Part shown: piece after piece, positions 1-64,000 of the stretch
Layout: each line of letters starts with the position of its first letter
How positions within the stretch are numbered: position 1 is the stretch's first letter
NCBI GenBank assembly: GCA_028289425.1
Contig: JANQPL010000014.1
Location: 1 to 64,000 of the forward strand
From: Alphaproteobacteria bacterium
GTDB taxonomy: Bacteria; Pseudomonadota; Alphaproteobacteria; JANQMY01
Direction: 5' to 3'
Length of the DNA: 64,000 nt
Notes under the pieces: generated by a model
What the model was told of the DNA's origin: nothing
The model's input: only the letters and a program-made list of their open reading frames with translations
Databases searched by the model: none
Position numbers and translations under genes: made by a program

Positions 1-366
<366 letters not shown>

Positions 367-602
367 GCTTGCCTGACCTGTCTCGAATTACACTTCAAAA
401 AATTACGGGTTTCCGCGATTTAACACACTCATCACCAATTGCTTGGCGTTGAGCACGTCAAATACATGGAAATTCCGAGAAGCGCTTACGGACAAGACAG
501 TATTCCGATTTAGCGTTCTTCGACTGTTTGGCAAAAAGCCAAGCAGCCTCCGTCGCCGTATACGGCTCACCGCCGCCCACGCTTCCCTTTCTCGATCTAC
601 AT

Positions 603-614
603 TGTCAAAGAGCG
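603..614 (-). promoter_or_regulatory. boxA-like antitermination site in rrn leader
   Basis: On the minus strand this reads CGCTCTTTGACA, close to the boxA consensus TGCTCTTTAACA bound by NusB/NusE in rRNA leaders. It lies about 240 bases upstream of the 16S 5' end and downstream of the proposed rrn promoter, which is where an antitermination signal should be. The position and motif are seen; the function is inferred from other rrn operons. Confidence 0.6.
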
Positions 615-769
615 GACCCGAAAATACGGATTTCACATGATTTAGAGGGCAAAAGCCCATTTGCAGTGGTCTGCACTGCAATGACCTGCCCGCTGAAACA
701 CGAAAATACGCTTTTGGATCGTGCCAACACAGTCGCCGTGGGGGGCATTCCGCGCTGGCGTGAGGAGGG

Positions 770-799
770 TGTATATATGGATTGAGAGGGCGCCGTCAA
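770..799 (-). promoter_or_regulatory. Candidate rrn promoter
   Basis: On the minus strand there is a -35 hexamer TTGACG (794-799), a 16-base spacer and a -10 hexamer TATATA (772-777); an overlapping TATACA (770-775) gives an 18-base spacer. It points at the 16S gene, about 400 bases away, with the boxA-like site between them. Spacing and hexamers are close to the sigma-70 consensus. It is the best match I found in the leader. Confidence 0.55.
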
Positions 800-1080
800 G
801 CAATAACGGGCGCCATTCCTCGATTATTTTCCACCCTCGTCAAACGCGAATTCGAGCTCGTTTTATCTGGGATTTCGCGCGTCTGAGAATCAGCTACGAT
901 CGGCAGTTTATAAGGCCTTTTTGCAAAATCCCACTCTTTGGCCTAAAACACCGAATCATGGCTTCGTTAGAAAATCATTAACCCCTCGAAACCTAAAATT
1001 CCGCGATTGAAAGAATCAAAGGCCGGGCAGTTGGGCACGACCATTTTTGGCCGCCCAAACCGGGGGCGGAGGACTTGGAT

Positions 1081-2598
1081 TTGACTTCACAGGTGAGCGC
1101 AGACGGGAGCCATTCGGCTTTCCCAGCGAAGACATCTTTGGCGACGGGCCACGCCGCGCCCACGGCCTGGAATCCGGTGAAATGGCTGGTGGCGTCTTCC
1201 GCCATGGTTGGCTTTATCGGGCTGATTGGCGCCGTGACCCTGGGCAGCCAATGGACGCTTCCCTCGGGCACTTCGCCCAACCTTTCGGCCGCTTCCCAAG
1301 AACGCTTCTTTGACGCGCCCGAAGAGCTGGCACCTTTTGCTCATGAAGACTTGGAAATCGCGGCAACGCCGCGGGTCCCGCCGGTTAAGAAAGCCACGCT
1401 CACGGTCCGCAATGGCGACACGCTGATGAAGATCCTCACATCGGCCGGTGCGGACCGGCGTGATGCCTACCAGGCGATCGAGGCCTTAAAACCGGTATTC
1501 GATCCCCGGCGCATCAAAGTGGGGCAGACTCTTGAGGTCGGATTTGCGCGGGCGTTTCGCGACAACCCGGTCATCGATCAATCCGAAAAAAGTTATGTGA
1601 ATGCCGGCATGGCGTCAGTGGGTGCGGCCTGGTCGCGCATTGTCGGCGTCTCTCTTCGGCCCGACTTAATCACCACTATTGACGTGCGACGTGACGAGAA
1701 CGGTGAGTATACCGCCGGCAAGTTCACCAAAGACCTAACCGAACGCACTATCAAGGCAGCCGGCACTATCGACTCGAGCCTTTATGTTGCGGCTGTGGAA
1801 GCTAATATTCCCCACGGCATCATCGCAGAGCTGATCCGAATTTATTCCTATGACATCGATTTCCAGCGTGAGATCCGAAAAGGCGACAGCTTTAAAATCT
1901 ACTTCTCGCGCTTCTATGACGACGAAGGCCGCGCCGTAAAAGACGGCACCGTGCACTACGCTGCAATGACCACCAGGGGCAAAGAGAAAGAACTGTTCCG
2001 CTTCACACCGACCGACGACAACATCACCGACTATTTCGATCCCAACGGCAAGAGCGCCAAGCAATTCCTGATGCGCACACCCATTGACGGCGCGCGGATC
2101 TCATCCGGTTTTGGCCGCCGCCGCCACCCGGTGTTGGGCTATTCGAAAATGCATAAAGGCACAGACTTCGCAGCGCCGACGGGAACGCCCATCAAGGCCG
2201 CCGGTAACGGTGTCGTGGAGCGTGCGAGCCGCTATGGAGGCTATGGCAATTACATCCGCATCCGCCATGCCAACGGCTACAAGACCGCCTATGCACACCT
2301 TCACCGTTATGCCCGTGGCATCAAATCGGGACGTCGGGTGAAACAAGGACAAACCATTGGCTATGTGGGGTCCACCGGGCGTTCGACCGGACCTCACCTG
2401 CACTACGAAGTCCACTATCAGGGCAAGGCAGTCAATCCGATGCGCGTGCGTATCCCATCTGGACGTACGCTGGGCGGCGACATGTTGGCCGCGTTCAAAG
2501 AGACCCGTGACGCCATTCGTGCCGATATGCTACAGACGCCCCTGTCAACGCCTGTCGCGACAGCGGAACTCATGAGCGGGACGTCGGCGACCCCATAG
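1081..2598 (+). CDS. Membrane-anchored M23 family metallopeptidase (LysM-like plus LytM domains)
   Basis: A predicted murein endopeptidase, or activator of one, acting in the periplasm on peptidoglycan cross-links. Residues about 35-55 form one N-terminal membrane segment. About 105-155 is a LysM/OapA-like region (VRNGDTLMKIL). The LytM/M23 domain lies at about 340-450 with the zinc-ligand pattern HKGTD, then AHLH, then HLHYEV, so the catalytic residues look intact. The start is TTG. A strong GGAGGA at 1068-1073 sits 7 bases before TTG 1081 but only 1 base before TTG 1075, so I prefer 1081. murI follows after 14 bases and may be cotranscribed, which would couple cell-wall cleavage and precursor supply. 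About 505 residues. Confidence 0.9.
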   Translation: MTSQVSADGSHSAFPAKTSLATGHAAPTAWNPVKWLVASSAMVGFIGLIGAVTLGSQWTLPSGTSPNLSAASQERFFDAPEELAPFAHEDLEIAATPRVPPVKKATLTVRNGDTLMKILTSAGADRRDAYQAIEALKPVFDPRRIKVGQTLEVGFARAFRDNPVIDQSEKSYVNAGMASVGAAWSRIVGVSLRPDLITTIDVRRDENGEYTAGKFTKDLTERTIKAAGTIDSSLYVAAVEANIPHGIIAELIRIYSYDIDFQREIRKGDSFKIYFSRFYDDEGRAVKDGTVHYAAMTTRGKEKELFRFTPTDDNITDYFDPNGKSAKQFLMRTPIDGARISSGFGRRRHPVLGYSKMHKGTDFAAPTGTPIKAAGNGVVERASRYGGYGNYIRIRHANGYKTAYAHLHRYARGIKSGRRVKQGQTIGYVGSTGRSTGPHLHYEVHYQGKAVNPMRVRIPSGRTLGGDMLAAFKETRDAIRADMLQTPLSTPVATAELMSGTSATP

Positions 2599-2612
2599 TC
2601 CACAAACAATCG

Positions 2613-3437
2613 GTGACCATGAACGGCGCCAACCCTGCACCCCACGTTTTGATATTCGACTCAGGCGTGGGGGGCCTTACCGTGTTCGACCAAGTGCGGA
2701 CAGCGCTTCCTGGCGCTACCCTGTCCTATGCCATGGACAACGCATCGTTCCCCTACGGAACGAAATCGGAGTCCTGGCTTAAGACCGAGGTTCCGAAGCT
2801 CCTGACGGATATTGTGGGTCAATCTGAAGCCGACATTGTTGTGGTTGCCTGCAACTCGGCAAGCACCGTCGCCTTGCCGGAGATACGGCAAGCCCTTGAT
2901 GTGCCGGTGGTGGGCACCGTGCCCGCCGTGAAACCGGCCGCTGCCGCCAGCAAGAGCAGTGTCATTGGCTTGTTAGCGACGCCCGGGACGATTGCCCGTC
3001 AATACACTAAAGACCTGATCCAGGAGTTTGCTGCGGACAGCACCCTGTTACTGCACGGATCGGCCGAGCTTGTCGATTTAGCAGAGCGCAAAGCCCGAAG
3101 TGAAGCGATCGAACAAAAGGAGGTGGTGCTGGCGCTGGCGCCCCTCTTCAAACAGGACGCCGAAGAAAAGATGGACACGGTCGTCCTTGCCTGCACGCAT
3201 TTCCCGCTGCTGCTCGATGATCTTGAGCGGGCGGCCCCGCGTTCATTGTCGTGGATCGACAGCGGTGAAGCCATCGCCGCCCGCGTGGCGTCGATTACCG
3301 AAGCTGTTGGGCTTGGCCAAACGGCCCCTAAGACCGAGGCCATTTACACCACAGCGCAAGTCACTGAGATTGCACCGTACAAGGATCTGTTTTCGGTGCG
3401 CGGCCTTGATCGCGTGACAACCGTCGGTCAATCCTAG
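2613..3437 (+). CDS. murI: Glutamate racemase
   Basis: Converts L-glutamate to D-glutamate for peptidoglycan synthesis in the cytoplasm, without a cofactor. The 274-residue protein has the family motifs: FDSGVGG (Asp16) at the N-terminus, VACNSAST with the first catalytic Cys (about 80), and LACTHFPLL with the second catalytic Cys (about 194). GTG at 2613 or ATG at 2619 could start translation. The gene follows the M23 peptidase closely, so both probably share a transcript. It ends against the convergent clpB gene, with palindromic repeats between them. Confidence 0.95.
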   Translation: MTMNGANPAPHVLIFDSGVGGLTVFDQVRTALPGATLSYAMDNASFPYGTKSESWLKTEVPKLLTDIVGQSEADIVVVACNSASTVALPEIRQALDVPVVGTVPAVKPAAAASKSSVIGLLATPGTIARQYTKDLIQEFAADSTLLLHGSAELVDLAERKARSEAIEQKEVVLALAPLFKQDAEEKMDTVVLACTHFPLLLDDLERAAPRSLSWIDSGEAIAARVASITEAVGLGQTAPKTEAIYTTAQVTEIAPYKDLFSVRGLDRVTTVGQS

Positions 3438-3439
3438 AG

Positions 3440-3534
3440 CCGTTTTGCGATTGATAGAATCGCAAGACGGATCCAGATTCATTATTTTGCGCGTTTCCGG
3501 ACGGTGAACCGGTTTCCACTTCACCTGGAAACGC
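3440..3534. repeat. Palindromic intergenic repeat (two adjoining inverted repeats)
   Basis: Between convergent murI and clpB. First palindrome: CCGT.TTGCGATT / AATCGCAA.ACGG with loop GATAG (about 3440-3470). Second: nested arms GCGTTTCC (3491-3498) / GGAAACGC (3527-3534) and GGTGAA (3503-3508) / TTCACC (3520-3525). The GTTTCCGGACGG...ACCGGTTTCCAC layout is like dispersed extragenic repeats common in Alphaproteobacteria. A related arrangement recurs near 27.3 kb. It may also end transcription from both sides. Confidence 0.65.
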
Positions 3535-3556
3535 TCCAACCGCGCACCGGCATATG

Positions 3557-6202
3557 TTAGTGCAACATGCCGCGAGGCTCTTCGTCGCTTTTCGCGGCGG
3601 GTGAACCAAAGTCATTTTCGACCTTGACGGACTTCCCGTTAATGACCAGCCCGTCCTGGTCCGCCGTGACATTCACCGACTGCTGGTCCGCAACAGTTCC
3701 TTCCAGGATCATTTCCGCAAGTGGGTTTTGCAGATTGCGCTGAATGACCCGTTTTAGCGGACGCGCCCCGTAGACCGGATCATAGCCTGCCGATGCAAGC
3801 CACGTTTCCGCTTTGTGATCGAGCTCGATGGAGATCTCCCGATCAGCCAGCAGCGCCGCTAGGCGCTTCACCTGGATCTGAACGATGGCGTCCATCTGAT
3901 CCCGTGTGAGCCGATGGAAGAGTATGGTCTCGTCCAACCGGTTCAGAAACTCAGGCCGGAAATGGGACCGCACAACACCCATTACTTGATCGCGCACGAG
4001 CGATGAGTCCTCACCGTCCGCCTGATTTGCCAGGAACTCGGACCCGAGGTTCGACGTCATGATGATTAGCGTGTTCTTGAAATCCACGGTGCGGCCCTGA
4101 CCGTCTGTTAGACGGCCATCGTCCAGCACTTGAAGCAGCACGTTGAAAACGTCCGTATGCGCCTTTTCGATTTCGTCGAACAGAACCACCTGATAAGGAC
4201 GCCGGCGGACGGCTTCGGTAAGCGCACCGCCTTCTTCGTAACCCACATAGCCGGGTGGTGCGCCGATCAATCGCGCAACCGAATGCTTTTCCATATATTC
4301 GGACATGTCGAGGCGAACGATCGCTTGATCGTCGTCGAACAAAAACTCCGCTAGCGCCTTCGTCAGTTCCGTCTTGCCAACGCCCGTCGGGCCAAGAAAC
4401 ATGAACGACCCGATCGGCCGCGAAGGATCCTGCAAACCGGCGCGCGCCCGGCGCACGGCATTGGACACCGCAGCCAAGGCTTCTTCCTGACCGATCACGC
4501 GCTTGCCAAGGGCTTTTTCCATGGCCAAGAGCTTCTCGCGCTCACCTTGCAGCATGCGGTCGACCGGAATGCCGGTCCATCGCGACACGACGCTTGCGAT
4601 GTGTTCTTCCGTGACCGCTTCGTTGACCATGTGGTCCTCGCCGTCATCGGAGTCCGCAAGTTGCTTCTCAAGATCTGGAATGATGCCGTAAGCCAGTTCG
4701 CCGGCCCGCGCTAGATTACCCTGGCGCTGTGCCACTTCGAGTTCCTGACGCGCATGGTCAAGTTGCTCGCGCACCTGTTCTTGCTGGCCTAGCTTGTCCT
4801 TCTCCGCCTTCCATTGGGCGGTCATGGTTGCAGATTGCTGCTCCAAATCCGCAAGATCTTCTTCCAGCTTTTCAAGGCGTTTGACCGAACCTTCGTCATT
4901 TTCTTTGCGCAGCGCCTCGCGCTCGATCTTGAGCTGGATGATGCGCCGGTCGAGTTCGTCCAACTCTTCGGGCTTCGAGTCGACCTGCATACGCAAACGG
5001 CTTGCGGCTTCGTCCATCAAGTCGATGGCTTTGTCCGGCAAGAACCGGTCGGAGATGTAGCGGTTAGAAAGCGTCGCCGAACTGACAATCGCCCCGTCGG
5101 AAATTCGAACGCCATGGTGCAGTTCGTATTTTTCCTTCAGGCCACGGAGGATCGAAATGGTGTCTTCAACAGTGGGCTCATCCACAAAGACGGGCTGAAA
5201 ACGCCGCGCCAGCGCTGCGTCTTTCTCCACGTGCTTGCGGTATTCGTCCAATGTGGTGGCGCCGATACAGTGCAATTCGCCTCGCGCCAAGGCGGGTTTG
5301 AGCAAGTTGGACGCATCCATGGCGCCGTCGGCCTTGCCAGCCCCGACAATGGTGTGCATTTCATCGATAAACAGAACGATGCCGCCCGCAGCAGCGGAAA
5401 TTTCAGAAAGCACCGCCTTCAAGCGTTCTTCGAATTCACCGCGGTACTTTGCGCCGGCGATCAGCGCGCCCATGTCGAGCGCCAATAACTTTTTGTCGCG
5501 CAAAGATTCAGGCACGTCTCCGTTGACGATGCGCAACGCCAGACCTTCCGCGATAGCAGTTTTGCCGACGCCCGGCTCACCAATCAAGACAGGATTGTTC
5601 TTGGTACGTCTGGAAAGCACTTGGATCGTTCTGCGGATTTCTTCGTCCCGACCAATCACCGGATCGAGCTTGCCCTCTTGCGCCACTTCCGTGAGATCGC
5701 GGGCGTATTTTTTGAGTGCATCATAGGTGTCTTCTGCCGAGGCGCTGTCGGCCGTGCGGCCTTGGCGAATGTCTTCGATGGCTTTGTTGAGTGACGTGGC
5801 GGTCACGCCAGCCGATTTGAGCGCGTTTGCGGCCTCGGTCCCTTCATGAATAAGAAGCGCCAGCAGCAAGCGTTCGGCGGTTACGAAGCTGTCACCCGCC
5901 TTTTTCGATAGGGATTCGGCTGTCTCAAAAACTTTCGCCAATTCGGGCGACAGATAAAGTTGGCCGGCACCCGATCCTTCCACCGAGGGAATTTTCGCCA
6001 GAGCCGCCTCGTTCAACTGCGCCGCCATCTCCGGGCGGCCGCCGGCCGCTTTGACCAAGTTGGCCGCAAGGCCTTCCTCGTCATCCAGCAGGACTTTCAA
6101 CAAATGTTCGGGAGAGAATTTTTGATGTCCGGACCGGACCGCCAACCCCTGTGCGCTCTGAAGAAAGCCCTTCGAGCGGTCGGTATACTTTTCCAAATCC
6201 AT
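3557..6202 (-). CDS. clpB: ATP-dependent disaggregase ClpB
   Basis: Hsp100 chaperone that, with DnaK/DnaJ/GrpE, extracts polypeptides from aggregates. The 881 residues contain the N-terminal Clp domain (about 1-145), first AAA+ domain with Walker A GEPGVGKT (about 205), the coiled-coil middle domain (about 405-530, with ERE/EKL-rich heptads), second AAA+ domain with GPTGVGKT (about 607), and the C-terminal small domain. There is no ClpP-binding tripeptide loop that I could see, as expected for ClpB. The C-terminus carries a short acidic tail. The start ATG has AGAGGTG just upstream, and a candidate heat-shock promoter lies about 110-140 bases upstream. The order clpB-DUF4167-prmC-prfA is common in the class, but here a MOSC gene intervenes. 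Confidence 0.97.
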
Positions 6203-6311
6203 AATTCACCTCTTTTAAGCGCACCAATATGCCACCTCAATCGAGCATGGCCTGTCTGTGCCTTTGCCGTTATTCTGCCGCCCCTGAATCGGGCACGGGC
6301 AGACTGTCTCT

Positions 6312-6340
6312 ATATGGGTGTTGCCTTTCAGCAACACAAG
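6312..6340 (-). promoter_or_regulatory. Candidate RpoH (sigma-32) promoter of clpB
   Basis: On the minus strand, CTTGTG (6335-6340) is followed after 14 bases by CACCCATAT (6312-6320). This resembles the heat-shock consensus CTTGAA N13-17 CCCCATnT. A 7-bp inverted repeat, GTGTTGC/GCAACAC (6318-6324 and 6331-6337), overlaps the spacer. clpB is a standard RpoH target, which supports the reading. No transcript data are available. Confidence 0.45.
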
Positions 6341-6396
6341 GAGGCCAAGGCCGTTGACGCGCATTTTTAACTGGAAAAGCTGCGGATTTATTGAAT

Positions 6397-7173
6397 ATGG
6401 CGGAAGGCACCCAGGCGTTAATTCGTCACCTGTATCGGTATCCTATTAAGGGCCTCTCTGCCGAAGCTTTGGACACCGCAGATCTTAACCCGCGGGAAAC
6501 CATACCGGGCGATCGGGTGTATGCATTGGAACACGGGGCCCATGAATTTGACGCTCTGAAGCCCAAATACTTCCCCAAAACCAAATTCCTTATGTTGATG
6601 CGTCACGAAAAACTGGCGCTTATTGAAAGCCGGTTCGACCAGGCGTCAAATCAACTGACCCTGAGCCGGGAGGGCAAACAGGTGGCCGCCGCGGATTTGT
6701 CGACACCGGCGGGCCGCACGGTGATAGAGCAATTCTTTGCCGCCTATCTGGGGGATGAAGTGCGCGGCACGCCTAAGGTGGTGTCTGCAGACGGCCACAG
6801 CTTTTCTGATGTGGCCATGAAATGCCTGTCCGTCATCAACCTCAATTCCGTGAGAGATCTTGGCCGCATCGCAAATGCGGAAATCGATCCCCTCAGGTTT
6901 CGGGCGAATGTCTATGTGGACGGGCTACCTGCATGGGCCGAACGGAATTGGGTCGGCAAGTCGGCGCGCCTTGGCGGCGCGAATGTTCGGTTTGTCCAAG
7001 AAACCACACGCTGCGCAGCGACCAATGTGAACCCCATGTCCGGCGAACGGGATATGCATATTCCGAAACTGTTGCAGAAGACATATGACCACGCAAACAT
7101 CGGCCTCTATGCCGAAGTGACCGACGCCGGGTCTGTAAGTGTGGGCGACCACGCCGAAATCGATGTGAATTAG
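6397..7173 (+). CDS. MOSC domain-containing protein
   Basis: Predicted molybdenum-cofactor-binding protein of the MOSC family, which includes molybdenum-dependent reductases such as YcbX/mARC. The N-terminal beta-barrel part begins with HLYRYPIKGLSAE, a standard MOSC_N opening. The MOSC core near residues 150-240 contains the conserved Cys in QETTRCAATNVNP, the expected molybdenum ligand. I use ATG 6397 rather than TTG 6391. It is read divergently from clpB. The substrate is unknown. The length (about 258 residues) is normal for the family. Confidence 0.85.
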   Translation: MAEGTQALIRHLYRYPIKGLSAEALDTADLNPRETIPGDRVYALEHGAHEFDALKPKYFPKTKFLMLMRHEKLALIESRFDQASNQLTLSREGKQVAAADLSTPAGRTVIEQFFAAYLGDEVRGTPKVVSADGHSFSDVAMKCLSVINLNSVRDLGRIANAEIDPLRFRANVYVDGLPAWAERNWVGKSARLGGANVRFVQETTRCAATNVNPMSGERDMHIPKLLQKTYDHANIGLYAEVTDAGSVSVGDHAEIDVN

Positions 7174-7288
7174 GAAAGCACTGATTGTCGTTCTGGGGCA
7201 GCTGTCTCAGCCGCTCTTCAAGAGCAATTCTGACCTGGACTTAATCGGTGTCTGACGTGTGCCTTGGGGAGGCGATCGCCGGCGTTAG

Positions 7289-7795
7289 TTAGGCGTGAGC
7301 CTCGGACGCTTCCGCTTCTGCCGCTTCTTCTACAACTTCAGCACCCGCTTCTGCCGCATCGGAGGCACCGCTTGCTTCTGCCTCTGCTGCTTTGGCTGCT
7401 TTTGACGTTCGCCCGCGGCCACGTCCCCGGCCATTTGAGCGTGTCGCTTCGGGCGTGGCATCCGCAGTTTCGGTTTCTTCTTCGGTTTTGCCGTTCGTCT
7501 GTTTTTCAGCGCCGTTGGCCGCAGCTGCGGCAGCCGCCGCTGCGCCATTTGAGGCCGCCTGGTTCGCGGCCAAAATTCGATAGTAATGTTCCGCATGCTG
7601 AAGGTAATTTTCGGCGCTAATTCGATCGCCGGCGGCGTGGGCATCGCGCGCTAAGGACTGGTATTTTTCACAGATGTGAGCGGCCGAGCCCCTGATTTTT
7701 ACGTCCGGCCCATTACTGTCCAGCGTCTTGTTGGCCCCATTGTGGTTCTTACGACCGCGCCCGCGAGCACGCTTCTGGTTTTGTCCTTGCCTCAT
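7289..7795 (-). CDS. DUF4167 domain-containing protein
   Basis: A 168-residue protein typical of Alphaproteobacteria. The first 90 residues are the conserved DUF4167 region: basic RGRGRKNHNG stretch, SNGPDVKIRGSA, then RDAHAAGDRISAENYLQHAEHYYRI. The rest is low-complexity: Ala/Glu/Thr-rich with an RGRGRGR patch, which suggests disorder and possible RNA binding. The molecular function is not known. It follows prmC on the same strand, and that neighbourhood (prfA-prmC-DUF4167) is conserved in the class. Confidence 0.88.
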   Translation of the reverse strand: MRQGQNQKRARGRGRKNHNGANKTLDSNGPDVKIRGSAAHICEKYQSLARDAHAAGDRISAENYLQHAEHYYRILAANQAASNGAAAAAAAAANGAEKQTNGKTEEETETADATPEATRSNGRGRGRGRTSKAAKAAEAEASGASDAAEAGAEVVEEAAEAEASEAHA

Positions 7796-8063
7796 TAGTG
7801 CAACAATCTATCTGTTAACGGAACAAAAATACTCAGACGCCGATGTGCCGATGATACGGCTTTCTTGCACACCCAATTTACGTACAGGCCCCCAGCACTT
7901 GGTTCGGACCGGCGATAAAACTGTCAGCTGAGTTGATCTTTTGTCTCTAGCCTTCCGGAAAAACGTCGGACTGACGAGACCGCTTACTCAATGTATACCT
8001 GCAAGACCCTAACGTTTTGCTAACCGTATTCCAAGCCCTTTTTTGAAATTATCCCCAGATGTT

Positions 8064-8924
8064 TTAAGTCCCATCGCATGGCTGATGCAATAAGACACAC
8101 CGATCGCGTTTCGCAAGATCCTGCTTGACGTCACCAATGCAGAACCCCGCTTCTTCGAAAATTTCACACACAGCTGCAGCCTGATCAGCCCCCACCTCGA
8201 CCGCAGCAATCCCGTGCCGCTTTAGCACTTCGCGAAGCGGTCTTGCAATTGATCGGTATGAATTCAAACCATCCGGCCCGCCCGCGAGCGCAATCCTAGG
8301 CTCGAAGTCCCGAACATCCGGATCTAGTTCATCGATATGTTTATCCACGATATAGGGCGGATTGGCAATAACGATATCGAACGTTCCTTTAACCTTGCTA
8401 AACCAATCGCTAACGACAAATTCGGCGCGATCCGCCAGTCCTAAATGCTGGCCATTGCGCCGCGCCACGTCGATCGCCGCCGGGCTGATATCAACGCCCA
8501 CGCCAAGCGCTTCCGGGAATTCACGCAGCAGCGAAAGAATCAAACAACCGCTTCCCGTGCCCAAATCGAGAATCGTGAGAGGGCCATCGGCCGGTCCCGC
8601 AAGTTCCAGGACGGCCGATACTAAAGTTTCCGAATCCGGCCTCGGCACAAGCGTATCGGTCGACACGATAAACACGTCTTTCCAAAATTCGCGGCGCCCG
8701 ATGATGTGCGATACAGGTTCGTTGCACAAACGCTTTTTTGCGTGCGATGCAAGGCGCCCCATCACAGACGATGCCATTTCTTGGTTGTCGTGCCAAATCA
8801 ATTGGCCCGACTCTACGCCCAGCACATCTGCAACAAGAAGTCTTGCATCAAGTTGCGCCGTCTCAATGCCCGCATCCGCGAACTGTCGTATTGTCTGCCG
8901 CAGAACCGAGCCGACCGTTGGCAT
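8064..8924 (-). CDS. prmC: Peptide chain release factor N5-glutamine methyltransferase
   Basis: Methylates the Gln of the GGQ motif in release factors RF1/RF2 using AdoMet. The AdoMet-binding site LDLGTGSGCLILSLL and the substrate Gln-binding motif NPPYI are both present. An upstream in-frame ATG (8981) would overlap prfA. I choose ATG 8924 because AGAGGGG lies upstream at suitable distance and the encoded N-terminus (PTVGSVLRQ) matches the family. Placement directly after prfA, its substrate gene, supports the assignment. Confidence 0.94.
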   Translation of the reverse strand: MPTVGSVLRQTIRQFADAGIETAQLDARLLVADVLGVESGQLIWHDNQEMASSVMGRLASHAKKRLCNEPVSHIIGRREFWKDVFIVSTDTLVPRPDSETLVSAVLELAGPADGPLTILDLGTGSGCLILSLLREFPEALGVGVDISPAAIDVARRNGQHLGLADRAEFVVSDWFSKVKGTFDIVIANPPYIVDKHIDELDPDVRDFEPRIALAGGPDGLNSYRSIARPLREVLKRHGIAAVEVGADQAAAVCEIFEEAGFCIGDVKQDLAKRDRCVLLHQPCDGT

Positions 8925-8964
8925 CGCAAACTCACCCCTCTGTATACGCACTATATTGCCGGTA

Positions 8965-10047
8965 TTATGCATGTTCGGCATCCATAGCCGCCAAGCGATT
9001 GGCCTGATCCTCTGCGATCAGAGCATCCACCAACTCGCCCAGGGCATCGCCGGCGATCACCCGGTCAAGTTTGTAAAGGGTAAGATTGATACGGTGGTCG
9101 GTAACGCGCCCCTGCGGGTAGTTGTATGTGCGTATCCGCTCGGACCGGTCCCCTGAGCCCACCTGTCCCTTGCGGTCGGCCGCACGTTCATTCGCCAGTC
9201 GCTCGCGCTCTTGCTCGAACAGACGCGCGCGCAAAACCTTCAACGCTTTTGCTTTGTTCTTATGTTGGGATTTTTCATCCTGTTGGCTGACCACCAGCCC
9301 GGTGGGCAAATGGGTGATGCGAACGGCGCTGTCCGTGGTATTAACTGACTGCCCCCCAGGCCCGCTGGCGCGGAACACATCAATACGCAGATCCTTTTCA
9401 TCGATTTGAACGTCGACGTCTTCCGCCTCCGGCAGCACGGCAACGGTGGCGGCGGAGGTATGGATGCGGCCGCCTGCTTCGGTAACGGGCACACGCTGGA
9501 CACGGTGGACGCCGGATTCAAACTTCATGCGCGCAAAAACGCTGCTGCCGTTGATTGAAGCGACGATCTCTTTGTATCCGCCCACTTCGCTTTCGCTGGC
9601 AGAGATCACTTCCGTGCGCCAACCGTTAAGGTCGGCAAAACGCTGATACATGCGGAAGAGATCGCCCGCAAATAACGATGCCTCGTCGCCGCCGGTGCCC
9701 GCCCGCACTTCCAAAATGACACTGCGATCATCCGCGCTGTCTTTCGGCAGCAATTTGATTTGAAGATCGGTCTCTATTTCCGGGAGCTTCTGTTTGAGCG
9801 CTTGCAACTCTTCTTTGGCGAGATCGGCCATTTCGGGATCTGTGCCGTCTTCGGCAAGCATGTCTTCAAGGCCAAGGATCTCGGACCGGATATTTTCATA
9901 GTCGCGGATCACCGCCACAACCGGAGACAGATCGGCATACTCTTTGGACAGAGAAACATATTCTTCCGGCGAAATATCTGCCGCCATGGCCGCTTCGATT
10001 TCTTCAAAGCGGTCTGCCACCCGCCGCAATTTGTCTGGTGGGATCAA
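8965..10047 (-). CDS. prfA: Peptide chain release factor 1
   Basis: Reads UAA and UAG stop codons and triggers peptide release. The 360-residue protein has the GGQ catalytic motif ([15 protein letters not shown]), the domain-2 recognition region with PVT ([18 protein letters not shown]) in place of the E. coli PAT tripeptide, and the expected N-terminal helical domain. The class marks RF1 rather than RF2. The gene leads a minus-strand run prfA-prmC-DUF4167. Confidence 0.96.
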
Positions 10048-10143
10048 ATGTTCATCTCCAATAGATGAAATGTGCGTTACGCCGACAGCACAGTCACATG
10101 CGTGACGTCATCGATACGCCGCAGCCCAAATCTCAATGCAAAC

Positions 10144-11280
10144 TTACGAAGCTTTGGCAAGGGCATCCGGTCCTTCGGATGCGCGCTCGGTTTCCAGCTC
10201 TTCGGCCTTTTTCTCGACCAGCTCTACGATGTGGTCAATCATCTTGTCATTGTCGACCTTGTGGTCGGCAACACCGGAAATATACATCATGCCCGATCCC
10301 GCACCGCCGCCGGTGAAGCCCAAATCCGTTTCGCGTGCCTCGCCCGGACCGTTCACCACGCATCCGATGATCGACAAGGTCATGGGCGTTGCAATGTGGG
10401 CCAAACGGTCTTCGAGAATCTTGACGGTTTCGATCACTTGAAAGCCCTGGCGCGCGCAAGACGGGCAGGAAATGATGTTGACGCCGCGATGGCGCAGATT
10501 AAGTGATTTCAAGATGTCGAAGCCGACCCGGATTTCTTCGCACGGATCCGCCGACAGGGACACCCGGATCGTATCTCCGATGCCGGACCACAGCAGCATG
10601 CCGAGGCCGATCGACGACTTTACGGTGCCGGGGATCATTCCGCCCGCTTCCGTGATGCCTAAATGGAGGGGGAAGTCGCCTGCTTCCGCCAAACCTTGAT
10701 AGGCGGCGACGGCAAGAAAAACGTCCGATGCCTTCACGCTGATCTTGAACTCGTGGAAATCATTGTCTTGCAAAATGCGCGCATGGTTGAGCGCGCTTTC
10801 CACCATCGCTTCGGGGCACGGCTCACCATAGCGTTCCAACAATTCTTTTTCTAGCGACCCGGCATTCACGCCAATGCGCATGCTGCAGCCATGGTCTTTG
10901 GCGGCCTTGATCACGTCGCGAACGCGATCCGCCGTTCCGATGTTTCCGGGATTGATCCGCAAACACGCCGCTCCAGCGTCAGCCGCTTCGATGGCGCGCT
11001 TATAATGGAAATGGATATCCGCAACGATGGGAACGGAGACTTGGGGCACGATCTGCTTCAGCGCCACCGTCGATTCTTCGTCCGGGCACGACACCCGCAC
11101 AATGTCGGCACCGGCTTCTTCCAGGGCACGCACCTGTTCGACTGTGGCCGCTACATCGGTGGTCAGCGTATTCGTCATGGATTGAACCGAAATCGGCGCC
11201 CCGCCGCCCACGGGCACATTGCCCACCATGATTTGCCGCGACTCTCGGCGATGAATATCGCGATAAGGCCGAACACTCAT
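10144..11280 (-). CDS. ispG: 4-hydroxy-3-methylbut-2-en-1-yl diphosphate synthase (flavodoxin)
   Basis: Penultimate step of the MEP isoprenoid pathway: reductive opening of methylerythritol cyclodiphosphate. The 378-residue protein starts with the TIM-barrel part ([31 protein letters not shown]). It ends with the [4Fe-4S] domain carrying CPSC (about 280) and [10 protein letters not shown] (about 315). The signature residues are intact. It follows rodZ on the same strand, a common order in Proteobacteria. Confidence 0.96.
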
Positions 11281-11464
11281 AAGAATGCCTTTTCAAACGG
11301 AAAAAGATTTAACAGCGTTTTAACCAACTGATCCCAAATGCGCAGTATCGGACCGCCCCTCGTCCTTGCACGGTCAGCTTAACCGCTAAAGTCTCAAAGC
11401 CAAAACGGCGCCAGGCGGCCCAAAAAGCCGCGAGACTGTCCTGTGGACGTGGGGAATGGGTAAC

Positions 11465-12571
11465 TTAATCGGCCGGCGAAATCAACAGATCCGCATCCAA
11501 GGATTTCTCGACCAAAACCCCCGTACCGGCGGGCCCAATGGACGTCCCGTCGACGAAGATTTCGAGATTCTTGGAGTTGCGCGCTGCCATTACCAGACCC
11601 ACCTCGTTGGGGACGAAAAAGCGGTCACCGGCCCGCATGGTGGTTTGAATGAGCACGGCGCCGCTTCTGGGATTATCCACGCGCAGCCAGGCATCCCCGT
11701 TGGCCAGGATAGACACGCGCGACTCGCCGGGATCCGCCCCAAAGGCTTGTTCGTCAACGGCTGGCGCTGGGGCCACAATTTCGGGCGCACTCGGCTCCGC
11801 CGGCGGCTCAATGGAAACGACCTCTTCCGGTGTCACGGCTTCGACAGCCGGTTCCACCGCTGCCGGGGCCTCGCCTTCGACTGCAGTTTCTCCATCCGAT
11901 GGCGCAGCGATGGGAGCTTGCCCAACAATATCGACCTCTTCAACCGCCAGTGGCGGCTGGAAACCCTCATCAACCGACTGAACGGCACCGGCAATCGATT
12001 CTTCTGCCTCGCCGGTCGGCGCGACCTGCTCGCCGCTTGTTAACATGCTGTCAACCATGCGCGACAACTGAAGTCCGCCAATAATGGCTGCCACCAAAAG
12101 CAACGCAATGACCGTCAGCGACCCTTGGGGCATTTTGATGTCTTCATTCGCCTCGGGAAACGCCAGGGCGGCAGCTTCTTCCTCTTGGCGGTCCGTTTCG
12201 AGCTTGAAGCGGGTGACCGAGGCATCCGCATCGAGCCCCAAATACGAGGCGTAAGACCGCACAAAGCCGAGCGCATAGGCCCGTCCAGGCAACGCCGATA
12301 TATCCCCGCGCTCCAGTGCTTCCAGATGAGCCGCCCGAATATTTAGCGCCGTTGCAATGGTTTCGATGTCTTCACCAAGTTTCTTGCGCGCCGTACGCAG
12401 GTCTGATCCCAGCAAGGAGGTGTCTTTGTCCGAATGGTCGGTGACGTCACGCAGATAGTCGGGTCTGTTATCTTCTTCTTTACCCTCATCACGCGCATTG
12501 TCGACCGGCAAGCGGGTCACATTATCGTCGTTTAGAGATTCAGATTCTGATTTGACCGTGTTCGAATCCAT
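11465..12571 (-). CDS. rodZ: RodZ-like helix-turn-helix membrane protein
   Basis: Links MreB to the elongation machinery and helps set cell shape. The 368 residues comprise an N-terminal acidic tail, a cytoplasmic HTH domain (about 52-125, GSDLRTARKKLGEDIETIA), one membrane helix (about 150-170, SLTVIALLLVAAIIGGLQL), a long Pro/Glu/Ala-rich periplasmic linker (about 180-285), and a C-terminal DUF4115 domain (about 288-365). The topology is exactly that of RodZ. It lies upstream of ispG on the same strand. Confidence 0.9.
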   Translation of the reverse strand: MDSNTVKSESESLNDDNVTRLPVDNARDEGKEEDNRPDYLRDVTDHSDKDTSLLGSDLRTARKKLGEDIETIATALNIRAAHLEALERGDISALPGRAYALGFVRSYASYLGLDADASVTRFKLETDRQEEEAAALAFPEANEDIKMPQGSLTVIALLLVAAIIGGLQLSRMVDSMLTSGEQVAPTGEAEESIAGAVQSVDEGFQPPLAVEEVDIVGQAPIAAPSDGETAVEGEAPAAVEPAVEAVTPEEVVSIEPPAEPSAPEIVAPAPAVDEQAFGADPGESRVSILANGDAWLRVDNPRSGAVLIQTTMRAGDRFFVPNEVGLVMAARNSKNLEIFVDGTSIGPAGTGVLVEKSLDADLLISPAD

Positions 12572-12670
12572 AACACCGCCTCTGCTGACTTTACAGCCGT
12601 CTACGGACGTTCATCTTGACCTCAGATGGTTAAGGAAGTCAAAAAACGCACGGATACAAATTAATGAAAT

Positions 12671-14938
12671 CTAGACCGATACACCGTGCTTCTTGGCAAA
12701 TTCTTCGAAGCCAGCCCGCAAACTGCCCTGTGTTTGACCGTCTACAGACTTTAAGTACTCTTGTAATGCGGCGGCATTAAGGCTTCGGATCATCATTTTG
12801 ACCGGCCCGACACTGGTGGGCGGCATGGATATGGTGCGAAATCCCAGACCGATCAAAGCCATAGCATCAAGTGGCCGGCCCGCCATCTCGCCGCACAGGC
12901 TGACAGGAACATCATGACGGTTGCAGGTCTCTAAAACTGTCTTCAAAACAGACATAACCGCCGCGCTGAGCGTATCGTATCGGTCCGATAAACGCGGGTG
13001 GCCCCTATCGCTGGCGTACAGGAATTGCAAAAGGTCATTCGATCCTACAGAGATGAAATCCACATGCTGGCAAAGCGCATCCAGCTGCCAGGCAAGCGCC
13101 GGCACCTCAAGCATCGTGCCAACCTTAATGTCTGCCGGCGCCTTGAGCCCCAGTTTCCGGCGCCGCTCCAACTCCCGGTCGACAAGGCGGCGGGCAGAAA
13201 CGAATTCAGAGACTTCGGAAATCATGGGGAACATCATGCGGAGCTCGCGGCCTTCAGCCGCGCCCAACAAGGCCCGAATCTGATAACGGAGCAAAGCCGG
13301 CCGGTCGAGAGCGATTCGAATGGCCCGCCAGCCCATCGCCGGGTTTTCTTCCCGATCGTGGGTAAAGTAAGGCAGCACCTTGTCGCTGCCCAAATCCAAG
13401 GTGCGAAACACGACCGGCCGTCCGTCGGCTTCGTCTAGGACTTTGCTGTAAAGATCCATCTGCATTCGCAGCCGAGGAAACGTCGAGCTCACCATGAACT
13501 GAAGTTCGGTGCGGAAGAGCCCAATGCCAGCAGCACCGGATTGAGCCAAGTGAGGCAGATCGACCAGTAGCCCCGAGTTGATGTTGAGCGAGATTTCGAC
13601 GCCGTCTTTGGTGACGGCCGGTTTGTCGCGTAGCCGTGCATATTGGGCCTGCCTGCGCGCGCGAAATCGAACTTTTTCCGCATACGCATCAATGACATCC
13701 GACTGCGGCCGAATATAAACTTCGCCGCTTAGTCCGTCCAAAATGATCGCGTGATGGGATTCCACCCGGTCCAACAGGCCCGCGACCCGCCCGATCAGTG
13801 GAATATCGAGAGCGCGGGCAACAATGGCCACGTGAGAGGTGGCACTTCCTTCTTCCAAAACCAAGCCACGCAAGGCCTTCTGATCGTAGTCCAACAGCTC
13901 TGCCGGCCCCATCGCGCGGGCGCAAATGATGGCGTCTTTGGGCAGATCTTCCGACGCGGCCGATGTCGTCTTGCCTGCCAAATGACGCAGCAGCCGATTG
14001 GACAGGTCATCTAAATCGTGCAGCCGCTCTCGCCAAAAGGGGTCCGACTGCTTGGTCATCTGCGTGCGTGTCTCGTCCTGCACCCGATGGACGGCGGCTT
14101 CCGCCGTGAGGCCCGTGTCGATGGCTTCACGAATGCGCCGGATCCAACCGCGGTCATGGGCAAACATGCGATAGGCTTCCAACACGTCCCGATGTTCGCC
14201 GGTCGTGGACAAGTCGGGCCGCGCCAATGTGGTGTCGATCCACCGCCTGAGTTCGGCGATGGAGTTGGTCAGCCGCTCCTGTTCCGCCGACGTGTCTTCG
14301 GCAATGGCGTGCACCACTTCCACACGGGGCTCGTGAAGGACCACGTGGCCCATGGCGATGCCTTCGGCAATGCCCACGCCTTCAAGGCGCCAGCTTCGTT
14401 GCAGCAAATCGCTACCGCCGGAAAAATCCTCCGGATCGACCAACGCACCCGATACCACCATCTCGGCCAGTACGACGGCGATGGTTTGCAGGGCTTCCAC
14501 TTCCTCGTCCGTGTAATGACGGCGCGTTTGGTTCTGCACCACGAGGACCCCCAACAATTGCGCATTGCGCAACATGGGCACGCCCAAAAACGAGTTGTAA
14601 GGATCTTCACCGGTTTCCGGCCTATACGCGAATTTCGGATGGGAACGCGCATCGGACAGCTTTAGCGGTTCCAATGATTCCGCGACGACGCCAACCAAAC
14701 CTTCACCCACTTGCAAGGTTGTTTGATGCACCGATTCCGGATTGAGGCCTTCAGTGGCACAAAGTTCCAGCACCGTATCGCCCCGGCGCAGGTAGATCGA
14801 ACAAACTTCCGCCACCATGTTCGCAGCAACAAGGCGCACAATACGGTCGAGCCTGGCCTGAGGCTGAATGTTCTCGGCCATCACCTCCCGCAGGCGTCTT
14901 AATAAGACGCGCGGCCCTGTGCCCACATCCGTGATCAT
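12671..14938 (-). CDS. ptsP: Phosphoenolpyruvate-protein phosphotransferase PtsP (EI-Ntr)
   Basis: Enzyme I of the nitrogen PTS, passing phosphate from PEP to NPr. The 755 residues have an N-terminal GAF domain (about 18-155), expected to sense glutamine/2-oxoglutarate. The enzyme I part follows, with the phospho-His in SATSHVAIVARAL (about 368) and the PEP-binding TIM barrel (ISVGSNDLLQFLYASDR, then SLCGEMAGRP). All segments are present. It lies between lysC and rodZ on the same strand. Confidence 0.95.
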   Translation of the reverse strand: MITDVGTGPRVLLRRLREVMAENIQPQARLDRIVRLVAANMVAEVCSIYLRRGDTVLELCATEGLNPESVHQTTLQVGEGLVGVVAESLEPLKLSDARSHPKFAYRPETGEDPYNSFLGVPMLRNAQLLGVLVVQNQTRRHYTDEEVEALQTIAVVLAEMVVSGALVDPEDFSGGSDLLQRSWRLEGVGIAEGIAMGHVVLHEPRVEVVHAIAEDTSAEQERLTNSIAELRRWIDTTLARPDLSTTGEHRDVLEAYRMFAHDRGWIRRIREAIDTGLTAEAAVHRVQDETRTQMTKQSDPFWRERLHDLDDLSNRLLRHLAGKTTSAASEDLPKDAIICARAMGPAELLDYDQKALRGLVLEEGSATSHVAIVARALDIPLIGRVAGLLDRVESHHAIILDGLSGEVYIRPQSDVIDAYAEKVRFRARRQAQYARLRDKPAVTKDGVEISLNINSGLLVDLPHLAQSGAAGIGLFRTELQFMVSSTFPRLRMQMDLYSKVLDEADGRPVVFRTLDLGSDKVLPYFTHDREENPAMGWRAIRIALDRPALLRYQIRALLGAAEGRELRMMFPMISEVSEFVSARRLVDRELERRRKLGLKAPADIKVGTMLEVPALAWQLDALCQHVDFISVGSNDLLQFLYASDRGHPRLSDRYDTLSAAVMSVLKTVLETCNRHDVPVSLCGEMAGRPLDAMALIGLGFRTISMPPTSVGPVKMMIRSLNAAALQEYLKSVDGQTQGSLRAGFEEFAKKHGVSV

Positions 14939-15011
14939 TATCTTCTATCCCGCCGATGCGGCGTCGGATGCGCAGGCCGGAAGACTGTCAGCTTTGGAGC
15001 AGCGCTCAATG

Positions 15012-16229
15012 TCATTCGTCTAACTCATACGCGGTGTGAAGGGCCCGTACGGCCAGTTCGGTATACTGGTCATCAATCAGTACGCTGACCTTAATCTCCG
15101 ATGTCGAGATGACCTGGATATTGATTCCCTTTTCGGCAAGAGTCCTGAACATGGTCTGAGCGACGCCCGCATGGCTGCGCATGCCGACACCGATGACCGA
15201 TACTTTGGTCACGGACTCATCACTGATCAATTTTTCATAACCGATATCTTTGCAAGAACTTTCGATGACGCTGACAGCCCGTTTAAGATCTTCCCGGGTG
15301 ACTGTGAACGTCAGGTCTGTGGTGCGACCGTCCTCGGAAATGTTCTGCACGATCATGTCCACATTGATGCTTTGATCCGCGAGCGGGCCGAAGATGGCGG
15401 CCGCAACGCCCGGCGTGTCCTTCACATTGATCAGCGTGATTTTGGCTTCGTTCTTCGAATATGCGATGCCGCTAACAAGTTCTTGTTCCACGATTTCATC
15501 CTCATCACAGACCAGCGTGCCCGGCGCATCTTCAAAACTCGACAAGACTTGCACGCGCACCCCTTGTGCCATGGCAAGTTCAACGGAACGGGTCTGCAAA
15601 ACTTTTGCGCCCAAAGACGCAAGTTCAAGCATCTCTTCGTAAGAAACCTTTTCGAGCTTACGGGCTTTTTCAACGATTCGGGGATCAGTTGTGTAAACAC
15701 CGTCCACATCCGTGTAGATGTCGCATCGGTCCGCATTTAGCGCAGCAGCAAGAGCAACAGCGCTGGTATCGGTGCCGCCACGGCCAAGCGTGGTAATGCG
15801 CCCATCCGGCCCCAATCCCTGAAATCCGGCGACCACGGCAACCTGCCCCTGCCCCATGCGCTCTACCAATTGGCTGGTTTCGATTTCCTGAATGCGGGCT
15901 GCCGCGTGGGCACCTGACGTCCGAATGGGGATCTGCCATCCCAACCACGAACGGGCGGAAACGCCCATTTCTTGCAGTGTCAGTGCAAGCAATCCCGATG
16001 TCACCTGCTCACCCGATGACACCACAACATCGTATTCGCGGGCATCGTGCATGGCGGCTGCATCTTTCGTCAATGCAACCAGCTCGTTGGTCTTGCCGGA
16101 CATGGCGGAAACCGCCACCGCGACTTCGTTGCCCGCATCCACCTCGCGCTTCACAAGTCCCGCAACATGCCGAATACGGTCCATGTCGGCGACGGAAGTA
16201 CCACCAAATTTCATGACCAAACGGGCCAT
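15012..16229 (-). CDS. lysC: Aspartate kinase
   Basis: Phosphorylates aspartate as the first step towards lysine, threonine and methionine. The 405-residue protein has the N-terminal kinase signature VMKFGGTSVADMDRI, the substrate loop region RGGTDTSAVALAAAL, and two C-terminal ACT domains (about 265-400, the last with GVAQTMFRTLAEKGINIQ). This single-function layout is expected to be feedback-regulated by lysine and/or threonine. lysC-ptsP adjacency is common in Alphaproteobacteria. It is read divergently from ubiG. Confidence 0.96.
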   Translation of the reverse strand: MARLVMKFGGTSVADMDRIRHVAGLVKREVDAGNEVAVAVSAMSGKTNELVALTKDAAAMHDAREYDVVVSSGEQVTSGLLALTLQEMGVSARSWLGWQIPIRTSGAHAAARIQEIETSQLVERMGQGQVAVVAGFQGLGPDGRITTLGRGGTDTSAVALAAALNADRCDIYTDVDGVYTTDPRIVEKARKLEKVSYEEMLELASLGAKVLQTRSVELAMAQGVRVQVLSSFEDAPGTLVCDEDEIVEQELVSGIAYSKNEAKITLINVKDTPGVAAAIFGPLADQSINVDMIVQNISEDGRTTDLTFTVTREDLKRAVSVIESSCKDIGYEKLISDESVTKVSVIGVGMRSHAGVAQTMFRTLAEKGINIQVISTSEIKVSVLIDDQYTELAVRALHTAYELDE

Positions 16230-16399
16230 GTACTACGTTTCCTTTGTTGTAAGCCGAACTCACACCCTGCGGTCAGGCGGGCCGGGCCTTGCCCTGCTCC
16301 GCCTCCAGGATCATATAAGATTGTGATGCGATCACTGGGGGCGGGCATTCATACCCCGGTCGATTGACCTAAGTAAAGAAACGGTCCTAACGAATTCCA

Positions 16400-17167
16400 A
16401 TGAGCGCCGAACCACAAAAAATAGCCACAACCTCTATCGATCCGTCTGAAATCGACAAGTTTTCGGCCATGGCGGCGGAATGGTGGGATCCCGAGGGCAA
16501 ATTCAAACCCCTGCACAAGTTCAATCCGGTCCGGCTGGACTTTATCCATGCCCAAATGTGCAGCTTCTTTGCCCGCGATCCCAAAAGCCTGAAGCCGTTC
16601 GACGGGCTTTCCGTATTGGACATTGGCTGTGGCGGCGGCCTTTTGTGCGAACCTCTGGCCCGGCTGGGGGCGCGCGTCACCGGTGTCGATGCCGCCGAAA
16701 AGAATGTCAAAACAGCCGCGAGCCACGCGAGGGACCAGGGTCTTGCTATCGATTATCGGCAGGGGACGGCGGAGGAATTGCTCGCGCAGGGGCACCAGTT
16801 CGATCTCGTTTTGAACATGGAAGTGGTTGAGCATGTCGCCGACGTCGACAGTTTCCTGACGTCCTGTGCTGGTCTGGTGCGTCCGGGCGGCCTCATGATT
16901 GTCGCCACCCTCAACCGAACCGCCAAAGCGTTTATGCTGGCGATTGTCGGTGCGGAATACGTACTTGGATGGTTGCCGCGCGGCACGCATCAATTCGAAA
17001 AGTTCGTCAAACCGGAAGAAATCCGTGCGCCGCTCTCGGCCGCCGGAATGCAGATTGCCCAAGAATTAGGCGTTACGTTTAATCCCCTAACGGACAAGTG
17101 GACTTTGTCGCAAGACATGAGTGTGAATTACATGATGTCCGCAAACAAGCCGGCAATCGCCGGATAA
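16400..17167 (+). CDS. ubiG: Ubiquinone biosynthesis O-methyltransferase
   Basis: Performs both O-methylations of ubiquinone synthesis. The 255-residue protein contains [21 protein letters not shown], characteristic of UbiG, the AdoMet site [19 protein letters not shown], and [12 protein letters not shown] hydrophobic helix near residue 175 ([20 protein letters not shown]) fits the membrane-contacting segment known in UbiG. It converges on the DUF1178 gene after 27 bases. Confidence 0.95.
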
Positions 17168-17168
17168 G

Positions 17169-17195
17169 ACACGCACTCTTAAGGCAGTGGTGTGT
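17169..17195. terminator. Possible bidirectional terminator hairpin
   Basis: An imperfect hairpin (ACAC.CACT / AGTG.GTGT with an 8-base loop) occupies the gap between the convergent stops of ubiG and the DUF1178 gene. There is no clear U-tract on either side, so factor-independent termination is only a suggestion. Confidence 0.3.
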
Positions 17196-17620
17196 TAGCT
17201 GTCCCGTTTGGCCGGACCGGGAATGGGTGCCACTGGCACGCCTTCGTCCACCAGCTCCTTGGCATCTTCCAAACTTGCTTCGCCGTAGATGTCACGGTGT
17301 TCGGTTTCGCCATAGTGGATCTTGCGTGCTTCTTCAGGAAACTGCTCGCCCACATAGTCATGGGTCTTTTCTACATGCGCTCTGAACTCGGACATCATCT
17401 TCGCGAGCTTGGCCTGTTGGCCGGCCAACATGGCCTGCTTGCCTTTCGACTTGGTTTTGGAAGACACCCGTGGCGCCATAATGGCTTTCGACACTTTCTT
17501 GGAACCGCAAATCGGGCACACGACTTTCTTCTGAGCTGATTGCTCATCAAACGCGGCGCTGTCTCGAAACCACGCTTCGAACTCGTGCTCTTCTTTGCAG
17601 ACCAGATCGTACTTGATCAT
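17195..17620 (-). CDS. DUF1178 family protein
   Basis: A 141-residue protein of a family widespread in Alpha- and Betaproteobacteria, function unknown. It opens with MIKYDLVCKEEHEFEAWFRDS, then a putative metal-binding pair CPICGS near residue 35. The first Cys of a possible four-Cys set is in LVCKE. The C-terminal part is helical and ends with PGPAKRDS. Downstream of the amidase gene on the same strand. Probably cytoplasmic, since no signal peptide is present. Confidence 0.85.
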   Translation of the reverse strand: MIKYDLVCKEEHEFEAWFRDSAAFDEQSAQKKVVCPICGSKKVSKAIMAPRVSSKTKSKGKQAMLAGQQAKLAKMMSEFRAHVEKTHDYVGEQFPEEARKIHYGETEHRDIYGEASLEDAKELVDEGVPVAPIPGPAKRDS

Positions 17621-17745
17621 TCCCAGTTACCAGCGGCGCTGGCGCTCTTTTGTGACATCCATGTTGCAAAAATGGAGCGCAACGAGCCAGCTCTCAAGTG
17701 TTTTTTCACTATTTTTCGACGTTTCAGGTCGAGAAATCGCAGAAT

Positions 17746-18591
17746 TCAGCCGTTTTGATTGGCAGAAAGGGCGATTTCCCGATCATGGGTTAAGGCAGGA
17801 ATCTTGGCGCGAGCGTCTGAAACTTCCTGCAAATTTATGGATCTCGCCAACACGCCGGGCTCTTGGTGGTCGAGCTCGCCGATAATCTCTCCCCATGGAT
17901 TGATGATCAGGCTGTGGCCATAGGTATCGCGGCCATTTTCATGATGACCGCCTTGGGCGGGCGCAATGACGAAACAACCGGTTTCAATGGCCCGCGCCCG
18001 CAACAGCGCGTGCCAATGGGCCCGCCCGGTGACATCTGTAAAGGCTGCCGGTACCGCCAGAATATCAGCGCCGGCCTTTGCCAATTCCCGATACAGATGG
18101 GGAAAGCGAAGATCGTAACAGATCGTCAGACCGAGTTTGGCGCCATCCACATCCGCAAGAACGGCATGCCCCCCGGCCTGATAGTTTTTCGATTCCCGAT
18201 AACTTTGGCCGTCCCCTACTTCCACATCGAACATGTGGATCTTGTCGTACCGCGTGACGATCTCCCCCGCGGGGTTCAGCAGATAAGCACGATTGGCACA
18301 TTTGCTGTCCGACAACCGCACGGCCAACGATCCGATGAGCAGCCAGCAGCCAAGCTCGCGGGCAAGATCGCGAAATGCCTGAAGCGCCGGATCGACCTCT
18401 TCCGCGACAGCTTTTTCGAAAAGCGGTTTGCTGCGCATTTCCATCAACGCCGTCATTTCAGGCGTGGCAATCAGGTCCGCCCCTTGCGCCCGTGCGTCAC
18501 GAATAAGCGTGCAGGCATCTTTGATGTTCTGCTCAACGCTGTCCGTCGAACGCATTTGAACGCATGCTACATTGAGAGCGCTTCTTTCCAT
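17746..18591 (-). CDS. Carbon-nitrogen hydrolase family protein (Nit2/omega-amidase-like)
   Basis: A 281-residue member of the nitrilase superfamily. The catalytic triad is visible: Glu in LIATPEMTAL (about 44), Lys in RYDKIHMFDVE (about 117) and Cys in GLTICYDLRFPHLYRELA (about 155). The GQSYRES and YDLRFPHLYRELA segments match the Nit1/Nit2 branch (deaminated glutathione amidase or omega-amidase). It starts immediately after the grxC stop on the same strand, so glutaredoxin and amidase are likely cotranscribed, in keeping with repair of glutathione side-products. The precise substrate is inference. Confidence 0.88.
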   Translation of the reverse strand: MERSALNVACVQMRSTDSVEQNIKDACTLIRDARAQGADLIATPEMTALMEMRSKPLFEKAVAEEVDPALQAFRDLARELGCWLLIGSLAVRLSDSKCANRAYLLNPAGEIVTRYDKIHMFDVEVGDGQSYRESKNYQAGGHAVLADVDGAKLGLTICYDLRFPHLYRELAKAGADILAVPAAFTDVTGRAHWHALLRARAIETGCFVIAPAQGGHHENGRDTYGHSLIINPWGEIIGELDHQEPGVLARSINLQEVSDARAKIPALTHDREIALSANQNG

Positions 18592-18855
18592 TTAGGTTTC
18601 AACAGCCAACAGTTGATCCAACTCGCCTGCGGCTTCCAGCGCCGCCAACTCATCCGACCCGCCGATATGTGACTCCCCGACAAAGATCTGCGGAACCGTG
18701 TAGCCGCCATTGGCGCGCTTTTCCATCTCGGCGCGCTTGTCGGCATCCATGCCCACATCGATCTCGTCATAGGCGATGCCCTTCTGTTCAAGCAGCGCTT
18801 TGGCGCGGAAACAGTAAGGACACAGCATTGTGGTGTAGATGGTTACGTTTGCCAT
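18592..18855 (-). CDS. grxC: Glutaredoxin 3
   Basis: An 87-residue dithiol glutaredoxin reducing disulfides with glutathione. The active site is TTMLCPYCFRAK (Cys at about 12 and 15), with the cis-Pro motif YTVPQIFVGESHIGGSDEL for glutathione binding. Length and motifs match GrxC. It lies between comF and the amidase gene in a tight minus-strand operon. Confidence 0.95.
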   Translation of the reverse strand: MANVTIYTTMLCPYCFRAKALLEQKGIAYDEIDVGMDADKRAEMEKRANGGYTVPQIFVGESHIGGSDELAALEAAGELDQLLAVET

Positions 18856-18882
18856 GGTCTATTCGCTTTATCTGAAACTGAG

Positions 18883-19656
18883 CTATAGGGCCACTTGTGT
18901 AGGTAAAGCAACTCTAGCAAGGGTTAACACGTCGATTTGACCGGCACCGCCGCGAAGAAGCGCCTGCGCACAGGCATTCGCCGTGGCGCCGGTGGTCAGA
19001 ACGTCGTCGATGAGCACGATATGTTTGTCGGCAATGAGCGACGCCTGCGCCTCGCGGACGCGAAAGACGCCAGCCACATTCCGATGCCGGGCCTTGCGCG
19101 ACAAGGCCCCTTGTGACGGCCCTGCCTTATGCCTTTCGAGCGCCATCATACAAACGTCGACGGCGCTTTCCTTGGCGAGCAAACGTGATAGCTCAGCCGA
19201 CTGATTAAACCGCCGGCTAATGCGCCGGCGCCAATGAAGAGGCACCGGCACGATCATGTCGCAATTGGCCAACATCTTGCGCCCCGCACGCATCATCCAA
19301 GACGCCAATACGGGTGCCAAATCCGTTCGATCGGCATGCTTCAAAGACAAGACCAGTGGCTTGCTGACATCGTCGTAAATGAGCACAGAGCGCGCCCGGT
19401 GAAAACGTGGGGGATGCGCTAAGCAGCCGGCGCACACCGCGTCCGATTGAGTTTCAAACTCAAACGGGATACCGCAACGATCGCATACGGGCCCATCCAG
19501 AAAATGGATATCGCGCCAACATTCCGGGCAGAGTTGTCCCGACCCATCGATAGGGCGGCGGCACAGCAGGCATGAGGGCGGATAAACCGCGTTCTTCAGC
19601 GCCCCCACCGCAACACGCGAGAGGCCCGCGATCCTGTTCTGCCACTGCGTATCCAT
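18883..19656 (-). CDS. comF: ComF family phosphoribosyltransferase-like protein
   Basis: Related to ComF/GntX proteins involved in DNA uptake or use of DNA as nutrient. Two zinc-binding Cys pairs near the N-terminus (CLLCRRPIDGSGQLCPEC, then CDRCGIPF...CAGC) precede a phosphoribosyltransferase fold with the PRPP-binding signature VLIDDVLTTGATANAC (about 215). The 257-residue length is normal. It is the first gene of comF-grxC-amidase. Confidence 0.9.
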   Translation of the reverse strand: MDTQWQNRIAGLSRVAVGALKNAVYPPSCLLCRRPIDGSGQLCPECWRDIHFLDGPVCDRCGIPFEFETQSDAVCAGCLAHPPRFHRARSVLIYDDVSKPLVLSLKHADRTDLAPVLASWMMRAGRKMLANCDMIVPVPLHWRRRISRRFNQSAELSRLLAKESAVDVCMMALERHKAGPSQGALSRKARHRNVAGVFRVREAQASLIADKHIVLIDDVLTTGATANACAQALLRGGAGQIDVLTLARVALPTQVAL

Positions 19657-19795
19657 CTGCGCCCCTCGTGAGAACCGCCTTCAAACCGAGCACACTTCTT
19701 CAGTGGCCGCAACCTTGTCAACAGATAGGTTTGAGCATCGCCGCTTCGTCCATTGAGCAACGCCTGCTAGATTAGAGCGGTATGCAGGACTTGGT

Positions 19796-20692
19796 TTGGT
19801 GAGCAAGCAACTTTTTGATCTCGCCCTTGGCCGCCGACGGAAGACTCGTGCCGCCAAGGACTATCGACAGCACCGCTTCGTAGCGGAGCGCTGCGCGCTG
19901 GACATTGTTCAGCGGCTGTCGGCCGTCAACAAAACATTCCCGATGGCGGTCAATTTGACGAGCCATCAATCGGTGCTGGCGGACGTGGCGGGGTCCCCCA
20001 AATCGTCTCTGCCGGGGTGCGAACACTATGTGGAATGCGATCCGGTCATCGCCATGCTCGGCCCCCATGCAGAACACAACATGCTGATTGATGACGAAGC
20101 CGTCCCGTTCGGCGCATCCCAAGTCGATTTGTTCATCTCGTTGCTGAGCCTCCACCATGTCAACGATCTGCCGGGTGTGCTGGTGCAATTGCGCCGCGCT
20201 TTGCGGCCCGACGGCCTCTTGTTGGCGGCCATGTTCGGCGGCGAAACGTTGATCGAATTGCGGGAAACACTCGCACAAGCCGAGATTGACGTTACAGGGG
20301 GCCTTAGCCCACGGGTGTCGCCTTTTGTCGATGTGCGCGATGCCGGCGCATTGCTGCAACGGGCCGGCTATGCGCTGCCTGTGGTGGACAGCGACACGAT
20401 CAGAGTGACCTATAAGTCAGTGAGGGCGCTGATGCATGATCTGCGGGGAATGGGCCAAACCAACGTTCTCAATGACAGATCGAAGAGTCCATTGGCAAGG
20501 CGCGTCTTGGACCGCTGCGAAACGCTTTACCGGCAAGATCACAGCACGGCGGAAGGGAAATTCAACGCCACGTTCGAGATCTTATATCTCACCGGCTGGT
20601 GCCCCCATGACAGCCAACAGAAACCATTGGCCCCTGGAACGGCAAAAGCGCGCCTGGCCGACGCGCTTCGCACAAAGGAAGAAAAGCTCTAA
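19796..20692 (+). CDS. Class I SAM-dependent methyltransferase (BioC/NDUFAF5-like)
   Basis: A 298-residue protein with a methyltransferase fold. It opens with KQLFDLALGRRRKTRAAKDYRQHRF, and contains LISLLSLHHVNDLPGVLVQLRRALRPDGLLLAAMFGGETLIELRE, written here in parts: SLLSLHHVNDLP and FGGETLIELRE. This pattern matches the alphaproteobacterial relatives of mitochondrial NDUFAF5, a complex I assembly factor. The usual GxGxG loop is degenerate (NLTSHQSVLADVAG), as in NDUFAF5, where it acts as an arginine hydroxylase. Role in complex I assembly is inference. The start could be TTG 19796 or GTG 19799. Confidence 0.78.
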   Translation: MVSKQLFDLALGRRRKTRAAKDYRQHRFVAERCALDIVQRLSAVNKTFPMAVNLTSHQSVLADVAGSPKSSLPGCEHYVECDPVIAMLGPHAEHNMLIDDEAVPFGASQVDLFISLLSLHHVNDLPGVLVQLRRALRPDGLLLAAMFGGETLIELRETLAQAEIDVTGGLSPRVSPFVDVRDAGALLQRAGYALPVVDSDTIRVTYKSVRALMHDLRGMGQTNVLNDRSKSPLARRVLDRCETLYRQDHSTAEGKFNATFEILYLTGWCPHDSQQKPLAPGTAKARLADALRTKEEKL

Positions 20693-20714
20693 TGGCTTTT
20701 AATCCGGATACGGA

Positions 20715-20909
20715 TCAACCGCCACCAAGATTGCTGTTCGTAGTGGTGAACGTGCCGGAGAGCGCCCCGCCGATCGCATTCACACTGCCCACAATCACAA
20801 TGGACAGGCCGCTTGCGATGATCGCATATTCGATCGCGGTCACCCCGCTTTCGTTGGCGGCAAAGTCCCGGCCCTTGTCAATAAGCGCCTTCAACACTGA
20901 CTGTCTCAT
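20715..20909 (-). CDS. Flp/Fap-type class IVb pilin
   Basis: A 64-residue pilin. The prepilin motif ESGVTAIEYAIIASGLSIVI shows a G before the cleaved position, Glu at +5 and a following hydrophobic helix, as in Flp pilins cut by TadV/CpaA. ATG 20909 is preceded by GGGAGTGG at good distance. A longer open frame upstream overlaps the Nudix gene and is not needed. No tad/cpa assembly genes are in the window, so this is a solitary pilin gene; whether it is assembled depends on a distant tad locus. Confidence 0.88.
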   Translation of the reverse strand: MRQSVLKALIDKGRDFAANESGVTAIEYAIIASGLSIVIVGSVNAIGGALSGTFTTTNSNLGGG

Positions 20910-20947
20910 CCGACCACTCCCGCTGTCTCGACCAAAGAGTTCTGCCG

Positions 20948-21352
20948 TCAGAGGAGAATATCGAGCAGATGCGCAATCAACGGCAAATCTGCCGGCGGCA
21001 TCGGATACTCCCTCAATTTGTTCGCGCGCACCCAAGCGAGCTTCTGGTCTTCTTTCGCCGTTACCGTACCGTGCCACTTGCGGCACAAGAACAACGGCAT
21101 GAGGAGATGGAAGTCCTCATAGCCGTGTGAGGCAAAGACGAAAGGGGCAAGGCAACTGGGCGGAATGTCGATGCCCAATTCCTCATGAAGCTCCCGGATG
21201 ACCGCGTCTTCCGGCGTTTCTCCCTCTTCTACTTTTCCGCCCGGGAACTCCCACAGCCCCGCCATCGATTTACCGGCCGGCCGTTGTGCGATCAGGACTC
21301 GATTGTCCGCATCGATCAACGCGCAGGCCGCCACCAAGACGATGGACGTCAT
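20948..21352 (-). CDS. mutT: MutT-type Nudix hydrolase (8-oxo-dGTP diphosphatase)
   Basis: A 134-residue Nudix protein. The Nudix box GGKVEEGETPEDAVIRELHEELGI fits GX5EX7REUXEEXGU with all key residues (in parts GGKVEEGE and RELHEELGI). WEFPGGK and the C-terminal PMPPADLPLI are typical of MutT, which removes oxidised dGTP. Placed downstream of argJ on the same strand, as in many Alphaproteobacteria (argJ-mutT). Confidence 0.92.
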   Translation of the reverse strand: MTSIVLVAACALIDADNRVLIAQRPAGKSMAGLWEFPGGKVEEGETPEDAVIRELHEELGIDIPPSCLAPFVFASHGYEDFHLLMPLFLCRKWHGTVTAKEDQKLAWVRANKLREYPMPPADLPLIAHLLDILL

Positions 21353-21506
21353 GACACGTCCCCGGTTGGCAAAAGCCTACCCTTCAAATTCTTTCCAGGG
21401 CGTGAAACGTCTCGGTCGCAAGTTATTAAAATCATAGGCTTTCTGCTCATTGGGGCACGTTTCAGCCAGTTTCGATGAGGATAGAAGGCGCTTCAAACAC
21501 CGGGAC

Positions 21507-22925
21507 TTAACTTCGATAGTCGGCGTTGATGGTGATGTAGCCATGAGTCAGGTCGCAGGTCCAAACGGTGGCAACGCCAGACCCGACCCCCACATCGATC
21601 GCGAATTCGATTTCGGGTTGTTTCATGTGGGCGGCCGTTGCGGCTTCGTCGTATTTGGCGTGAACTTCCCCAGACTCTGCCACCGGCAATCCGCCGATGG
21701 TGATCGCCAGCTTGTCCCGGTTCGCCTCTTCGCCCGACTTGCCGACGGCCATGACAATCCGCCCCCAATTGGGGTCCTCTCCCGCGGCGGCGGTTTTGAC
21801 CAAAGGGGAATTCGCAATCGCAAACGCGATGGTGCGCGCCGCTTTAGCACTGGCGGCGCCGGCAACGCGCACGGTGATGAATTTGGTGGCACCTTCTCCA
21901 TCGCGCACCAATTGGCACGCCAGGTCGGTCATGACTTCTTGCAGCTTATCCCGAAAGTCGCGCAGCCGCCGATCACCAGCCCGCGTGATGGGCTCGTGCT
22001 TGGCGCCCTTTCCAGTCGCAAACAGAAGGACCGTATCGTTCGTCGACGTATCGCTATCAACCGTGACGGCATTGAATGACTCCCGCACACTGAGGATCAG
22101 CAGGGTTTGCAGTACATCTTGAGGAATGGCGGCGTCGGTGAACACAAAGGCCAGCATGGTCGCCATGTCGGGGGCGATCATACCGGACCCCTTGGCAATC
22201 CCATTGATGGTGACGGACTGGCCGTCGATTTCGGCAGTGCGCGTTGCGCCTTTGGGAAACGTGTCCGTGGTCATGATTGCCGCTGCGGCTTCTTTCCAAC
22301 CGCCTTCGGCTGCCGCACGCATCATGCTCGGCAGTTTGCGCACGATCTTGTAGGCGGGCAGCGCTTCGCCGATAACGCCAGTTGAGGCGACAAACACTTC
22401 ACGCTGTGGACCATTCACCAGCTTGGCGCCTGCCGACACGCATTTCTTAACGGCATCCATGCCGGCCTTGCCGGTGAACGCATTCGCGTTACCGGAGTTG
22501 ACCACCAGTAACCGCGCCATTCCGCCGCTAGGGGAATCGGCCCCCTTCGCGATCAAGTTGGACCGGCACCAATCTACGGGAGGGGCCGCCGTTTTCGATG
22601 TGGTGAACACGCCGGCGGCCGTGGTGCCCGGCGCCAGCCGAACCGCCAACAGATCGTTACGCCCCTGGTACTTGACAGCCCCGGCGGCGGTTGCAAGCTC
22701 CACCCCGGCGAGGGGCGGCATGTTTGGAAACGATTTGGGGGCCAATGGCGACCGATTGGAGTGTTTCTTGGCTGCCGCCTTTTTCTTCTTTTTGCGCTTC
22801 TTGGACAACGGTTTGGACTCTGCCGGTTCCGACTGCGCCCGCCGCAAGAAGGCATTTCGGAGGGTTTCACCGAGCCCGGTCCCTTGTTGGGGTCCACTTG
22901 CTGATGAAGATGCTTTCTTGGCCAT
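21507..22925 (-). CDS. argJ: Bifunctional ornithine acetyltransferase / N-acetylglutamate synthase
   Basis: Transfers the acetyl group from N-acetylornithine to glutamate in arginine synthesis. The self-cleavage site is visible as KGSGMIAPDMATMLAF, with Thr the expected nucleophile. VNSGNANAFTGKAGMDAVKKC and VDSDTSTNDTVLLFATG are other family motifs. I start at ATG 22925; the longer open frame would run into secA on the other strand. The first 65 or so residues are a Ser/Ala/Lys-rich extension with a run of Lys (KKRKKKKK) not found in the usual 390-410-residue ArgJ; the core begins near PLAPKSFPNMPPLAGVEL. The total is 472 residues. Confidence 0.93.
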   Translation of the reverse strand: MAKKASSSASGPQQGTGLGETLRNAFLRRAQSEPAESKPLSKKRKKKKKAAAKKHSNRSPLAPKSFPNMPPLAGVELATAAGAVKYQGRNDLLAVRLAPGTTAAGVFTTSKTAAPPVDWCRSNLIAKGADSPSGGMARLLVVNSGNANAFTGKAGMDAVKKCVSAGAKLVNGPQREVFVASTGVIGEALPAYKIVRKLPSMMRAAAEGGWKEAAAAIMTTDTFPKGATRTAEIDGQSVTINGIAKGSGMIAPDMATMLAFVFTDAAIPQDVLQTLLILSVRESFNAVTVDSDTSTNDTVLLFATGKGAKHEPITRAGDRRLRDFRDKLQEVMTDLACQLVRDGEGATKFITVRVAGAASAKAARTIAFAIANSPLVKTAAAGEDPNWGRIVMAVGKSGEEANRDKLAITIGGLPVAESGEVHAKYDEAATAAHMKQPEIEFAIDVGVGSGVATVWTCDLTHGYITINADYRS

Positions 22926-23148
22926 AGACGACGCTTCCCCGTGGCGGCGAATGAGGCGCGGGACAGCGCCCAAAAGTTGATTAATTGGCCGTTTATAGCT
23001 GTCCCGTATACATTGACAACACTCTTGGGGGGATCGTGCCTGTCGTTGACAAGGCCAGGCCCCCCGCTTATCTGTCCAAGGCGCGTTTTCGGCACAAAGT
23101 GGCCACAGCGCATTCTGGTTTTTTTGAACAAAATGAGGGTTTTTGCCG

Positions 23149-25878
23149 ATGTTAGGCATTGGCGCCATTGCAAGGCGGATTTTTGGATCGTCGAATGACC
23201 GAAAGTTGAAACCGCTGGAGCCGATGGTGGAAGCGATCAACGCGCTCGAGCCCGATTTGGAAACACTGACCGACGACCAGCTACGCAACCGGACAGCCGA
23301 ATTTCGCGAGCGCTTCGAAAAGGGAGAGACCCTGGACGACCTGCTGGTGGAGGCCTTCGCCACCGTTCGCGAGGCTGCCAAGCGCACCCTAGGCCAGCGC
23401 CATTACGATGTGCAGCTCATGGGTGGCATGGTGCTCCACCAAGGTAAAATCTCTGAAATGAAAACCGGCGAAGGCAAGACGCTGGTTGCCACCCTGCCCG
23501 TCTATTTGAACGCGCTGTCGTCTAATGGCGTGCATGTTGTCACCGTCAACGACTATCTGGCCCAACGCGATGCGGAATGGATGGGACAGGTCTATCGATT
23601 CTTAGGCCTGACGGTTGGCTGCATTGTACACGGATTATCGGATGAAGAGCGGCGCGATGCCTACGCTTCGGACGTGACCTACGGCACCAACAACGAATTC
23701 GGTTTTGACTATCTTCGCGACAACATGAAGTACAGCCTGGAGACAATGACCCAGCGCGGCCACAACTACGCCATTGTCGACGAAGTTGACTCGATTCTGG
23801 TGGACGAAGCGCGAACGCCGCTCATTATCTCTGGCCCCACCGACGACAATTCAAACCTCTACATCACAGTGGACGCCATTGTCGAGAAACTCAGTGAGGG
23901 CGATTATGAAATCGACGAGAAGCAGCGTCAGGTAACGCTCACTGAAGAAGGTAACGAGAACCTAGAGGAAATTCTGCGTCAAAACGAATTGCTTCAGGGT
24001 GAGAACCTCTACGCCATCGAAAATGTGACGGTGGTTCATCATGTGAACCAGGCCTTGCGCGCACACAAAATGTTCACGCGGGACAAGGACTACATCGTCA
24101 AGAACGGACGCGTGGTGATTATCGACGAATTCACCGGCCGCATGATGGAAGGCCGCCGGTATTCCGACGGTCTGCATCAGGCGCTGGAAGCGAAAGAGCG
24201 CGTATCGATCCAACCGGAAAACCAAACGTTGGCGTCGGTCACCTTCCAGAACTATTTCCGCCTTTACGATAAACTTGCGGGCATGACCGGTACCGCCGCA
24301 ACGGAAGCTGCCGAGTTCGAGGACATCTACAAGCTCGAAGTGGTCGAGGTGCCGACCAATCTGCCGATCCAGCGTGCTGATCACGACGATGAGGTCTACC
24401 GGACGACCACTGAGAAATATGATGCCATCATCGATCTGATCGAAGAATGCAACGACCGAAAACAACCGGTGTTGGTGGGCACTGTTTCCATTGAAAAGTC
24501 GGAACGGCTGTCGGAACTGTTGCAGAAAAAGAAAATCAAACACAATGTGTTGAACGCGCGCTATCACGAACAGGAAGCACAGATTGTTGCCCAAGCAGGT
24601 GTGCCCGGCACGGTGACCATCGCCACCAACATGGCCGGCCGCGGTACCGATATTCAGCTGGGCGGCAACGCCGAGATGCGGATCAAGGACGAAACGCACG
24701 ACATCGTCGACGACGACGAACGCCAGCGCAAAGCAGACGCGATCAGCGCGGAGGTGCAAAAGCTCAAGGAGCAGGCGCTTGCCGCCGGCGGGCTCTATGT
24801 TGTGGGCACGGAACGCCACGAAAGCCGGCGCATTGACAATCAGTTGCGCGGCCGAACCGGCCGCCAGGGGGATCCGGGCGCGTCAAAATTCTTCCTCAGC
24901 CTTGAAGACGATTTGATGCGGATCTTCGGATCGGAACGCATGGATTCCATGCTGCAACGCCTTGGCTTGGAAGAAGGCGAAGCTATTGTCCACCCCTGGA
25001 TCAACAAAGCGCTTGAAAAAGCGCAGCAAAAAGTGGAAGCGCGCAACTTCGACGTTCGGAAAAATCTGCTCAAATTCGACAATGTGATGAACGATCAGCG
25101 CAAGGCGATCTTCGAGCAGCGTATCGAGCTGATGAGCGAAGAAGACTTAAGAGACACGATCAGCGATATGCGGCATCAGCTGATCGACGATATCGTTGCC
25201 ATCTACATTCCGGAAAAGGCGTATCCGGAACAATGGGACGTGGACGGATTGGAAGAAGAAGTCCAAAAGTCGCTCTCTCTTGACGTGCCCATCAAAGAAT
25301 GGGCCGGAGAAGAAGGCATTGCGGATGAGGAAATTCGTAGCCGGCTATACGAACACGCGGATCGCCACATGGCTGAAAAGGCCGCGCAAATCTCTTCCGA
25401 CATTCTGCGTCAGGTAGAAAAGAGCATCCTGCTGCAAACCCTCGATCACCATTGGCGGGAGCATTTGCTTCACCTGGATCACTTGCGGCAAACGATCGGG
25501 CTGCGTGGCTATGGGCAACGTGAACCGCTGAACGAGTACAAGACGGAAGCGTTTTCGCTGTTCGAAAGCCTACTGAACCGTCTACGCCAGGATGTAACGC
25601 GTCAATTGATGGGCATCCAGCCCATGCCGGCGGAAGAGGCCCAGGCGCTGGAAGAATTGCCCACACGCGAGATGCACGAACAACACGCCGATCCCGTGAC
25701 GGGCGAGAACGAAATGGAAGAAGACGGCGCGGGCCAAACCACCGTGTTGAGCCGGGCCCCCGCCAGCAGCGGCATGGATCCCACTCGGCCGGAAACCTGG
25801 GGCAAGGTCTCCAGAAATGCACCATGCCCCTGCGGGTCCGGAAAGAAATACAAGCACTGCCACGGCGCTGTGAATTGA
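23149..25878 (+). CDS. secA: Preprotein translocase ATPase SecA
   Basis: Motor that drives preproteins through SecYEG. About 909 residues with Walker [14 protein letters not shown] (near 105), the DEVD-type Walker B ([17 protein letters not shown]), the second nucleotide domain ([17 protein letters not shown] type segment), the helical scaffold, and a C-terminal zinc-binding SEC-C motif [17 protein letters not shown] that contacts SecB. I start at ATG 23149 ([14 protein letters not shown]) rather than TTG 23143. It is read divergently from argJ. A parvulin gene often placed between them in related genomes is absent. Confidence 0.97.
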
Positions 25879-26068
25879 CCCCAAACCTTACTTCGATACT
25901 CTGTGTGCTGATCGTGCGTGCCGTCTTTTAGCAACACACATCGCAAGCTGTGCAAAAATTTAACTCTAATCAACTGTGTTTGCCGGGAATTGGCATGCCC
26001 CGGGCGATTTGGATTGGTGAACCCTTCCGGGCGCGATAAAATAGCGTCAGACAGCAGAGGGAGTGACC

Positions 26069-27265
26069 ATGTCCAGAGCGCAATTGATCGAGATGGCAAA
26101 GCACAACATCGCGCATGCCAAACAAGGAACAATTGAGCAGGCGGAGTCGGTCATGCAAGTGCCGGCGAACGACTATTTCGACAAAGAACGCTGGCAGCAA
26201 GAAATCGACAAAGTCTTCAAGCGCATGCCCCTGATGTTGGCGATGACCTGCGAACTGCCCAACCCGGGGGACTATAAATCGCTTGAAGCCGCTGGCGTGC
26301 CCGTGCTGATCAACCGCAGCGCGGAAGGCGAGATTCAAGCCTTCGTCAATATGTGCAGCCATCGCGGCGCGGTCATTATGCCGGAAGGCAAAGGCAATAC
26401 GAAGCGCTTCATTTGCCCCTACCATGCGTGGAGCTACAACCAGTCGGGCGATTTGGTGGGCATTCTGTCAAAAGACGAATTCGGCGAAATCGATAAGTCT
26501 TGCTACGGACTAACGAAGCTGCCGGTGGCCGAACGCGCCGGTTTAATTTGGGTGATTTTGAACCCGAAATCCACGCTCGACATCGATACCTTCCTGTCGG
26601 GCTACGACGATATGTTAAGCCATTTCGGTTTCGAAACCTGGCATCACTATGAAGAACGTACATTACCGGGCCCCAACTGGAAGATCGCGTATGACGGCTA
26701 TTTAGACCTCTATCATTTGCCGGTGTTGCATAAGAATACATTCGGGCCCGATTTCCCCAACCAAACGCTTTACTATGCGTGGGGGCCACATCAGCGTGTG
26801 TCTTCACCGGACAAATCCATGATCGCGCTTGAAGAAAAGCCTGAAAAAGACTGGCCGACAGCGCCCATGATGAATGGCGTTTGGACAATCTTCCCCCATG
26901 TTTCCATCGCGTCGTTCGACAATGGCGGCCGGGGCGTAATGATTTCCCAGTTATTCCCAGGCAGCACACCGGAAGAAAGCTTCACGGTACAGAACTATGT
27001 GCTTGAGAACGCTCCGACGGAAGAACAAAAGGCAATGGCAACGGAACAGTTTGCCTTCCTCAAATATGTGGTTGAGGAAGAAGATTATGCCACCGGCTTA
27101 CGCCAGCAGAAGGCATTGCGCACCGGCGCGAAGGACCATGTGCTTTTCGGCCGAAACGAAGGCGGCGGACAGAAATTTCACGGATGGGTGCGGGATATCA
27201 TCGCCACCGATGACGACCATCTCAACGATTTGTTCGCCAAAAAAAGAATGGCGGCGGCGGAGTAA
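26069..27265 (+). CDS. Aromatic ring-hydroxylating dioxygenase alpha subunit (Rieske oxygenase)
   Basis: A 398-residue Rieske non-heme iron oxygenase. The Rieske cluster ligands are C96-x-H98 (CSHRGAVI) and C116-x2-H119 (CPYHAW). The catalytic mononuclear iron site is visible as YDGYLDLYHLPVLHKNTF with the bridging Asp and two His. ATG 26069 follows AGAGGGAG by 5-7 bases. No ferredoxin, reductase or beta subunit gene is adjacent, so electron partners are elsewhere. Its substrate cannot be read from the sequence; an alpha-only (homotrimeric) type is likely. Confidence 0.88.
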   Translation: MSRAQLIEMAKHNIAHAKQGTIEQAESVMQVPANDYFDKERWQQEIDKVFKRMPLMLAMTCELPNPGDYKSLEAAGVPVLINRSAEGEIQAFVNMCSHRGAVIMPEGKGNTKRFICPYHAWSYNQSGDLVGILSKDEFGEIDKSCYGLTKLPVAERAGLIWVILNPKSTLDIDTFLSGYDDMLSHFGFETWHHYEERTLPGPNWKIAYDGYLDLYHLPVLHKNTFGPDFPNQTLYYAWGPHQRVSSPDKSMIALEEKPEKDWPTAPMMNGVWTIFPHVSIASFDNGGRGVMISQLFPGSTPEESFTVQNYVLENAPTEEQKAMATEQFAFLKYVVEEEDYATGLRQQKALRTGAKDHVLFGRNEGGGQKFHGWVRDIIATDDDHLNDLFAKKRMAAAE

Positions 27266-27296
27266 ACCTCCGCGCACCGCCATCCTGATTGACCGA

Positions 27297-27380
27297 CTAG
27301 GGCATGATCATGTTTCTATGAAAAATGATCATGCCCTAGATTCTTTGTCGTTCGCGCGACCGGACGGTTAACGTTCGGCG
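27297..27380. repeat. Palindromic repeat / strong hairpin after Rieske gene
   Basis: A perfect 15-bp stem, CTAGGGCATGATCAT (27297-27311) with ATGATCATGCCCTAG (27325-27339), loop of 13. It is followed by GCGCG.CCGGACGG (about 27353-27367), the same sequence block that follows the hairpin at 3440-3500. The two places therefore look like diverged copies of one dispersed repeat with a variable palindrome. It may also terminate the Rieske transcript. Confidence 0.65.
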
Positions 27381-27434
27381 CCTTTGGCACCTCACCCACT
27401 TAACCTGATCGGGCTCTGGGGCCGTCGATTAGGC

Positions 27435-27548
27435 TCAGTCGGCCTGCGTCCGCCGCCGGCTGCGACGGGATTCAATCACCCGCCGATACCAAGATTTTTG
27501 CCGTCCTTTGGCAACAGCATAGCGAAATACAAACATAAAGCGGTTCAT
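27435..27548 (-). CDS. Candidate small basic protein, 37 residues
   Basis: A short open frame with a good ribosome-binding site: AGAGG about 7 bases upstream of the ATG at 27546-27548. The product begins MNRFMFVFRYAVAKGRQKSW, then YRRVIESRRSRRRTQAD: a short hydrophobic start followed by a strongly basic, Arg-rich tail (pI very high). I do not recognise a family. Evidence is only the RBS, codon plausibility and position in an otherwise empty 520-base gap between a Rieske gene and the YtoQ-like gene. Confidence 0.45.
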   Translation of the reverse strand: MNRFMFVFRYAVAKGRQKSWYRRVIESRRSRRRTQAD

Positions 27549-27791
27549 CAGCGTTTCCTCTTTTGGGGCGTGGTACGCGGTCCGATGGGAAAAGGGCCGT
27601 CACGCTTTTGCTAAAAGCCTCAAATGGTTTTTGTCACAAAACTGTCATGTTCGGCTCATACTCGCCTTAAACGACATTAATGTCAACAAGTCACACCTCA
27701 TAGTTGCCGCACAGAGTGCGCCGCACGCGCACGGTGTGCGCATTTTGGCACAAAGGCTCTGTTTTTATGGTTAACGAGGTGTTGGAGCGCC
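27549..27791. other. Intergenic, one small hairpin
   Basis: Upstream region of the small gene and downstream region of the YtoQ-like gene. It contains a GCGCAC-GGT-GTGCGC hairpin (27727-27741) followed by ATTTT, which could be a weak plus-strand terminator. I see no further gene. Confidence 0.35.
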
Positions 27792-28253
27792 TTAGCGATT
27801 CAGCCGGCCTGTGATGACATAGTCGAGCAAATCCACTACTTGGGCCGGCGAATCAGCCACCGCAAGGGCCGCGCCGTCCACTTCTTTAAGGGGATGGGTA
27901 AGGTCCGGCGCATGCTGAATAATCAGTGACTTGCCGAGCGCCGCCGCATAGCCCGCGTCGAAGGCGGCGTTCCATTGCTTGTATTTGTCGCCGAAGCGGA
28001 CAACCACAATATCGGCCCGTTCGATAAGTGTCCGTGCACGAATGGCATTTACCTTGGCGCCTTTGTGATCGCGCCAAAACGCTTGGTCCTCTTCGCCTAG
28101 AATATGAGCCCCGCAATCATCGCTGTCCGCGTGGTTGGTGATGGGAGCGAAAAAATCCACGGGCAGATCGCGCGATTTTGCGCCCTGGGCAATCTGGTCG
28201 CGCCAATCCGTGTGAATTTCGCCCGACAGATAAACGGTCCAACGCTGGGCCAT
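27792..28253 (-). CDS. YtoQ family protein (nucleoside 2-deoxyribosyltransferase-like)
   Basis: A 153-residue protein resembling YtoQ: WTVYLSGEIHTDWRDQI at the N-terminus, FFAPITNHADSDDCGAHILG, then ADIVVVRFGDKYKQWNAAFDAGYAAALGK and a C-terminal LLDYVITG. The fold is that of nucleoside 2-deoxyribosyltransferases, which exchange bases on deoxyribonucleosides. Activity of the YtoQ branch is not established to my knowledge. Confidence 0.85.
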   Translation of the reverse strand: MAQRWTVYLSGEIHTDWRDQIAQGAKSRDLPVDFFAPITNHADSDDCGAHILGEEDQAFWRDHKGAKVNAIRARTLIERADIVVVRFGDKYKQWNAAFDAGYAAALGKSLIIQHAPDLTHPLKEVDGAALAVADSPAQVVDLLDYVITGRLNR

Positions 28254-28393
28254 TTCTTACTCCTCATCAAATTGGGATCACGGGGTGGTCTCATAGAAAT
28301 GTGGTGATGGCAAGACCCGCACCATTGACTTGACTCCACCCGACCTCCAAGCTTCCCGGCCACAAAGGGCACATTGCTCGGGATCACAGGGAC

Positions 28394-28750
28394 ATGGAAA
28401 AATTTCGGCCACCGAGAACAGACGAATTTTGGACGGAGGAACGAGTCTACATGACCGAGCTGCTTAACCACCCGTCGGAGCCAAACGTTTCGCTGGCCCT
28501 GGGCCGTGTGGAACCAGGCGTGACGACTCAGCTTCACAGCCTGTCGGTGGACGAACGCTATGTGGTGTATCAGGGCCGCGCAATGATGGAGGTGGGGGGC
28601 GGCCCCCCCTACGAAATCGGTCCCGGGGACTGCGTGCGCATTCCGGCGCACATCTCTCAACGCTGCACGAATATTGGAGACGAGGATTTCATCATTTATT
28701 GTGTTTGTACGCCTAGATTTACACCGGAGTGCTACAAAAACTTGGAATAG
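28394..28750 (+). CDS. Cupin domain-containing protein
   Basis: A 118-residue single-domain cupin: VEPGVTTQLHSLSVDERYVVYQGRAMMEVGG and GPGDCVRIPAHISQRCTNIG give the two cupin motifs (His, Glu/Asp and His ligands for a metal). The substrate is unknown. Its stop (28750) is 33 bases before the start of the next membrane protein gene, so the two may be cotranscribed. Confidence 0.8.
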   Translation: MEKFRPPRTDEFWTEERVYMTELLNHPSEPNVSLALGRVEPGVTTQLHSLSVDERYVVYQGRAMMEVGGGPPYEIGPGDCVRIPAHISQRCTNIGDEDFIIYCVCTPRFTPECYKNLE

Positions 28751-28782
28751 AAGCGGTTCGGGAGGGGAACCATACTGGGGAT

Positions 28783-29328
28783 ATGTTGAGGGCCATTTTC
28801 GAAATCGCGAGTTGGCTTTGGGCGCTCATGATTGCGGGCAGCATGACGCTGGTCGGCATGACGGCGCTGGGCGCATTTTTTGTGATGACGGAACCGGAGA
28901 CGCGCCTGCCGGAATTGCTGGAGGGCACCTCCTTTGCGCAACAATTCTTCTTCTTGAGCCGCGAAGGTTTTTTCATTTGGCGGCTGACGATCGACCCTGA
29001 CCACCAGCAGCTCTACCTGCTGGACTGGGTGGTGCGCAACCTTGTCATTATCCTTGGCTTGATTTTGCTGGCGGTTGGTTTGTGGGCGGAGCGACTGGGA
29101 CTGCGCCCGGCTTTTCGCGCTTACGCATTCGGCGGGACGGGAGCGGCGTTCTTTTTGCCCTATCTTTATCGCGTCGCCACCGGCGCCAAGCCTTGGTTTC
29201 ACATTATCATCGACGCCTTCAACCCGCATTACGTGGCGGCCAGTGCCCCCTTGGCCCTTGCCGGCGGTTTTTTCGGTCTGGCGTTTTTTGCTCTGCGGCG
29301 CGCGGCGATCCGCAGACGCCTGATTTAA
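28783..29328 (+). CDS. Hypothetical integral membrane protein
   Basis: About 181 residues with four or so hydrophobic segments: LWALMIAGSMTLVGMTALGAFF (N-terminal), VVRNLVIILGLILLAVGLWA, a Gly/Ala-rich AFGGTGAAFFLPYLYRVA, and PLALAGGFFGLAFFALRRAA at the end with a basic tail. I do not recognise a family. I start at ATG 28783 because an upstream in-frame start overlaps the cupin gene. The last chromosomal gene before the island boundary. Confidence 0.6.
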   Translation: MLRAIFEIASWLWALMIAGSMTLVGMTALGAFFVMTEPETRLPELLEGTSFAQQFFFLSREGFFIWRLTIDPDHQQLYLLDWVVRNLVIILGLILLAVGLWAERLGLRPAFRAYAFGGTGAAFFLPYLYRVATGAKPWFHIIIDAFNPHYVAASAPLALAGGFFGLAFFALRRAAIRRRLI

Positions 29329-29413
29329 ATCCGAGTGCAACGAACGTCGGCTTCTCGCCCATTAGACAACACTCCTTCCACGGCACCTTGCTCGCTTCGC
29401 AAAGGCCGAAAAG

Positions 29414-29458
29414 TGTTACCCATGTCTCCGGTATAAACTGTTACCTATGTCTCCGGTA
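29414..29458. repeat. Tandem 20-bp repeat resembling an IS terminus
   Basis: Two near-identical units, TGTTACCCATGTCTCCGGTA (29414-29433) and TGTTACCTATGTCTCCGGTA (29439-29458), spaced 25 bases start to start. TGTTACC.ATGTCTCCGG is the kind of repeated terminal sequence seen at ends of some insertion sequences with an integrase-type transposase (IS481/IS21-like). No transposase is nearby, so this is best read as a remnant end. It sits 18 bases left of the tRNA fragment. Confidence 0.5.
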
Positions 29459-29475
29459 CGGACCCCCGCAGCGGA

Positions 29476-29522
29476 TGGCGTCCCCGGCAGGATTCGAACC
29501 TGCGACCCTCAGATTAGGAATC
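29476..29522 (-). pseudogene. tRNA-Arg(CCU) 3' fragment (attachment-site remnant)
   Basis: On the minus strand this is the anticodon loop TTCCTAA with anticodon CCU, a CAGA/TCTG stem, variable loop, the T arm GGTTCGAATCC, the acceptor half CGGGGAC, discriminator G and CCA. The D arm and 5' acceptor half are missing: sequence upstream (above 29525) is unrelated. It is therefore the 3' half of a tRNA gene. Its acceptor strand pairs with GTCCCCG of the 5' fragment at 31434, not with that of the complete tRNA at 43300. Confidence 0.8.
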
Positions 29523-29635
29523 TGTGCGAGCGCGGGGGGATTGGGCAAGTAGATCAATATCTTATCAGATTTGAACCACTAGCAAATACCGAGTAAGCAC
29601 CGAAAACAATATCTAACGCAATCCCTTAAACGAGA

Positions 29636-30409
29636 TTAGTCCATTGAATGTTGTTGGACAATTTGTTCGCCGTCTGCATGCGTCTCTAATGAGAAATCGG
29701 AGAAGAGCGCTGGAGCATCCTGTTTTACAATTTTTAGAAGGTTGCCGCAGACCATTCGCATTTCATAGTCACCTTCCAGCGATCCGCGCACGCTCAAGAA
29801 ATGACGAATTGCTCGAGCATTTGCCGTAACTACAATTGTTGTCGAAATCGCATTTGGCAAAACGCTTCTTGCAAGCGTCTTCTGCCAACGGCGATGTTCA
29901 GATCCAATATCTGAATTCCGTTTTGCAAACTCACTGAGCAAAGTGCGATAGGTATTTTGAATTGACTGAGTTGTTTTTTCCCATATGGCGGCTAGGTTTT
30001 TATCCTTTTGTAACCCGAAGGGAGCAACAAAAGCCGCTTCGCTTTCATCATGGTATTGTTGTGAAAGCTGACTAAATGCAAAACCAACGCGATGCCGGAC
30101 GAGTTGATGGGTAAACGCTCTGCTGACTCCGTCAATTATGAAAGTCCATGACACGTGTTCCAATACGCTTTCATGCCCTTTCGCTATGAGGTTAGCGATA
30201 TATTTATCTGTAGGGTAACGAATCCGCTTGGTATCTTCGTTGAATGACATGTAGCAAACGCGACCAGCGATTTCCGTGAGAAGCTCAGCAGGTTCAGCAG
30301 ATGCGTCTGTTTTCCAGGACATTGAGTTGTCCTTCAAAAATTCTCGAGCCGATTTGATATCGACGTTTGGTCGGGAAACTACATAGATCTTGAGAGTTTT
30401 CAGGTTCAT
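29636..30409 (-). CDS. thyX: FAD-dependent thymidylate synthase
   Basis: Makes dTMP from dUMP with methylene-tetrahydrofolate and FAD. The 257-residue protein carries the ThyX motif RHR (105-107) followed by eight residues and Ser116 (RHRVGFAFSQLS). SVLPNAISTTIVVTANARAIRHFL is the second dUMP/FAD-binding segment. Odd: the next conserved Arg (SQRY in most family members) is Gln118 here (SQQY). The start codon overlaps the stop of the dcd-like gene by four bases (ATGA), so translation is probably coupled. A ThyX on a mobile island next to a dCTP-deaminase-like protein suggests manipulation of the dUTP/dTTP pool rather than housekeeping. Confidence 0.9.
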   Translation of the reverse strand: MNLKTLKIYVVSRPNVDIKSAREFLKDNSMSWKTDASAEPAELLTEIAGRVCYMSFNEDTKRIRYPTDKYIANLIAKGHESVLEHVSWTFIIDGVSRAFTHQLVRHRVGFAFSQLSQQYHDESEAAFVAPFGLQKDKNLAAIWEKTTQSIQNTYRTLLSEFAKRNSDIGSEHRRWQKTLARSVLPNAISTTIVVTANARAIRHFLSVRGSLEGDYEMRMVCGNLLKIVKQDAPALFSDFSLETHADGEQIVQQHSMD

Positions 30410-31320
30410 TGACTATCCTGTTTGCCGGAATTTTCAATTAGTTCCTCTAGATTTTGGATGCGCGACTCCAGACCGACAATGTCGCCCCGTCTTTCAACAG
30501 AATCTATTCGGCTTTCGATGTTGGAAATCGTAGCGGACAGGTCAAGCTCCTTCCGAAACTCATCGCGACTCACGTTCCCACTTGATGCCACCAAGACCAC
30601 GCACACGCCCCCAACTATCGCGGATATTACGCTTGCAGCTGCCGGAAGGAGTATTTTCAACCGTTCAAACTGATCCAGCTTTCTATCCACCGCCGCACTT
30701 GCTGCAATATCCATCCGTTGCCCAAATGCCGCAAAATCCGGAGCCAGTCGATTTAGCAATTTGCCAATAGAGCTACTTTCAGTTGTTCCAGACCGCCGCT
30801 GTGAATAATCCGCTGCGCACAAAGAGCCAAGATCAAACACGAGGAGCGAAACGATGACTTCACCAATTTTAAGATTGTATGGTGTGCGCCCCATATTGAT
30901 AATTGTGAAAGATAGGTGACCAGAATAACCTGGATCAACATGCCCAGGATTTGTCATTAGGATCGAATTTCTCGAAACAGATGCTGGAGGAAATCCAAAA
31001 GCTCCGTAGCGACCACCCAGGGAAATTTTTTCTCGTGTTTCTATAAGAGCCGTTTGTCCCGGCTCAAGGCTTGTGCCAGTGCTATGTTCTAAATCTGCTG
31101 ATTGATCGCTCTCTCGCGAAGGGAAGGGCGGCGGCTTGTAAATATGCCCGATAGTCAGATCTAGGGAACTGGGTTGGACCGGACCGTCTTTTTCAAACTT
31201 CGCCGCTTCAGCAATATCAAAGCCGGTGTATCCTCCTGCTAAGCTCCGTACCTCTAGCGTAATTGCATTCGACTGAATCGCTTCCAAGATTGCTTGGTCA
31301 TTCAAAATTGCTGCCGACAT
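30406..31320 (-). CDS. dCTP deaminase/dUTPase-fold protein with membrane anchor and coiled coil
   Basis: 304 residues. About 45-165 matches the dCTP deaminase fold: PSSLDLTIG (50-58), VSRNSILM (115-122), HVDPGYSG (127-134) and KIGEVIVSLLVFDL (151-164). The Glu that activates water in dCTP deaminases (E. coli E138, in VLEFYN) aligns with Thr139 (SFTIIN). The Asp of the HVDPGYSG motif is kept. Residues about 223-246 form a membrane helix and 255-298 a coiled coil with heptads (IESRIDSVERR, LESRIQNLEELI). The typical enzyme ends near 190, so the tail is an addition. GGTGAG lies upstream of the ATG. It is coupled to thyX. Deamination activity is doubtful; dUTPase, sensing or a defence role are possible. 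Confidence 0.75.
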   Translation of the reverse strand: MSAAILNDQAILEAIQSNAITLEVRSLAGGYTGFDIAEAAKFEKDGPVQPSSLDLTIGHIYKPPPFPSRESDQSADLEHSTGTSLEPGQTALIETREKISLGGRYGAFGFPPASVSRNSILMTNPGHVDPGYSGHLSFTIINMGRTPYNLKIGEVIVSLLVFDLGSLCAADYSQRRSGTTESSSIGKLLNRLAPDFAAFGQRMDIAASAAVDRKLDQFERLKILLPAAASVISAIVGGVCVVLVASSGNVSRDEFRKELDLSATISNIESRIDSVERRGDIVGLESRIQNLEELIENSGKQDSQ

Positions 31321-31433
31321 TTTTGCTCACCATAACTCGCCACGAATTTCACATATTGCCACAAACTCTTGCAGCCATCGATCGAATGGTTCCTATCAGA
31401 ATCACGCGGGACGTGCTATTGGATGGAGGGTTT

Positions 31434-31473
31434 GTCCCCGTAGCTCAGTCGGATAGAGCACTGGATTCCTAAT
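31434..31473 (+). pseudogene. tRNA-Arg(CCU) 5' fragment
   Basis: GTCCCCG acceptor strand, TAGCTCAGTCGGATAGAGC D arm, then CTGGATTCCTAAT through the anticodon CCU, where homology stops sharply and AT-rich sequence follows. The break lies in the anticodon loop, a usual crossover point for tyrosine integrases. It is the missing half of the tRNA fragment at 29476-29522 by acceptor-stem pairing, but lies on the opposite strand. The frameshifted integrase starts 144 bases downstream, so the old tRNA promoter now reads towards it. Confidence 0.8.
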
Positions 31474-31616
31474 TAAATTCAGCGACTTGGACTGAGCTTT
31501 ACGATGTTTGATTAGCCTGACCACCCCTCACTTTTTGATGTATTTTCCGGTTTCCGCGCCATACGTAGCTAGACAGAGCTTCTTACGAAGTGCTGTGAAT
31601 TTGCTGCGAGGAAATT

Positions 31617-32803
31617 ATGTCTGCTTCGAAAACGACCGCACGGCGCATGAAACTAACCAACGCTGTCATTGCAAAGTATCTTATTCCGCCTACAGAGGGA
31701 ATAAGCCAAACCACGATTTATGATACGGAAGTCATTGGCTTCGGCGCCTATCGGACATCAGAGAAACCTGGCAAGTATTTTTGTCAGTTTCGGATCGGTG
31801 GACGGCAACGCAAAAAGACCATCGCACCAGTGACAGAGATGAGTGTTGCCGACGCGCGAGACGAGGCAATCACTCTCAAGACGGCTCCCGCAGAGGCCAA
31901 GACATTATCCATGAACGCAAACTGGCGAGGGAAAGAGGTATTACGTTAGCTGAGGCCTACGAGGCTTTCATGGAGGCCCTAAGACGCAAAGGCGGATCGC
32001 AAACGACGATTAGAGGGTACTCATTCAATTGGCGCACAGGCCTTTCTACTTACGCATCGGTGACACTTGCCGACATCTCCAAAGCAGACATCAGGGGGTG
32101 GCACTCCAAATGGGGAAAACGAGGCCCAACGGCTGCAAATCATACCCTGCGTTTGTTTCGAGCCATCTACAATCACGCGCTCAGAACCACTGACGGCTTG
32201 CCGCCCAATCCATCCATCGCGGTTGATCCATTTCAGGAGCGGGCGCGCCGACCGTACTTGCCGTGGAAGGCGTTGCCAGCATGGCTGGCCGACGTTGAAC
32301 GATTGGAGAACCCGATCCGCCGCAATATGTGGCCCTTCCTACTCTATTCGGGTCTTCGGAAGAGCGATGCGGCGACCATTCTCTGGGACGAGGTCGGCGA
32401 AAACTCTATCCACAGACCGACACCAAAAGGTGGGCGTCTGAAAGCGTTTGACCTGCCTCTATCGGGCAAACTCACCGCGATTCTGGAAGATGCTCGCAAG
32501 GCCCACGAACTGCTGTTCCCCAGATCACCATTCGTCTTCCCGTCAAACAGCGCCTCCGGTCATGTGGAGACATTCCGCGAGAAAACCATTCCTCAAGTCT
32601 CACCGCACATGCTGAGACGCACTTTTGCCACCGCCTGTGTGGAAGCAGGTCTCGATCCCTACACCACCAAACGCTTGCTTAACCACACCGTAGCGCGAGG
32701 TGATGTGACGGCTCTTTATGTCCAGCAATCCTCGGGCTTTCTTCAGGAGCAAATGGAAAAAGTATCTTGTTACATAGATACCAAAGTGACTTTGTCGGCG
32801 TAG
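31617..32803 (+). pseudogene. int: Tyrosine recombinase/integrase, frameshifted
   Basis: Two frames together make one integrase. The first (31617 to about 31890) gives the N-terminal arm-binding domain: KLTNAVIAKYLIPPTEGISQ, YDTEVIGFGAYR, KYFCQFRIGGRQRKKTIAPV. The second (from about 31895) gives HERKLARERGITLAEAYEAFM, the core-binding domain and the catalytic domain with Arg in YSGLRKSDA, HMLRRTFA, LLNHT and the nucleophile Tyr in TALYVQQ. The frame changes by one base between 31880 and 31910 and the first frame stops at 31949. No slippery run is present, so a simple inactivating indel is most likely (or a sequencing error). It sits beside a tRNA fragment, as expected for an island integrase. 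Confidence 0.85.
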
Positions 32804-32831
32804 CCTTTATAAACCCGGCGACAGGGTCGCT

Positions 32832-34928
32832 CTAAATCCCCCCATCAAAAGCCTCAATAAATTCCGACAAGGGTCGTACGCCGGAGAGGCACAAATGTTC
32901 GCGCGCTCGTGTGCAGGCGACGTAAAGAAGGTGCCGTTCGCTCGCATAAACCTCGTCCAACTCAGCTTCATCGGCCGCGTCTTCAATGCGAGATTGAAGA
33001 GGTAGCGCATCATCGTCGCAGGCCATCACCAACACCGCACGGTATTCAAGGCCCTTAGCCAAGTGCATGGTGCCGAGGTTGATTTTCTCTGACATGATTT
33101 CTTCGGCGCCGCTTAAGGTTTGTACTTCCTGTCCAACCTTGGCCAGCATGTCGCGGGCCCGTGGCAGGTAACTCCGGTCGCGGACGAACACGCCAATTTC
33201 GTTGGGCGCAGTGCCATCGTCGATCATTTTGGCAATCCAGGCAGAGGCCAGTGCTGCTTCCCCATCTTGCGTGTCTGCTCTTATCACATGAGGGGTGGGC
33301 CCATTGAACAAGGAAACCGTGCCTGTACGGCGGTCTTCGTTACCGTCCATGTCCCGCACGGCGCGCGGCAACAACTTGTCTGCGGCTTCACGAATTTGAT
33401 GGCTCGTGCGGTAATTTACTTTCAGTGTCGACGATCGGCCGCGAATGTCCACCCCGAGAGATTTCCACGAAAAAGGATGTTGAAAGATGCGCTGTCCCAA
33501 ATCTCCGGCGAAGAAAAGCGCGTTATCGGTATCGGGCGCAATAGCGGCGAGAAACTGCAACTCAGCGGGCCCAAGGTCTTGGGCCTCATCCACCACAATG
33601 TGTGAGTAGGGCTTGTCTGGCTTTGGTCCAAAATGGTCTGCCATTTCAACGAAAAGGGTAGACGCCGTCTTCATGCCTTTGCGTTCAATCGCTTGCCGCG
33701 TGCGTTCAAAAACTGGCCACAGCGTTTCCCGCTGCTTTCGGCCCACGCGGCTGCGCTTTCCCGTGCGCGTCACGTCAAGATAATCATCGATCGTTTTCAG
33801 ATGCCACCCATCGACGACATCGCGCCACTCGGTCCAGACGAAGCGTTCATCAAAGGCAGACAAGTCTGCTGATTCACGCGCCAAGATGGCCCTTACATCA
33901 TCTTCTTTAGCCACATAGGGTTCGCGCCCAAAGGTAAGGGTGTAAAGTTCTGCTGCAGCATCCACGAAGGACGCCACATTGATGCTCGGCACTATGCCCT
34001 TTTCGCCCCCGCTTAATATGGTCAGTTTACGTTTGAGGGAAGCCGCAAGTGGTCTTGAAAACGTGGTCAGCAAAACTTTTGCATTTGGCGCTTTGGCAAG
34101 CCGTTGTGCGCGATGCAGTGCCACCACTGTTTTACCGGTGCCGGCGGAACCGCCCACGCGAGCAGGGCCGCTAAAATCTTGCTCAACAATTTTCTGTTGG
34201 CTGGGGTGCAGGAAAACTGTCCACTGCTCCCAGGGGTATTCTAGGGCAGCCTCCAGTGCATCGCGCCCTTCCACCACGCGGAAGCGGCGCTGCGCATCTG
34301 GGTGAAGGGCTGCATCTTGGCTGTCTTCCACGATTGTTGGCAGCGGCGGCGCTTCGCCCACGGCAAAGGCCAATACGGCCTCTTGCGCTTCTTGCGGAAG
34401 GTGCGTGACAAGGTCCAGCAATTCGTCGGTCGTTGCCGCACACAACCGGTCCACCCATTGCGGCGGCACTCCATGGGTTAAGAGTTCATCGGAAGCCGTG
34501 TTCGCCAGTGGTGGTGGCTCACTTGGACCTGCTGCAACTTCATCCGGATCCGGAGCGTGATCAAAGGTGCCTGCAGAGACAAGTTCTCGTTTTTCGACGG
34601 TTTCCTCAACCTCAACGATTTGCAGCGCGCGCGTTTTGGGGTGCACCTCAAACATACGCCGCTCCGCCCAGGCATAGGCATCATCGTGGTGATCCACATA
34701 GCACAGCACCATGCGGTCCCCTTCCTTGTGAACGATCAGACGCACATCGCGGTTGGCACGAACCGACCAGAAGTTTTTGTCCTTTGAATTGTCGATGCGG
34801 TGGAAGGATTTACCTTCGCCCGCCGGGTCCATCTGAAGATCAAAGGCAGCCATCTTAGCGGCCTTTTGCGACTGGTTGTCGAGCTTGGTCAGCGCAGATT
34901 GAAAGGTGTCGGCGATGAGGAACTTCAC
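32832..34928 (-). CDS. UvrD-like helicase with RelE/ParE-like N-terminal domain
   Basis: 698 residues. About 1-95 resemble a RelE/ParE-type fold (FWSVRANRDVRLIVHKEGDRMVLCYVDHHDDAYAWAERR). After a charged linker come superfamily 1 helicase motifs: Walker A GSAGTGKTVVALHRAQRL (about 262), Walker B VDEAQDLGPAELQFLAAI (about 446), VNYRTSHQIREAA, and a C-terminal LLYVACTRAREHLCL. The first four bases overlap the zinc-ribbon gene upstream. Last gene of the res-mod operon. Such RelE-UvrD fusions occur in defence islands. The N-terminal part may be a regulatory or nuclease module. Confidence 0.8.
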   Translation of the reverse strand: MKFLIADTFQSALTKLDNQSQKAAKMAAFDLQMDPAGEGKSFHRIDNSKDKNFWSVRANRDVRLIVHKEGDRMVLCYVDHHDDAYAWAERRMFEVHPKTRALQIVEVEETVEKRELVSAGTFDHAPDPDEVAAGPSEPPPLANTASDELLTHGVPPQWVDRLCAATTDELLDLVTHLPQEAQEAVLAFAVGEAPPLPTIVEDSQDAALHPDAQRRFRVVEGRDALEAALEYPWEQWTVFLHPSQQKIVEQDFSGPARVGGSAGTGKTVVALHRAQRLAKAPNAKVLLTTFSRPLAASLKRKLTILSGGEKGIVPSINVASFVDAAAELYTLTFGREPYVAKEDDVRAILARESADLSAFDERFVWTEWRDVVDGWHLKTIDDYLDVTRTGKRSRVGRKQRETLWPVFERTRQAIERKGMKTASTLFVEMADHFGPKPDKPYSHIVVDEAQDLGPAELQFLAAIAPDTDNALFFAGDLGQRIFQHPFSWKSLGVDIRGRSSTLKVNYRTSHQIREAADKLLPRAVRDMDGNEDRRTGTVSLFNGPTPHVIRADTQDGEAALASAWIAKMIDDGTAPNEIGVFVRDRSYLPRARDMLAKVGQEVQTLSGAEEIMSEKINLGTMHLAKGLEYRAVLVMACDDDALPLQSRIEDAADEAELDEVYASERHLLYVACTRAREHLCLSGVRPLSEFIEAFDGGI

Positions 34929-35608
34929 AGCGTGAGTTCCATCTGTTTGTTAAGGTACATCCAATTTCTAATCTTATAATCCCTTGGTTCAATCCGTTGC
35001 GGATGTATCAGCGACATCTCAGAATTTCTAATAAGAACAATACTGCCAATTGAAACAACTTCCTCCGAAGACGTGAACTCAAACTGAATGGGAATGTCAT
35101 CTATTGCGTCTGTTATTCGTCCCCAAACGTTGACTTCCCAACCATTGCGATCAATTTGATCAACGACGACGTGTCGCCATTCACTGTTTGGATCGTGTTT
35201 CGAGATACCGCGATAAATACCCAACGAACTTGCTGCCTCAACAAGTTCAACTTTTTCTCCGCGTTTTCTTGGCGTAATTGCCGGACAGACATTTCTAACA
35301 GTATGTTCGTTTTGAAGACGGTGATCTGTACATGGATGCTTAGGCCACGGGGGCCCCAGGTCATCGAAATAAACCCGGCTCCCATAAGAATTTGCGTAAA
35401 AGAAAACTGTGCTTCCACATACTGGACACTTTGCATTTGGCTGAACGAAACAGGAAGAGGAGTAACTATTTGCGCCGAATTCTCGGAGGCACCTCCTGGC
35501 ATCCCTTTCGCTCAAGAAACTCCTAACTCGTTCGCGAGAGAGGCCAGCGCGGCCGTATTGTACGCACCAAGGACAAATGCAATCAGAGTAATGGTTGTGG
35601 CCAGCCAA
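34925..35608 (-). CDS. Zinc-ribbon hypothetical protein
   Basis: 227 residues, no confident family name. The N-terminal half holds Cys/His pairs: CICPWC near residue 10-15, then CPVCGSTVFFYANSYGSRVYFDDLGP followed by PKHPCTDH (in parts). This gives one or two zinc ribbons. The C-terminal half (about 105-225) looks like a small beta-rich domain (WEVNVWGRITDAIDDIPIQFEF). The gene lies between mod and the helicase with a 4-base overlap to the latter and 12 bases from mod, so it belongs to that operon. A DNA- or partner-binding accessory subunit is likely. Confidence 0.65.
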   Translation of the reverse strand: MAGHNHYSDCICPWCVQYGRAGLSRERVRSFLSERDARRCLREFGANSYSSSCFVQPNAKCPVCGSTVFFYANSYGSRVYFDDLGPPWPKHPCTDHRLQNEHTVRNVCPAITPRKRGEKVELVEAASSLGIYRGISKHDPNSEWRHVVVDQIDRNGWEVNVWGRITDAIDDIPIQFEFTSSEEVVSIGSIVLIRNSEMSLIHPQRIEPRDYKIRNWMYLNKQMELTL

Positions 35609-35620
35609 GAATACAACTCC

Positions 35621-38551
35621 TCAAACGCTGAACACCTTCATAACTTCATCCCCATAATGATTTATTACCTTCACGGCGATGCGGCCACTGTCGGGGCGCG
35701 GGAAGGAGCGGGAGGTGTCGCGGTAAAGGGTTTGCCAGGCTTCTTCGTTGATTTCGGCTTTCAGCGCTGTCTTGAGAGATTTGTACGGGTCGCCCGCGCC
35801 CAGGAAATAAGCGTGGCGCACAAAGAAGCTTTCTTCATTGTAATCATCATCAATAAACCAAGCGGCGATGTCCTGCGTGTCGCCATGGCGGATCTCACCG
35901 GTCGCCGGCACAAACACATCCATGCCTCGGATGGTGACGGTCAGGTCTTCGCCCTTTTCATTGATGGCAATGTCGGGCTCGCCAATCACCATGAACAAAT
36001 TGGCGTTCTTATCGCGGCGCAGATCTTCCGCCATATGAAGGTCGGGGTTCATCTTCGCCTTGATGATGCGCAAGGGGCCAAGCTTGGTTACGTCGCTGGC
36101 ATGGGCGTCGTATCCAAAAGCGCAGGCGATCAGAATGTCAAAGCGTGCTTCGGTGGCTTCACGCGCCGCGGCCATCAGGTCCGTGCGATGCAGGGTGCCA
36201 TATTCAGGGCCGATCATGATGGCGGCGCGTCGTTCGCTCTCCCCTTCCAGGAAGTGGCCTTCACCGCAAATCATGTCACCTGCCCAGGGCGCGATGTGGT
36301 TAAACGTTATGCGGTCTTCCTTGACCCCTTGCTGCACACCAGCGGTACGCAGGTTTTCGAGGATCACTTGAACGAAATCCACTTCGTCAGCAAGCGCGCT
36401 TCTGCGCTTTTTGGATTGGAGTTCGGGAAGAAAGTCGTCTTCGTCCATGGGCACCACGCGGTGGGGCGACAGGCTTTCGACCGTAAAGGGGCCCGCCACG
36501 CGCACACGCGATTTGTCTTCGTAAGGACGGTCATAAAGGAATTCCACGTCAGCCGCCCGTGCGATGGATTCGTCAATATCTTTTTGCCGCGCAATGCGCT
36601 GTTCCCACCACTGCGCATGGGCGTTTTTTGCATCGCTCGACCAGTCGTCAGCTGCATCTCGGGGGATTTCCCATTCTTCCCATGTTTCGCCGACGGCTTT
36701 GTTGAGCTGTTCGCGCAAAGGCTCAAGTTTTTCTTGATAGGTTTCCCAAATTACATCGATCTCCGCATTGTTGGCGATGGATTTGAGTGTGATGTGCGGT
36801 GCGCGCTCATAAACGAAGCCCTGTCGCACATCCCCAAAGGTTGTGCCTTCAATGGGTGGCTTGCCGGTGATTTCCGATTCTTTTTGTCGTCCGTCAGCTG
36901 AATCTTTGAGGTAATAGTACGGATACTTGGCGGCCATCAGCCGCTGCCGCGCAAGCGCCAATGCGACGCGGCTGGTATCTATGGTAATCCAGCGCCGCCC
37001 CCATTGTTCTGCGACCGTTGCCGTTGTGCCGGAGCCGCAGGTCGGATCAAGCACAAGATCGCCGGGATCAGTGACCATGAGAAGGCAACGCGCCACCAAA
37101 CCTTCATTCGTCTCTACGACGTACTTCTTATCGGTTGCACCTCCGAATTCTGTCCACACATTCGACAAGGCATAAACCTGGAAATCAGAGAACTTGCGTA
37201 GGTACCTTATCGCTGTTTTTTGTGGAATTACGCGCCCGCTAGCGATGAGGCGACGCATTCCTTCTTCACTGGTCTTCCAACGAGTTTGAAGTGTGGGTTG
37301 AAACGTCTTCCCAACGAAATTGACTGTGAACCATGAAGCCGCGCCTTCACCTTTCTGTCGTCCCATGCTGGCAGATTGGAGATCACTGGCTGTTGCGAAG
37401 TCTGAGCCAGCTTGCAAGGAATCAGGCGATCCGAGTTCGGTTTTTGTCGCCGGGCGTAAGATGCCACCTGGTTCAACGACTTGTCTGTAATGAAACCCTC
37501 CCTCTGCTCCTGGAGTCTTTTTTTTGTAAATCGCTCGGTACTTGGCCGCAGATCGGTCTTTTGTATACCAAACCAAATAGTCCGCGACCCCCGATATGAG
37601 ATCGTTTGTAGACGAGGTCGTTTTTGTAACAGTAATTTCGCTGGCAAAGTTTTCTTCTCCAAAAACTTCATCCATCACTGTACGGACGCGATGCACGTTT
37701 TCGTCACCGATTTGTACAAAGATGGACCCGGAATCGGTCAGCAAGTCGCGCATCACGGTGAGGCGGTCGCGCAAATAAGTGAGATAAGAATGGATGCCGT
37801 CTTTCCACGTGTCGCGGAACGCTTTCACTTGTTCTGGCTCTCTGGTGAGACTATCGAGCTTTCCGTCCTTTACATCGCGCGAACGGGTTGAGACCTGCCA
37901 ATTGGAGTTGAATTTGATGCCATAAGGTGGGTCGAAATAGATTGCTTGCACTTTCCCGCGCAGTTTTTCCCGTTCCGCCAAGGATGCCATGACCTGTAAG
38001 GAATCGCCCAAAATCATGCGGTTCGACCAGTTCTGGTCGTGTTCGTAAAACTCGGTTTTGGCTTCCGCATCAATGCCGTTAAAATCGGAGAATAAGTCCG
38101 GCGCGTCTTGCTCGTCCTTACGCTTTGAGCGCTTCACCAAATCATCGATCAACGCTTTGGGATGGATCTTCTCTTGCACGTAAATCGGCGGGACATTGAC
38201 GACGAGGTCCGACCAGTCCTGATTGTCTTTGCCGCGCCAGGTGAGCTGCGCATCACCAATTTCGATGGAGCCCGTCTCTGCCAGTTGGGCACGCTGTTCT
38301 TCCGTCAGCGTTATTTTGATGCCGTTCCAAACAATCTGTGGGTCCAGATCTTGTTCCCGTTCCCGCACCTCACCCTCTGCCAAGGGCCGCGCGCGGGAAT
38401 AGGCCACCGGTTTTTGTGGCGTGATTTCCTCTAACCGCTCATTGATCGCCTGAAGCTCCGCCGTTGGAATATTCCGCCGCTTTGCTTCTTCATGGGTGAG
38501 CGTTTCGACTTGCTTTTTCTTTTTGGTAGTTCGGGGCGTTCTTTTGGCCAT
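35621..38551 (-). CDS. Type III-like DNA methyltransferase (Mod)
   Basis: 976 residues. The catalytic motif DPPY (FDPPYGIKFNSNW) is near residue 209 and the AdoMet motif DPTCGSGTTATVAEQWGRRW near 500. This order (DPPY before the AdoMet site) is the class-beta arrangement of type III Mod and N6-adenine methyltransferases. The N-terminal 170 residues are a charged, helical extension (KRTPRTTKKKKQVETLTHEEA) and about 570-976 is a long C-terminal region of unknown fold. It lies downstream of res and an orphan gene, the reverse of the usual mod-res order. GGAAG precedes the ATG. Confidence 0.88.
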   Translation of the reverse strand: MAKRTPRTTKKKKQVETLTHEEAKRRNIPTAELQAINERLEEITPQKPVAYSRARPLAEGEVREREQDLDPQIVWNGIKITLTEEQRAQLAETGSIEIGDAQLTWRGKDNQDWSDLVVNVPPIYVQEKIHPKALIDDLVKRSKRKDEQDAPDLFSDFNGIDAEAKTEFYEHDQNWSNRMILGDSLQVMASLAEREKLRGKVQAIYFDPPYGIKFNSNWQVSTRSRDVKDGKLDSLTREPEQVKAFRDTWKDGIHSYLTYLRDRLTVMRDLLTDSGSIFVQIGDENVHRVRTVMDEVFGEENFASEITVTKTTSSTNDLISGVADYLVWYTKDRSAAKYRAIYKKKTPGAEGGFHYRQVVEPGGILRPATKTELGSPDSLQAGSDFATASDLQSASMGRQKGEGAASWFTVNFVGKTFQPTLQTRWKTSEEGMRRLIASGRVIPQKTAIRYLRKFSDFQVYALSNVWTEFGGATDKKYVVETNEGLVARCLLMVTDPGDLVLDPTCGSGTTATVAEQWGRRWITIDTSRVALALARQRLMAAKYPYYYLKDSADGRQKESEITGKPPIEGTTFGDVRQGFVYERAPHITLKSIANNAEIDVIWETYQEKLEPLREQLNKAVGETWEEWEIPRDAADDWSSDAKNAHAQWWEQRIARQKDIDESIARAADVEFLYDRPYEDKSRVRVAGPFTVESLSPHRVVPMDEDDFLPELQSKKRRSALADEVDFVQVILENLRTAGVQQGVKEDRITFNHIAPWAGDMICGEGHFLEGESERRAAIMIGPEYGTLHRTDLMAAAREATEARFDILIACAFGYDAHASDVTKLGPLRIIKAKMNPDLHMAEDLRRDKNANLFMVIGEPDIAINEKGEDLTVTIRGMDVFVPATGEIRHGDTQDIAAWFIDDDYNEESFFVRHAYFLGAGDPYKSLKTALKAEINEEAWQTLYRDTSRSFPRPDSGRIAVKVINHYGDEVMKVFSV

Positions 38552-38573
38552 ATTACTTCCGATAATACCTCGC

Positions 38574-39278
38574 CTACGAATGTAGAAACTCTAGAAATAC
38601 CTTTTGGTGACTATCAACAATGTTTTGTGCAGAAGACATAAGCCCTCTATCGGCGCTTTCTTCGAGCCAGGTAAGATTGTCTTTGATGGCTTTTCTTTGA
38701 TTTGCATCCGTTAAGCCAAGTATCCACAACGCCTTGTCGATAACTCTAGTGCCGTAGAGACCATGCGGTTGCATTTCTTGATTAAGCAAGTGAGATAGCT
38801 CGTCAAAACCACGCTGATCTAGCGAGCAATAATAGGCCTGGGCTCGAACAGTTGGTCCACCGCTACAAATCCCAAGGGCATCTGCAGCTTGACTGTCAAA
38901 CCGTGTCCAATCAGTCGGAGATAGAAACCAGGCTAGTTTCGAAACGAGAGAAACCGGGCGGCCGGTTGCCCCTTTTTCGAAAATCTCTTCGGCGGCGCGG
39001 TTGCAAATGTTTGCTTTGAAAGATAGGTCGCCTTCGCTCCACCTGTCGTCAACCAGCTCGTTGACGGTCGTTGCGACAAAAGATCGAAGGCTTTTAACTT
39101 CCTTCGGCAATTGACGCGCAACTTTGTATTCCGCCGCTGCCTCTGCAACCAGGTCAGCCGTAAAGCCGCCTTTTGAAACCTCTAGAAGAAACCTTTTGTC
39201 ACTTCTATTTCGCGGGTTTTCATTGAAGGTTTTCGCGTGTTCTGCGACGGCTGCAAGAACTAGATTTCTTGAATTCAC
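38574..39278 (-). CDS. Hypothetical protein between res and mod
   Basis: 234 residues, mostly helical, no family recognised. Segments: AAVAEHAKTFNENPRNRSDKRFL, KLAWFLSPTDWTRFDSQAADALG and ALWILGLTDANQRKAIKDNLTWLE. The FLSPTDWTRFD segment resembles motifs in orphan proteins of restriction and abortive-infection loci. Start is GTG 39278, three bases after the res stop, with GAAGGCGAAG upstream, so translation is coupled. Conserved position inside a Res-Mod operon suggests a subunit or regulator of the complex. Confidence 0.65.
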   Translation of the reverse strand: MNSRNLVLAAVAEHAKTFNENPRNRSDKRFLLEVSKGGFTADLVAEAAAEYKVARQLPKEVKSLRSFVATTVNELVDDRWSEGDLSFKANICNRAAEEIFEKGATGRPVSLVSKLAWFLSPTDWTRFDSQAADALGICSGGPTVRAQAYYCSLDQRGFDELSHLLNQEMQPHGLYGTRVIDKALWILGLTDANQRKAIKDNLTWLEESADRGLMSSAQNIVDSHQKVFLEFLHS

Positions 39279-39281
39279 TTG

Positions 39282-42200
39282 TTACTTCGCCTTCATCTCT
39301 AGATTCTTCACCAGCTCGGCAAACTCTTTTTCCATGCCGAACACTTCTGTGAACTCCTCAAAAGCCCAACGTCCGAAACGGTGGAGATTGTTAACACCAG
39401 GGACCCAAAGCTCGTTCATCGTTTGTGCTTTGAGTTTTGCGTCTTCATCGCGATAGCCCTTAACTTCGAGGATTAGGTTGAGCGGCTCTATTTCTCCTCG
39501 GCCATCATCCAGGCGCACAATAAAATCTGGCACATAGCGGCGCGTGACCGGTCCGTTTCTGTAAGGCACGTCGAAACCAAGACCTTGGTTCTTAACGTAA
39601 GACAAGACCTTTGGGTGTTCTTCGCAGATGCGCGCGAGTTCTGCTTCCCAGGTTGAATCTTCAACCACGTGGCTCACATGGCAACGCTTGGCGTCGGTAA
39701 CAAAGCATGGCTTTGAGGTGGTGAAGTTAACGAAGCGCGTATCCCCTTCTGGATTGAAAGTATCGATAACAGCCGTAACTCTGTTTTCTCCATCAACGGT
39801 TTTCTGGCATGCAAGGAAAATGCGTTCGCATGCTTTATCAATGACACCGGGCCACGTTACCATCGCAGGAAAAGTACCAGCTGCTTCGCAGACCAGGTAT
39901 TCTTGATCAAGCCATTGAGTGACCACGCGCTTCACCTGTGGAAAGAGAGACATGTTCATGCCGCCCTCATCTTGATACTTGGTTGCCAACAGATGTTTGG
40001 TCAGACGAAAAGCAATGGAATTGGGGCGAGCATATTCATCAAGCGGCGCCTCAGGCGACATGATTTGTTGCTCGCCAACTACACCGGACATGTACGTTTT
40101 AGTAGCGCCGATTTCAGATGGATTTAACCGAAACTTCGAGTCTTCTGTGAACTGAGCGGTTATTTGTTCATCTGGCAATGCGGTACGATACCCTTCTACG
40201 CGAGGAAACCGAATGGCGAGGTGAGCACGTTCTCGCCGAGCCTGAACGCGCGTAACAGGTTTGGGGGCGGTTGGAGGGGCAACGGTGGCCTTCGCCGTGA
40301 AGTCAAAGGGGATGCCCATAATGTCAGCATACTCCACATCGAAAAGGCCATCCTGATTGAGCTCATAACTTTTGCGTCGCAACCCACGCCCGACCACTTG
40401 TTCGCACAAGAGCTGGGTGCCGAACGCTCGCACCCCTAGAATGTGAGTGACGGTGTTGGCATCCCACCCTTCCGTCAGCATAGAAACAGAGACAACACAC
40501 CGAATTGATTCACCTAAGCGACCTTTTTCACCGACCGTATTCATGACCTCGCGCAACAGGTCTTCATCGGTGATCTTGACCTCGCCGGGTGCGCCCTCGC
40601 GTTGGATCTTTTCCTGCCGAAACTGTTCAATTTCTGGGGCTAGTGCAGCGCGAAACGCAGGATCGAGCCCCTCTCCCGTGTCTATCTGGGCTGAGTCAAT
40701 GAGGAGTGTGTTTGGTTTTTCGAGCCGTTGATTGAATTCATCATAATTGTTGAACAGCTTTAATTGACCGGGAACCACCTTAGCGGGCTCTTTTTCTGTT
40801 TCTGGCGTTTCATAACCGGCAATCCAGTCATGCACGATTTGTGATGTGGTGGTGTTGTTGCACACCACGATAAAGACCGGTGGCACTTCGTGCCCCATGG
40901 CGCGCCATTGTTCATCGGTTTTTTCGTAGTGGGCATAAAGAGAGCGCAACGCTGTGATGAGGGGCGTGACTTCGGCCAATGCTTCCGGATTGCCGCCGCC
41001 GCTTTTGGCGCGTCCTTTCTTGGGAAGCTTCTTCCCAATGTGATCCCAAAGGTTTCGGTAAATAGGTTTGCCATCAAGCGTGGGCATATTGTCGAGAATG
41101 GGCACGCGCGGCAGTTTGACGATGCCGCATTCGATCGCATCCATCAACGAAAAGTCTGTGATTGTCCATGGGAACAAGGTCCCCTCGCGATAGCCAGATC
41201 CGCGTAAGAAAAAGGGGGTGGCTGACAAGTCGTAAATCGCGCGCACGCCGATTTTTCGTTTTGCTGTTTCAATGCCGCTGATCCATAGGCGGGCTGCTTC
41301 GTTATTCTCTTTCGCCTCCTTTTTGTCATCTCCCTTCGATTCTTTGACATCATCCGTACCCGGTTTTTCACGGTAGCAATGGTGCGCCTCATCATTGATG
41401 ACGACAATGTTTTTCATGGTGAAAAGGTCGCCGATTGAACGGCGCAACATTTCGCCCTCGGTTTCTAAGGTATTGACCTTTTCCTGTCGGCGACCTTCTA
41501 TAGCGGCCCGTGTTCCCTTTGAGAGTTTTGTTGTCTCACGTCTTTGAAATGCGTGGTAATTGGTGACCACCACTTTGGCTGCTGTGATGTCGTGCATCAA
41601 ATCGGATGGCACCAGTTCGCGTTTCTCGTAGTAGCTGTCTGGGTCCGAAGGATCGAGCACGCGCAATCGATCACGAATGGTGATACCCGGCGCGATGATC
41701 AGAAACCCTTTTGAATAGGATTTGGAAGAGGGGGCGCGGACTGCATTGATGGTCTGCCACGCAATTAACATGGCCATCACGGTCGTTTTGCCCGCACCAG
41801 TGGCCATTTTCATGGCAAGGCGAAAAAGAGCGGGGTTGGATTCAACATTTCCGCCTTCGAGATGGTCCCAGATTCGCTTGTATTGACGCTGCCCACGGGC
41901 GACTTCCGTGAGCCAAATAATCGTTTCCGCTGCCTCTCGTTGGCAAAAGAAGGGCTTAATGGAAGCAAACTTGTGGCTGCGCCAATGGTCGAGCAGCCGG
42001 CGGGTTGCCGGCGTGACGCCCCAGTCGCCCGAATTCGGCAATTCGCGCCAACTTTTTACGTGTTGCCGAATTTCATTGATGATAGGCGTTGGGTTGTATT
42101 GCTGATCCGCCTCATCAAGCATATCCCGCTGGGCATCATTCTTTCGCGTACGCTTGGCTTTTGGAACTGGCGTGTAAAGGTCCGATCTGCGACGTTCCTC

Positions 42201-42311
42201 GCGCGGCTGCTCTTCCGTCGGTTGCCCGTTTTCATCTAGCACATGATGGCGCGTTGGCTCGTCATAGGGCGAATTCAGAATGGGGTGCTTGAAGAAGTCT
42301 ATCTTTGTCAT
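39282..42311 (-). CDS. Type III-like restriction helicase-nuclease (Res)
   Basis: 1009 residues, superfamily 2 translocase plus nuclease. Walker A KMATGAGKTTVMAMLIAWQ (about 170), DEAH box VINDEAHHCYREK (about 307), LSATPFFLRGSG, and VSMLTEGWDANTVTHILGVRAFGTQLLCEQVVGRGLRR (in parts: VSMLTEGWDA and CEQVVGRGLRR). The C-terminal PD-(D/E)xK nuclease shows PDFIVRLDDG (about 929) and LILEVKGYRDED (about 945). Leads the operon. No clear ribosome-binding site precedes ATG 42311, so its start is less sure. Confidence 0.88.
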   Translation of the reverse strand: MTKIDFFKHPILNSPYDEPTRHHVLDENGQPTEEQPREERRRSDLYTPVPKAKRTRKNDAQRDMLDEADQQYNPTPIINEIRQHVKSWRELPNSGDWGVTPATRRLLDHWRSHKFASIKPFFCQREAAETIIWLTEVARGQRQYKRIWDHLEGGNVESNPALFRLAMKMATGAGKTTVMAMLIAWQTINAVRAPSSKSYSKGFLIIAPGITIRDRLRVLDPSDPDSYYEKRELVPSDLMHDITAAKVVVTNYHAFQRRETTKLSKGTRAAIEGRRQEKVNTLETEGEMLRRSIGDLFTMKNIVVINDEAHHCYREKPGTDDVKESKGDDKKEAKENNEAARLWISGIETAKRKIGVRAIYDLSATPFFLRGSGYREGTLFPWTITDFSLMDAIECGIVKLPRVPILDNMPTLDGKPIYRNLWDHIGKKLPKKGRAKSGGGNPEALAEVTPLITALRSLYAHYEKTDEQWRAMGHEVPPVFIVVCNNTTTSQIVHDWIAGYETPETEKEPAKVVPGQLKLFNNYDEFNQRLEKPNTLLIDSAQIDTGEGLDPAFRAALAPEIEQFRQEKIQREGAPGEVKITDEDLLREVMNTVGEKGRLGESIRCVVSVSMLTEGWDANTVTHILGVRAFGTQLLCEQVVGRGLRRKSYELNQDGLFDVEYADIMGIPFDFTAKATVAPPTAPKPVTRVQARRERAHLAIRFPRVEGYRTALPDEQITAQFTEDSKFRLNPSEIGATKTYMSGVVGEQQIMSPEAPLDEYARPNSIAFRLTKHLLATKYQDEGGMNMSLFPQVKRVVTQWLDQEYLVCEAAGTFPAMVTWPGVIDKACERIFLACQKTVDGENRVTAVIDTFNPEGDTRFVNFTTSKPCFVTDAKRCHVSHVVEDSTWEAELARICEEHPKVLSYVKNQGLGFDVPYRNGPVTRRYVPDFIVRLDDGRGEIEPLNLILEVKGYRDEDAKLKAQTMNELWVPGVNNLHRFGRWAFEEFTEVFGMEKEFAELVKNLEMKAK

Positions 42312-42563
42312 GTCTTGAGGAGCGGGCCCTGTTTTCGGGCGGCAAAGCGATGATACATGCGGCGTCAGATCTACTGAATCTTACTACATCAGATTGATGA
42401 TCTGGCCAAGTTGGACGCGCGAAAAACCCCCAAAATACACTTACTGGATGTGTGAAGCGTTTGTGTTATTGAAACGCACGACGATGACCAGCGGTCCTGA
42501 GCGCTGTTAGGAACGCGACCGCGATGGCCCGATTCTCCCCAATCGAGGCGAAATATCGATCAG
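42312..42563. other. Promoter region of res operon, no gene
   Basis: A 250-base gap upstream of res (minus strand) that must contain its promoter. I could not identify hexamers with confidence. It includes a GATCTACTGAATCTTAC... AT-rich patch near 42365-42400. No gene seen. Confidence 0.3.
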
Positions 42564-43193
42564 CTACCAATCGGGTTCAAAGAAGAGCTGAGGGTTTGAA
42601 AATCGACCATTTGTCCATTCGGAAAAACGCCATTGAAGCTGCTGATCGACGTTCAAATTCCCTATGATGAGCAGGTGCCTCTCTGGCTTCCAACGATCAA
42701 CATGACGGACGATTTCCGATAATGTGTCGAGCTTCTGCTCAAGCCACACCTTTTTGGTTTCTAACGCGTTCCTATCAGATTCATTCCAATCGTAGAATAC
42801 AAGCACCGTAGAGTTGGACTGCCAGTGGGCAAGCGGCCACATCTCTGTTTCGATATCCCCTTCGTTTTCATGCTCCACAAGCATTCCGGCCTTGGTCTGC
42901 CAGTAGGTTTGTTCAACTTCAAAACTCGGCTCGACCAACATCAAATCAAACTTTGCCCACTCGTGATGCAGTGAAGAAGAGTTCTTCCCCACGGATTCAG
43001 CCCAACGCTTGACGGTAAGCGGCAGCACACCGTACTTGCCGTGGTCAGATTTGTCCCCCAACATGAAACGGGTCCATGCTTTCTTGTTCTTGTAAAGAGC
43101 AAACGCATCAGGTACTTGCCGCAAGCATTCATGGAAAGCATCTTGGAAAGTGGTCAACAAGACTTGATGATGGTTTGAGCGATTAGTAGACAA
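42564..43193 (-). CDS. Hypothetical protein near island end
   Basis: 209 residues, not recognised. Features: YKNKKAWTRFMLGDKSDHGKYGVL, WAKFDLMLVEPSFEVEQTYWQTKAGML, VEHENEGDIETEMWPLAHW, and ERHLLIIGNLN. The pattern VEHEN...WPLAHW...LLIIG is compatible with a small nuclease-like alpha/beta fold, but I cannot place catalytic residues with certainty. It lies 30 bases from the complete tRNA-Arg. Minus strand, separate from res by 250 bases. Confidence 0.6.
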   Translation of the reverse strand: MSTNRSNHHQVLLTTFQDAFHECLRQVPDAFALYKNKKAWTRFMLGDKSDHGKYGVLPLTVKRWAESVGKNSSSLHHEWAKFDLMLVEPSFEVEQTYWQTKAGMLVEHENEGDIETEMWPLAHWQSNSTVLVFYDWNESDRNALETKKVWLEQKLDTLSEIVRHVDRWKPERHLLIIGNLNVDQQLQWRFSEWTNGRFSNPQLFFEPDW

Positions 43194-43223
43194 CGACTGT
43201 TTCCGGAATGGACCTAGAAAAGC

Positions 43224-43300
<77 letters not shown>

Positions 43301-43705
43301 ATAACGATCTTGCTTATATCAGAGCCAAGTGTATGCGACCATCCCGTCGTAGTTTACTTGACTAGCACCCAAACGACGGCCGGGATTGTTGCTTGCATAA
43401 CCGAATCACAGCAAGGTCAATACAGCCAAGATCCTCTGCCGGTTTGCTTGGACGTGCCGCGCGAGGAAAATGTCCGATAAGGCTAGAGGACATGAACTCA
43501 ACCAAGCAGCCAACAAACTGTTGGCGAGTTCGCAACAACTTTTGCGTCGATGCCTGGGACGCGACTGGTTGCAGTCAAAACTAAGCATAACCAAAAACCG
43601 AAAATTGAGCAGTGGTAACGCCCACAGTGAAGCGAATGGCGCGTTTAAACTGTTTGGAGAAGTTTGGTGTGGACTGGATTCTTATACTTAATGCAGGAGA
43701 ATATT
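43301..43705. other. Intergenic region, nothing convincing
   Basis: About 400 bases right of the tRNA. Short open frames lack ribosome-binding sites. A TATACT at 43683-43688 could be a -10 element for the next gene, but I found no -35 at proper distance. Confidence 0.4.
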
Positions 43706-44110
43706 ATGAGTAATACCGACGGGCCGTTTGTTCCCAGGCCACCTATGGGCCTACAGCCTTCTTTGGACAACGCTGATCCAATTTCTCGCAACGACTTAGA
43801 GAAGATTGTCAAAAAATACAATGAATACGTAAATGAGTGGAACCTGTATGAGATGGAAAAGGGTCCGGTTCAAAACCCCCCAAAAAGTAAGCACGGAGTA
43901 CCGAGCTACTCCAACTTGGACCTTGAAAGAATGTATTGGACAGACGATCTGATTGGCCGAACATGTTGTATGAAAGTGAAGGGATGGGCATGTTGGGTAT
44001 CGGGTTCATTGGCTTGGCCATGGCTCCGTACGCCAATTATTGTTTCTGATGTTGTATGGGCTGGCTGGAAGCCAAAACAAGCGATCAAACTATCTGATCT
44101 AAGTTTCTAA
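43706..44110 (+). CDS. Hypothetical protein
   Basis: 134 residues, not recognised. Starts at ATG 43706 after AGGAG (43696-43700). The N-terminus is Pro-rich (DGPFVPRPPMGLQPSLDNAD), the middle is charged and helical (LEKIVKKYNEYVNEWNLYEMEK), and the C-terminal part is Trp/Cys-rich with a hydrophobic stretch (IGRTCCMKVKGWACWVSGSLAWPW). No homologue comes to mind. The RBS and length argue for a real gene. Confidence 0.5.
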   Translation: MSNTDGPFVPRPPMGLQPSLDNADPISRNDLEKIVKKYNEYVNEWNLYEMEKGPVQNPPKSKHGVPSYSNLDLERMYWTDDLIGRTCCMKVKGWACWVSGSLAWPWLRTPIIVSDVVWAGWKPKQAIKLSDLSF

Positions 44111-44174
44111 AAGCCGGCAACTTGAGCGTCAGTGGTTGGGATGACCTCTGTCGCCTGCCTGCAACCAGGGAAAA

Positions 44175-44855
44175 CTAGAAGCCCAGGATTTTTTCATGAT
44201 CGCCTTTAAGCGAAAAAATTTCTTCTGAAGCGCGAAGTTTGCCGTTGCGTTCGTCAGCTACCGTGCTCATCGTTCGCGAGAAATCACCCGTAAGGTCCGG
44301 GAGTGTTTTGATACGCCGATCACCATGCGAGGCGTATGTGTTGTGAGCTCCCGTTTCGATCAGCTCTGCTCGGGCTAGTTTCCAGGTGTCATATATGAAT
44401 TGGGCCTGTTTAGTACCATTCAGCATTTTTCCATCGATATCAAAGGCTACATAGCTAGGTGTTTCTTCATCCCTGAAAATCTCCCTGTATCGGGCCATTA
44501 AATATTCAATCGGCCAAAAAGTATGGCCGCCGGCGGGAGTGGGGTAGCGTTTCTCGAGGCGTTCAAGCTTCACAATTATGGCTTCGTATAGCGAACTAAT
44601 TTCAGAAATTATTGGATCCTCACCATCAAGCAATAGCCCATCCAAATCTGAAATCCGTTTTAATGTTCCAATACTGCGACTTATGCGAGCCTTGTTTTTT
44701 CTTAGACGGGGATCCATCCAAACTGTGAAAAGAAACACCAGATCAAAGGACACACCCTTTCTTGCAGCGACACAGAACTTACACTCGCCGCAATATCCCT
44801 CAACACTGTCATGCTCTAAACGTAGGCGATTTTTTTCTGAAACTTTAGCAACCAT
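44175..44855 (-). CDS. Hypothetical protein with Cys pair
   Basis: 226 residues, not recognised. An early GYCGECKFCVAARKG (about 20-34) supplies three Cys that may bind metal. A helical middle (ISEISSLYEAIIVKLERLEKRY) is followed by GHTFWPIEYLMARYREIFRDE and SYVAFDIDGKMLNG. It is read divergently from the AlpA-like gene, so it may be a regulated passenger of the same element. Confidence 0.55.
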   Translation of the reverse strand: MVAKVSEKNRLRLEHDSVEGYCGECKFCVAARKGVSFDLVFLFTVWMDPRLRKNKARISRSIGTLKRISDLDGLLLDGEDPIISEISSLYEAIIVKLERLEKRYPTPAGGHTFWPIEYLMARYREIFRDEETPSYVAFDIDGKMLNGTKQAQFIYDTWKLARAELIETGAHNTYASHGDRRIKTLPDLTGDFSRTMSTVADERNGKLRASEEIFSLKGDHEKILGF

Positions 44856-44932
44856 TTTCTTGGCGAAACTCTCACTTCTAATGATCGATCAAAGGCATTC
44901 TATAGGGACTCCAATCAAAGATGGAGTATTGA

Positions 44933-45214
44933 ATGTCTACTTTTTCAACTGTTAAACGGAACCAAAACCTAACCAATCACGCGGGTAAAAAAATTGTCCG
45001 AGAATCTGATTGGCTCACGACCAATGAAGTCGCAACACTAATAGGAATTTCGCCGTCTTCCCTGGAAAAGGCGCGATCCACAGCACATGGTGCTCTTGCC
45101 TCTATCCCCTATGCGAAAGTTGGTCGGAGTGTTCGTTATTTTCGACCTGACATTTTAAGTTTTCTAGAACAGCACAAAGTGCCTGGCTGCCTTCGCGTAC
45201 AGGGGACCAAGTAA
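44933..45214 (+). CDS. AlpA-like helix-turn-helix protein (excisionase family)
   Basis: 93 residues. SDWLTTNEVATLIGISPSSLEKARS is a MerR/AlpA-type helix-turn-helix, followed by a wing VGRSVRYFRPDILSFLEQHKV, the usual excisionase layout. Such proteins direct excision or activate genes of satellites and islands. ATG follows GGAG by 7-9 bases. The stop overlaps the start of the primase gene (TAATG), so both are coupled. Confidence 0.85.
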   Translation: MSTFSTVKRNQNLTNHAGKKIVRESDWLTTNEVATLIGISPSSLEKARSTAHGALASIPYAKVGRSVRYFRPDILSFLEQHKVPGCLRVQGTK

Positions 45215-47450
45215 TGAAAAAATTCAATCGAAAGAAGCTACTCAACCACATAACTCAAGACCTCTGCCGCAGATTGATACGTTGGGGTTACGAAGGTGAA
45301 GTACAAGGTGATGAGTTTAGATCTGGCGATGCCACCGGTACAGTTGGGGATTCGTGCTTCATTAGCCTTAAAACCGGTCTGGTCCATGACTTCAACCCAG
45401 ACGCTTCTCCGGTAAGAGATATTATCGAAGGCGTCGCTAGAAGGCGGGGAATCTCATATGAAGAAGCTGGTTGGCAAATAATCGACGAAGAAGGACTTGA
45501 TACGGATGAATTTCGAGTCAAGTCATCGGTAACCAAGAGAGAGTCTGCTGTAGTTCCGGTTCCAAATGATGTGGAAGAACCAAAACTACCAATTGGATTG
45601 CCTCATCCAAAGCATCCTGACTTTAAACTGAGCGGATATTGGCGATATCTAAATGCTGATGGAAGTCTGCATCACATTCGCGTCCGATACGATGGAAAAA
45701 AAAAGACAAACCTGCAAAGTTAGTTTTCCCGCTTTCATACGTTGGTGGTCAGAAATGGGAGTTTTTGGAGCCTCAATACGGAAAGCTTCCTCTTCTAGGT
45801 TTGCGTGAGCTGATCCAGAACCCTGACAAGAATGTTCTGGTCGTCGAAGGCGAAAAAGCTTACGAGGCCGCCAAGATAGATTTCTTGGAATACGTCGTTG
45901 TCACATGGGCAGGCGGGGCTAATCGTATTCATAACTCCGATTGGTCCGTCGTGGAGGGACGACACCTCATTCTATGTCCAGACGCCGACGCAGCTGGTTT
46001 GGCTACAGTAGAAGCTCTAAGAAGCGAAGCAAGTCGCGCAAATGCCGCAAGCCTTCACTATGTCCGGTACGACAATAGATTTCCCAAGGGTTGGGACTTA
46101 TATGATCCAGCCCCCAACGGTGTGGACAAAAAAAGGCTCATAAATTCTGCCACGCCGGTCGACCTTAGCGCCGGTAGGGCCTTCCTGTCGTCGACTTATC
46201 ATGAACTCTCAGAACGCGTGTTTTACGTAGTCGCCGAAGAAAAGTTCTTTGACCCAACTACTGGCTTGCTGATGTCCGCACCGCAATTTGATGCGGCTTT
46301 CAGGCACTTGAAAGAAGCGAAACGCGGGCGTCTCTCACAGCGCTTTCTGAAGGACTTTCCTGGACGGAAGATTGACGAGTTTCGATTTGTACCAGGACTG
46401 CCTGACAAAGTCAGCAGAGACGAAACCGGCGTCATTTTCTTCAACATTTGGAGGCCGTCCTCAATCGATCCCGTGGTTGGAGACGCATCGATATTCACAG
46501 ATCATCTTCACTTAATTGCCGGAACAAACGAGCAATTTGAGTTTCTTGCAGACCTTCTTGCCTACATAGTTCAGAATCCCGGCAAGAAGCTTATGTTTGC
46601 TGCTCTCATTTATGGCGTTCATGGAACAGGAAAAAGCTACATCGGCGACGTCATGAGTGAGCTTGTTGGTCGGCACAACGCAACCATGCTGGTGACATCA
46701 GAGCTTAAAAGTAGCTTCAATGAGTATCTGATCAATAAACTTTTGCTTGTTGTTGAAGAGTTGATGGCGCTTGGCCGAAAAGAAATCACGAACACTCTTA
46801 AGCCGATTATCACTCAGCCGAAATTGCCACGCCTTGAAAAACACAAACGCCGGGGTGAAATCGATAATTATGTTAACCTCATCCTGTTCTCAAATCATGA
46901 AGATGCCCTCTATATTGAAAATACCGAGCGGCGGTTCTTCGTGATCGATAGCCCGGCACCCCGTCAGCCAGCGGAGTATTTTGAACGCCTATGGAGTTGG
47001 ACTGCGGGGAACTATGGAGTGATTCTGAACTGGTTTCTGTCTCGTGATTTGGGCCACTTTTCGCCTATGGTACCGCCGCCGGAGACTGAGGGACTTCGGC
47101 GAGTCAAGGAAGCGGGATTGTCCGATGTTGCTATTGATATGCAGGGTCGGATTGAGCATCACGAAACGCCATTTGTTTTCGATATCGTCGAAGCGGAAAC
47201 AATCTTAAATCACTACTACCGTGAAATGGGCGCCGGAAAAAATGAAGTCTTTAAGGCCTTAAAAGAGTGTGGAGGAGACCGCAAAGGACAACACAAAATT
47301 ATCGTTGATGGCGAACCGATAAAAAGGTCGCTTTGGATAATGCGTAACCATGATCAATGGAATTCGGTGTCGCCTTCAAAACGCCTGAGGGCATTTGAGA
47401 ATTTTCACAACGGCCTCACGGAAGTTACGGACGACAATCTACCATTTTGA
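45214..47450 (+). CDS. Primase / SF3 helicase of mobile element, read across a frame break
   Basis: Two frames make one protein of about 745 residues. Frame 1 (45214-45723) begins MKKFNRKKLLNHITQDLCRR and includes an N-terminal region with RSGDATGTVGDSCFISLKTGLVHDFNPD. At 45696-45704 lies a run of nine A (GGA AAA AAA AAG). A -1 shift there continues into DKPAKLVFPLSYVGGQKWEF and the second frame. This has a Toprim-like part (VLVVEGEKAYEAA, HLILCPDADAAG) and an SF3 helicase (Walker A GVHGTGKSYIG, LLLVVEELMALGRKE, FSNHEDALYIENTERRFFVID). A AAA AAG is the dnaX-type slippery heptamer. Programmed shift, transcript slippage or a simple indel are all possible. It serves replication of a satellite or integrative element. 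Confidence 0.75.
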
Positions 47451-47457
47451 TCATGGT

Positions 47458-47485
47458 GGATGCACTTTTTAACGAAAGTGCATCC
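47458..47485 (+). terminator. Hairpin after primase gene
   Basis: Perfect 11-bp stem GGATGCACTTT (47458-47468) / AAAGTGCATCC (47475-47485) with loop TTAACG, eight bases after the stop codon. No long U-tract follows (AATCATTCC), so it is a probable transcript end or 3' stabiliser rather than a textbook terminator. Confidence 0.5.
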
Positions 47486-47814
47486 AATCATTCCTTGTAC
47501 TGAAGTTGTTCAGCATACTTCCTCACCTCACGCAAGCACCCGATCACCACAATACCCAATCTCTGAGACTAGGTGCCTAACTAAGACTAAGTAGAATATG
47601 CAAAGTTGACGGGAAGCAATTACCCAGCACGGAGGTTTGGTACAAAGTTGGTCATCGAGAATCCGAAAAATACAAACCGGGATCCGGAAAAGCTTGTTTT
47701 TATGACAGTCCATCCCGGTTGTAGGGATTTGGGAGGCTCGTCACCGCCAATGTCCTAGGTTGATAATGCGTGGTTGCAAGGGTTTGCTAATCTGAATTAG
47801 GCTTGGATAGGCAA
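47486..47814. other. Intergenic region, no supported gene
   Basis: About 330 bases. One short minus-strand frame (47528-47713) has no ribosome-binding site and unusual composition, so I do not call it. This is where the replication module of the second mobile segment ends. Confidence 0.4.
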
Positions 47815-48462
47815 TTAGACCATTGGTTCACCAAACAACCAGCCCGTTTGCCTAATCATTCGTGTTGTACGATCCTTCCGGCGTGCTACCTGCTCCGATA
47901 AAGCTGCATGGACCTCCTTAACCGGAGGGAGAGGCGGGCACCAAACGAGAGCGTCGTAGCTATTCGGTTTGGAAGGGACGGACGCCCCTTCAGGCTGCCA
48001 TCCATAGAGGTCAAAGGCACGGTACTGAAGTAGCTGCACGATGTCCTGGTTTGTGTCCGTCATCTTAGCTAGAAAGGCCGGGGAAACACAAAGGTTCGCG
48101 AGGTTTGTGTAACAGGTAGGGTCGACACTCCGCGCATGGACATGATTGAACTGTAAATCTGGCGGCCGACGTTTGATCTGATTGGCCCATAGGAAGGCAT
48201 CAGTGGGCGCTTTGTTATCGTCTAGGCCCACATGTAAGCCATCTCGGATCTCCGTCGTGCCCCGTCTCGCGAAGTCTCTGATGATGGGAAAAACTGCCCT
48301 ATTTCCGGTCTGAGCGACAGTCTCTGGGTGGCTGAACACAGTCAAAGAGGCGACTGCCTGCTCCAAGCTGCCGTATTGAGTCTGGTGGATTACTCCAACC
48401 AGGGCCAATCGCCCATCAAGCTCAAAATCCAACAGATTCCGCAAATCACCTCCGACAGCCAA
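47815..48462 (-). CDS. Hypothetical protein, possible HNH-like nuclease next to C gene
   Basis: About 215 residues if begun at TTG 48462. The start is uncertain. The segment FNHVHARSVDPTCYTNLANLCVSPAFLAKMTD (in parts FNHVHARSVDPTCYTNLANL and CVSPAFLAKMTD) resembles the NH...YTNLANL core of HNH-type restriction endonucleases. It is divergent from a C-protein gene, and the operator between them could control both. No methyltransferase is adjacent, so if this is a restriction enzyme its protector is missing or distant. The role remains inference. Confidence 0.5.
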   Translation of the reverse strand: MAVGGDLRNLLDFELDGRLALVGVIHQTQYGSLEQAVASLTVFSHPETVAQTGNRAVFPIIRDFARRGTTEIRDGLHVGLDDNKAPTDAFLWANQIKRRPPDLQFNHVHARSVDPTCYTNLANLCVSPAFLAKMTDTNQDIVQLLQYRAFDLYGWQPEGASVPSKPNSYDALVWCPPLPPVKEVHAALSEQVARRKDRTTRMIRQTGWLFGEPMV

Positions 48463-48468
48463 TGTCGA

Positions 48469-48503
48469 ATGTGACTCATAACCCGTGGTCTTTAAGTCTA
48501 CAA
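48469..48503 (+). promoter_or_regulatory. C-box-like operator upstream of the controller gene
   Basis: A 35-bp site with the layout of the Esp1396I C-protein operator: ATGTGACTCATA, then CCGTG at the centre, then TTTAAGTCTAC. Left and right half-sites correspond to GACTTATAGTC and GATTATAGTC in the described operator. It ends 20 bases before the ATG of the XRE/C gene and lies upstream of the divergent hypothetical gene, the expected position for autoregulation. The comparison uses the known operator from memory. Confidence 0.6.
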
Positions 48504-48522
48504 CCCCCGACGCAGTATCACC

Positions 48523-48765
48523 ATGGATCTGCGCGACATACTATCCCACAATATTCAACGTCTCAGACGGGCCAAAGGCTGGAGCCAAGAGGCTTTTGCA
48601 GATTATGCTGGAATGGATCGGACTTATGTCAGTGGCATAGAGCGCTGTGTCCGCAACCCTACGATTAGGGTTCTTGAACGCATGGCTGGCACTCTCGAGG
48701 TTGAGGTCTGGCTGCTGTTGAAACCGCCAAGAAAGCGCTCAAGGAAGAAAGCCTCAAAAAACTAG
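48523..48765 (+). CDS. XRE-family controller (C) protein of a restriction-modification type
   Basis: 80 residues. A complete helix-turn-helix: LSHNIQRLRRAKGWSQEAFA, then DRTYVSGIERCVRNPTIRVL, with the DRTY(I/V)SGIER...RNPT segment characteristic of C proteins such as C.Esp1396I (residues that contact the C-box). The tail is basic (PPRKRSRKKASKN). A C-box-like site lies directly upstream, so self-regulation is likely. A second operator copy at 55653 suggests it acts elsewhere too. No adjacent methyltransferase gene was found. Confidence 0.78.
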   Translation: MDLRDILSHNIQRLRRAKGWSQEAFADYAGMDRTYVSGIERCVRNPTIRVLERMAGTLEVEVWLLLKPPRKRSRKKASKN

Positions 48766-49210
48766 GAAGGACATTGGGGAGTAGTTTCGCTGCTTTATGC
48801 GATTAACAATGCTTCGCCACAGCTCTTCGCCTCCCATCTCAACCGGAGCGCAATTCAACTAAGTGATTCCAAAGAAATAATAATTAGCATACGATGTTCC
48901 ATAGTATACGCAGTTCTAGATTATGTGTTCCTGGGCTCTTAGTCATCCTTTTAGATAATCTTGAAATGACCTCCGCCGATTAAGTGAGTGTCTGCAATGC
49001 ATTACGCTGTCGACAATGTGACGTAATAAAACGAGGAGCTACTGTCCATCGGTTTGATGTGGATTTGTGAGGACATGACGTTGGTCCGGGGTGTCAGAAT
49101 AAGTGTCTTTCCTGTACGTTGTTTAGAGTGGTTTGACGCCTGAAAGCCATTCAGCGCAAACCACAGCAATTGACTTATGGCCTATTTGCCATGACAGAGT
49201 GTTAGGGAAA
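48766..49210. other. Intergenic region, no gene seen
   Basis: About 445 bases between the controller gene and the IalB-like gene. AT-rich in the first half (for example near 48870-48960). I see no gene, repeat or clear terminator. It may mark the right edge of the mobile DNA. Confidence 0.4.
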
Positions 49211-49738
49211 TCAATTCTTGATCTTGTTATACGCGTCGGTGAAACCAGAAAGCGACATCGATGTTGTTATGATGTCTCGTGCCCTGTCCTGAAACTTAAG
49301 CGTAATATTTGCCCCCTTAATCATCAGTTCCAACTCTTTGTCAGAAATGGGCCGGTTTGCGTAACATCCCTTTTGATCGCAAGACGTCAACGCAAAATTT
49401 CGCGCTCGATTGTCGTCAACTTGCACCTCGATGCCTGGGCCAAGCAAGACAGCAAGCGGTGTTTGAAAAACCACTGAAATCTTCTTTTTACCAGCTGGTA
49501 CATTCATTGACATACGGATCACTTGCTGACCATTCGCTTGGAGCAAGACCGAACGCCCCAGCTGACAGAGTTGATCACCGCCGCGGCTATCGCTGGTGCA
49601 GCTTGTGTACCAATCTGACACCACAGTATTGACGCTCTTGTTTGGGTTTTGCGAGGTGGCTTCTTGTGCCGGTGAATTGGTAAGTGGCAACAAATTGGAC
49701 ACCAGCGTCAGCGAAACCACGCGTAAGATTGAAACCAT
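49211..49738 (-). CDS. Invasion-associated locus B (IalB) family protein
   Basis: About 175 residues. ATG 49738 follows GGAGGGTGGA, and the encoded N-terminus (MVSILRVVSLTLVSNLLPL) is a signal peptide cut near NSPAQE. The mature part has the IalB pattern: VVSDWYTSCTSDSRGGDQLC, NVPAGKKKISVVFQTPLAVLLGPGIEVQVDD and FALTSCDQKGCYANRPI with paired Cys for disulfides. IalB proteins are periplasmic/outer-membrane-associated and first named in Bartonella invasion; the activity is unknown. Confidence 0.85.
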   Translation of the reverse strand: MVSILRVVSLTLVSNLLPLTNSPAQEATSQNPNKSVNTVVSDWYTSCTSDSRGGDQLCQLGRSVLLQANGQQVIRMSMNVPAGKKKISVVFQTPLAVLLGPGIEVQVDDNRARNFALTSCDQKGCYANRPISDKELELMIKGANITLKFQDRARDIITTSMSLSGFTDAYNKIKN

Positions 49739-49784
49739 TCCACCCTCCAATTTGTCACTGCAGCATCGAAGCAGATTCGCTATC

Positions 49785-50876
49785 TCAGCTGTGATCTGGG
49801 CCGATGTAGACCAACTTGCTGACTTCATCCGTCTCCAACCCAATCATCAAGGGCTGGCGAGCATTTTCCACAACAATTAGGTCATAGATCTCCGACACTG
49901 AACCAGAGATCTTGATCGTATAGTCGATGGAACCAGTGTTGAGATTGATTGCATAGATCGCGCATTCTGGCTCGACCTGCTTGTCAGTGAGGATTTTGTC
50001 CAACGGAAGGCCAGAGAAGACCTGATTGCGCGGCAAAGACGTTCCCAACAAGGCATAGTCGCCAAAAAACCGTAGCCCCCTCAAAAAACCAGTGCAGAAA
50101 CAAACTTCTTCAAACTTACCAGTCTTCGGATCGACATGGCCTAAGCGTCCGCGCCCAGCTTCGACCAGCCACAATTTGTCTCTATACAGCCGAGGAGTGT
50201 GGGGCATCGACAAGCCCTCGCAAACAACCTCATTTGTCCGCGCGTCTAAGATTACGCCTCCGTCGGCGCGCTGTTCATACCACCCGTTTGCTTCGTTGGT
50301 TTGCGAAACGACCGAAACATAGGCTATTTCATCTCCGTCTAAACAAAAGCCATTTAGATGGCATCTGTCTTCGCCGACGATCCGGTCGATGAAAGGCGGC
50401 TTCCATATCGGATTGAAGCTGCCCTGATGATCTAATGTGGCGATGCAGTTGTATTGGGTAACTGCCACCAGAAGTGTCCCATCGGACTGCACATGTAGGT
50501 CATGTACATCCACACTGCCGGTAACATGGCAACTTCGCGGCAGATAGAGCCGATCCCAATTCTCGATTCTCGCGCCAGGGTCCAGAGAATGTTCAAAGCG
50601 CCAAACCTGGAACAGGGTGCTGAGATAAAATCCATTCGGGGTTGGCGACAACGCCATGGCCCGCCCGAAATTCCGTTCGCAGGCCGATAATTGACAATCA
50701 TTTCCTGGGCCCAAAGCGACCACTTTGCCAAGCGTGTAAGTAGTAAAGATTAGGCTCAGGTCATTGTCTGACAACCACGCGCGCGTTTCATCGGTGAAAT
50801 GCACCTGAAAGGGCACTTCCTGCATAACAGGACGGTCTCGCGCTATCGGAGGAGGCGTGGTTTGATTATCGCTCAT
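49785..50876 (-). CDS. TIGR03032-like protein (DUF4915 beta-propeller type)
   Basis: 363 residues with repeated Trp/Asp-Gly segments as in a beta-propeller: VWRFEHSL, HDLHVQSDGTLLVAVTQYNCIATLD, RCHLNGFCLDGDEIAYVSVVS, MPHTPRLYRDKLWLVEAGRGRLGHVD, GFLRGLRFFGDYALLGTSLPR. The motifs HDLH, HLNG, MPHSPR and GFxRGL are the marks of the TIGR03032 family. The function is unknown; it is often found with sulfotransferase or cell-surface genes. No signal peptide is visible. Confidence 0.8.
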   Translation of the reverse strand: MSDNQTTPPPIARDRPVMQEVPFQVHFTDETRAWLSDNDLSLIFTTYTLGKVVALGPGNDCQLSACERNFGRAMALSPTPNGFYLSTLFQVWRFEHSLDPGARIENWDRLYLPRSCHVTGSVDVHDLHVQSDGTLLVAVTQYNCIATLDHQGSFNPIWKPPFIDRIVGEDRCHLNGFCLDGDEIAYVSVVSQTNEANGWYEQRADGGVILDARTNEVVCEGLSMPHTPRLYRDKLWLVEAGRGRLGHVDPKTGKFEEVCFCTGFLRGLRFFGDYALLGTSLPRNQVFSGLPLDKILTDKQVEPECAIYAINLNTGSIDYTIKISGSVSEIYDLIVVENARQPLMIGLETDEVSKLVYIGPDHS

Positions 50877-50930
50877 AAAAAAGAGCTACCAGGAGCCTAG
50901 CACTGGTACAAGAGCAGTGAGCTTGTCATC

Positions 50931-53900
50931 TCAGAACTGCCATTGCAGTGTGCCGGCAACTGTTTGCTCGGTAAGGCGTTCCGCGAGTTCGGCGTCATAG
51001 TTGACGAAGAGCTTTGCTCGGTCCGCAAGCATCACGCTAATACCACCACCCACAGTCGCGGTGGTGCGTGGGGCTTTGGTTCCCTGCACCGTAAATGAAC
51101 CTCCGGCCAAAGCCGCATTGATCACCCGTTCAGTTTCATCGAACTCGTGGTTTAGGAATGTCCGAAATTCGGGAGTAAGCCTCAGACCTGTATCCAGCTC
51201 AACTTCCTGCCGAAGTCGTGCACCTACCGATCCTGAAATCGAATTCGTTTCTCGATCAGACACCGTGAGGTTTGCGGCACCAGCACCAGTTTCTGTGTAA
51301 CCGTCGGCCTGGAAATTGGTATACCGCACGGATATAGCCGGCTCGACGATCAGTTCCCCGATGGCATTAAAGGCGTAACCACCTTCTACATACCCCGTGA
51401 TTTCATCCGCATCGAAATTGCTTAGCGCCGTTGACGAAAGCAAGGTGATGACGCGCTGACCGTCAAAATCCGTAAATGCATAGGACAGAGCGCCAGCAAC
51501 ATATCCGTCACCGATATTTGCTCCGCCAAAGGCGGATAGGCGGAACGTGTCACCTTCGACCTCGGTGAGCCGAGCGTCTACGTCCGCTTTGGATTTCGAA
51601 TAGCCAATGGACAGACCAGCCAGAATGCCGCTGTCAAAGGCGTAGTCGACGCCAGCGGTAGTGCCGAATAGTCGATAGTCAGTATCCGCTGTATTCGCAT
51701 TACCGGATTCAAGGTCGCCGAATGTGCCAAATCCCTCTATCCACGCTGAAAAACCGCTGTCGTGCGAGAACGTTTTGGACAATCCCGAAACAGAGGCCAA
51801 AATGGGTGCGTCAGTCATGGTGGTGGCAAAAACACCATCATTGGTGATCTGTGACAATCCGGACGAGATCTGACTGAAGGCAGCGCTTGCGACCTTGGTG
51901 TTCTGAGTGCCGCGAGCCACTCTGTTGCCGAGTAGAATGCCGAATCGATTGCTGAGAATATCGAGAACACTTTCCACATCGGAAATGGAAATGTCTGCTA
52001 AGTTGCCAAGGCCGTCGCCAGATAGACTGTCCAAGGCACCCAGTAGTTCTTCACTCGATAAGGCCGATATCTCATTGATCAGATTTTGAGCTTCGGGGGA
52101 CAGATTCGGATCGTTTAAAAGTTGATCAATCACGTCGCCTATTTGCCGTTGATTTTCTGTCTCAGCGACTTGAGTGGCCATTGCCACCTGCGCCAATGTG
52201 AGTACGACGTCATTCCCATCACCGCCATTGGTGACGACACTTGCATCAAACAACGCGAATTCATCCGTAATGGTTCCAAAGCCAGATCCGGAGACTACAT
52301 CGGCGCCATCATTTTCGACGATCGTGAAGGATGTTAAGCCCATGCCCGTGAATCCAGAGGCATCGGGAATGACATTCAATGTGGCGTCACTAATATTGAC
52401 CGTACCTGTCACATCCAGTTTGTCGGCGGCAGTATCTGACACTTCAATTTCAAGTGTCGAACCGGATTGAAGTTTCAAATCTCCTGTAGAAAATGTGCCA
52501 ATGGAGTTTCCGGGCGCAATTTTACCACCGGTTAAAGCGTTGACAGACCCAACAACACTGCCTGTGCCTCCAAGTGTGCCTCCGGCGTTTACATCCACCG
52601 TGGGACTGGTAAGCGTTGCATTTATCGAAAGCACGCCCGAGTTTACTGACGTTGTACCAGCTCCGCCAAGGTTAAAGCTGGAGTTCAAGGCCCAGTCTGT
52701 TCCATCCATGACCAGTGTTTCAAAGTTAATGAGTGCAGCACCCGTCGATCCGCTTTCGATCAACCTGACGGTATCCGTATCGCCACCTCCATCTGCAGTG
52801 TTCCCAATAACACCACCCGATCTCAAACGGAGCTCATCATTTCCTGAACCCAAATCAACCGAACGGAACGAGGCATCTATCCGTCCGCCAACAATTACTG
52901 TCGTGTTGCCAGCGAGGTCTTTTACGCCCGCGCTATTTGCCCCTAAGGCCAGGATATAGGACCCCGAAGCAACGTTGACGACGTTGTTTCCCGTCGACTT
53001 AAAATAGACACCGTGCGCTGTGTTTGAGCCCGTGTTGATCACCGCTGTGTCGTTTACAAACACCTGATTGTTCGTGCCCGCTGGTCCGTCGAAGAATACA
53101 CCGTGGCTGCCATTACTTATGACAGTAGAAGTGCCGTTTAGCGTGACTGTATTGCCCGTAAGGTTGGTTGCCGATTGGAAGGTGATCCCCGCCCTGGGCC
53201 CACCTTCAATCCGTGTATTTCCATTAAGCGTTATACTATTACCGGAAATTGTGCCGGTCGCACTGGCCAGTATTCCTTGATAGGAGGTCGACTTTACGTA
53301 GCCATCAGTCAGATTGATCGTGTTATTGGAGATTGTACCAGCTCCAGCCCTCAGCCGAATTGGTTGATATGCGCTCGTCATGCTACCATTGAAGTATATT
53401 TTGTTGGAATCGACAGTGGACGCATTATTGCCAAAAAGTAAAACCCCATAGGAGGTCGGTCCAGCAGTAAGATTGGTTCCGGTGTTGATCGTCACAGTGT
53501 TTGAGATGACGCTGCCTGCATCTGTTTGAATGCGTACGTTTGATCGGCCGGCTATGGCTGTTCCACCAATCGTAACCTGATTTCCAGAAACGTCGCCACT
53601 AGCCGAAAATATCTCCACATTCTCTTGGGTAATTGATGTGGAGCTTCCATCTAGGAGGACTGTATTCAAAGTTACAGTGTCATTACTCCGCACATATACA
53701 TTTTCTAAATTGTGGTCGAGTAGGCCGCCATTGTACATCAACACTCGGTTCATAGATGCGGCGCCGCTATTACCGTTGATAAACACACCGCGTGTATTAG
53801 CGATACTCCCAAGTGCGTTTTTTACCGAGCGACCACCATCAAAGATAATATCGTTATTGCTTACACCGGCTGAACCACGAAGGAATATTGCCTCTGTTCG

Positions 53901-54512
53901 ACCAACAACCTGGCCCGAATTGAGTACAATTGTGTTGTTGCTAACCAGACCACTTGTATTGTTGATGTCGATGCCACGATTCGCGAATGAGTAGATCAGC
54001 GAACTATCATTCAGGTAAATATGATTATTTTCGATCGCGCCGCCCGACCGGTTAAATTCCGTTGCAGTGGTGTTATCTGCGAAAAGCCGCGACGTCCCAT
54101 TCAACGTAATTGTGATGTTATTTGCTGAAAGAGATTGAACGGCTTGTTCGCCGGATGCGTATGTTTGCACCCTCGCCGCATCAGCCATTGTGATGGTTGC
54201 ACCATCGTCGCCGCTCGTGAATCGAATGGCGGCTGAGTTGATGTTCATGTTCAGAATAGCGCTGTTCTGAAAAACAGTGTTCGTGTTCGCACCGCTCGGT
54301 TCAATTGGGGTGTTAACCGTCGTTCCGGTCTGGCAGGTCACGGTTTGGCCTGCCGCTGGGTTTACACTTGGCACGCAGGCAGCGTTAGCGTTTTGTCCCA
54401 GTGTCAAAGCAAACACCGAAGCGGTGCTAAGAAGTCCAATCCGGCAGACGGAAGAATCCTGTTTATTCTTCTTTCGAAGACGCCACCTTTCGCGGCGCGA
54501 CACACCCCACAT
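50931..54512 (-). CDS. Autotransporter outer membrane beta-barrel protein
   Basis: 1193 residues, type V secreted. An extended signal peptide (basic RRERWRLRKKNK, then GLLSTASVFALTLGQNANA) precedes a long passenger of beta-helix repeats rich in N, T and S (about 45-700; NNTIxLN-type turns). A linker with LLNDPNLSPEAQNLINEISAL follows. A C-terminal autotransporter barrel occupies about the last 270 residues and ends in LQWQF, the terminal aromatic needed for Bam insertion. Likely an adhesin or surface protein. It is flanked by intergenic DNA, so probably monocistronic. Confidence 0.93.
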   Translation of the reverse strand: MWGVSRRERWRLRKKNKQDSSVCRIGLLSTASVFALTLGQNANAACVPSVNPAAGQTVTCQTGTTVNTPIEPSGANTNTVFQNSAILNMNINSAAIRFTSGDDGATITMADAARVQTYASGEQAVQSLSANNITITLNGTSRLFADNTTATEFNRSGGAIENNHIYLNDSSLIYSFANRGIDINNTSGLVSNNTIVLNSGQVVGRTEAIFLRGSAGVSNNDIIFDGGRSVKNALGSIANTRGVFINGNSGAASMNRVLMYNGGLLDHNLENVYVRSNDTVTLNTVLLDGSSTSITQENVEIFSASGDVSGNQVTIGGTAIAGRSNVRIQTDAGSVISNTVTINTGTNLTAGPTSYGVLLFGNNASTVDSNKIYFNGSMTSAYQPIRLRAGAGTISNNTINLTDGYVKSTSYQGILASATGTISGNSITLNGNTRIEGGPRAGITFQSATNLTGNTVTLNGTSTVISNGSHGVFFDGPAGTNNQVFVNDTAVINTGSNTAHGVYFKSTGNNVVNVASGSYILALGANSAGVKDLAGNTTVIVGGRIDASFRSVDLGSGNDELRLRSGGVIGNTADGGGDTDTVRLIESGSTGAALINFETLVMDGTDWALNSSFNLGGAGTTSVNSGVLSINATLTSPTVDVNAGGTLGGTGSVVGSVNALTGGKIAPGNSIGTFSTGDLKLQSGSTLEIEVSDTAADKLDVTGTVNISDATLNVIPDASGFTGMGLTSFTIVENDGADVVSGSGFGTITDEFALFDASVVTNGGDGNDVVLTLAQVAMATQVAETENQRQIGDVIDQLLNDPNLSPEAQNLINEISALSSEELLGALDSLSGDGLGNLADISISDVESVLDILSNRFGILLGNRVARGTQNTKVASAAFSQISSGLSQITNDGVFATTMTDAPILASVSGLSKTFSHDSGFSAWIEGFGTFGDLESGNANTADTDYRLFGTTAGVDYAFDSGILAGLSIGYSKSKADVDARLTEVEGDTFRLSAFGGANIGDGYVAGALSYAFTDFDGQRVITLLSSTALSNFDADEITGYVEGGYAFNAIGELIVEPAISVRYTNFQADGYTETGAGAANLTVSDRETNSISGSVGARLRQEVELDTGLRLTPEFRTFLNHEFDETERVINAALAGGSFTVQGTKAPRTTATVGGGISVMLADRAKLFVNYDAELAERLTEQTVAGTLQWQF

Positions 54513-55160
54513 ATATCCCCCCCCAAACCAACACCCCTATCGGTTTTATAGAGTGAGGCTATCAACTCATATTATTTAAGTCTAGGTTTCAATATGAAAC
54601 CAAGCCGGGATTTCCGGTCCATTTTGGTAGGGAAGTTTCAAATCGAGGTTGTTATAACAAAAGCGGAAGGCTAATGCTTTGTTTCACTTGTCGGTCAATG
54701 GGTTGGCGTTTTGTTGTGACATCCAAAATAATTCTAGAGAGCTGTGTAGAAAGCACAACGCCAATAGTGATCGAGCATCAGGAGGAATTGCCCACTCTTC
54801 GCAAGTGATGGGTGAGGTGAGGTGGGCTCTCGGCGCAACTTAGTCATGTTTGTTCCGTTTGCAAAGTGTCATTCCTGGCGAAAAACGAGCAACTAGCTAA
54901 CTGAATGGCTATTGTGAGGTAAGTTATGGAACCGACGGGCGGTCGATTTCAGAAGAAGTGGCAGCGCGAAAGATATCGAAAGTGCCGCGTCCACGGTGGG
55001 GATCAATGCGGTGCATCTGCCGATTGCCTTGAATCTAGTCATTTGCCCTATATGTTCAGTATGCAAATTACTTAGTTGCCAGTCACCTGGGCGGAGCGCA
55101 CATAAGCTAGAAACAGCTGGCTTAGCTCACTTGAACTTGGTGAAGCGGGCAAGAACAGTG
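54513..55160. other. Intergenic region with a small inverted repeat
   Basis: About 650 bases. GGTTTC (54585-54590) and GAAACC (54596-54601) form a 6-bp inverted repeat with a 5-base loop about 75 bases upstream of the autotransporter start; it could be an operator. AT-rich sequence around 54560-54585 probably holds the autotransporter promoter. I see no gene. Confidence 0.4.
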
Positions 55161-55586
55161 TTACTCACTTGGTTGGCGAGCAGTTCCCAGCAACTCTAGA
55201 CACTCGCGGGATTGCCTAAAGCCGTAGTCAGTTTCGGAGAATTTCCATGCCGTCTTGGAAGCATTGGGGTAGACGGTCAAGTCCTCTGCAAGCCCCGGCA
55301 TAGCAATGATGAGCGACGAAGCCCCGTCAATAAATGACATCACCCATGTGGCTACGCCATTATCAACGATTTCCGCTGATACAAAGTAGAGTGCGCCACC
55401 ATTTGGTCGTGTTTCAGTTGACTTGTGGGCTGCTACTAGTCCGAGTTCTGGCCTCTCCTTCAGAGCTTCTTCAAATCCGGCTTCTATCAGCTTGACTGCT
55501 CCCTGCTCGACTTTTTCACAACGAAGGCTTGATTCACCGCAAGCCGTCAGCAATACAGAACACAAGACCAACAATAAAGATCTCAC
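55161..55586 (-). CDS. Hypothetical lipoprotein with upstream C-box
   Basis: 141 residues from GTG 55586, preceded by GGGAGGG at 6 bases. The N-terminus RSLLLVLCSVLLTACGESS is a lipoprotein signal peptide with lipobox LTAC, so Cys is lipidated. The mature part is short and Cys-containing (LRCEKVEQGAVKLIEAGFEEALK ... FRQSRECLELLG), no known domain. A longer frame up to 55706 would translate across the C-box at 55653 and is rejected. The operator about 66 bases upstream of the GTG suggests control by the C protein. Confidence 0.7.
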   Translation of the reverse strand: MRSLLLVLCSVLLTACGESSLRCEKVEQGAVKLIEAGFEEALKERPELGLVAAHKSTETRPNGGALYFVSAEIVDNGVATWVMSFIDGASSLIIAMPGLAEDLTVYPNASKTAWKFSETDYGFRQSRECLELLGTARQPSE

Positions 55587-55652
55587 GATTAGCCCTCCCG
55601 TTGTTGCCCGTACGGCTCTATATACATCGCTTACCCAGAGATTGACATATAA

Positions 55653-55687
55653 ATGTGACTTATAGTCCGTGGTATTATAGTCAACTG
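55653..55687. promoter_or_regulatory. C-box-like operator far from the controller gene
   Basis: Plus strand ATGTGACTTATAGTCCGTGG, then TATTATAGTCAACTG (in parts). This is almost identical to the 35-bp Esp1396I C-protein operator (left half GACTTATAGTC, centre CCGTG, right half ATTATAGTCAAC). It lies upstream of the minus-strand lipoprotein gene. A TTGACA at 55642-55647 is adjacent on the plus strand and TTGACT on the minus strand lies at its other end, so it overlaps promoter-like sequences on both strands. Confidence 0.7.
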
Positions 55688-56421
55688 CGCTGACCCAGAA
55701 TTCCACTTAGGTCTCGTAGAACGATTAACGGTAAAGCAAATACGGAAAACAGACTGGGAGCGGTAAACGGCACTCGAGATGCACCTCTGCCTTCCAAAAT
55801 TCAGAGAGACGATAGACTTGGAGCTTTGAGTTTTTTCAGCAGGTTCGAAACAATTCCGCGGGATTTTGCTCCGTATACATCTTTATTGTCGCTGATACTT
55901 CAGTTGACTTAGTTTCCTATTATGTGCTCCAGAAGCACGTGTCTTCGAACTTTCGGCTTTATTCAGTGACCTTTGTTTTGATTAGGCACCTCAGTCTGCT
56001 AACTTGGGATTACAAAAGCGTCAATCCAAACTGCCTCGTGCGCACGTAGCCGCTATCACAAATCTCCAATCTAGAGGCAGCCCCACAACACTTCACAAGC
56101 AATTGTGTGAGTTGGGTGCATCGATCAAGCCTGGGCATGGCAATTGTTGGAGACTCCGACGCATTCCATCCTCGTTTGCTACAGATTTGCAAAGGCTGAA
56201 GCGCTAATGCCTTGAGGGGCTTTTTGGTTCAGTCGAGATGGTGCCAACAAGACGCTAGACGATGCGCAGATAGCTACGACACCAAGCTAGTTCGGTAGAA
56301 TTGTGTCGCGCAACTCTTGGCCATAAATTTTCCTTTTGATGCTACTTACATCTACTTCCGCGAATAATTATATTAAAAGTTGTAGATAAAGCTCCCGATC
56401 AGATTTAAAGGAAAAGTTGGA
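55688..56421. other. Intergenic region, no gene supported
   Basis: About 730 bases. A 67-residue frame (56004-56207) faintly resembles the C-terminal part of serine recombinases but has no motif I can trust. A GCC.GGGGC-TTTTT sequence near 56205-56225 could be a weak terminator. Otherwise nothing identifiable. Confidence 0.35.
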
Positions 56422-57537
56422 TTGACAGATATCGACCTACATCGCCGGCCCTCAGAGAATGCGAAATTCATAGCTGGGTTGTTGTGTAAAGGGATGCAGC
56501 CCACAAATGATGCCCGCTTCGTTCTGGAGAAACTCTACAACTTTAAACCCGGATTTGTTCACGGTTCTGTCTTCCTACTTGACGGTAGACGCCCGATAAA
56601 TACTGCAGTCTTAGAGCGGTTTGTGCTCAACAATGATGCGCCCGTGCTAGAATACCAAAATGGGCGCTTTCAGGTCTCGTATAATGGAACCAAAAGATCC
56701 TGCGATCCGCTTCCACAGCCAAATTGTCTATCTGATGTGATAGAGGGTTTCGGCCCAGCTTACACTCTCGCGCAGATGCATAGCCCGACAACTCTTTTTC
56801 TGACTCCGCTTCGCGAGTGTATCTTTGCAGTGAAGGGCGAAATCTGTTCTTTCTGCAACTTCGAAGGAAAGAAAATGAATCCTGCCCGGCCAGACTCAGT
56901 GGCAGACGTGGTAAGGAAGGTAACGCTTGAACTCAACGTCAACCTACATATTGCTATCGGTAGTGGCACACCGAATTTGAACGACGGGGGGGCCAAATAT
57001 TTCTCATCGATAGCTCGTGCCATTTCGAACGTCACGCCACTACCTATTTCAATCGAAATGATACCGTTTGCAGAAACAAGGTATCTTTACGATATGAGAG
57101 ATGCCGGCGTGCGCTCAGTGATTTCCAGCATTGAAATTTGGGATGACGTGAGGCGCAAAAAATACTTGCCCGGCAAATCACGAATCAGCAAATCGACCTA
57201 CAATGAGTTTTGGCAAAAGGCTACCAGAGCATTCGGTCGCGGTCAGGTAAGCTCGGTGCTGATTGCTGGTTTGGATACAGTCGATAGCGTTAAGCAGGGA
57301 ATTGATGAACTTATTGAGATCGGTGTAATTCCGACGATAATACCGTTTCGCCCCTATGACGGAGTTGCGCTGGCCGACCATCCAGTATGCCCAATTGAGG
57401 ACTACATCAGCGCTGCAAGTTACAACGCGATTCAGCTTTATCGATCAGAGCTTTCGCCAAAGATGCAAAGTGGTTGTACAAGTTGTCAGGGGTGCTCACT
57501 GGATGACCCAAGCGAAGTGCTCGAATTTGTTCACTGA
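56422..57537 (+). CDS. Radical SAM protein (MSMEG_0568-like family)
   Basis: 371 residues from TTG 56422 (AAGGA upstream). The [4Fe-4S] motif is C133-x8-C142-x2-C145 (CIFAVKGEICSFC), unlike the usual CX3CX2C. A second set, C352-x2-C355-x2-C358 (CTSCQGC), near the C-terminus could hold an auxiliary cluster. Segments GSGTPNLNDGGA, FGRGQVSSVLIAGLD and GVIPTIIPFRPYDG match, as I recall, the MSMEG_0568/TIGR04043 radical SAM family, members of which occur in nitrilase-containing nitrogen-starvation clusters. It converges on the AdoMetDC-like gene (13 bases apart), and its partners are probably the opposite operon. Confidence 0.75.
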   Translation: MTDIDLHRRPSENAKFIAGLLCKGMQPTNDARFVLEKLYNFKPGFVHGSVFLLDGRRPINTAVLERFVLNNDAPVLEYQNGRFQVSYNGTKRSCDPLPQPNCLSDVIEGFGPAYTLAQMHSPTTLFLTPLRECIFAVKGEICSFCNFEGKKMNPARPDSVADVVRKVTLELNVNLHIAIGSGTPNLNDGGAKYFSSIARAISNVTPLPISIEMIPFAETRYLYDMRDAGVRSVISSIEIWDDVRRKKYLPGKSRISKSTYNEFWQKATRAFGRGQVSSVLIAGLDTVDSVKQGIDELIEIGVIPTIIPFRPYDGVALADHPVCPIEDYISAASYNAIQLYRSELSPKMQSGCTSCQGCSLDDPSEVLEFVH

Positions 57538-57549
57538 CCAGGAAGTATT

Positions 57550-57939
57550 TCAATCGGGATTGCTGCAATAATTGGCGTTGTCGGATCTATCTATGATTTT
57601 GTACTTAATGTTTGTGGGTTGAAACACTGACAAACTATTCACCAACTCACCCACTCTGATTGGCGCACAGCTGTATAAATCAAGTTGAAACTCCGTGGGT
57701 ATTACTTCGTCCCAAAAGTGTGCCACTACATGGCTGGTTGTAATTAGCGCCATAACAGTGATTCCCCGGTTCCCCGGCGCTTGAGAATACTTGGCTATCG
57801 GCTCGGCAAGGAGGCTCATGTTTTGACTCTCTACGACACCAATCATCCAAGTTCTTGCGGTGGCGGTTTTCATTGGCGGCGAGAAACACTGACCTTTCAT
57901 AATTAGATGATTGTGAATCAAGCTACTTTGTTTTCGCAT
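57550..57939 (-). CDS. Small S-adenosylmethionine decarboxylase-like protein
   Basis: About 129 residues from ATG 57939 (GGTGAG upstream; a TTG start at 57978 is also possible). HNHLIMKGQC at the N-terminus, GNRGITVMALITTSHVVAHFWDE in the middle (the SH of the pyruvoyl-forming site, ESHISIHTWPE type in SpeH) and EFQLDLYSCAPI at the end (VDVFTCG type) match small AdoMetDC-fold proteins. The autocleavage residue pair reads T-S instead of E-S. A real AdoMetDC yields decarboxylated AdoMet, the aminopropyl donor for spermidine. Last gene of the operon. Confidence 0.7.
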   Translation of the reverse strand: MRKQSSLIHNHLIMKGQCFSPPMKTATARTWMIGVVESQNMSLLAEPIAKYSQAPGNRGITVMALITTSHVVAHFWDEVIPTEFQLDLYSCAPIRVGELVNSLSVFQPTNIKYKIIDRSDNANYCSNPD

Positions 57940-58013
57940 TGAAGCAATCTCACCATTCGCCTGCGTACAACTCGTCAACTTAGATGCAGAGCCCTATTCC
58001 TATTGGCCTGCTG

Positions 58014-58715
58014 TTAAGGAGATTCAAAAAAGTTGGCGCACCACTTTGAGAACAAATCTGCGTCGAGTTGCTCCGTATCATCAGTTCGAAGCGTCGCGTC
58101 TATTGCAGGGTCGTGTTCAAGCAATTTTTCCAAGTACAGAAGGTCGATTTCGGGATGCATTTGTGTCGAGAGAATCTGGCTTCCCTTGACCACCAATGCA
58201 TTTCTAGCGCCCCTGCAGTCTGCGAGGCACTCAAGGTCTTCTGGCAACTCGACGACTTCCTCATTATGCAATGCCGTCAAGTTGAGATTTTTCCTCGGTT
58301 GCATATATTCTTTGTACTGTTTTATGATTAACTTTCGGGAGCCTATGTTCCATCCACTTTCTGCTTTCGCTACAACTCCCCCTAGTGCCTTACATATAAC
58401 TTGGTGACCAAAACAGATCCCTAGCATCTTGACTGAATTCTGATCGCAGTAGTTCACTATACTACAAAGGTCTTGCACACTGGCGGTGTTCGAGTTCACT
58501 GAACGGGGACTTCCGGTAATTATAATTCCTCGATAGTCAGGCAAACTTTTTGGTCGCTCCCCTGAGGAGACGTCAAAAAGATCGAGTCTTTCCGAAAATT
58601 TCGTGTCTCCAAAGAAATCCCTAAAGCGATCAAAGTCTTGAGGGAACTGAGGACCCAGCCCCTCTATGTGCTCATTAAAAGATTGGAGCACTGCAATTCT
58701 TTCATGACTTCTCAC
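58014..58715 (-). CDS. Class I glutamine amidotransferase-like hydrolase
   Basis: 233 residues, GATase1 fold. The catalytic triad is complete: C101 in GICFGHQV, H187 and E189 in TQMHPEIDL. It opens with HERIAVLQSF and TGSPRSVNSN. There is no synthetase domain. In gamma-glutamyl amine pathways (Puu) a class I amidotransferase-fold protein (PuuD) hydrolyses the gamma-glutamyl bond, and this protein sits 22 bases after a glutamine-synthetase-like ligase. Start is GTG 58715, without a strong RBS. Confidence 0.82.
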   Translation of the reverse strand: MRSHERIAVLQSFNEHIEGLGPQFPQDFDRFRDFFGDTKFSERLDLFDVSSGERPKSLPDYRGIIITGSPRSVNSNTASVQDLCSIVNYCDQNSVKMLGICFGHQVICKALGGVVAKAESGWNIGSRKLIIKQYKEYMQPRKNLNLTALHNEEVVELPEDLECLADCRGARNALVVKGSQILSTQMHPEIDLLYLEKLLEHDPAIDATLRTDDTEQLDADLFSKWCANFFESP

Positions 58716-58737
58716 ACCACAGGACCCTAGTTCTTAT

Positions 58738-59829
58738 TCACAACAACTGCGCTAACCCACGTTTAGTTATTAGTGACCAATTAAGGGCGGAAAGGTCGGC
58801 TTCGTTGTATCTTTTGCAAGCTTCTTCAAACGTGTTGGACAGTTTTATGGTTCCCGACATTTTGTTGGCACCCTTGTAAAACGTAATTCCATGAACTCCA
58901 CTTGCGATCAAACTGGTCAGTATACTGTATACGTTGGCGGTGTTGTCGGGTATTCTAAACTCGAACCTTTGGTCTCGTTTCACATGTCTAATTGCTGCGT
59001 TTCGTGTCTCATCGGATACACCGGCGGCTAATTCGAGCCACGTATTTTTCATTCCCTCATCATGAAGCCGATCGTAAGAGCCAACTGACGGACAATAGAT
59101 AAGTTGGCAACGGTTGCACCAACTTATTACTCCGTTGGCAAATTTTTTTGAGCACTCTGGGTTTGATGCGTTGGGTAACCAATTCTCTGACACGCTGAAA
59201 TTCACATGTAGCCCGCTGCCGAATTGACCAACACTCGGTTTTGGTGAAAAATCAATCTTCAGCTGGTGCTTCCGCGCAATCACTGACAATATAGCTTTAG
59301 AGATAACAAGATTTGCAGCTGCAGAATAGGGGTCAGTCGCGGTAAAGCTAACTTCAAATTGGTGAACACCTCCCTCTGCGTGAAATGTCTCGACACCCAA
59401 TTGCAGCTCTTCGGCGTTTGCCAGAAAATCTGAGATGGTCTCACTGACTTCAAATTGACGATCTAACTTGTATGCATGAACTCCGGGGGGATCTCGGTCT
59501 TTTTTCCCTGAACTCGGAAACAAATAAAACTCAAGCTCAAGGCCTATTCGTACATCAATGCCGAGCAAATCAAGTTTCCCAATCTGGTCTAACAAGGCGG
59601 ACTTGGGACAGAATGGCGTTTCGGACACACAAGAGACCAATTCCGTATTGGGAAATAATGATGTGGACCTTTTGTGTAGTCCATCGGAACGAATGCGAAA
59701 GTCTCGGTCTTTTTCAGACAGCCCCAAGCGATCTACGGAAGATGGTGTGAGGTAAACTTCATCTGTCGACTTAGACGTTAATTTGCCGATTGCATCGCCA
59801 GATCCATTGACAGCCCAAAATAGTCTCAT
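58738..59829 (-). CDS. Glutamine-synthetase-like gamma-glutamyl ligase
   Basis: 363 residues. GS catalytic-domain motifs are present: GLELEFYLF (98-100, Glu ligands), EGGVHQFEVSF (152, 159), GSGLHVNFS (His), and FEFRIPDNTANVYSILTSLIASGVHGI. The N-terminal beta-grasp domain is shorter and diverged. True GS is about 450 residues or more. It is nearer to the PuuA/GlnA3-like amine ligases, which glutamylate amines with ATP. Directly follows SDR, followed by the GATase: an ATP-dependent gamma-glutamylation and its reversal. Confidence 0.8.
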   Translation of the reverse strand: MRLFWAVNGSGDAIGKLTSKSTDEVYLTPSSVDRLGLSEKDRDFRIRSDGLHKRSTSLFPNTELVSCVSETPFCPKSALLDQIGKLDLLGIDVRIGLELEFYLFPSSGKKDRDPPGVHAYKLDRQFEVSETISDFLANAEELQLGVETFHAEGGVHQFEVSFTATDPYSAAANLVISKAILSVIARKHQLKIDFSPKPSVGQFGSGLHVNFSVSENWLPNASNPECSKKFANGVISWCNRCQLIYCPSVGSYDRLHDEGMKNTWLELAAGVSDETRNAAIRHVKRDQRFEFRIPDNTANVYSILTSLIASGVHGITFYKGANKMSGTIKLSNTFEEACKRYNEADLSALNWSLITKRGLAQLL

Positions 59830-59830
59830 G

Positions 59831-60559
59831 CTAACAATATGTAACTTTGTACACTTGTTTTAGCGGAAGTACATTTAATTTGTGCACGAATAAACTTTTG
59901 TACGAGGACAAAGAAAAACATAAATCGGCGAGTTCGCTAGTTGCAATCAATGCGCCGTCTGACTCGGATACAACGCGTTCTGGATCGGCGTCGTATTGGT
60001 GGGAATGGCTCGATACGTCAGCCGGGCTTACGATTACGACCCGGCAATGTCCAAGGTTGTCTTTTTGGAGGGCGACCGCAAATCCCTCGATAGCCTTTTT
60101 TGCTGCAATAAAACTCGCGAGTCCGGGGTTCTCGGGAAACCCCCAATCAGCAGATACTTGGTAAACTAAAGGCGAGATGCTGCTATTACGCAAAACTATT
60201 TTGGTAAGATTTATCGCTCCGAGGACTCCAGCTTCAAAGAGATTTGCTGTCTCTTCAATTTCAGTATCAACAGCAGCCCCCTCAACATAACCGAATGCAC
60301 CGCTCCAAAGCACGTCAATCAGTCCGTTTGCCTTCACAAACTTCTCAATATTGCGATTGACAAGATCGAAGTCTCTAATATCCACATCTATGGTTGTTGA
60401 TGTACCACCGAGCTTGGTAATATCCGATGCGGTTTGTTCGAGGCCATCTCGGTTTCTCGCCAAAAGTCCCACGTGATAGCCTTCGCTTCCAAATCTCACT
60501 GCTATAGCGCGACCAATTCCGTAACTGGCGCCAGAAACAACAATATTCTTCGCACTCAT
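59831..60559 (-). CDS. SDR-family protein with Phe in place of the catalytic Tyr
   Basis: 242 residues from ATG 60559, with AGGAAGG upstream (a longer start would overlap the FAD gene). Rossmann nucleotide site SGASYGIG (9-16). The catalytic Ser136 (VSADWG) is present, as is Lys154, but the Tyr of YxxxK is Phe150 (ASFIAAKKAIEGF), and the NNAG motif reads WSGAFG. This should weaken or abolish standard SDR redox chemistry. It may have a changed reaction or a structural role. In the same operon as the oxidase and ligase. Confidence 0.82.
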   Translation of the reverse strand: MSAKNIVVSGASYGIGRAIAVRFGSEGYHVGLLARNRDGLEQTASDITKLGGTSTTIDVDIRDFDLVNRNIEKFVKANGLIDVLWSGAFGYVEGAAVDTEIEETANLFEAGVLGAINLTKIVLRNSSISPLVYQVSADWGFPENPGLASFIAAKKAIEGFAVALQKDNLGHCRVVIVSPADVSSHSHQYDADPERVVSESDGALIATSELADLCFSLSSYKSLFVHKLNVLPLKQVYKVTYC

Positions 60560-60609
60560 TTTATGCCTTCCTTTTTGATTGAGCAGCCGTGAGATTCTAC
60601 CAATTGACA

Positions 60610-62082
60610 TTAAGCCGTCGCTATATTTTCAAGAATAGCTTGGGCACCGAGATAGCCAGCGACTCCAGACACTAACCCACCACCATTTGCACTCGGTCCA
60701 CAGTTCGTTAGGTTCGGAACACTCTCTATGCTTGCCAGGGCATTTCGCCTGTCTAATATGCAAGAATTCAAGAAGCGCCCATGATCTACATTACCTCTTG
60801 AAAGCAGGAAGTGAGATTCAAGGTCAACCGGATCCATAAGGCGAGCTTCTTGTACGACATTGTCATTTGACAAATCAGCCAATATCGAGTCGGTAACTTG
60901 TTTGCCGCATGCCCTTCTTCTTTCATCCGACATTGCGGCCAATATCGAATAGCAACTGTACATTACATAAATAGAGTGAAGGTACGTATCGCAGTCTTTG
61001 CCATGAAAAGCCTGCTCACAAAAGACCTCGAAATACGGGTTCCGTGAATGCCCGTGTTCGAGAGCCGAAAGATAGGAACTATGCATTTCTTCAATTGTGA
61101 GGGGACGAACAATCATGGTGTCGCTCAACGCATCTCCCTTGGCGCCCTTAAACTGGAGCGGTTCCGTCGCAACAACAAGCAACTTAGAACAACCGCCGTC
61201 CTGCATGTGTGAACTCCAGTCCCGATAGGGACTACTCTCTTGTTCCATGAGATTTTCAATTCCAAGAAGACGGAGTAAGATCGGTAAACTTACCGTCGTA
61301 GCAAAATAGTCCGCGTTAACTTCCCGTCCATCCTTCAAACGAGCCGCGACGATTTTGTCACCGATTCGTTGAAGGCCAACGACTTCCGCGTTCGGTGTTA
61401 GTACGCACCCTCTCCCGATTGCGATTTTTGCAAGTGCGGAAGTAACTGCGCCCATCCCCTTTCTTGGCGATGACCAAGATCCAAAGTAATCGTTGGCACA
61501 TGCAAGATACAGGACTGCTACCGCTGACCCCGGTTCATATGGGCTGTGAAAGGACAAAACCTTTCCAGCCAATGCCATCGCTTTCGATGCCTCATTGTCA
61601 CCAAAATAAAACTCGAGCAGCTCAGAGATGGACCCGTCCAAAAATAACAAGCCACTCCTTAGTTTTAGCGCTCTAACATCAGTTCTTAACTTCTCGATTG
61701 TCGTCGTAGAATCTAAGAGGTGCCTCCGAAACACTGACGCGGCTTTCCGAAGATCTCCCATGTAAGTCGGCCAAGAATCGAAAGTTTCAATTGGCGCACC
61801 TGTCATCCCAGGTAAACGCCGTATAAACTCGCATTCTCGAGCTGCCGATTTGAGGTCAAGCTTGTCCAATTCTATGCCAGTCGCAGAAATCACTTCTTCG
61901 AAAAGCATAAAAAGGTGATTAGCGCCCCAATTGAATGAGAAGCCAAGCTCATTGTCTGGAGCTGCGGCTCCGCCAAATCTTTCCTTGCTTTCCAATACAA
62001 CCACTCGATGACCCGCGGTCTGAAGGATAATGGCTGCAACCAACCCATTGTGTCCCCCACCTATAATTGCGATTTCGGCCAT
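60610..62082 (-). CDS. FAD-dependent oxidoreductase (CrtI/PYROXD2-like)
   Basis: 490 residues. N-terminal FAD-binding GxGxxG as IIGGGHNGLVAAIILQTAG, the second motif VVLESKERFGGAAA, and the C-terminal flavin-contacting segment NCGPSANGGGLVSGVAGYLGA. The sequence class is that of phytoene-desaturase-like flavin amine/carotenoid oxidoreductases. Substrate unknown. With the GS-like ligase and hydrolase it could play the role of PuuB, oxidising a gamma-glutamyl amine. Its stop lies 51 bases before the SDR start. Confidence 0.85.
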   Translation of the reverse strand: MAEIAIIGGGHNGLVAAIILQTAGHRVVVLESKERFGGAAAPDNELGFSFNWGANHLFMLFEEVISATGIELDKLDLKSAARECEFIRRLPGMTGAPIETFDSWPTYMGDLRKAASVFRRHLLDSTTTIEKLRTDVRALKLRSGLLFLDGSISELLEFYFGDNEASKAMALAGKVLSFHSPYEPGSAVAVLYLACANDYFGSWSSPRKGMGAVTSALAKIAIGRGCVLTPNAEVVGLQRIGDKIVAARLKDGREVNADYFATTVSLPILLRLLGIENLMEQESSPYRDWSSHMQDGGCSKLLVVATEPLQFKGAKGDALSDTMIVRPLTIEEMHSSYLSALEHGHSRNPYFEVFCEQAFHGKDCDTYLHSIYVMYSCYSILAAMSDERRRACGKQVTDSILADLSNDNVVQEARLMDPVDLESHFLLSRGNVDHGRFLNSCILDRRNALASIESVPNLTNCGPSANGGGLVSGVAGYLGAQAILENIATA

Positions 62083-62886
62083 TCATTTAGCCGCATCTGA
62101 TGAGTGATGATCCACAACGGTGTCCAGGTCGATCGGTGTTCCGATTGCCTTTACCGTCGATACCAATCGATATGAATAATCCACGCCAAGCTTTACAAAG
62201 TAGTCTAATTCATTCAGGTCATTTGGTACATTCATGTAACCGGTCGCCGAACTCTCTTCGCGACCGAATGGATCGAACACACAAGTGTCGTGAGTGGAGA
62301 GAAGCTGAAAAAGGTGCCGCTCAGAAATCTCTATTGCGTGCACTCTGTCTGGATGTGAAACCATGTTTCGTATTGATTTAATCTTTTCTCGCGATAGGTG
62401 GTCCTCTGGAATGACATAGTAGTAATGAACCCCCCGTGAGGTATTCGCTTCTATAACTGGAGCAAAGAGGTTCTTGTCTAATTCTCCACCCAGGTAGGAC
62501 GACACGATCCAAACCTCTTCCTTCGGCATCTGAAGCTCGCGTGTAACCAAGTCTTTGGTTGTGATGACCCAGTCAGGATCTTGAAACACTTGGAACACGT
62601 CCATCCTATTCTCAAAGGTGGAGAAACTAAGTTGCATCGAAGAAACGGCTTCCCGAACCGCGTTCACTGTGGCTGCTTGTTGCCGCGCGACTGACCGATC
62701 AATTGACGGTTTGATAAAAGCCAGTCCAGCGACAAACGAAAGCCCGACAAAAATTGAAACGATCAAAAAAGATATCCCCAAGTGAATTGGGCTTAGGAGG
62801 CTGGTTAGAAAGCCAATTGCGAATCCGCCGCCAACTGCCAACAACGAAAGCACAAGAATCACAATTCCCGGATCAAGCTTTCTCAT
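62083..62886 (-). CDS. Hypothetical membrane-anchored protein, first gene of the operon
   Basis: 267 residues from ATG 62886 (a TTG at 62922 is possible). Two membrane helices near the N-terminus (GIVILVLSLLAVGGGFAIGFL and ISFLIVSIFVGLSFVAGLAFI), then a cytoplasmic helical/linker region and a domain with EVWIVSSYLGGELDKNLFAPVIEA, GVHYYYVIPEDHLS and TCVFDPFG. That last domain has a phospholipase-D-like look but I cannot identify HxK motifs. A role as sensor or anchor is inference. The stop codon abuts the FAD gene start. Confidence 0.62.
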   Translation of the reverse strand: MRKLDPGIVILVLSLLAVGGGFAIGFLTSLLSPIHLGISFLIVSIFVGLSFVAGLAFIKPSIDRSVARQQAATVNAVREAVSSMQLSFSTFENRMDVFQVFQDPDWVITTKDLVTRELQMPKEEVWIVSSYLGGELDKNLFAPVIEANTSRGVHYYYVIPEDHLSREKIKSIRNMVSHPDRVHAIEISERHLFQLLSTHDTCVFDPFGREESSATGYMNVPNDLNELDYFVKLGVDYSYRLVSTVKAIGTPIDLDTVVDHHSSDAAK

Positions 62887-63521
62887 CACATCGTCTTTTC
62901 GAATGGGAAATTTGAGTGTCAACGAATTGTCAGGATAATGAGCAAAAGGCTCTGCAAATGTTTAGTTCTCATCTCGGCAGCAGCGTCTGATTCATGGATT
63001 CTGGTGAATTCCTTGCCGTTTTCGTGTTTGGTTTCGCGACGCGTCTCATACCTGTTTTGTCAGCACTACCTCGTAGCAATCGAGGCGGTTAGGATTATCT
63101 TGACTCCAGCCATTTGCAGGTTGCTTCACAAACGGAACGACAACCTGCCCGTATGTATGATTGTATCTCACTCACAAATACAATTTAATGTCAGTTCTTA
63201 TCTGATTCAATACAACAACGCGAATGAAGGGCTGGATACACCTCAACTCAGACGCTGACGTTGTCAATATGGAAGCGGCCGCAGCTTCAAGTACCTCATA
63301 GCGTGCGTTGTGTTCAACATATCGCGCCGTTTGGCTGCTAGATTGCTATGTTCTCTAACGTTCACTTTTCAGCCAACTGTAGTAGCAAACTTTGGGTCGA
63401 AGCCTTCTTCCGATCATTGGGGTGTCCGTCGAAAACTAAACCTCAATCTCGACCAGCAATACAAAGCGCTTATTGTTGTTGGTCTGGCATCCCATTCCTC
63501 GGACTAACTCCGACTCGCAGA
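62887..63521. other. Intergenic region upstream of the operon
   Basis: About 635 bases that must contain the promoter of the minus-strand operon. AT-rich stretches occur near 63170-63200. I could not choose a promoter. No gene supported. Confidence 0.35.
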
Positions 63522-63947
63522 TCACCGGTGTCTAATAAAATGTAGCGTTTCTCGAACTGCGCGCAGATTGGGAATTCCATCAAGACTAATTTCAGCATGA
63601 TCGACATTTGCTGCAGACGAAACTGAAATACTCCCTACACCCATTATTCTCTCTAATAAGTTTTGTTTGATCCTCACATCACGGACATCTTTAGCATGTA
63701 TGTCGTTGGTGCGCTTCGGGAATATCCCCTTACGGAGCGTTACAGACTCGTCAGTGATGACCAATCGTACGGATTTCACCTTTAGATACCAAATTAAAAG
63801 TATAACCCCTCCCAATCCGAAAACAGGAACTAGGGCAACCGATACCAAGAACGACAACGGCGTCCTTCGAAGCACTGTGGGATTACGACTGTACAAAACT
63901 TCATTAGCGTCTATTTCCTGCGACCGATCGACTATCGCGATTGTCAT
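63522..63947 (-). CDS. PH-domain membrane protein
   Basis: 141 residues. One hydrophobic hairpin (LSFLVSVALVPVFGLGGVILLIWYL, about 30-55) precedes a bacterial PH-type domain (DUF304 family) with RLVITDESVTLRKGIFPKRT and LERIMGVGSISVSSAANVDH. ATG 63947 follows AGAGGTC closely. Function unknown; often membrane-associated. Upstream (63948-64000) only its promoter region is visible. Confidence 0.8.
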   Translation of the reverse strand: MTIAIVDRSQEIDANEVLYSRNPTVLRRTPLSFLVSVALVPVFGLGGVILLIWYLKVKSVRLVITDESVTLRKGIFPKRTNDIHAKDVRDVRIKQNLLERIMGVGSISVSSAANVDHAEISLDGIPNLRAVRETLHFIRHR

Positions 63948-64000
63948 CTAGACCTCTGAGCATCTGTGGGGCCACGCACCAATCAATTAGATTTGTGTGG

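Follow-up and report, generated by a model that had tools for sequence, protein, structure and literature searches.

A co-inherited pair of a DCD-like membrane protein without the catalytic glutamate and a divergent ThyX, a candidate anti-phage module

A gene for a membrane protein with the dCTP deaminase (DCD) fold is coupled to a gene for a ThyX-family thymidylate synthase on a mobile island, and sequence comparison of their relatives indicates that the two are a co-inherited module. The two-gene cassette is rare but widely scattered. Judged from its genomic context, the pair probably has a role in defence, and the balance tips slightly towards the more specific reading of a two-gene anti-phage module that would work by sensing the nucleotide pool.

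The gene pair and the island that carries it

The window, i.e., the whole stretch of 64,000 nucleotides that was analysed, comes from contig 18 of a 5.4-Mb genome. In the window, both genes are on the minus strand, and the last four bases of the DCD-like gene are also the first four of the ThyX gene (Table 1). This overlap had been described in an initial annotation made from the sequence, and the ORF coordinates bear it out. The same annotation had assigned the two products to the DCD fold and to ThyX, in agreement with the Pfam matches.

Table 1. Positions of the gene pair, of its functional sites and of neighbouring features in the window.
Feature	Positions	Strand	Evidence
DCD-like membrane protein gene, 304 aa	30406-31320	-	PF22769 E 8e-13 (Pfam); Foldseek best 2qlp_D, E 5e-11
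DCD/dUTPase-fold domain, residues 1-170	30811-31320	-	Pfam, AlphaFold2 model, Foldseek
Thr139 codon (catalytic Glu position of DCDs)	30904-30906	-	alignment to solved DCDs
Predicted transmembrane helix, residues 227-245	30586-30642	-	hydropathy peak
C-terminal helix, likely coiled coil, residues 252-300	30421-30567	-	secondary structure of AlphaFold2 model
ThyX-family gene, 257 aa	29636-30409	-	PF02511 (Thy1) E 1e-47; TIGR02170
ThyX signature RHRVGFAFSQLSQQY, residues 105-119 (one residue more than the Mycobacterium ThyX signature)	30053-30097	-	
Gln118 codon, in place of M. tuberculosis ThyX Arg107	30056-30058	-	
tRNA-Arg(CCT) 3' half, left end of outer island	29476-29525	-	
tRNA-Arg(CCT) 5' half, left end of inner nested island	31436-31473	+	
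Tyrosine-integrase gene, two overlapping frames (frameshifted)	31617-32803	+	Pfam
Neighbouring defence-type genes: UvrD-like helicase, type III methyltransferase, type III restriction enzyme	32832-42311	-	Pfam, PADLOC

The pair had also been placed on a mobile island, and tRNA-Arg(CCT) half-genes on either side of the pair and a frameshifted tyrosine-integrase gene confirm this. The tRNAs of the source genome were checked by stretches, and matching halves were located outside the window, at 84442-84478 (minus strand) and 69672-69717 (plus strand) of contig 18. We read the halves as the marks of two nested insertions, with sizes of about 55 kb (outer) and about 38 kb (inner). The outer island carries the pair as cargo at its left end. 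The inner island is probably immobile ("stuck"), because its integrase gene is frameshifted.

Some further observations concern the island as a whole. Two tRNA-Arg(CCT) genes are split at the anticodon loop by the insertions, and a complete tRNA-Arg(CCT) lies inside the nested insertions (43224-43300). By eye, an integrase-like gene is present at the far end of the outer island, and radical-SAM-like, amidotransferase-like, glutamine-synthetase-like, SDR and FAD-oxidoreductase genes stand in a row at 56422-62082, possibly forming a small biosynthetic cluster. The two proteins encoded at 34928-35608 and 38577-39278, next to the helicase and type III restriction genes, had no Pfam match above the cut-off and no PADLOC match.

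Sequence features of the two proteins

The DCD-like protein shares its fold and domain order with dCTP deaminases and bifunctional dCTP deaminase-dUTPases (PF22769; 2qlp, 4xjc), and 4xjc was also the best match in a PDB profile search (E 2e-18). In contrast to these enzymes, it has no catalytic Glu. The alignment with solved DCDs confirmed that Thr139 occupies the position of this residue (Glu138 in E. coli), as had been noted from the sequence, and among the 15 family members the position is taken by Thr (10), Tyr (4) or Cys (1), and never by Glu. The phosphate loop is altered as well, with FP(P) in place of the Arg-Ser-Ser loop of solved DCDs, and there is a new signature, MTNPGH(V/I)DPG(Y/F)xG. 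Within it, MTNPGH, DPG and the subsequent Gly are invariant in 15/15 members, and so is Asp129 in the dUTPase-like HVDPGY stretch. Against TIGR02274, the dCTP deaminase equivalog, the protein scored 50.8 bits, below the cut-off of 92.8.

Compared with dCTP deaminases, the DCD-like protein further gains a membrane helix and a coiled coil. The helix had been predicted initially and coincides with a hydropathy peak, and a strong hydrophobic stretch follows the DCD-like domain in all 15 family members. Of the proposed coiled coil, the long C-terminal helix is present in the AlphaFold2 model, and the coiled coil itself is likely. The model, a monomer, is only moderate (pLDDT 73, pTM 0.55). Pfam detected no PF00383 zinc deaminase domain in either the DCD-like protein or ThyX, and PADLOC has no model for either.

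The ThyX of the pair passed the TIGR02170 equivalog cut-off (153 bits vs 87.9). The strict ThyX motif is RHRxxSxNxxSxRY. The system ThyX departs from it: in its motif, RHRxGFxxSQLSQQY, the Arg that precedes the final Tyr is replaced by Gln and the length is greater by one residue, whereas the other recognisable ThyX motifs (those listed for L080-L159) end in Arg-Tyr or Arg-Phe. With M. tuberculosis ThyX (PF02511; 3gwc) the system proteins have the whole fold in common, including the RHR and the positions of Ser105, Tyr108, Arg172 and Arg199, and 10 of the 12 tested positions are identical in 17/17. They differ from it by Gln in place of Arg107 (17/17), by the extra residue after the RHR, and by the position of His203, which varies among the 17. 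According to passages in PMC9571937, M. tuberculosis Arg107 bonds the uracil C4=O and the phosphate, and it is counted among the conserved dUMP contacts of ThyX in a section of PMC6514825. A C4 carbonyl can be bonded by Gln as well, so that the system ThyX may still be using dUMP.

In a tree with 44 other ThyX, a branch supported at 100/98 set the 17 system proteins apart as a clade of their own. The residue changes in the DCD-like protein and in ThyX hold across phyla. These 44 were drawn from 77 loci, the rest being without a frame of 180-420 aa carrying the motif; this motif filter could shape the contrast, and the motif list for L080-L159 shows the same split.

The source genome encodes one ThyX, that of the pair, and one ThyA, ruling out the possibility, raised at the outset, that this ThyX is its sole thymidylate synthase. 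ThyA was found in 7/14 and ThyX in 11/14 of the genomes of the relatives. All 11 hosts of a system ThyX have a second thymidylate synthase, which is ThyA in G385, G386, G387, G395 and G396, and another ThyX gene in G388, G389, G391, G392, G393 and G394.

Recurrence, co-inheritance and genomic surroundings

A scan of one genome per species yielded 14 relatives of the DCD-like protein, from Hoeflea, another Rhizobiales, Mycobacterium, Acidobacteria, Verrucomicrobia, Neiella and two further proteobacterial fragments. A ThyX gene lies within 3 kb in 11/14; in the remaining three (L042, L049, L050) the contig ends at or near the DCD-like gene. The initial annotation had looked to co-occurrence in defence islands as a check and to absence of the pair from other islands as evidence against it; the pairing does recur, on mobile elements and among defence genes. 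ThyX follows downstream on the strand of the DCD-like gene in 8 of these 11 loci, and in L040, L044 and L046 it lies 1-2 kb off on the opposite strand. In one of the 8, L047, the DCD-like gene and ThyX are separated by a small ORF that has, by eye, a hydrophobic stretch, and the DCD-like domain and its anchor seem to be split there.

A viral scan with the ThyX profile identified five members with the Gln-type motif. Four of them are in P2-like prophages, directly behind an integrase gene and the DCD-like gene, and the fifth starts at a contig end. Two further viral scans for partners returned only loci already in the set. The distances of the DCD-like protein and ThyX were correlated (r 0.85, n=14 loci, 0/10000 permutations as high), also with only one P2 member retained (0.80, n=11). 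L044, L047 and L081 were left out of this comparison, having no full DCD-like row in the alignment.

Weak matches were left out of the family (in 140 of the 141 genomes with matches, even the best E was no better than 2e-9), and so were most short matches, with frames of dUTPase size. Three DCD-like matches from the viral scan (L077-L079) were rejected as members, with 25% identity and, by eye, the look of ordinary dUTPases. Of 5426 complete E. coli genomes, TUM12355 alone had the pair at the sensitivity used, and in samples of 396, 392 and 360 genomes it occurred only in the centre genome. Frequency therefore gives little power.

Defence genes and mobile elements surround the pair, though not every copy. 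A PDC-S41 candidate adjoins ThyX in L046, an EVE-domain type II restriction protein is encoded upstream in L041, and in L038 the pair adjoins a CARF6 protein, followed farther out by an ORC/CDC6-like ATPase and a calcineurin-like protein. Six loci are acidobacterial, and in four of them (L040, L043, L045, L046) the pair is accompanied by a NUDIX gene, which in L045 has a WGR domain and a PDC-S07 match and in the other three was named by eye, and by a gene that we call X. Gene X appears MazG-like by eye (325 aa in L045, 40% identical in L046); neither Pfam nor PADLOC gave a match for it, and it shows no similarity to the neighbour of L182. Near some copies, e.g., L037 and L048, no defence annotation was seen by eye. 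Most bacterial copies are not obviously in prophages.

Four P2-like proviruses have the order CI repressor, integrase, DCD-like gene, ThyX (names by eye), with the pair co-directional with the repressor and integrase, and the same order is annotated in the prophage of E. coli TUM12355 (NZ_CP134376.1), where the proteins of the pair are WP_053891068 and WP_053891067. We inspected the slot next to the P2-like integrase in 18 E. coli regions, of which 12 were 12 of 24 rows spread over 196 genomes and the other 6 came from best matches. The slot held the pair in one region, an annotated anti-phage dCTP deaminase in two, GapS1, a protein with a defence role, in one, and only unnamed proteins in 14. 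Five of these unnamed proteins, from four regions, had no PADLOC match. As a side observation, the cargo between integrase and prophage end varies among E. coli P2-like prophages (L161-L165, L188-L199) and is mostly an unnamed protein of about 190-410 aa. It is possible that the slot is a little-charted hotspot of defence genes. Portions of PMC9122126 and PMC9519451 describe other defence hotspots of P2-like phages; the former puts its E. coli P2-like hotspot near cos, and the latter adds a locus also holding the fun gene, which may or may not be this slot.

More distant relatives share modified pyrimidine nucleotides as a common theme. In provirus L075 (5917-8560), a DCD-like membrane protein gene faces a ThyA-family gene with a PfkB kinase gene behind it. 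Relative to the ThyA of the source genome, this synthase has Asp for Asn177 and keeps the catalytic Cys. In thymidylate synthase, the change of Asn177 to Asp shifts the substrate from dUMP to dCMP, according to an excerpt of PMC8670742, and the T4 counterpart is given as Asp179 in part of PMC6400193. Taken with the Gln of the system ThyX, Asp177 would therefore mean that two unrelated folds changed at the residue reading the C4/N3 edge, a lead that comes from one ThyA-type locus. In L075, the only such case, the synthase is encoded on the strand opposite to the DCD-like gene, so that it may be a phage gene without any link to it.

The loci L009, L170, L180-L183 and L186 represent a second DCD-like membrane protein family, in which a C-terminal hydrophobic helix is visible by eye. 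Merging it with the first was rejected, as it has neither the MTNPGH signature nor ThyX in its short flanks. L170 is beside a MazG with MazG_C and a 5-hmdU kinase helical domain, L183 beside a 5-hmdU kinase helical domain, and L182 beside DUF1643; L184 has a zinc deaminase. ImmA/IrrE-like genes, named by eye, also occur beside this second family.

Proposed mechanism, alternatives and significance

We propose that the DCD-like protein keeps the oligomeric pyrimidine-nucleotide-binding fold, drops catalysis and would serve as a sensor, held at the inner membrane by one helix and the coiled coil. A non-catalytic sensor is very probable. ThyX would be a working flavin enzyme with shifted pyrimidine recognition, possibly from dUMP to a cytosine or otherwise modified deoxynucleotide; a shifted substrate is a tentative element of the proposal that falls just short of an even call. 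The enzyme would make or remove the ligand read by the sensor, the direction being conceivable either way. A phage that distorts the pool would then change the state of the ligand, upon which the DCD-like protein would damage the membrane or halt growth and so protect against phage. Whether it is such a membrane effector we consider evenly balanced. Taken together with the membrane anchor, the mobility, the redundancy with host enzymes and the defence-rich setting, a sensor and an enzyme of this kind point to a phage alarm. In a bolder and doubtful version, ThyX would be a flavin-dependent C5-methylase of deoxycytidine or of a phage-modified nucleotide, and its product or substrate would act as an alarm nucleotide, sensed by an inactive dCTP deaminase that would then open the membrane; the Asp177 of the L075 synthase is a lead in this direction.

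The main rival to the phage alarm is toxin-antitoxin-like action, with the DCD-like membrane protein as toxin and ThyX restraining it by binding, its catalysis being secondary. The short overlapping or adjacent genes of most copies, the strong co-inheritance and the membrane helix with coiled coil would all suit such an arrangement. However, ThyX keeps nearly all FAD and substrate residues, which a pure antitoxin would not need, and in the three loci with ThyX on the other strand the two genes are 1-2 kb apart, so that we consider this explanation unlikely. It is equally improbable that the pair is an accessory thymidylate supply, a mobile dTMP pathway that aids replication of the element or host while the DCD-like protein only anchors or regulates. 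ThyX does score above the NCBIfam thyX cut-off, and the reactions of DCD and ThyX adjoin one another in pyrimidine metabolism, but another thymidylate synthase is already present in 11/11 hosts, the DCD-like Glu is gone throughout the family and the Gln is fixed in all system ThyX.

The initial annotation had drawn an analogy with nucleotide-depleting dCTP deaminases, and this analogy found no support. The known anti-phage enzyme of the P2-like slot (AvcD type, PADLOC dCTPase) belongs to the PF00383 zinc dCMP/cytidine deaminase family, which is unrelated in fold to DCD. It shares the nucleotide theme and the prophage slot with the pair but is a single enzyme acting on the pool, with no sequence relation to either protein. 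An active dCTPase/dUTPase that, with ThyX, alters dCTP/dTTP during infection would fit the DCD/dUTPase Pfam matches and the invariant Asp129; set against the missing Glu and the replacement of the Arg-Ser-Ser loop by FP(P), it is highly unlikely. Depletion through the DCD-like protein's own catalysis appears unlikely because the catalytic Glu is missing, and nucleotide sensing, not depletion, is the favoured reading. Slightly less probable than depletion is lysogenic conversion unrelated to other phages, e.g., tuning of the pool for prophage induction: the co-directional arrangement with CI repressor and integrase is what it would predict, yet most bacterial copies are not evidently prophage-borne and known anti-phage genes occupy the same slot.

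Burroughs et al. reportedly predicted nucleotide-modifying defence systems in 2015. Sections of the DefensePredictor study of 2026 list dUTPase, MazG and aGPT-Pplase as predicted defence domains and report an experimentally validated defence system with a thymidylate synthase, its type unspecified in the text (PMC13092281); the text contains 0 matches for ThyX and 0 for deaminase. The pair is therefore a variant of a known theme, and no description of it was found in open-licence PMC papers.

If the phage-alarm reading is true, it would mean that bacteria put dead nucleotide enzymes to new use as alarms at the membrane, and ThyX, a known drug target and housekeeping enzyme, would gain a second job. 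The Arg-to-Gln exchange provides a directly assayable single-residue hypothesis on ThyX, and the E. coli P2-like prophage offers a defined two-gene cassette for testing the sensing of phage-made pool changes. Should the C5-methylase and alarm-nucleotide version hold, the pair would represent a new class of nucleotide-signal defence.

Follow-up and report, generated by a model that had tools for sequence, protein, structure and literature searches.

A compact operon of six genes was found on the minus strand of a 64,000-nucleotide stretch of alphaproteobacterial DNA (the window). It encodes a membrane protein, a flavoenzyme, an SDR-fold protein, a GS-like ligase, a class I GATase and a SpeD-like protein. 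We tentatively propose, at a likelihood just short of even, that the operon encodes a small pathway in which an amine is made on the spot and worked on behind a removable glutamate tag. The analysis points to some amine as the product and away from chemistry of the spermidine type, which the annotation implies. The SpeD-like protein would cleave itself at a serine to form a pyruvoyl group and would act as a decarboxylase on arginine, ornithine or a related basic amino acid, and not on AdoMet. The GS-like ligase would then, driven by ATP, link the amine to glutamate through the gamma-carboxyl group, and the flavoenzyme would dehydrogenate the tagged amine, assisted in an unusual or non-redox role by the SDR-fold protein, which lacks the usual tyrosine. 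The class I GATase would finally strip off the glutamate and free the product. A radical SAM protein, encoded convergently, may introduce an additional change. What we infer is the order of these steps, which substrate and product are involved, and the roles given to the SDR-fold, membrane and radical SAM proteins. If true, a kind of decarboxylase known until now from polyamine synthesis and from phages would here be found inside a gamma-glutamyl-tag pathway, and the small decarboxylase (130 aa) and the ligase would be easily assayed entry points to an unknown metabolite.

All seven open reading frames claimed in an earlier, sequence-only reading of this DNA were found between positions 56422 and 62886, with each enzyme assignment above the curated Pfam cut-off. 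The combination of genes, which that reading had described as undescribed-looking, was borne out as an uncharacterised one. Computation established the gene order, the families of the proteins, which residues are conserved and where the decarboxylase is placed. The spacing at the five operon junctions was found to be 0, -1, 1, 22 and 35-71 nt, and this tight spacing supports one transcript. The radical SAM gene is convergent with the SpeD-like gene, their stops being 12 nt apart. No transporter or regulator was recognised in the operon, and promoter and terminator scans gave results at or below chance.

The SpeD-like protein (57550..57942, minus strand, with an alternative TTG start at 57978) matched Pfam AdoMet_dc at 35.5 bits. 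Its nearest relatives were pelagiphage proteins (up to 41% identity), among them the homologue from pelagiphage HTVC109P (40.7% identity, 5e-25), and it was 32.5% identical to the homologue from pelagiphage HTVC201P. Residues S70, H75 and C92 are invariant with canonical SpeDs and were aligned with S63, H68 and C83 of the T. maritima enzyme; the processing serine and the catalytic histidine and cysteine of a class 1b SpeD are thus present. Where most canonical SpeDs read HTWPE the SpeD-like protein reads HFWDE, while the phage enzyme phiYS40, which has been tested, has HYWID at this position. One proline has been described as completely conserved among true AdoMetDCs (PMC10407285). We read this residue as the proline of (HT)WPE, which would make it an aspartate in the SpeD-like protein. 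The signature IxTSHxxxHxWDExxPxxxQ(L/V/F)DxYxC is common to the SpeD-like protein and its phage homologues.

A tree placed the SpeD-like protein with 17 phage proteins, which include HTVC201P (the sole one with a published assay) and its relatives, and split it from 22 canonical SpeDs at 100/100 support. Its branch is long (2.18 changes per site), which leaves the inner placement among the phage proteins unsure, and given this length its substrate may have shifted. The HTVC201P protein was previously found to decarboxylate L-arginine and not to restore spermidine, and further phage SpeD homologues are ornithine decarboxylases (PMC9992855). SpeDA and SpeDC of pelagiphages and freshwater phages are pyruvoyl-dependent arginine and ornithine decarboxylases (PMC9992855, PMC10407285), and apart from the present case most enzymes of this type are found in ocean viruses. 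They have the signature, the processing and catalytic residues, the loss of the AdoMetDC proline and the tree group in common with the SpeD-like protein. Whereas the phage copies that were fetched mostly adjoin genes for DNA polymerase, exonuclease or ribonucleotide reductase, the gene studied here is chromosomal and lies in an operon with a ligase and a hydrolase.

Two canonical SpeDs were found elsewhere in the genome, the first as a fusion with a SpeE-like domain and the second adjoining a speE gene that was recognised by eye, and no aminopropyltransferase was found in the operon. It is highly improbable that the SpeD-like protein is a true AdoMetDC supplying decarboxylated AdoMet for aminopropyl transfer. 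The Pfam score agrees with such a role, but the grouping with phage decarboxylases, the change from WPE to WDE, the canonical SpeDs elsewhere and the lack of an aminopropyltransferase gene in the operon do not. Spermidine supply was likewise rejected. We regard the SpeD-like protein as a probable pyruvoyl-dependent amino acid decarboxylase of the phage type. Its placement in the phage group, the WPE to WDE change and the two canonical SpeDs suggest that the operon probably makes the amine itself and not an aminopropyl donor. The earlier label AdoMetDC-like therefore holds for the family but not for the activity, since the protein is grouped with phage decarboxylases whose tested members lack AdoMetDC activity. 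The accompanying idea that the enzyme supplies or consumes an aminopropyl unit was abandoned. As seen here, the Pfam label AdoMet_dc can mislead on chemistry.

The GS-like ligase (58738..59829, minus strand; 363 aa; Gln-synt_C 131.9 bits) was aligned with PuuA, GlnA and GlnT. Residues E98, E100, E152, E159, H208, R254, R276, R281, R288, E290 and R292 are kept. The regions of Asp50 and of the Glu327 flap of GlnA are deleted or replaced, the flap likewise in PuuA, and the protein is shortened at both ends, with its C-terminal part missing. Going by the usual roles of these residues in GS (ATP, glutamate, metal and ammonia site), it has the ATP, glutamate and metal residues of a gamma-glutamyl amine ligase. 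The score against the PuuA equivalog NF045547 was 85 bits compared to a cut-off of 650.

For the class I GATase (58014..58715, minus strand) the best solved relative was gamma-glutamyl peptidase 1 (GGP1; 7.4e-17), with which the motifs GICFGHQ and MHPE, containing the catalytic Cys and His-x-Glu of class I GATases, were aligned. Homology to PuuD was rejected, as the protein falls outside that family: Peptidase_C26 (PuuD) scored 20 bits against a cut-off of 20.5, and the GATase family won with 67.8 bits. From its relatives it is a probable gamma-glutamyl hydrolase. The GATase might instead pass glutamine ammonia to the GS-like protein, whose product would then be an amide and not a gamma-glutamyl amine, as synthetases are often partnered by GATase domains and the NCBIfam matches include GMP synthase subunit A-like ones. 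We consider this very unlikely, since the solved structure closest to the GATase belongs to a stand-alone gamma-glutamyl peptidase and the GS-like protein lacks ammonia-site features. The retained ATP and glutamate residues, the absent ammonia site and the relationship to a gamma-glutamyl peptidase fit glutamylation, modification and release, and the attachment and removal of glutamate around an amine, as suggested in the first reading, is thereby supported.

The flavoenzyme (60610..62082, minus strand; 490 aa) is an FAD-dependent oxidoreductase of the amine-oxidase/phytoene-desaturase superfamily (Pfam Amino_oxidase 61.8 bits). It had been called CrtI-like, which is a loose label; with 53.9 bits against the cut-off of 238.1 of the phytoene desaturase family TIGR02734 (crtI_fam), a carotenoid enzyme was rejected. 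The nearest relatives found were alphaproteobacterial NAD(P)/FAD oxidoreductases with 24-26% identity over the full length. Several of their loci have an amine or polyamine context, with GcvT-like proteins, polyamine transporters or aminotransferases alongside, and a relative in the same genome adjoins speD/speE, while a Sphingobium relative lacks an amine context. These relatives are often paired and accompanied by a GcvT-like protein, whereas the flavoenzyme of the operon is single and has no such partner. The SDR-fold protein (59831..60610, minus strand; adh_short 86.6 bits) was found by alignment with FabG and solved SDRs to have its catalytic Tyr replaced by Phe, giving FxxxK instead of the classical YxxxK. 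Its single-sequence structure model had a pLDDT of 35.

A GS-like ligase, a flavoenzyme and a GATase-fold hydrolase are also found in the Puu pathway of E. coli, and a parallel to PuuA/PuuB/PuuD had been drawn. This parallel stands as logic but not as membership, because the flavoenzyme and the GATase lie outside the PuuB and PuuD families, with superfamily homology at most. The operon additionally has a decarboxylase and an SDR, and lacks PuuC, PuuE, PuuP and PuuR. A Puu-like catabolism, in which putrescine or agmatine would serve as a nitrogen or carbon source after glutamylation, oxidation and release, is unlikely. It agrees with an identity of 25% between the GS-like protein and PuuA across 279 columns and with the presence of a flavoenzyme and a hydrolase in one operon. 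However, the alignment of the flavoenzyme to PuuB covers 50 aa and is limited to the FAD-binding motif, the GATase is only just under the Peptidase_C26 cut-off and not in the PuuD family, the operon has no aldehyde dehydrogenase, aminotransferase, transporter or PuuR-like regulator, and an amine-making decarboxylase is odd in a catabolic operon. A biosynthetic comparison is offered by the butirosin side chain (BtrJ/BtrK/BtrG), which involves decarboxylation, gamma-glutamyl protection, a flavin step and tag removal. This logic is like that of the steps proposed here, but the butirosin enzymes are of other families and their carrier protein is absent in the operon.

The radical SAM protein (56422..57537, plus strand; Radical_SAM 31.3 bits) scored 146.7 bits against TIGR04043 (MSMEG_0568/Nit1C), about half of the cut-off of 303.7. 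Identity to this family is about 30%, with CX8CX2C, FGRGQVS and a C-terminal GCxxCxxCS in common, while the N-terminal part differs. By this alignment it is related to the Nit1C family but divergent. None of the Nit1C partners (nitrilase, GNAT, AIR synthase-like) was found among the neighbours of the gene, and the protein may be a member of the operon system, a putative and not an established one.

The same gene set kept together in other genomes had been proposed beforehand as support; it was looked for, and no second copy was found in any collection searched (genomes, viruses, plasmids). In overlapping sets of genomes (142 from relatives, 385 from the class and 398 from the phylum), the radical SAM query matched proteins of Nit1C type, lipoyl synthase-like proteins, fusions of radical SAM and transporter, and one distant Magnetococcales protein, which has the N-terminal motif in common with the query and neighbours other than operon genes. 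A genome-collection scan with hand-set motif patterns, introduced through artificial alignment rows and blind to orthologues with other motifs, returned only this protein again. Viral scans gave nothing for the radical SAM protein (single sequence and three alignments) or for the GS-like and SpeD-like single sequences. The SpeD profile gave hundreds of viral matches, and none of 80 fetched viral SpeD loci carried other operon genes. Among plasmids, none of the operon proteins tested had a close relative. The case for functional linkage is built on a single operon. The missing co-occurrence would agree with acquired genes having come together by chance in an island, with no single shared product, which we find improbable given the five tight same-strand junctions, the intact reading frames, the mostly kept catalytic residues and the complementary chemistry.

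The surroundings are rich in defence genes, and the operon product could be a defensive or signalling small molecule within this island. In line with this, the region has a lower G+C content (0.47 vs 0.56) and is surrounded by tRNA-Arg fragments. A defence gene of the SIR2-APAZ argonaute type, which lies shortly beyond the window, and a pair within the window that resembles type III restriction genes also agree with it. We nevertheless hold this reading to be quite improbable, because the operon proteins matched no PADLOC families save for a weak 38-residue FAD-motif match, and a neighbourhood by itself is weak evidence. The tRNA-Arg fragments, of which one copy is inverted, give no clean element boundary for the operon. 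Returning to the tagged-amine pathway, a more speculative and rather doubtful extension is that the island recruited a pyruvoyl decarboxylase of the phage type, along with a radical SAM protein from a new subfamily, to a new pathway with gamma-glutamyl protection, and that a new amine or guanidine metabolite results, perhaps directed against phages or competitors.

The membrane protein is encoded by the first gene of the operon (62083..62886, minus strand, ATG at 62886; 267 aa). It had no family match in Pfam, NCBIfam, PHROGs, PDB or plasmids and may anchor or export. A low-confidence single-sequence model (pLDDT 44) predicted two N-terminal helices, at residues 6-29 and 34-82.

The stretch 56422-62886 of the window holds seven intact ORFs, and every enzyme encoded there passed its Pfam cut-off. 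Six ORFs form a minus-strand run that opens with the membrane protein (62083..62886), followed by flavoenzyme (60610..62082), SDR-fold protein (59831..60610), GS-like ligase (58738..59829), class I GATase (58014..58715) and SpeD-like protein (57550..57942), with junctions of 0, -1, 1, 22 and 35-71 nt. The seventh encodes a radical SAM protein (56422..57537, plus strand) and is convergent with the operon, the stop codons being 12 nt apart. Scans of the locus for consensus promoters and terminators gave no more sites than in shuffled sequence, and it is from the gene spacing that we infer co-transcription of the six genes.

The SpeD-like protein scored higher against a PHROGs phage family (44.6 bits) than against Pfam AdoMet_dc (35.5 bits). 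A tblastn search of phage genomes matched 12 records only, 11 pelagiphages and one marine fosmid phage, the best at 40.7% identity (5e-25). The SpeD homologue of HTVC201P did not restore spermidine in an E. coli speD mutant and was found to decarboxylate L-arginine, and related freshwater-phage proteins are L-ornithine decarboxylases (PMC9992855). The signature IxTSHxxxHxWDExxPxxxQ(L/V/F)DxYxC is common to the SpeD-like protein and its phage relatives, and the self-processing and catalytic residues are kept in the alignment. In a maximum likelihood tree of 40 sequences, a split with 100/100 support sets the window protein and 17 phage proteins, of which HTVC201P is the one with a published assay, apart from 22 canonical SpeDs; since its branch is long, where exactly the window protein falls among the phage sequences is uncertain. 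One proline is completely conserved in bona fide AdoMetDC but not in arginine decarboxylases (PMC10407285). We take this to be the proline of WPE, a position occupied by Asp in the SpeD-like protein. Since the phage phiYS40 enzyme, tested and bona fide, also lacks proline there, the case is made by the grouping rather than by this residue on its own.

For spermidine the genome does not need the operon copy, since it encodes two canonical SpeDs elsewhere: one has a SpeE-like domain fused to it, and the other is a neighbour of speE. Together with the grouping with phage decarboxylases, this contradicts the sequence-only reading, in which an AdoMetDC-like enzyme supplied or consumed an aminopropyl unit; judged from its sequence, the protein is very probably not an AdoMetDC.

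Phage-type SpeD is encoded on at least 496 viral stretches, and no other operon gene turned up in the 80 viral loci that were retrieved. Among 347 genomes of the class and 224 of the phylum (overlapping sets) we found one other chromosomal phage-type SpeD, a stand-alone gene (L192 9042-9410, contig C29 of genome G452; 39% identity to that of the window) with no pathway genes beside it on that bacterial contig. For the HTVC109P homologue (L072 2501-2863) the match extends upstream of the annotated start at 2597, which is probably too late.

In an alignment with PuuA, GlnA and GlnT, the residues for metal, ATP and glutamate are conserved in the GS-like ligase, while the GlnA Asp50 loop is deleted, the Glu327 flap replaced and the C-terminal region missing. 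Both GlnA residues have known functional roles, and the pattern fits a ligase for a substrate other than ammonia. Identity to PuuA is only 25%, and other GS families score as well. In the GATase, GICFGHQ and MHPE are conserved. Its closest relative of solved structure is Arabidopsis gamma-glutamyl peptidase 1; by Pfam score the GATase is not a PuuD-type Peptidase C26.

Aligned end to end, the flavoenzyme is 24-26% identical to NAD(P)/FAD oxidoreductases. Its NCBIfam score led us to reject CrtI proper, and likeness to PuuB stops at the FAD motif. The parallel drawn earlier with PuuA, PuuB and PuuD thus holds as pathway logic but not as family membership. At several loci relatives of the flavoenzyme, paired or single, occur with GcvT-like proteins, polyamine transporters or aminotransferases; a Sphingobium relative lacks such amine context. 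On contig C7 (L066 8092-14213) the genome of the window itself groups speE and speD with a GcvT-like gene and two related FAD oxidoreductases, a candidate amine-metabolism cluster. In the SDR-fold protein Phe replaces the catalytic Tyr, which makes an ordinary reductase role doubtful.

In the proposed pathway a basic amino acid would be decarboxylated by the pyruvoyl SpeD-like enzyme, the GS-like ligase would couple the amine to glutamate, the tagged amine would be modified by the flavoenzyme, which the SDR-fold protein may assist, and the GATase would release the product. Decarboxylation, coupling and release are proposed from conserved residues and the nearest characterised relatives, while we infer the order of steps, the product, what the redox enzymes do and how the membrane and radical SAM proteins take part. 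The pathway as a whole is a tentative proposal, given slightly less weight than its negation. Conservation of the gene set in other genomes had been proposed as support; no second copy was found in the sampled genomes, named plasmids, phages or one scan of ~85,000 species genomes, which used motif patterns of our choosing. These searches may miss metagenomic relatives and those whose motifs differ. The link of the genes to one product therefore comes from operon structure alone.

The radical SAM protein is a candidate member of the pathway. It is ~30% identical to Nit1C (MSMEG_0568) radical SAM proteins, with which it has CX8CX2C, FGRGQVS and, near the C-terminus, GCxxCxxCS in common. Its score, however, reaches only half of the cut-off for that family, and its N-terminal part is different. 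That part is also present in one Magnetococcales protein of different gene context (L041 8539-9621), which has the same N-terminal motif but CX3CX2C, and neighbours encoding large NTPases and repeat proteins. In the plasmid collection, a Nit1C-type radical SAM gene matched on 373 Klebsiella records. At L042 6915-9602 and in many genomes of one family, a CX8CX2C radical SAM domain is fused to a domain that by eye resembles anion transporters, within sulfate-assimilation clusters.

The operon region is accessory DNA, rich in defence genes, and no operon protein is a known defence protein. G+C is 0.47 at the operon stretch compared to 0.56 for the first 38 kb of the window. The radical SAM, GS-like and SpeD-like genes were absent, at the thresholds used, from one congeneric genome, the single other genome of the order compared. 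The end of an intact tRNA-Arg (43224-43300) recurs in two 26-base copies, a direct one at 29482-29507 and an inverted one further along the same contig, outside the window, at 69686-69711; this suggests repeated integration at that tRNA, with rearrangement. Nearby are an ORF that by eye resembles site-specific recombinases (31781-32803) and, also named by eye, a type III restriction-modification-like pair of modification and helicase subunits (35621-42311). Just past the window lies a SIR2-APAZ argonaute-associated protein (L030 6285-9137, contig ~69784-72636; 1323 bits to the PADLOC Aga_SIR2 model), and the adjoining ORF (L030 9028-10626) is a candidate, probably, for a short argonaute. Adjoining the operon is a gene for an autotransporter-like protein of 1193 aa (50931-54512).
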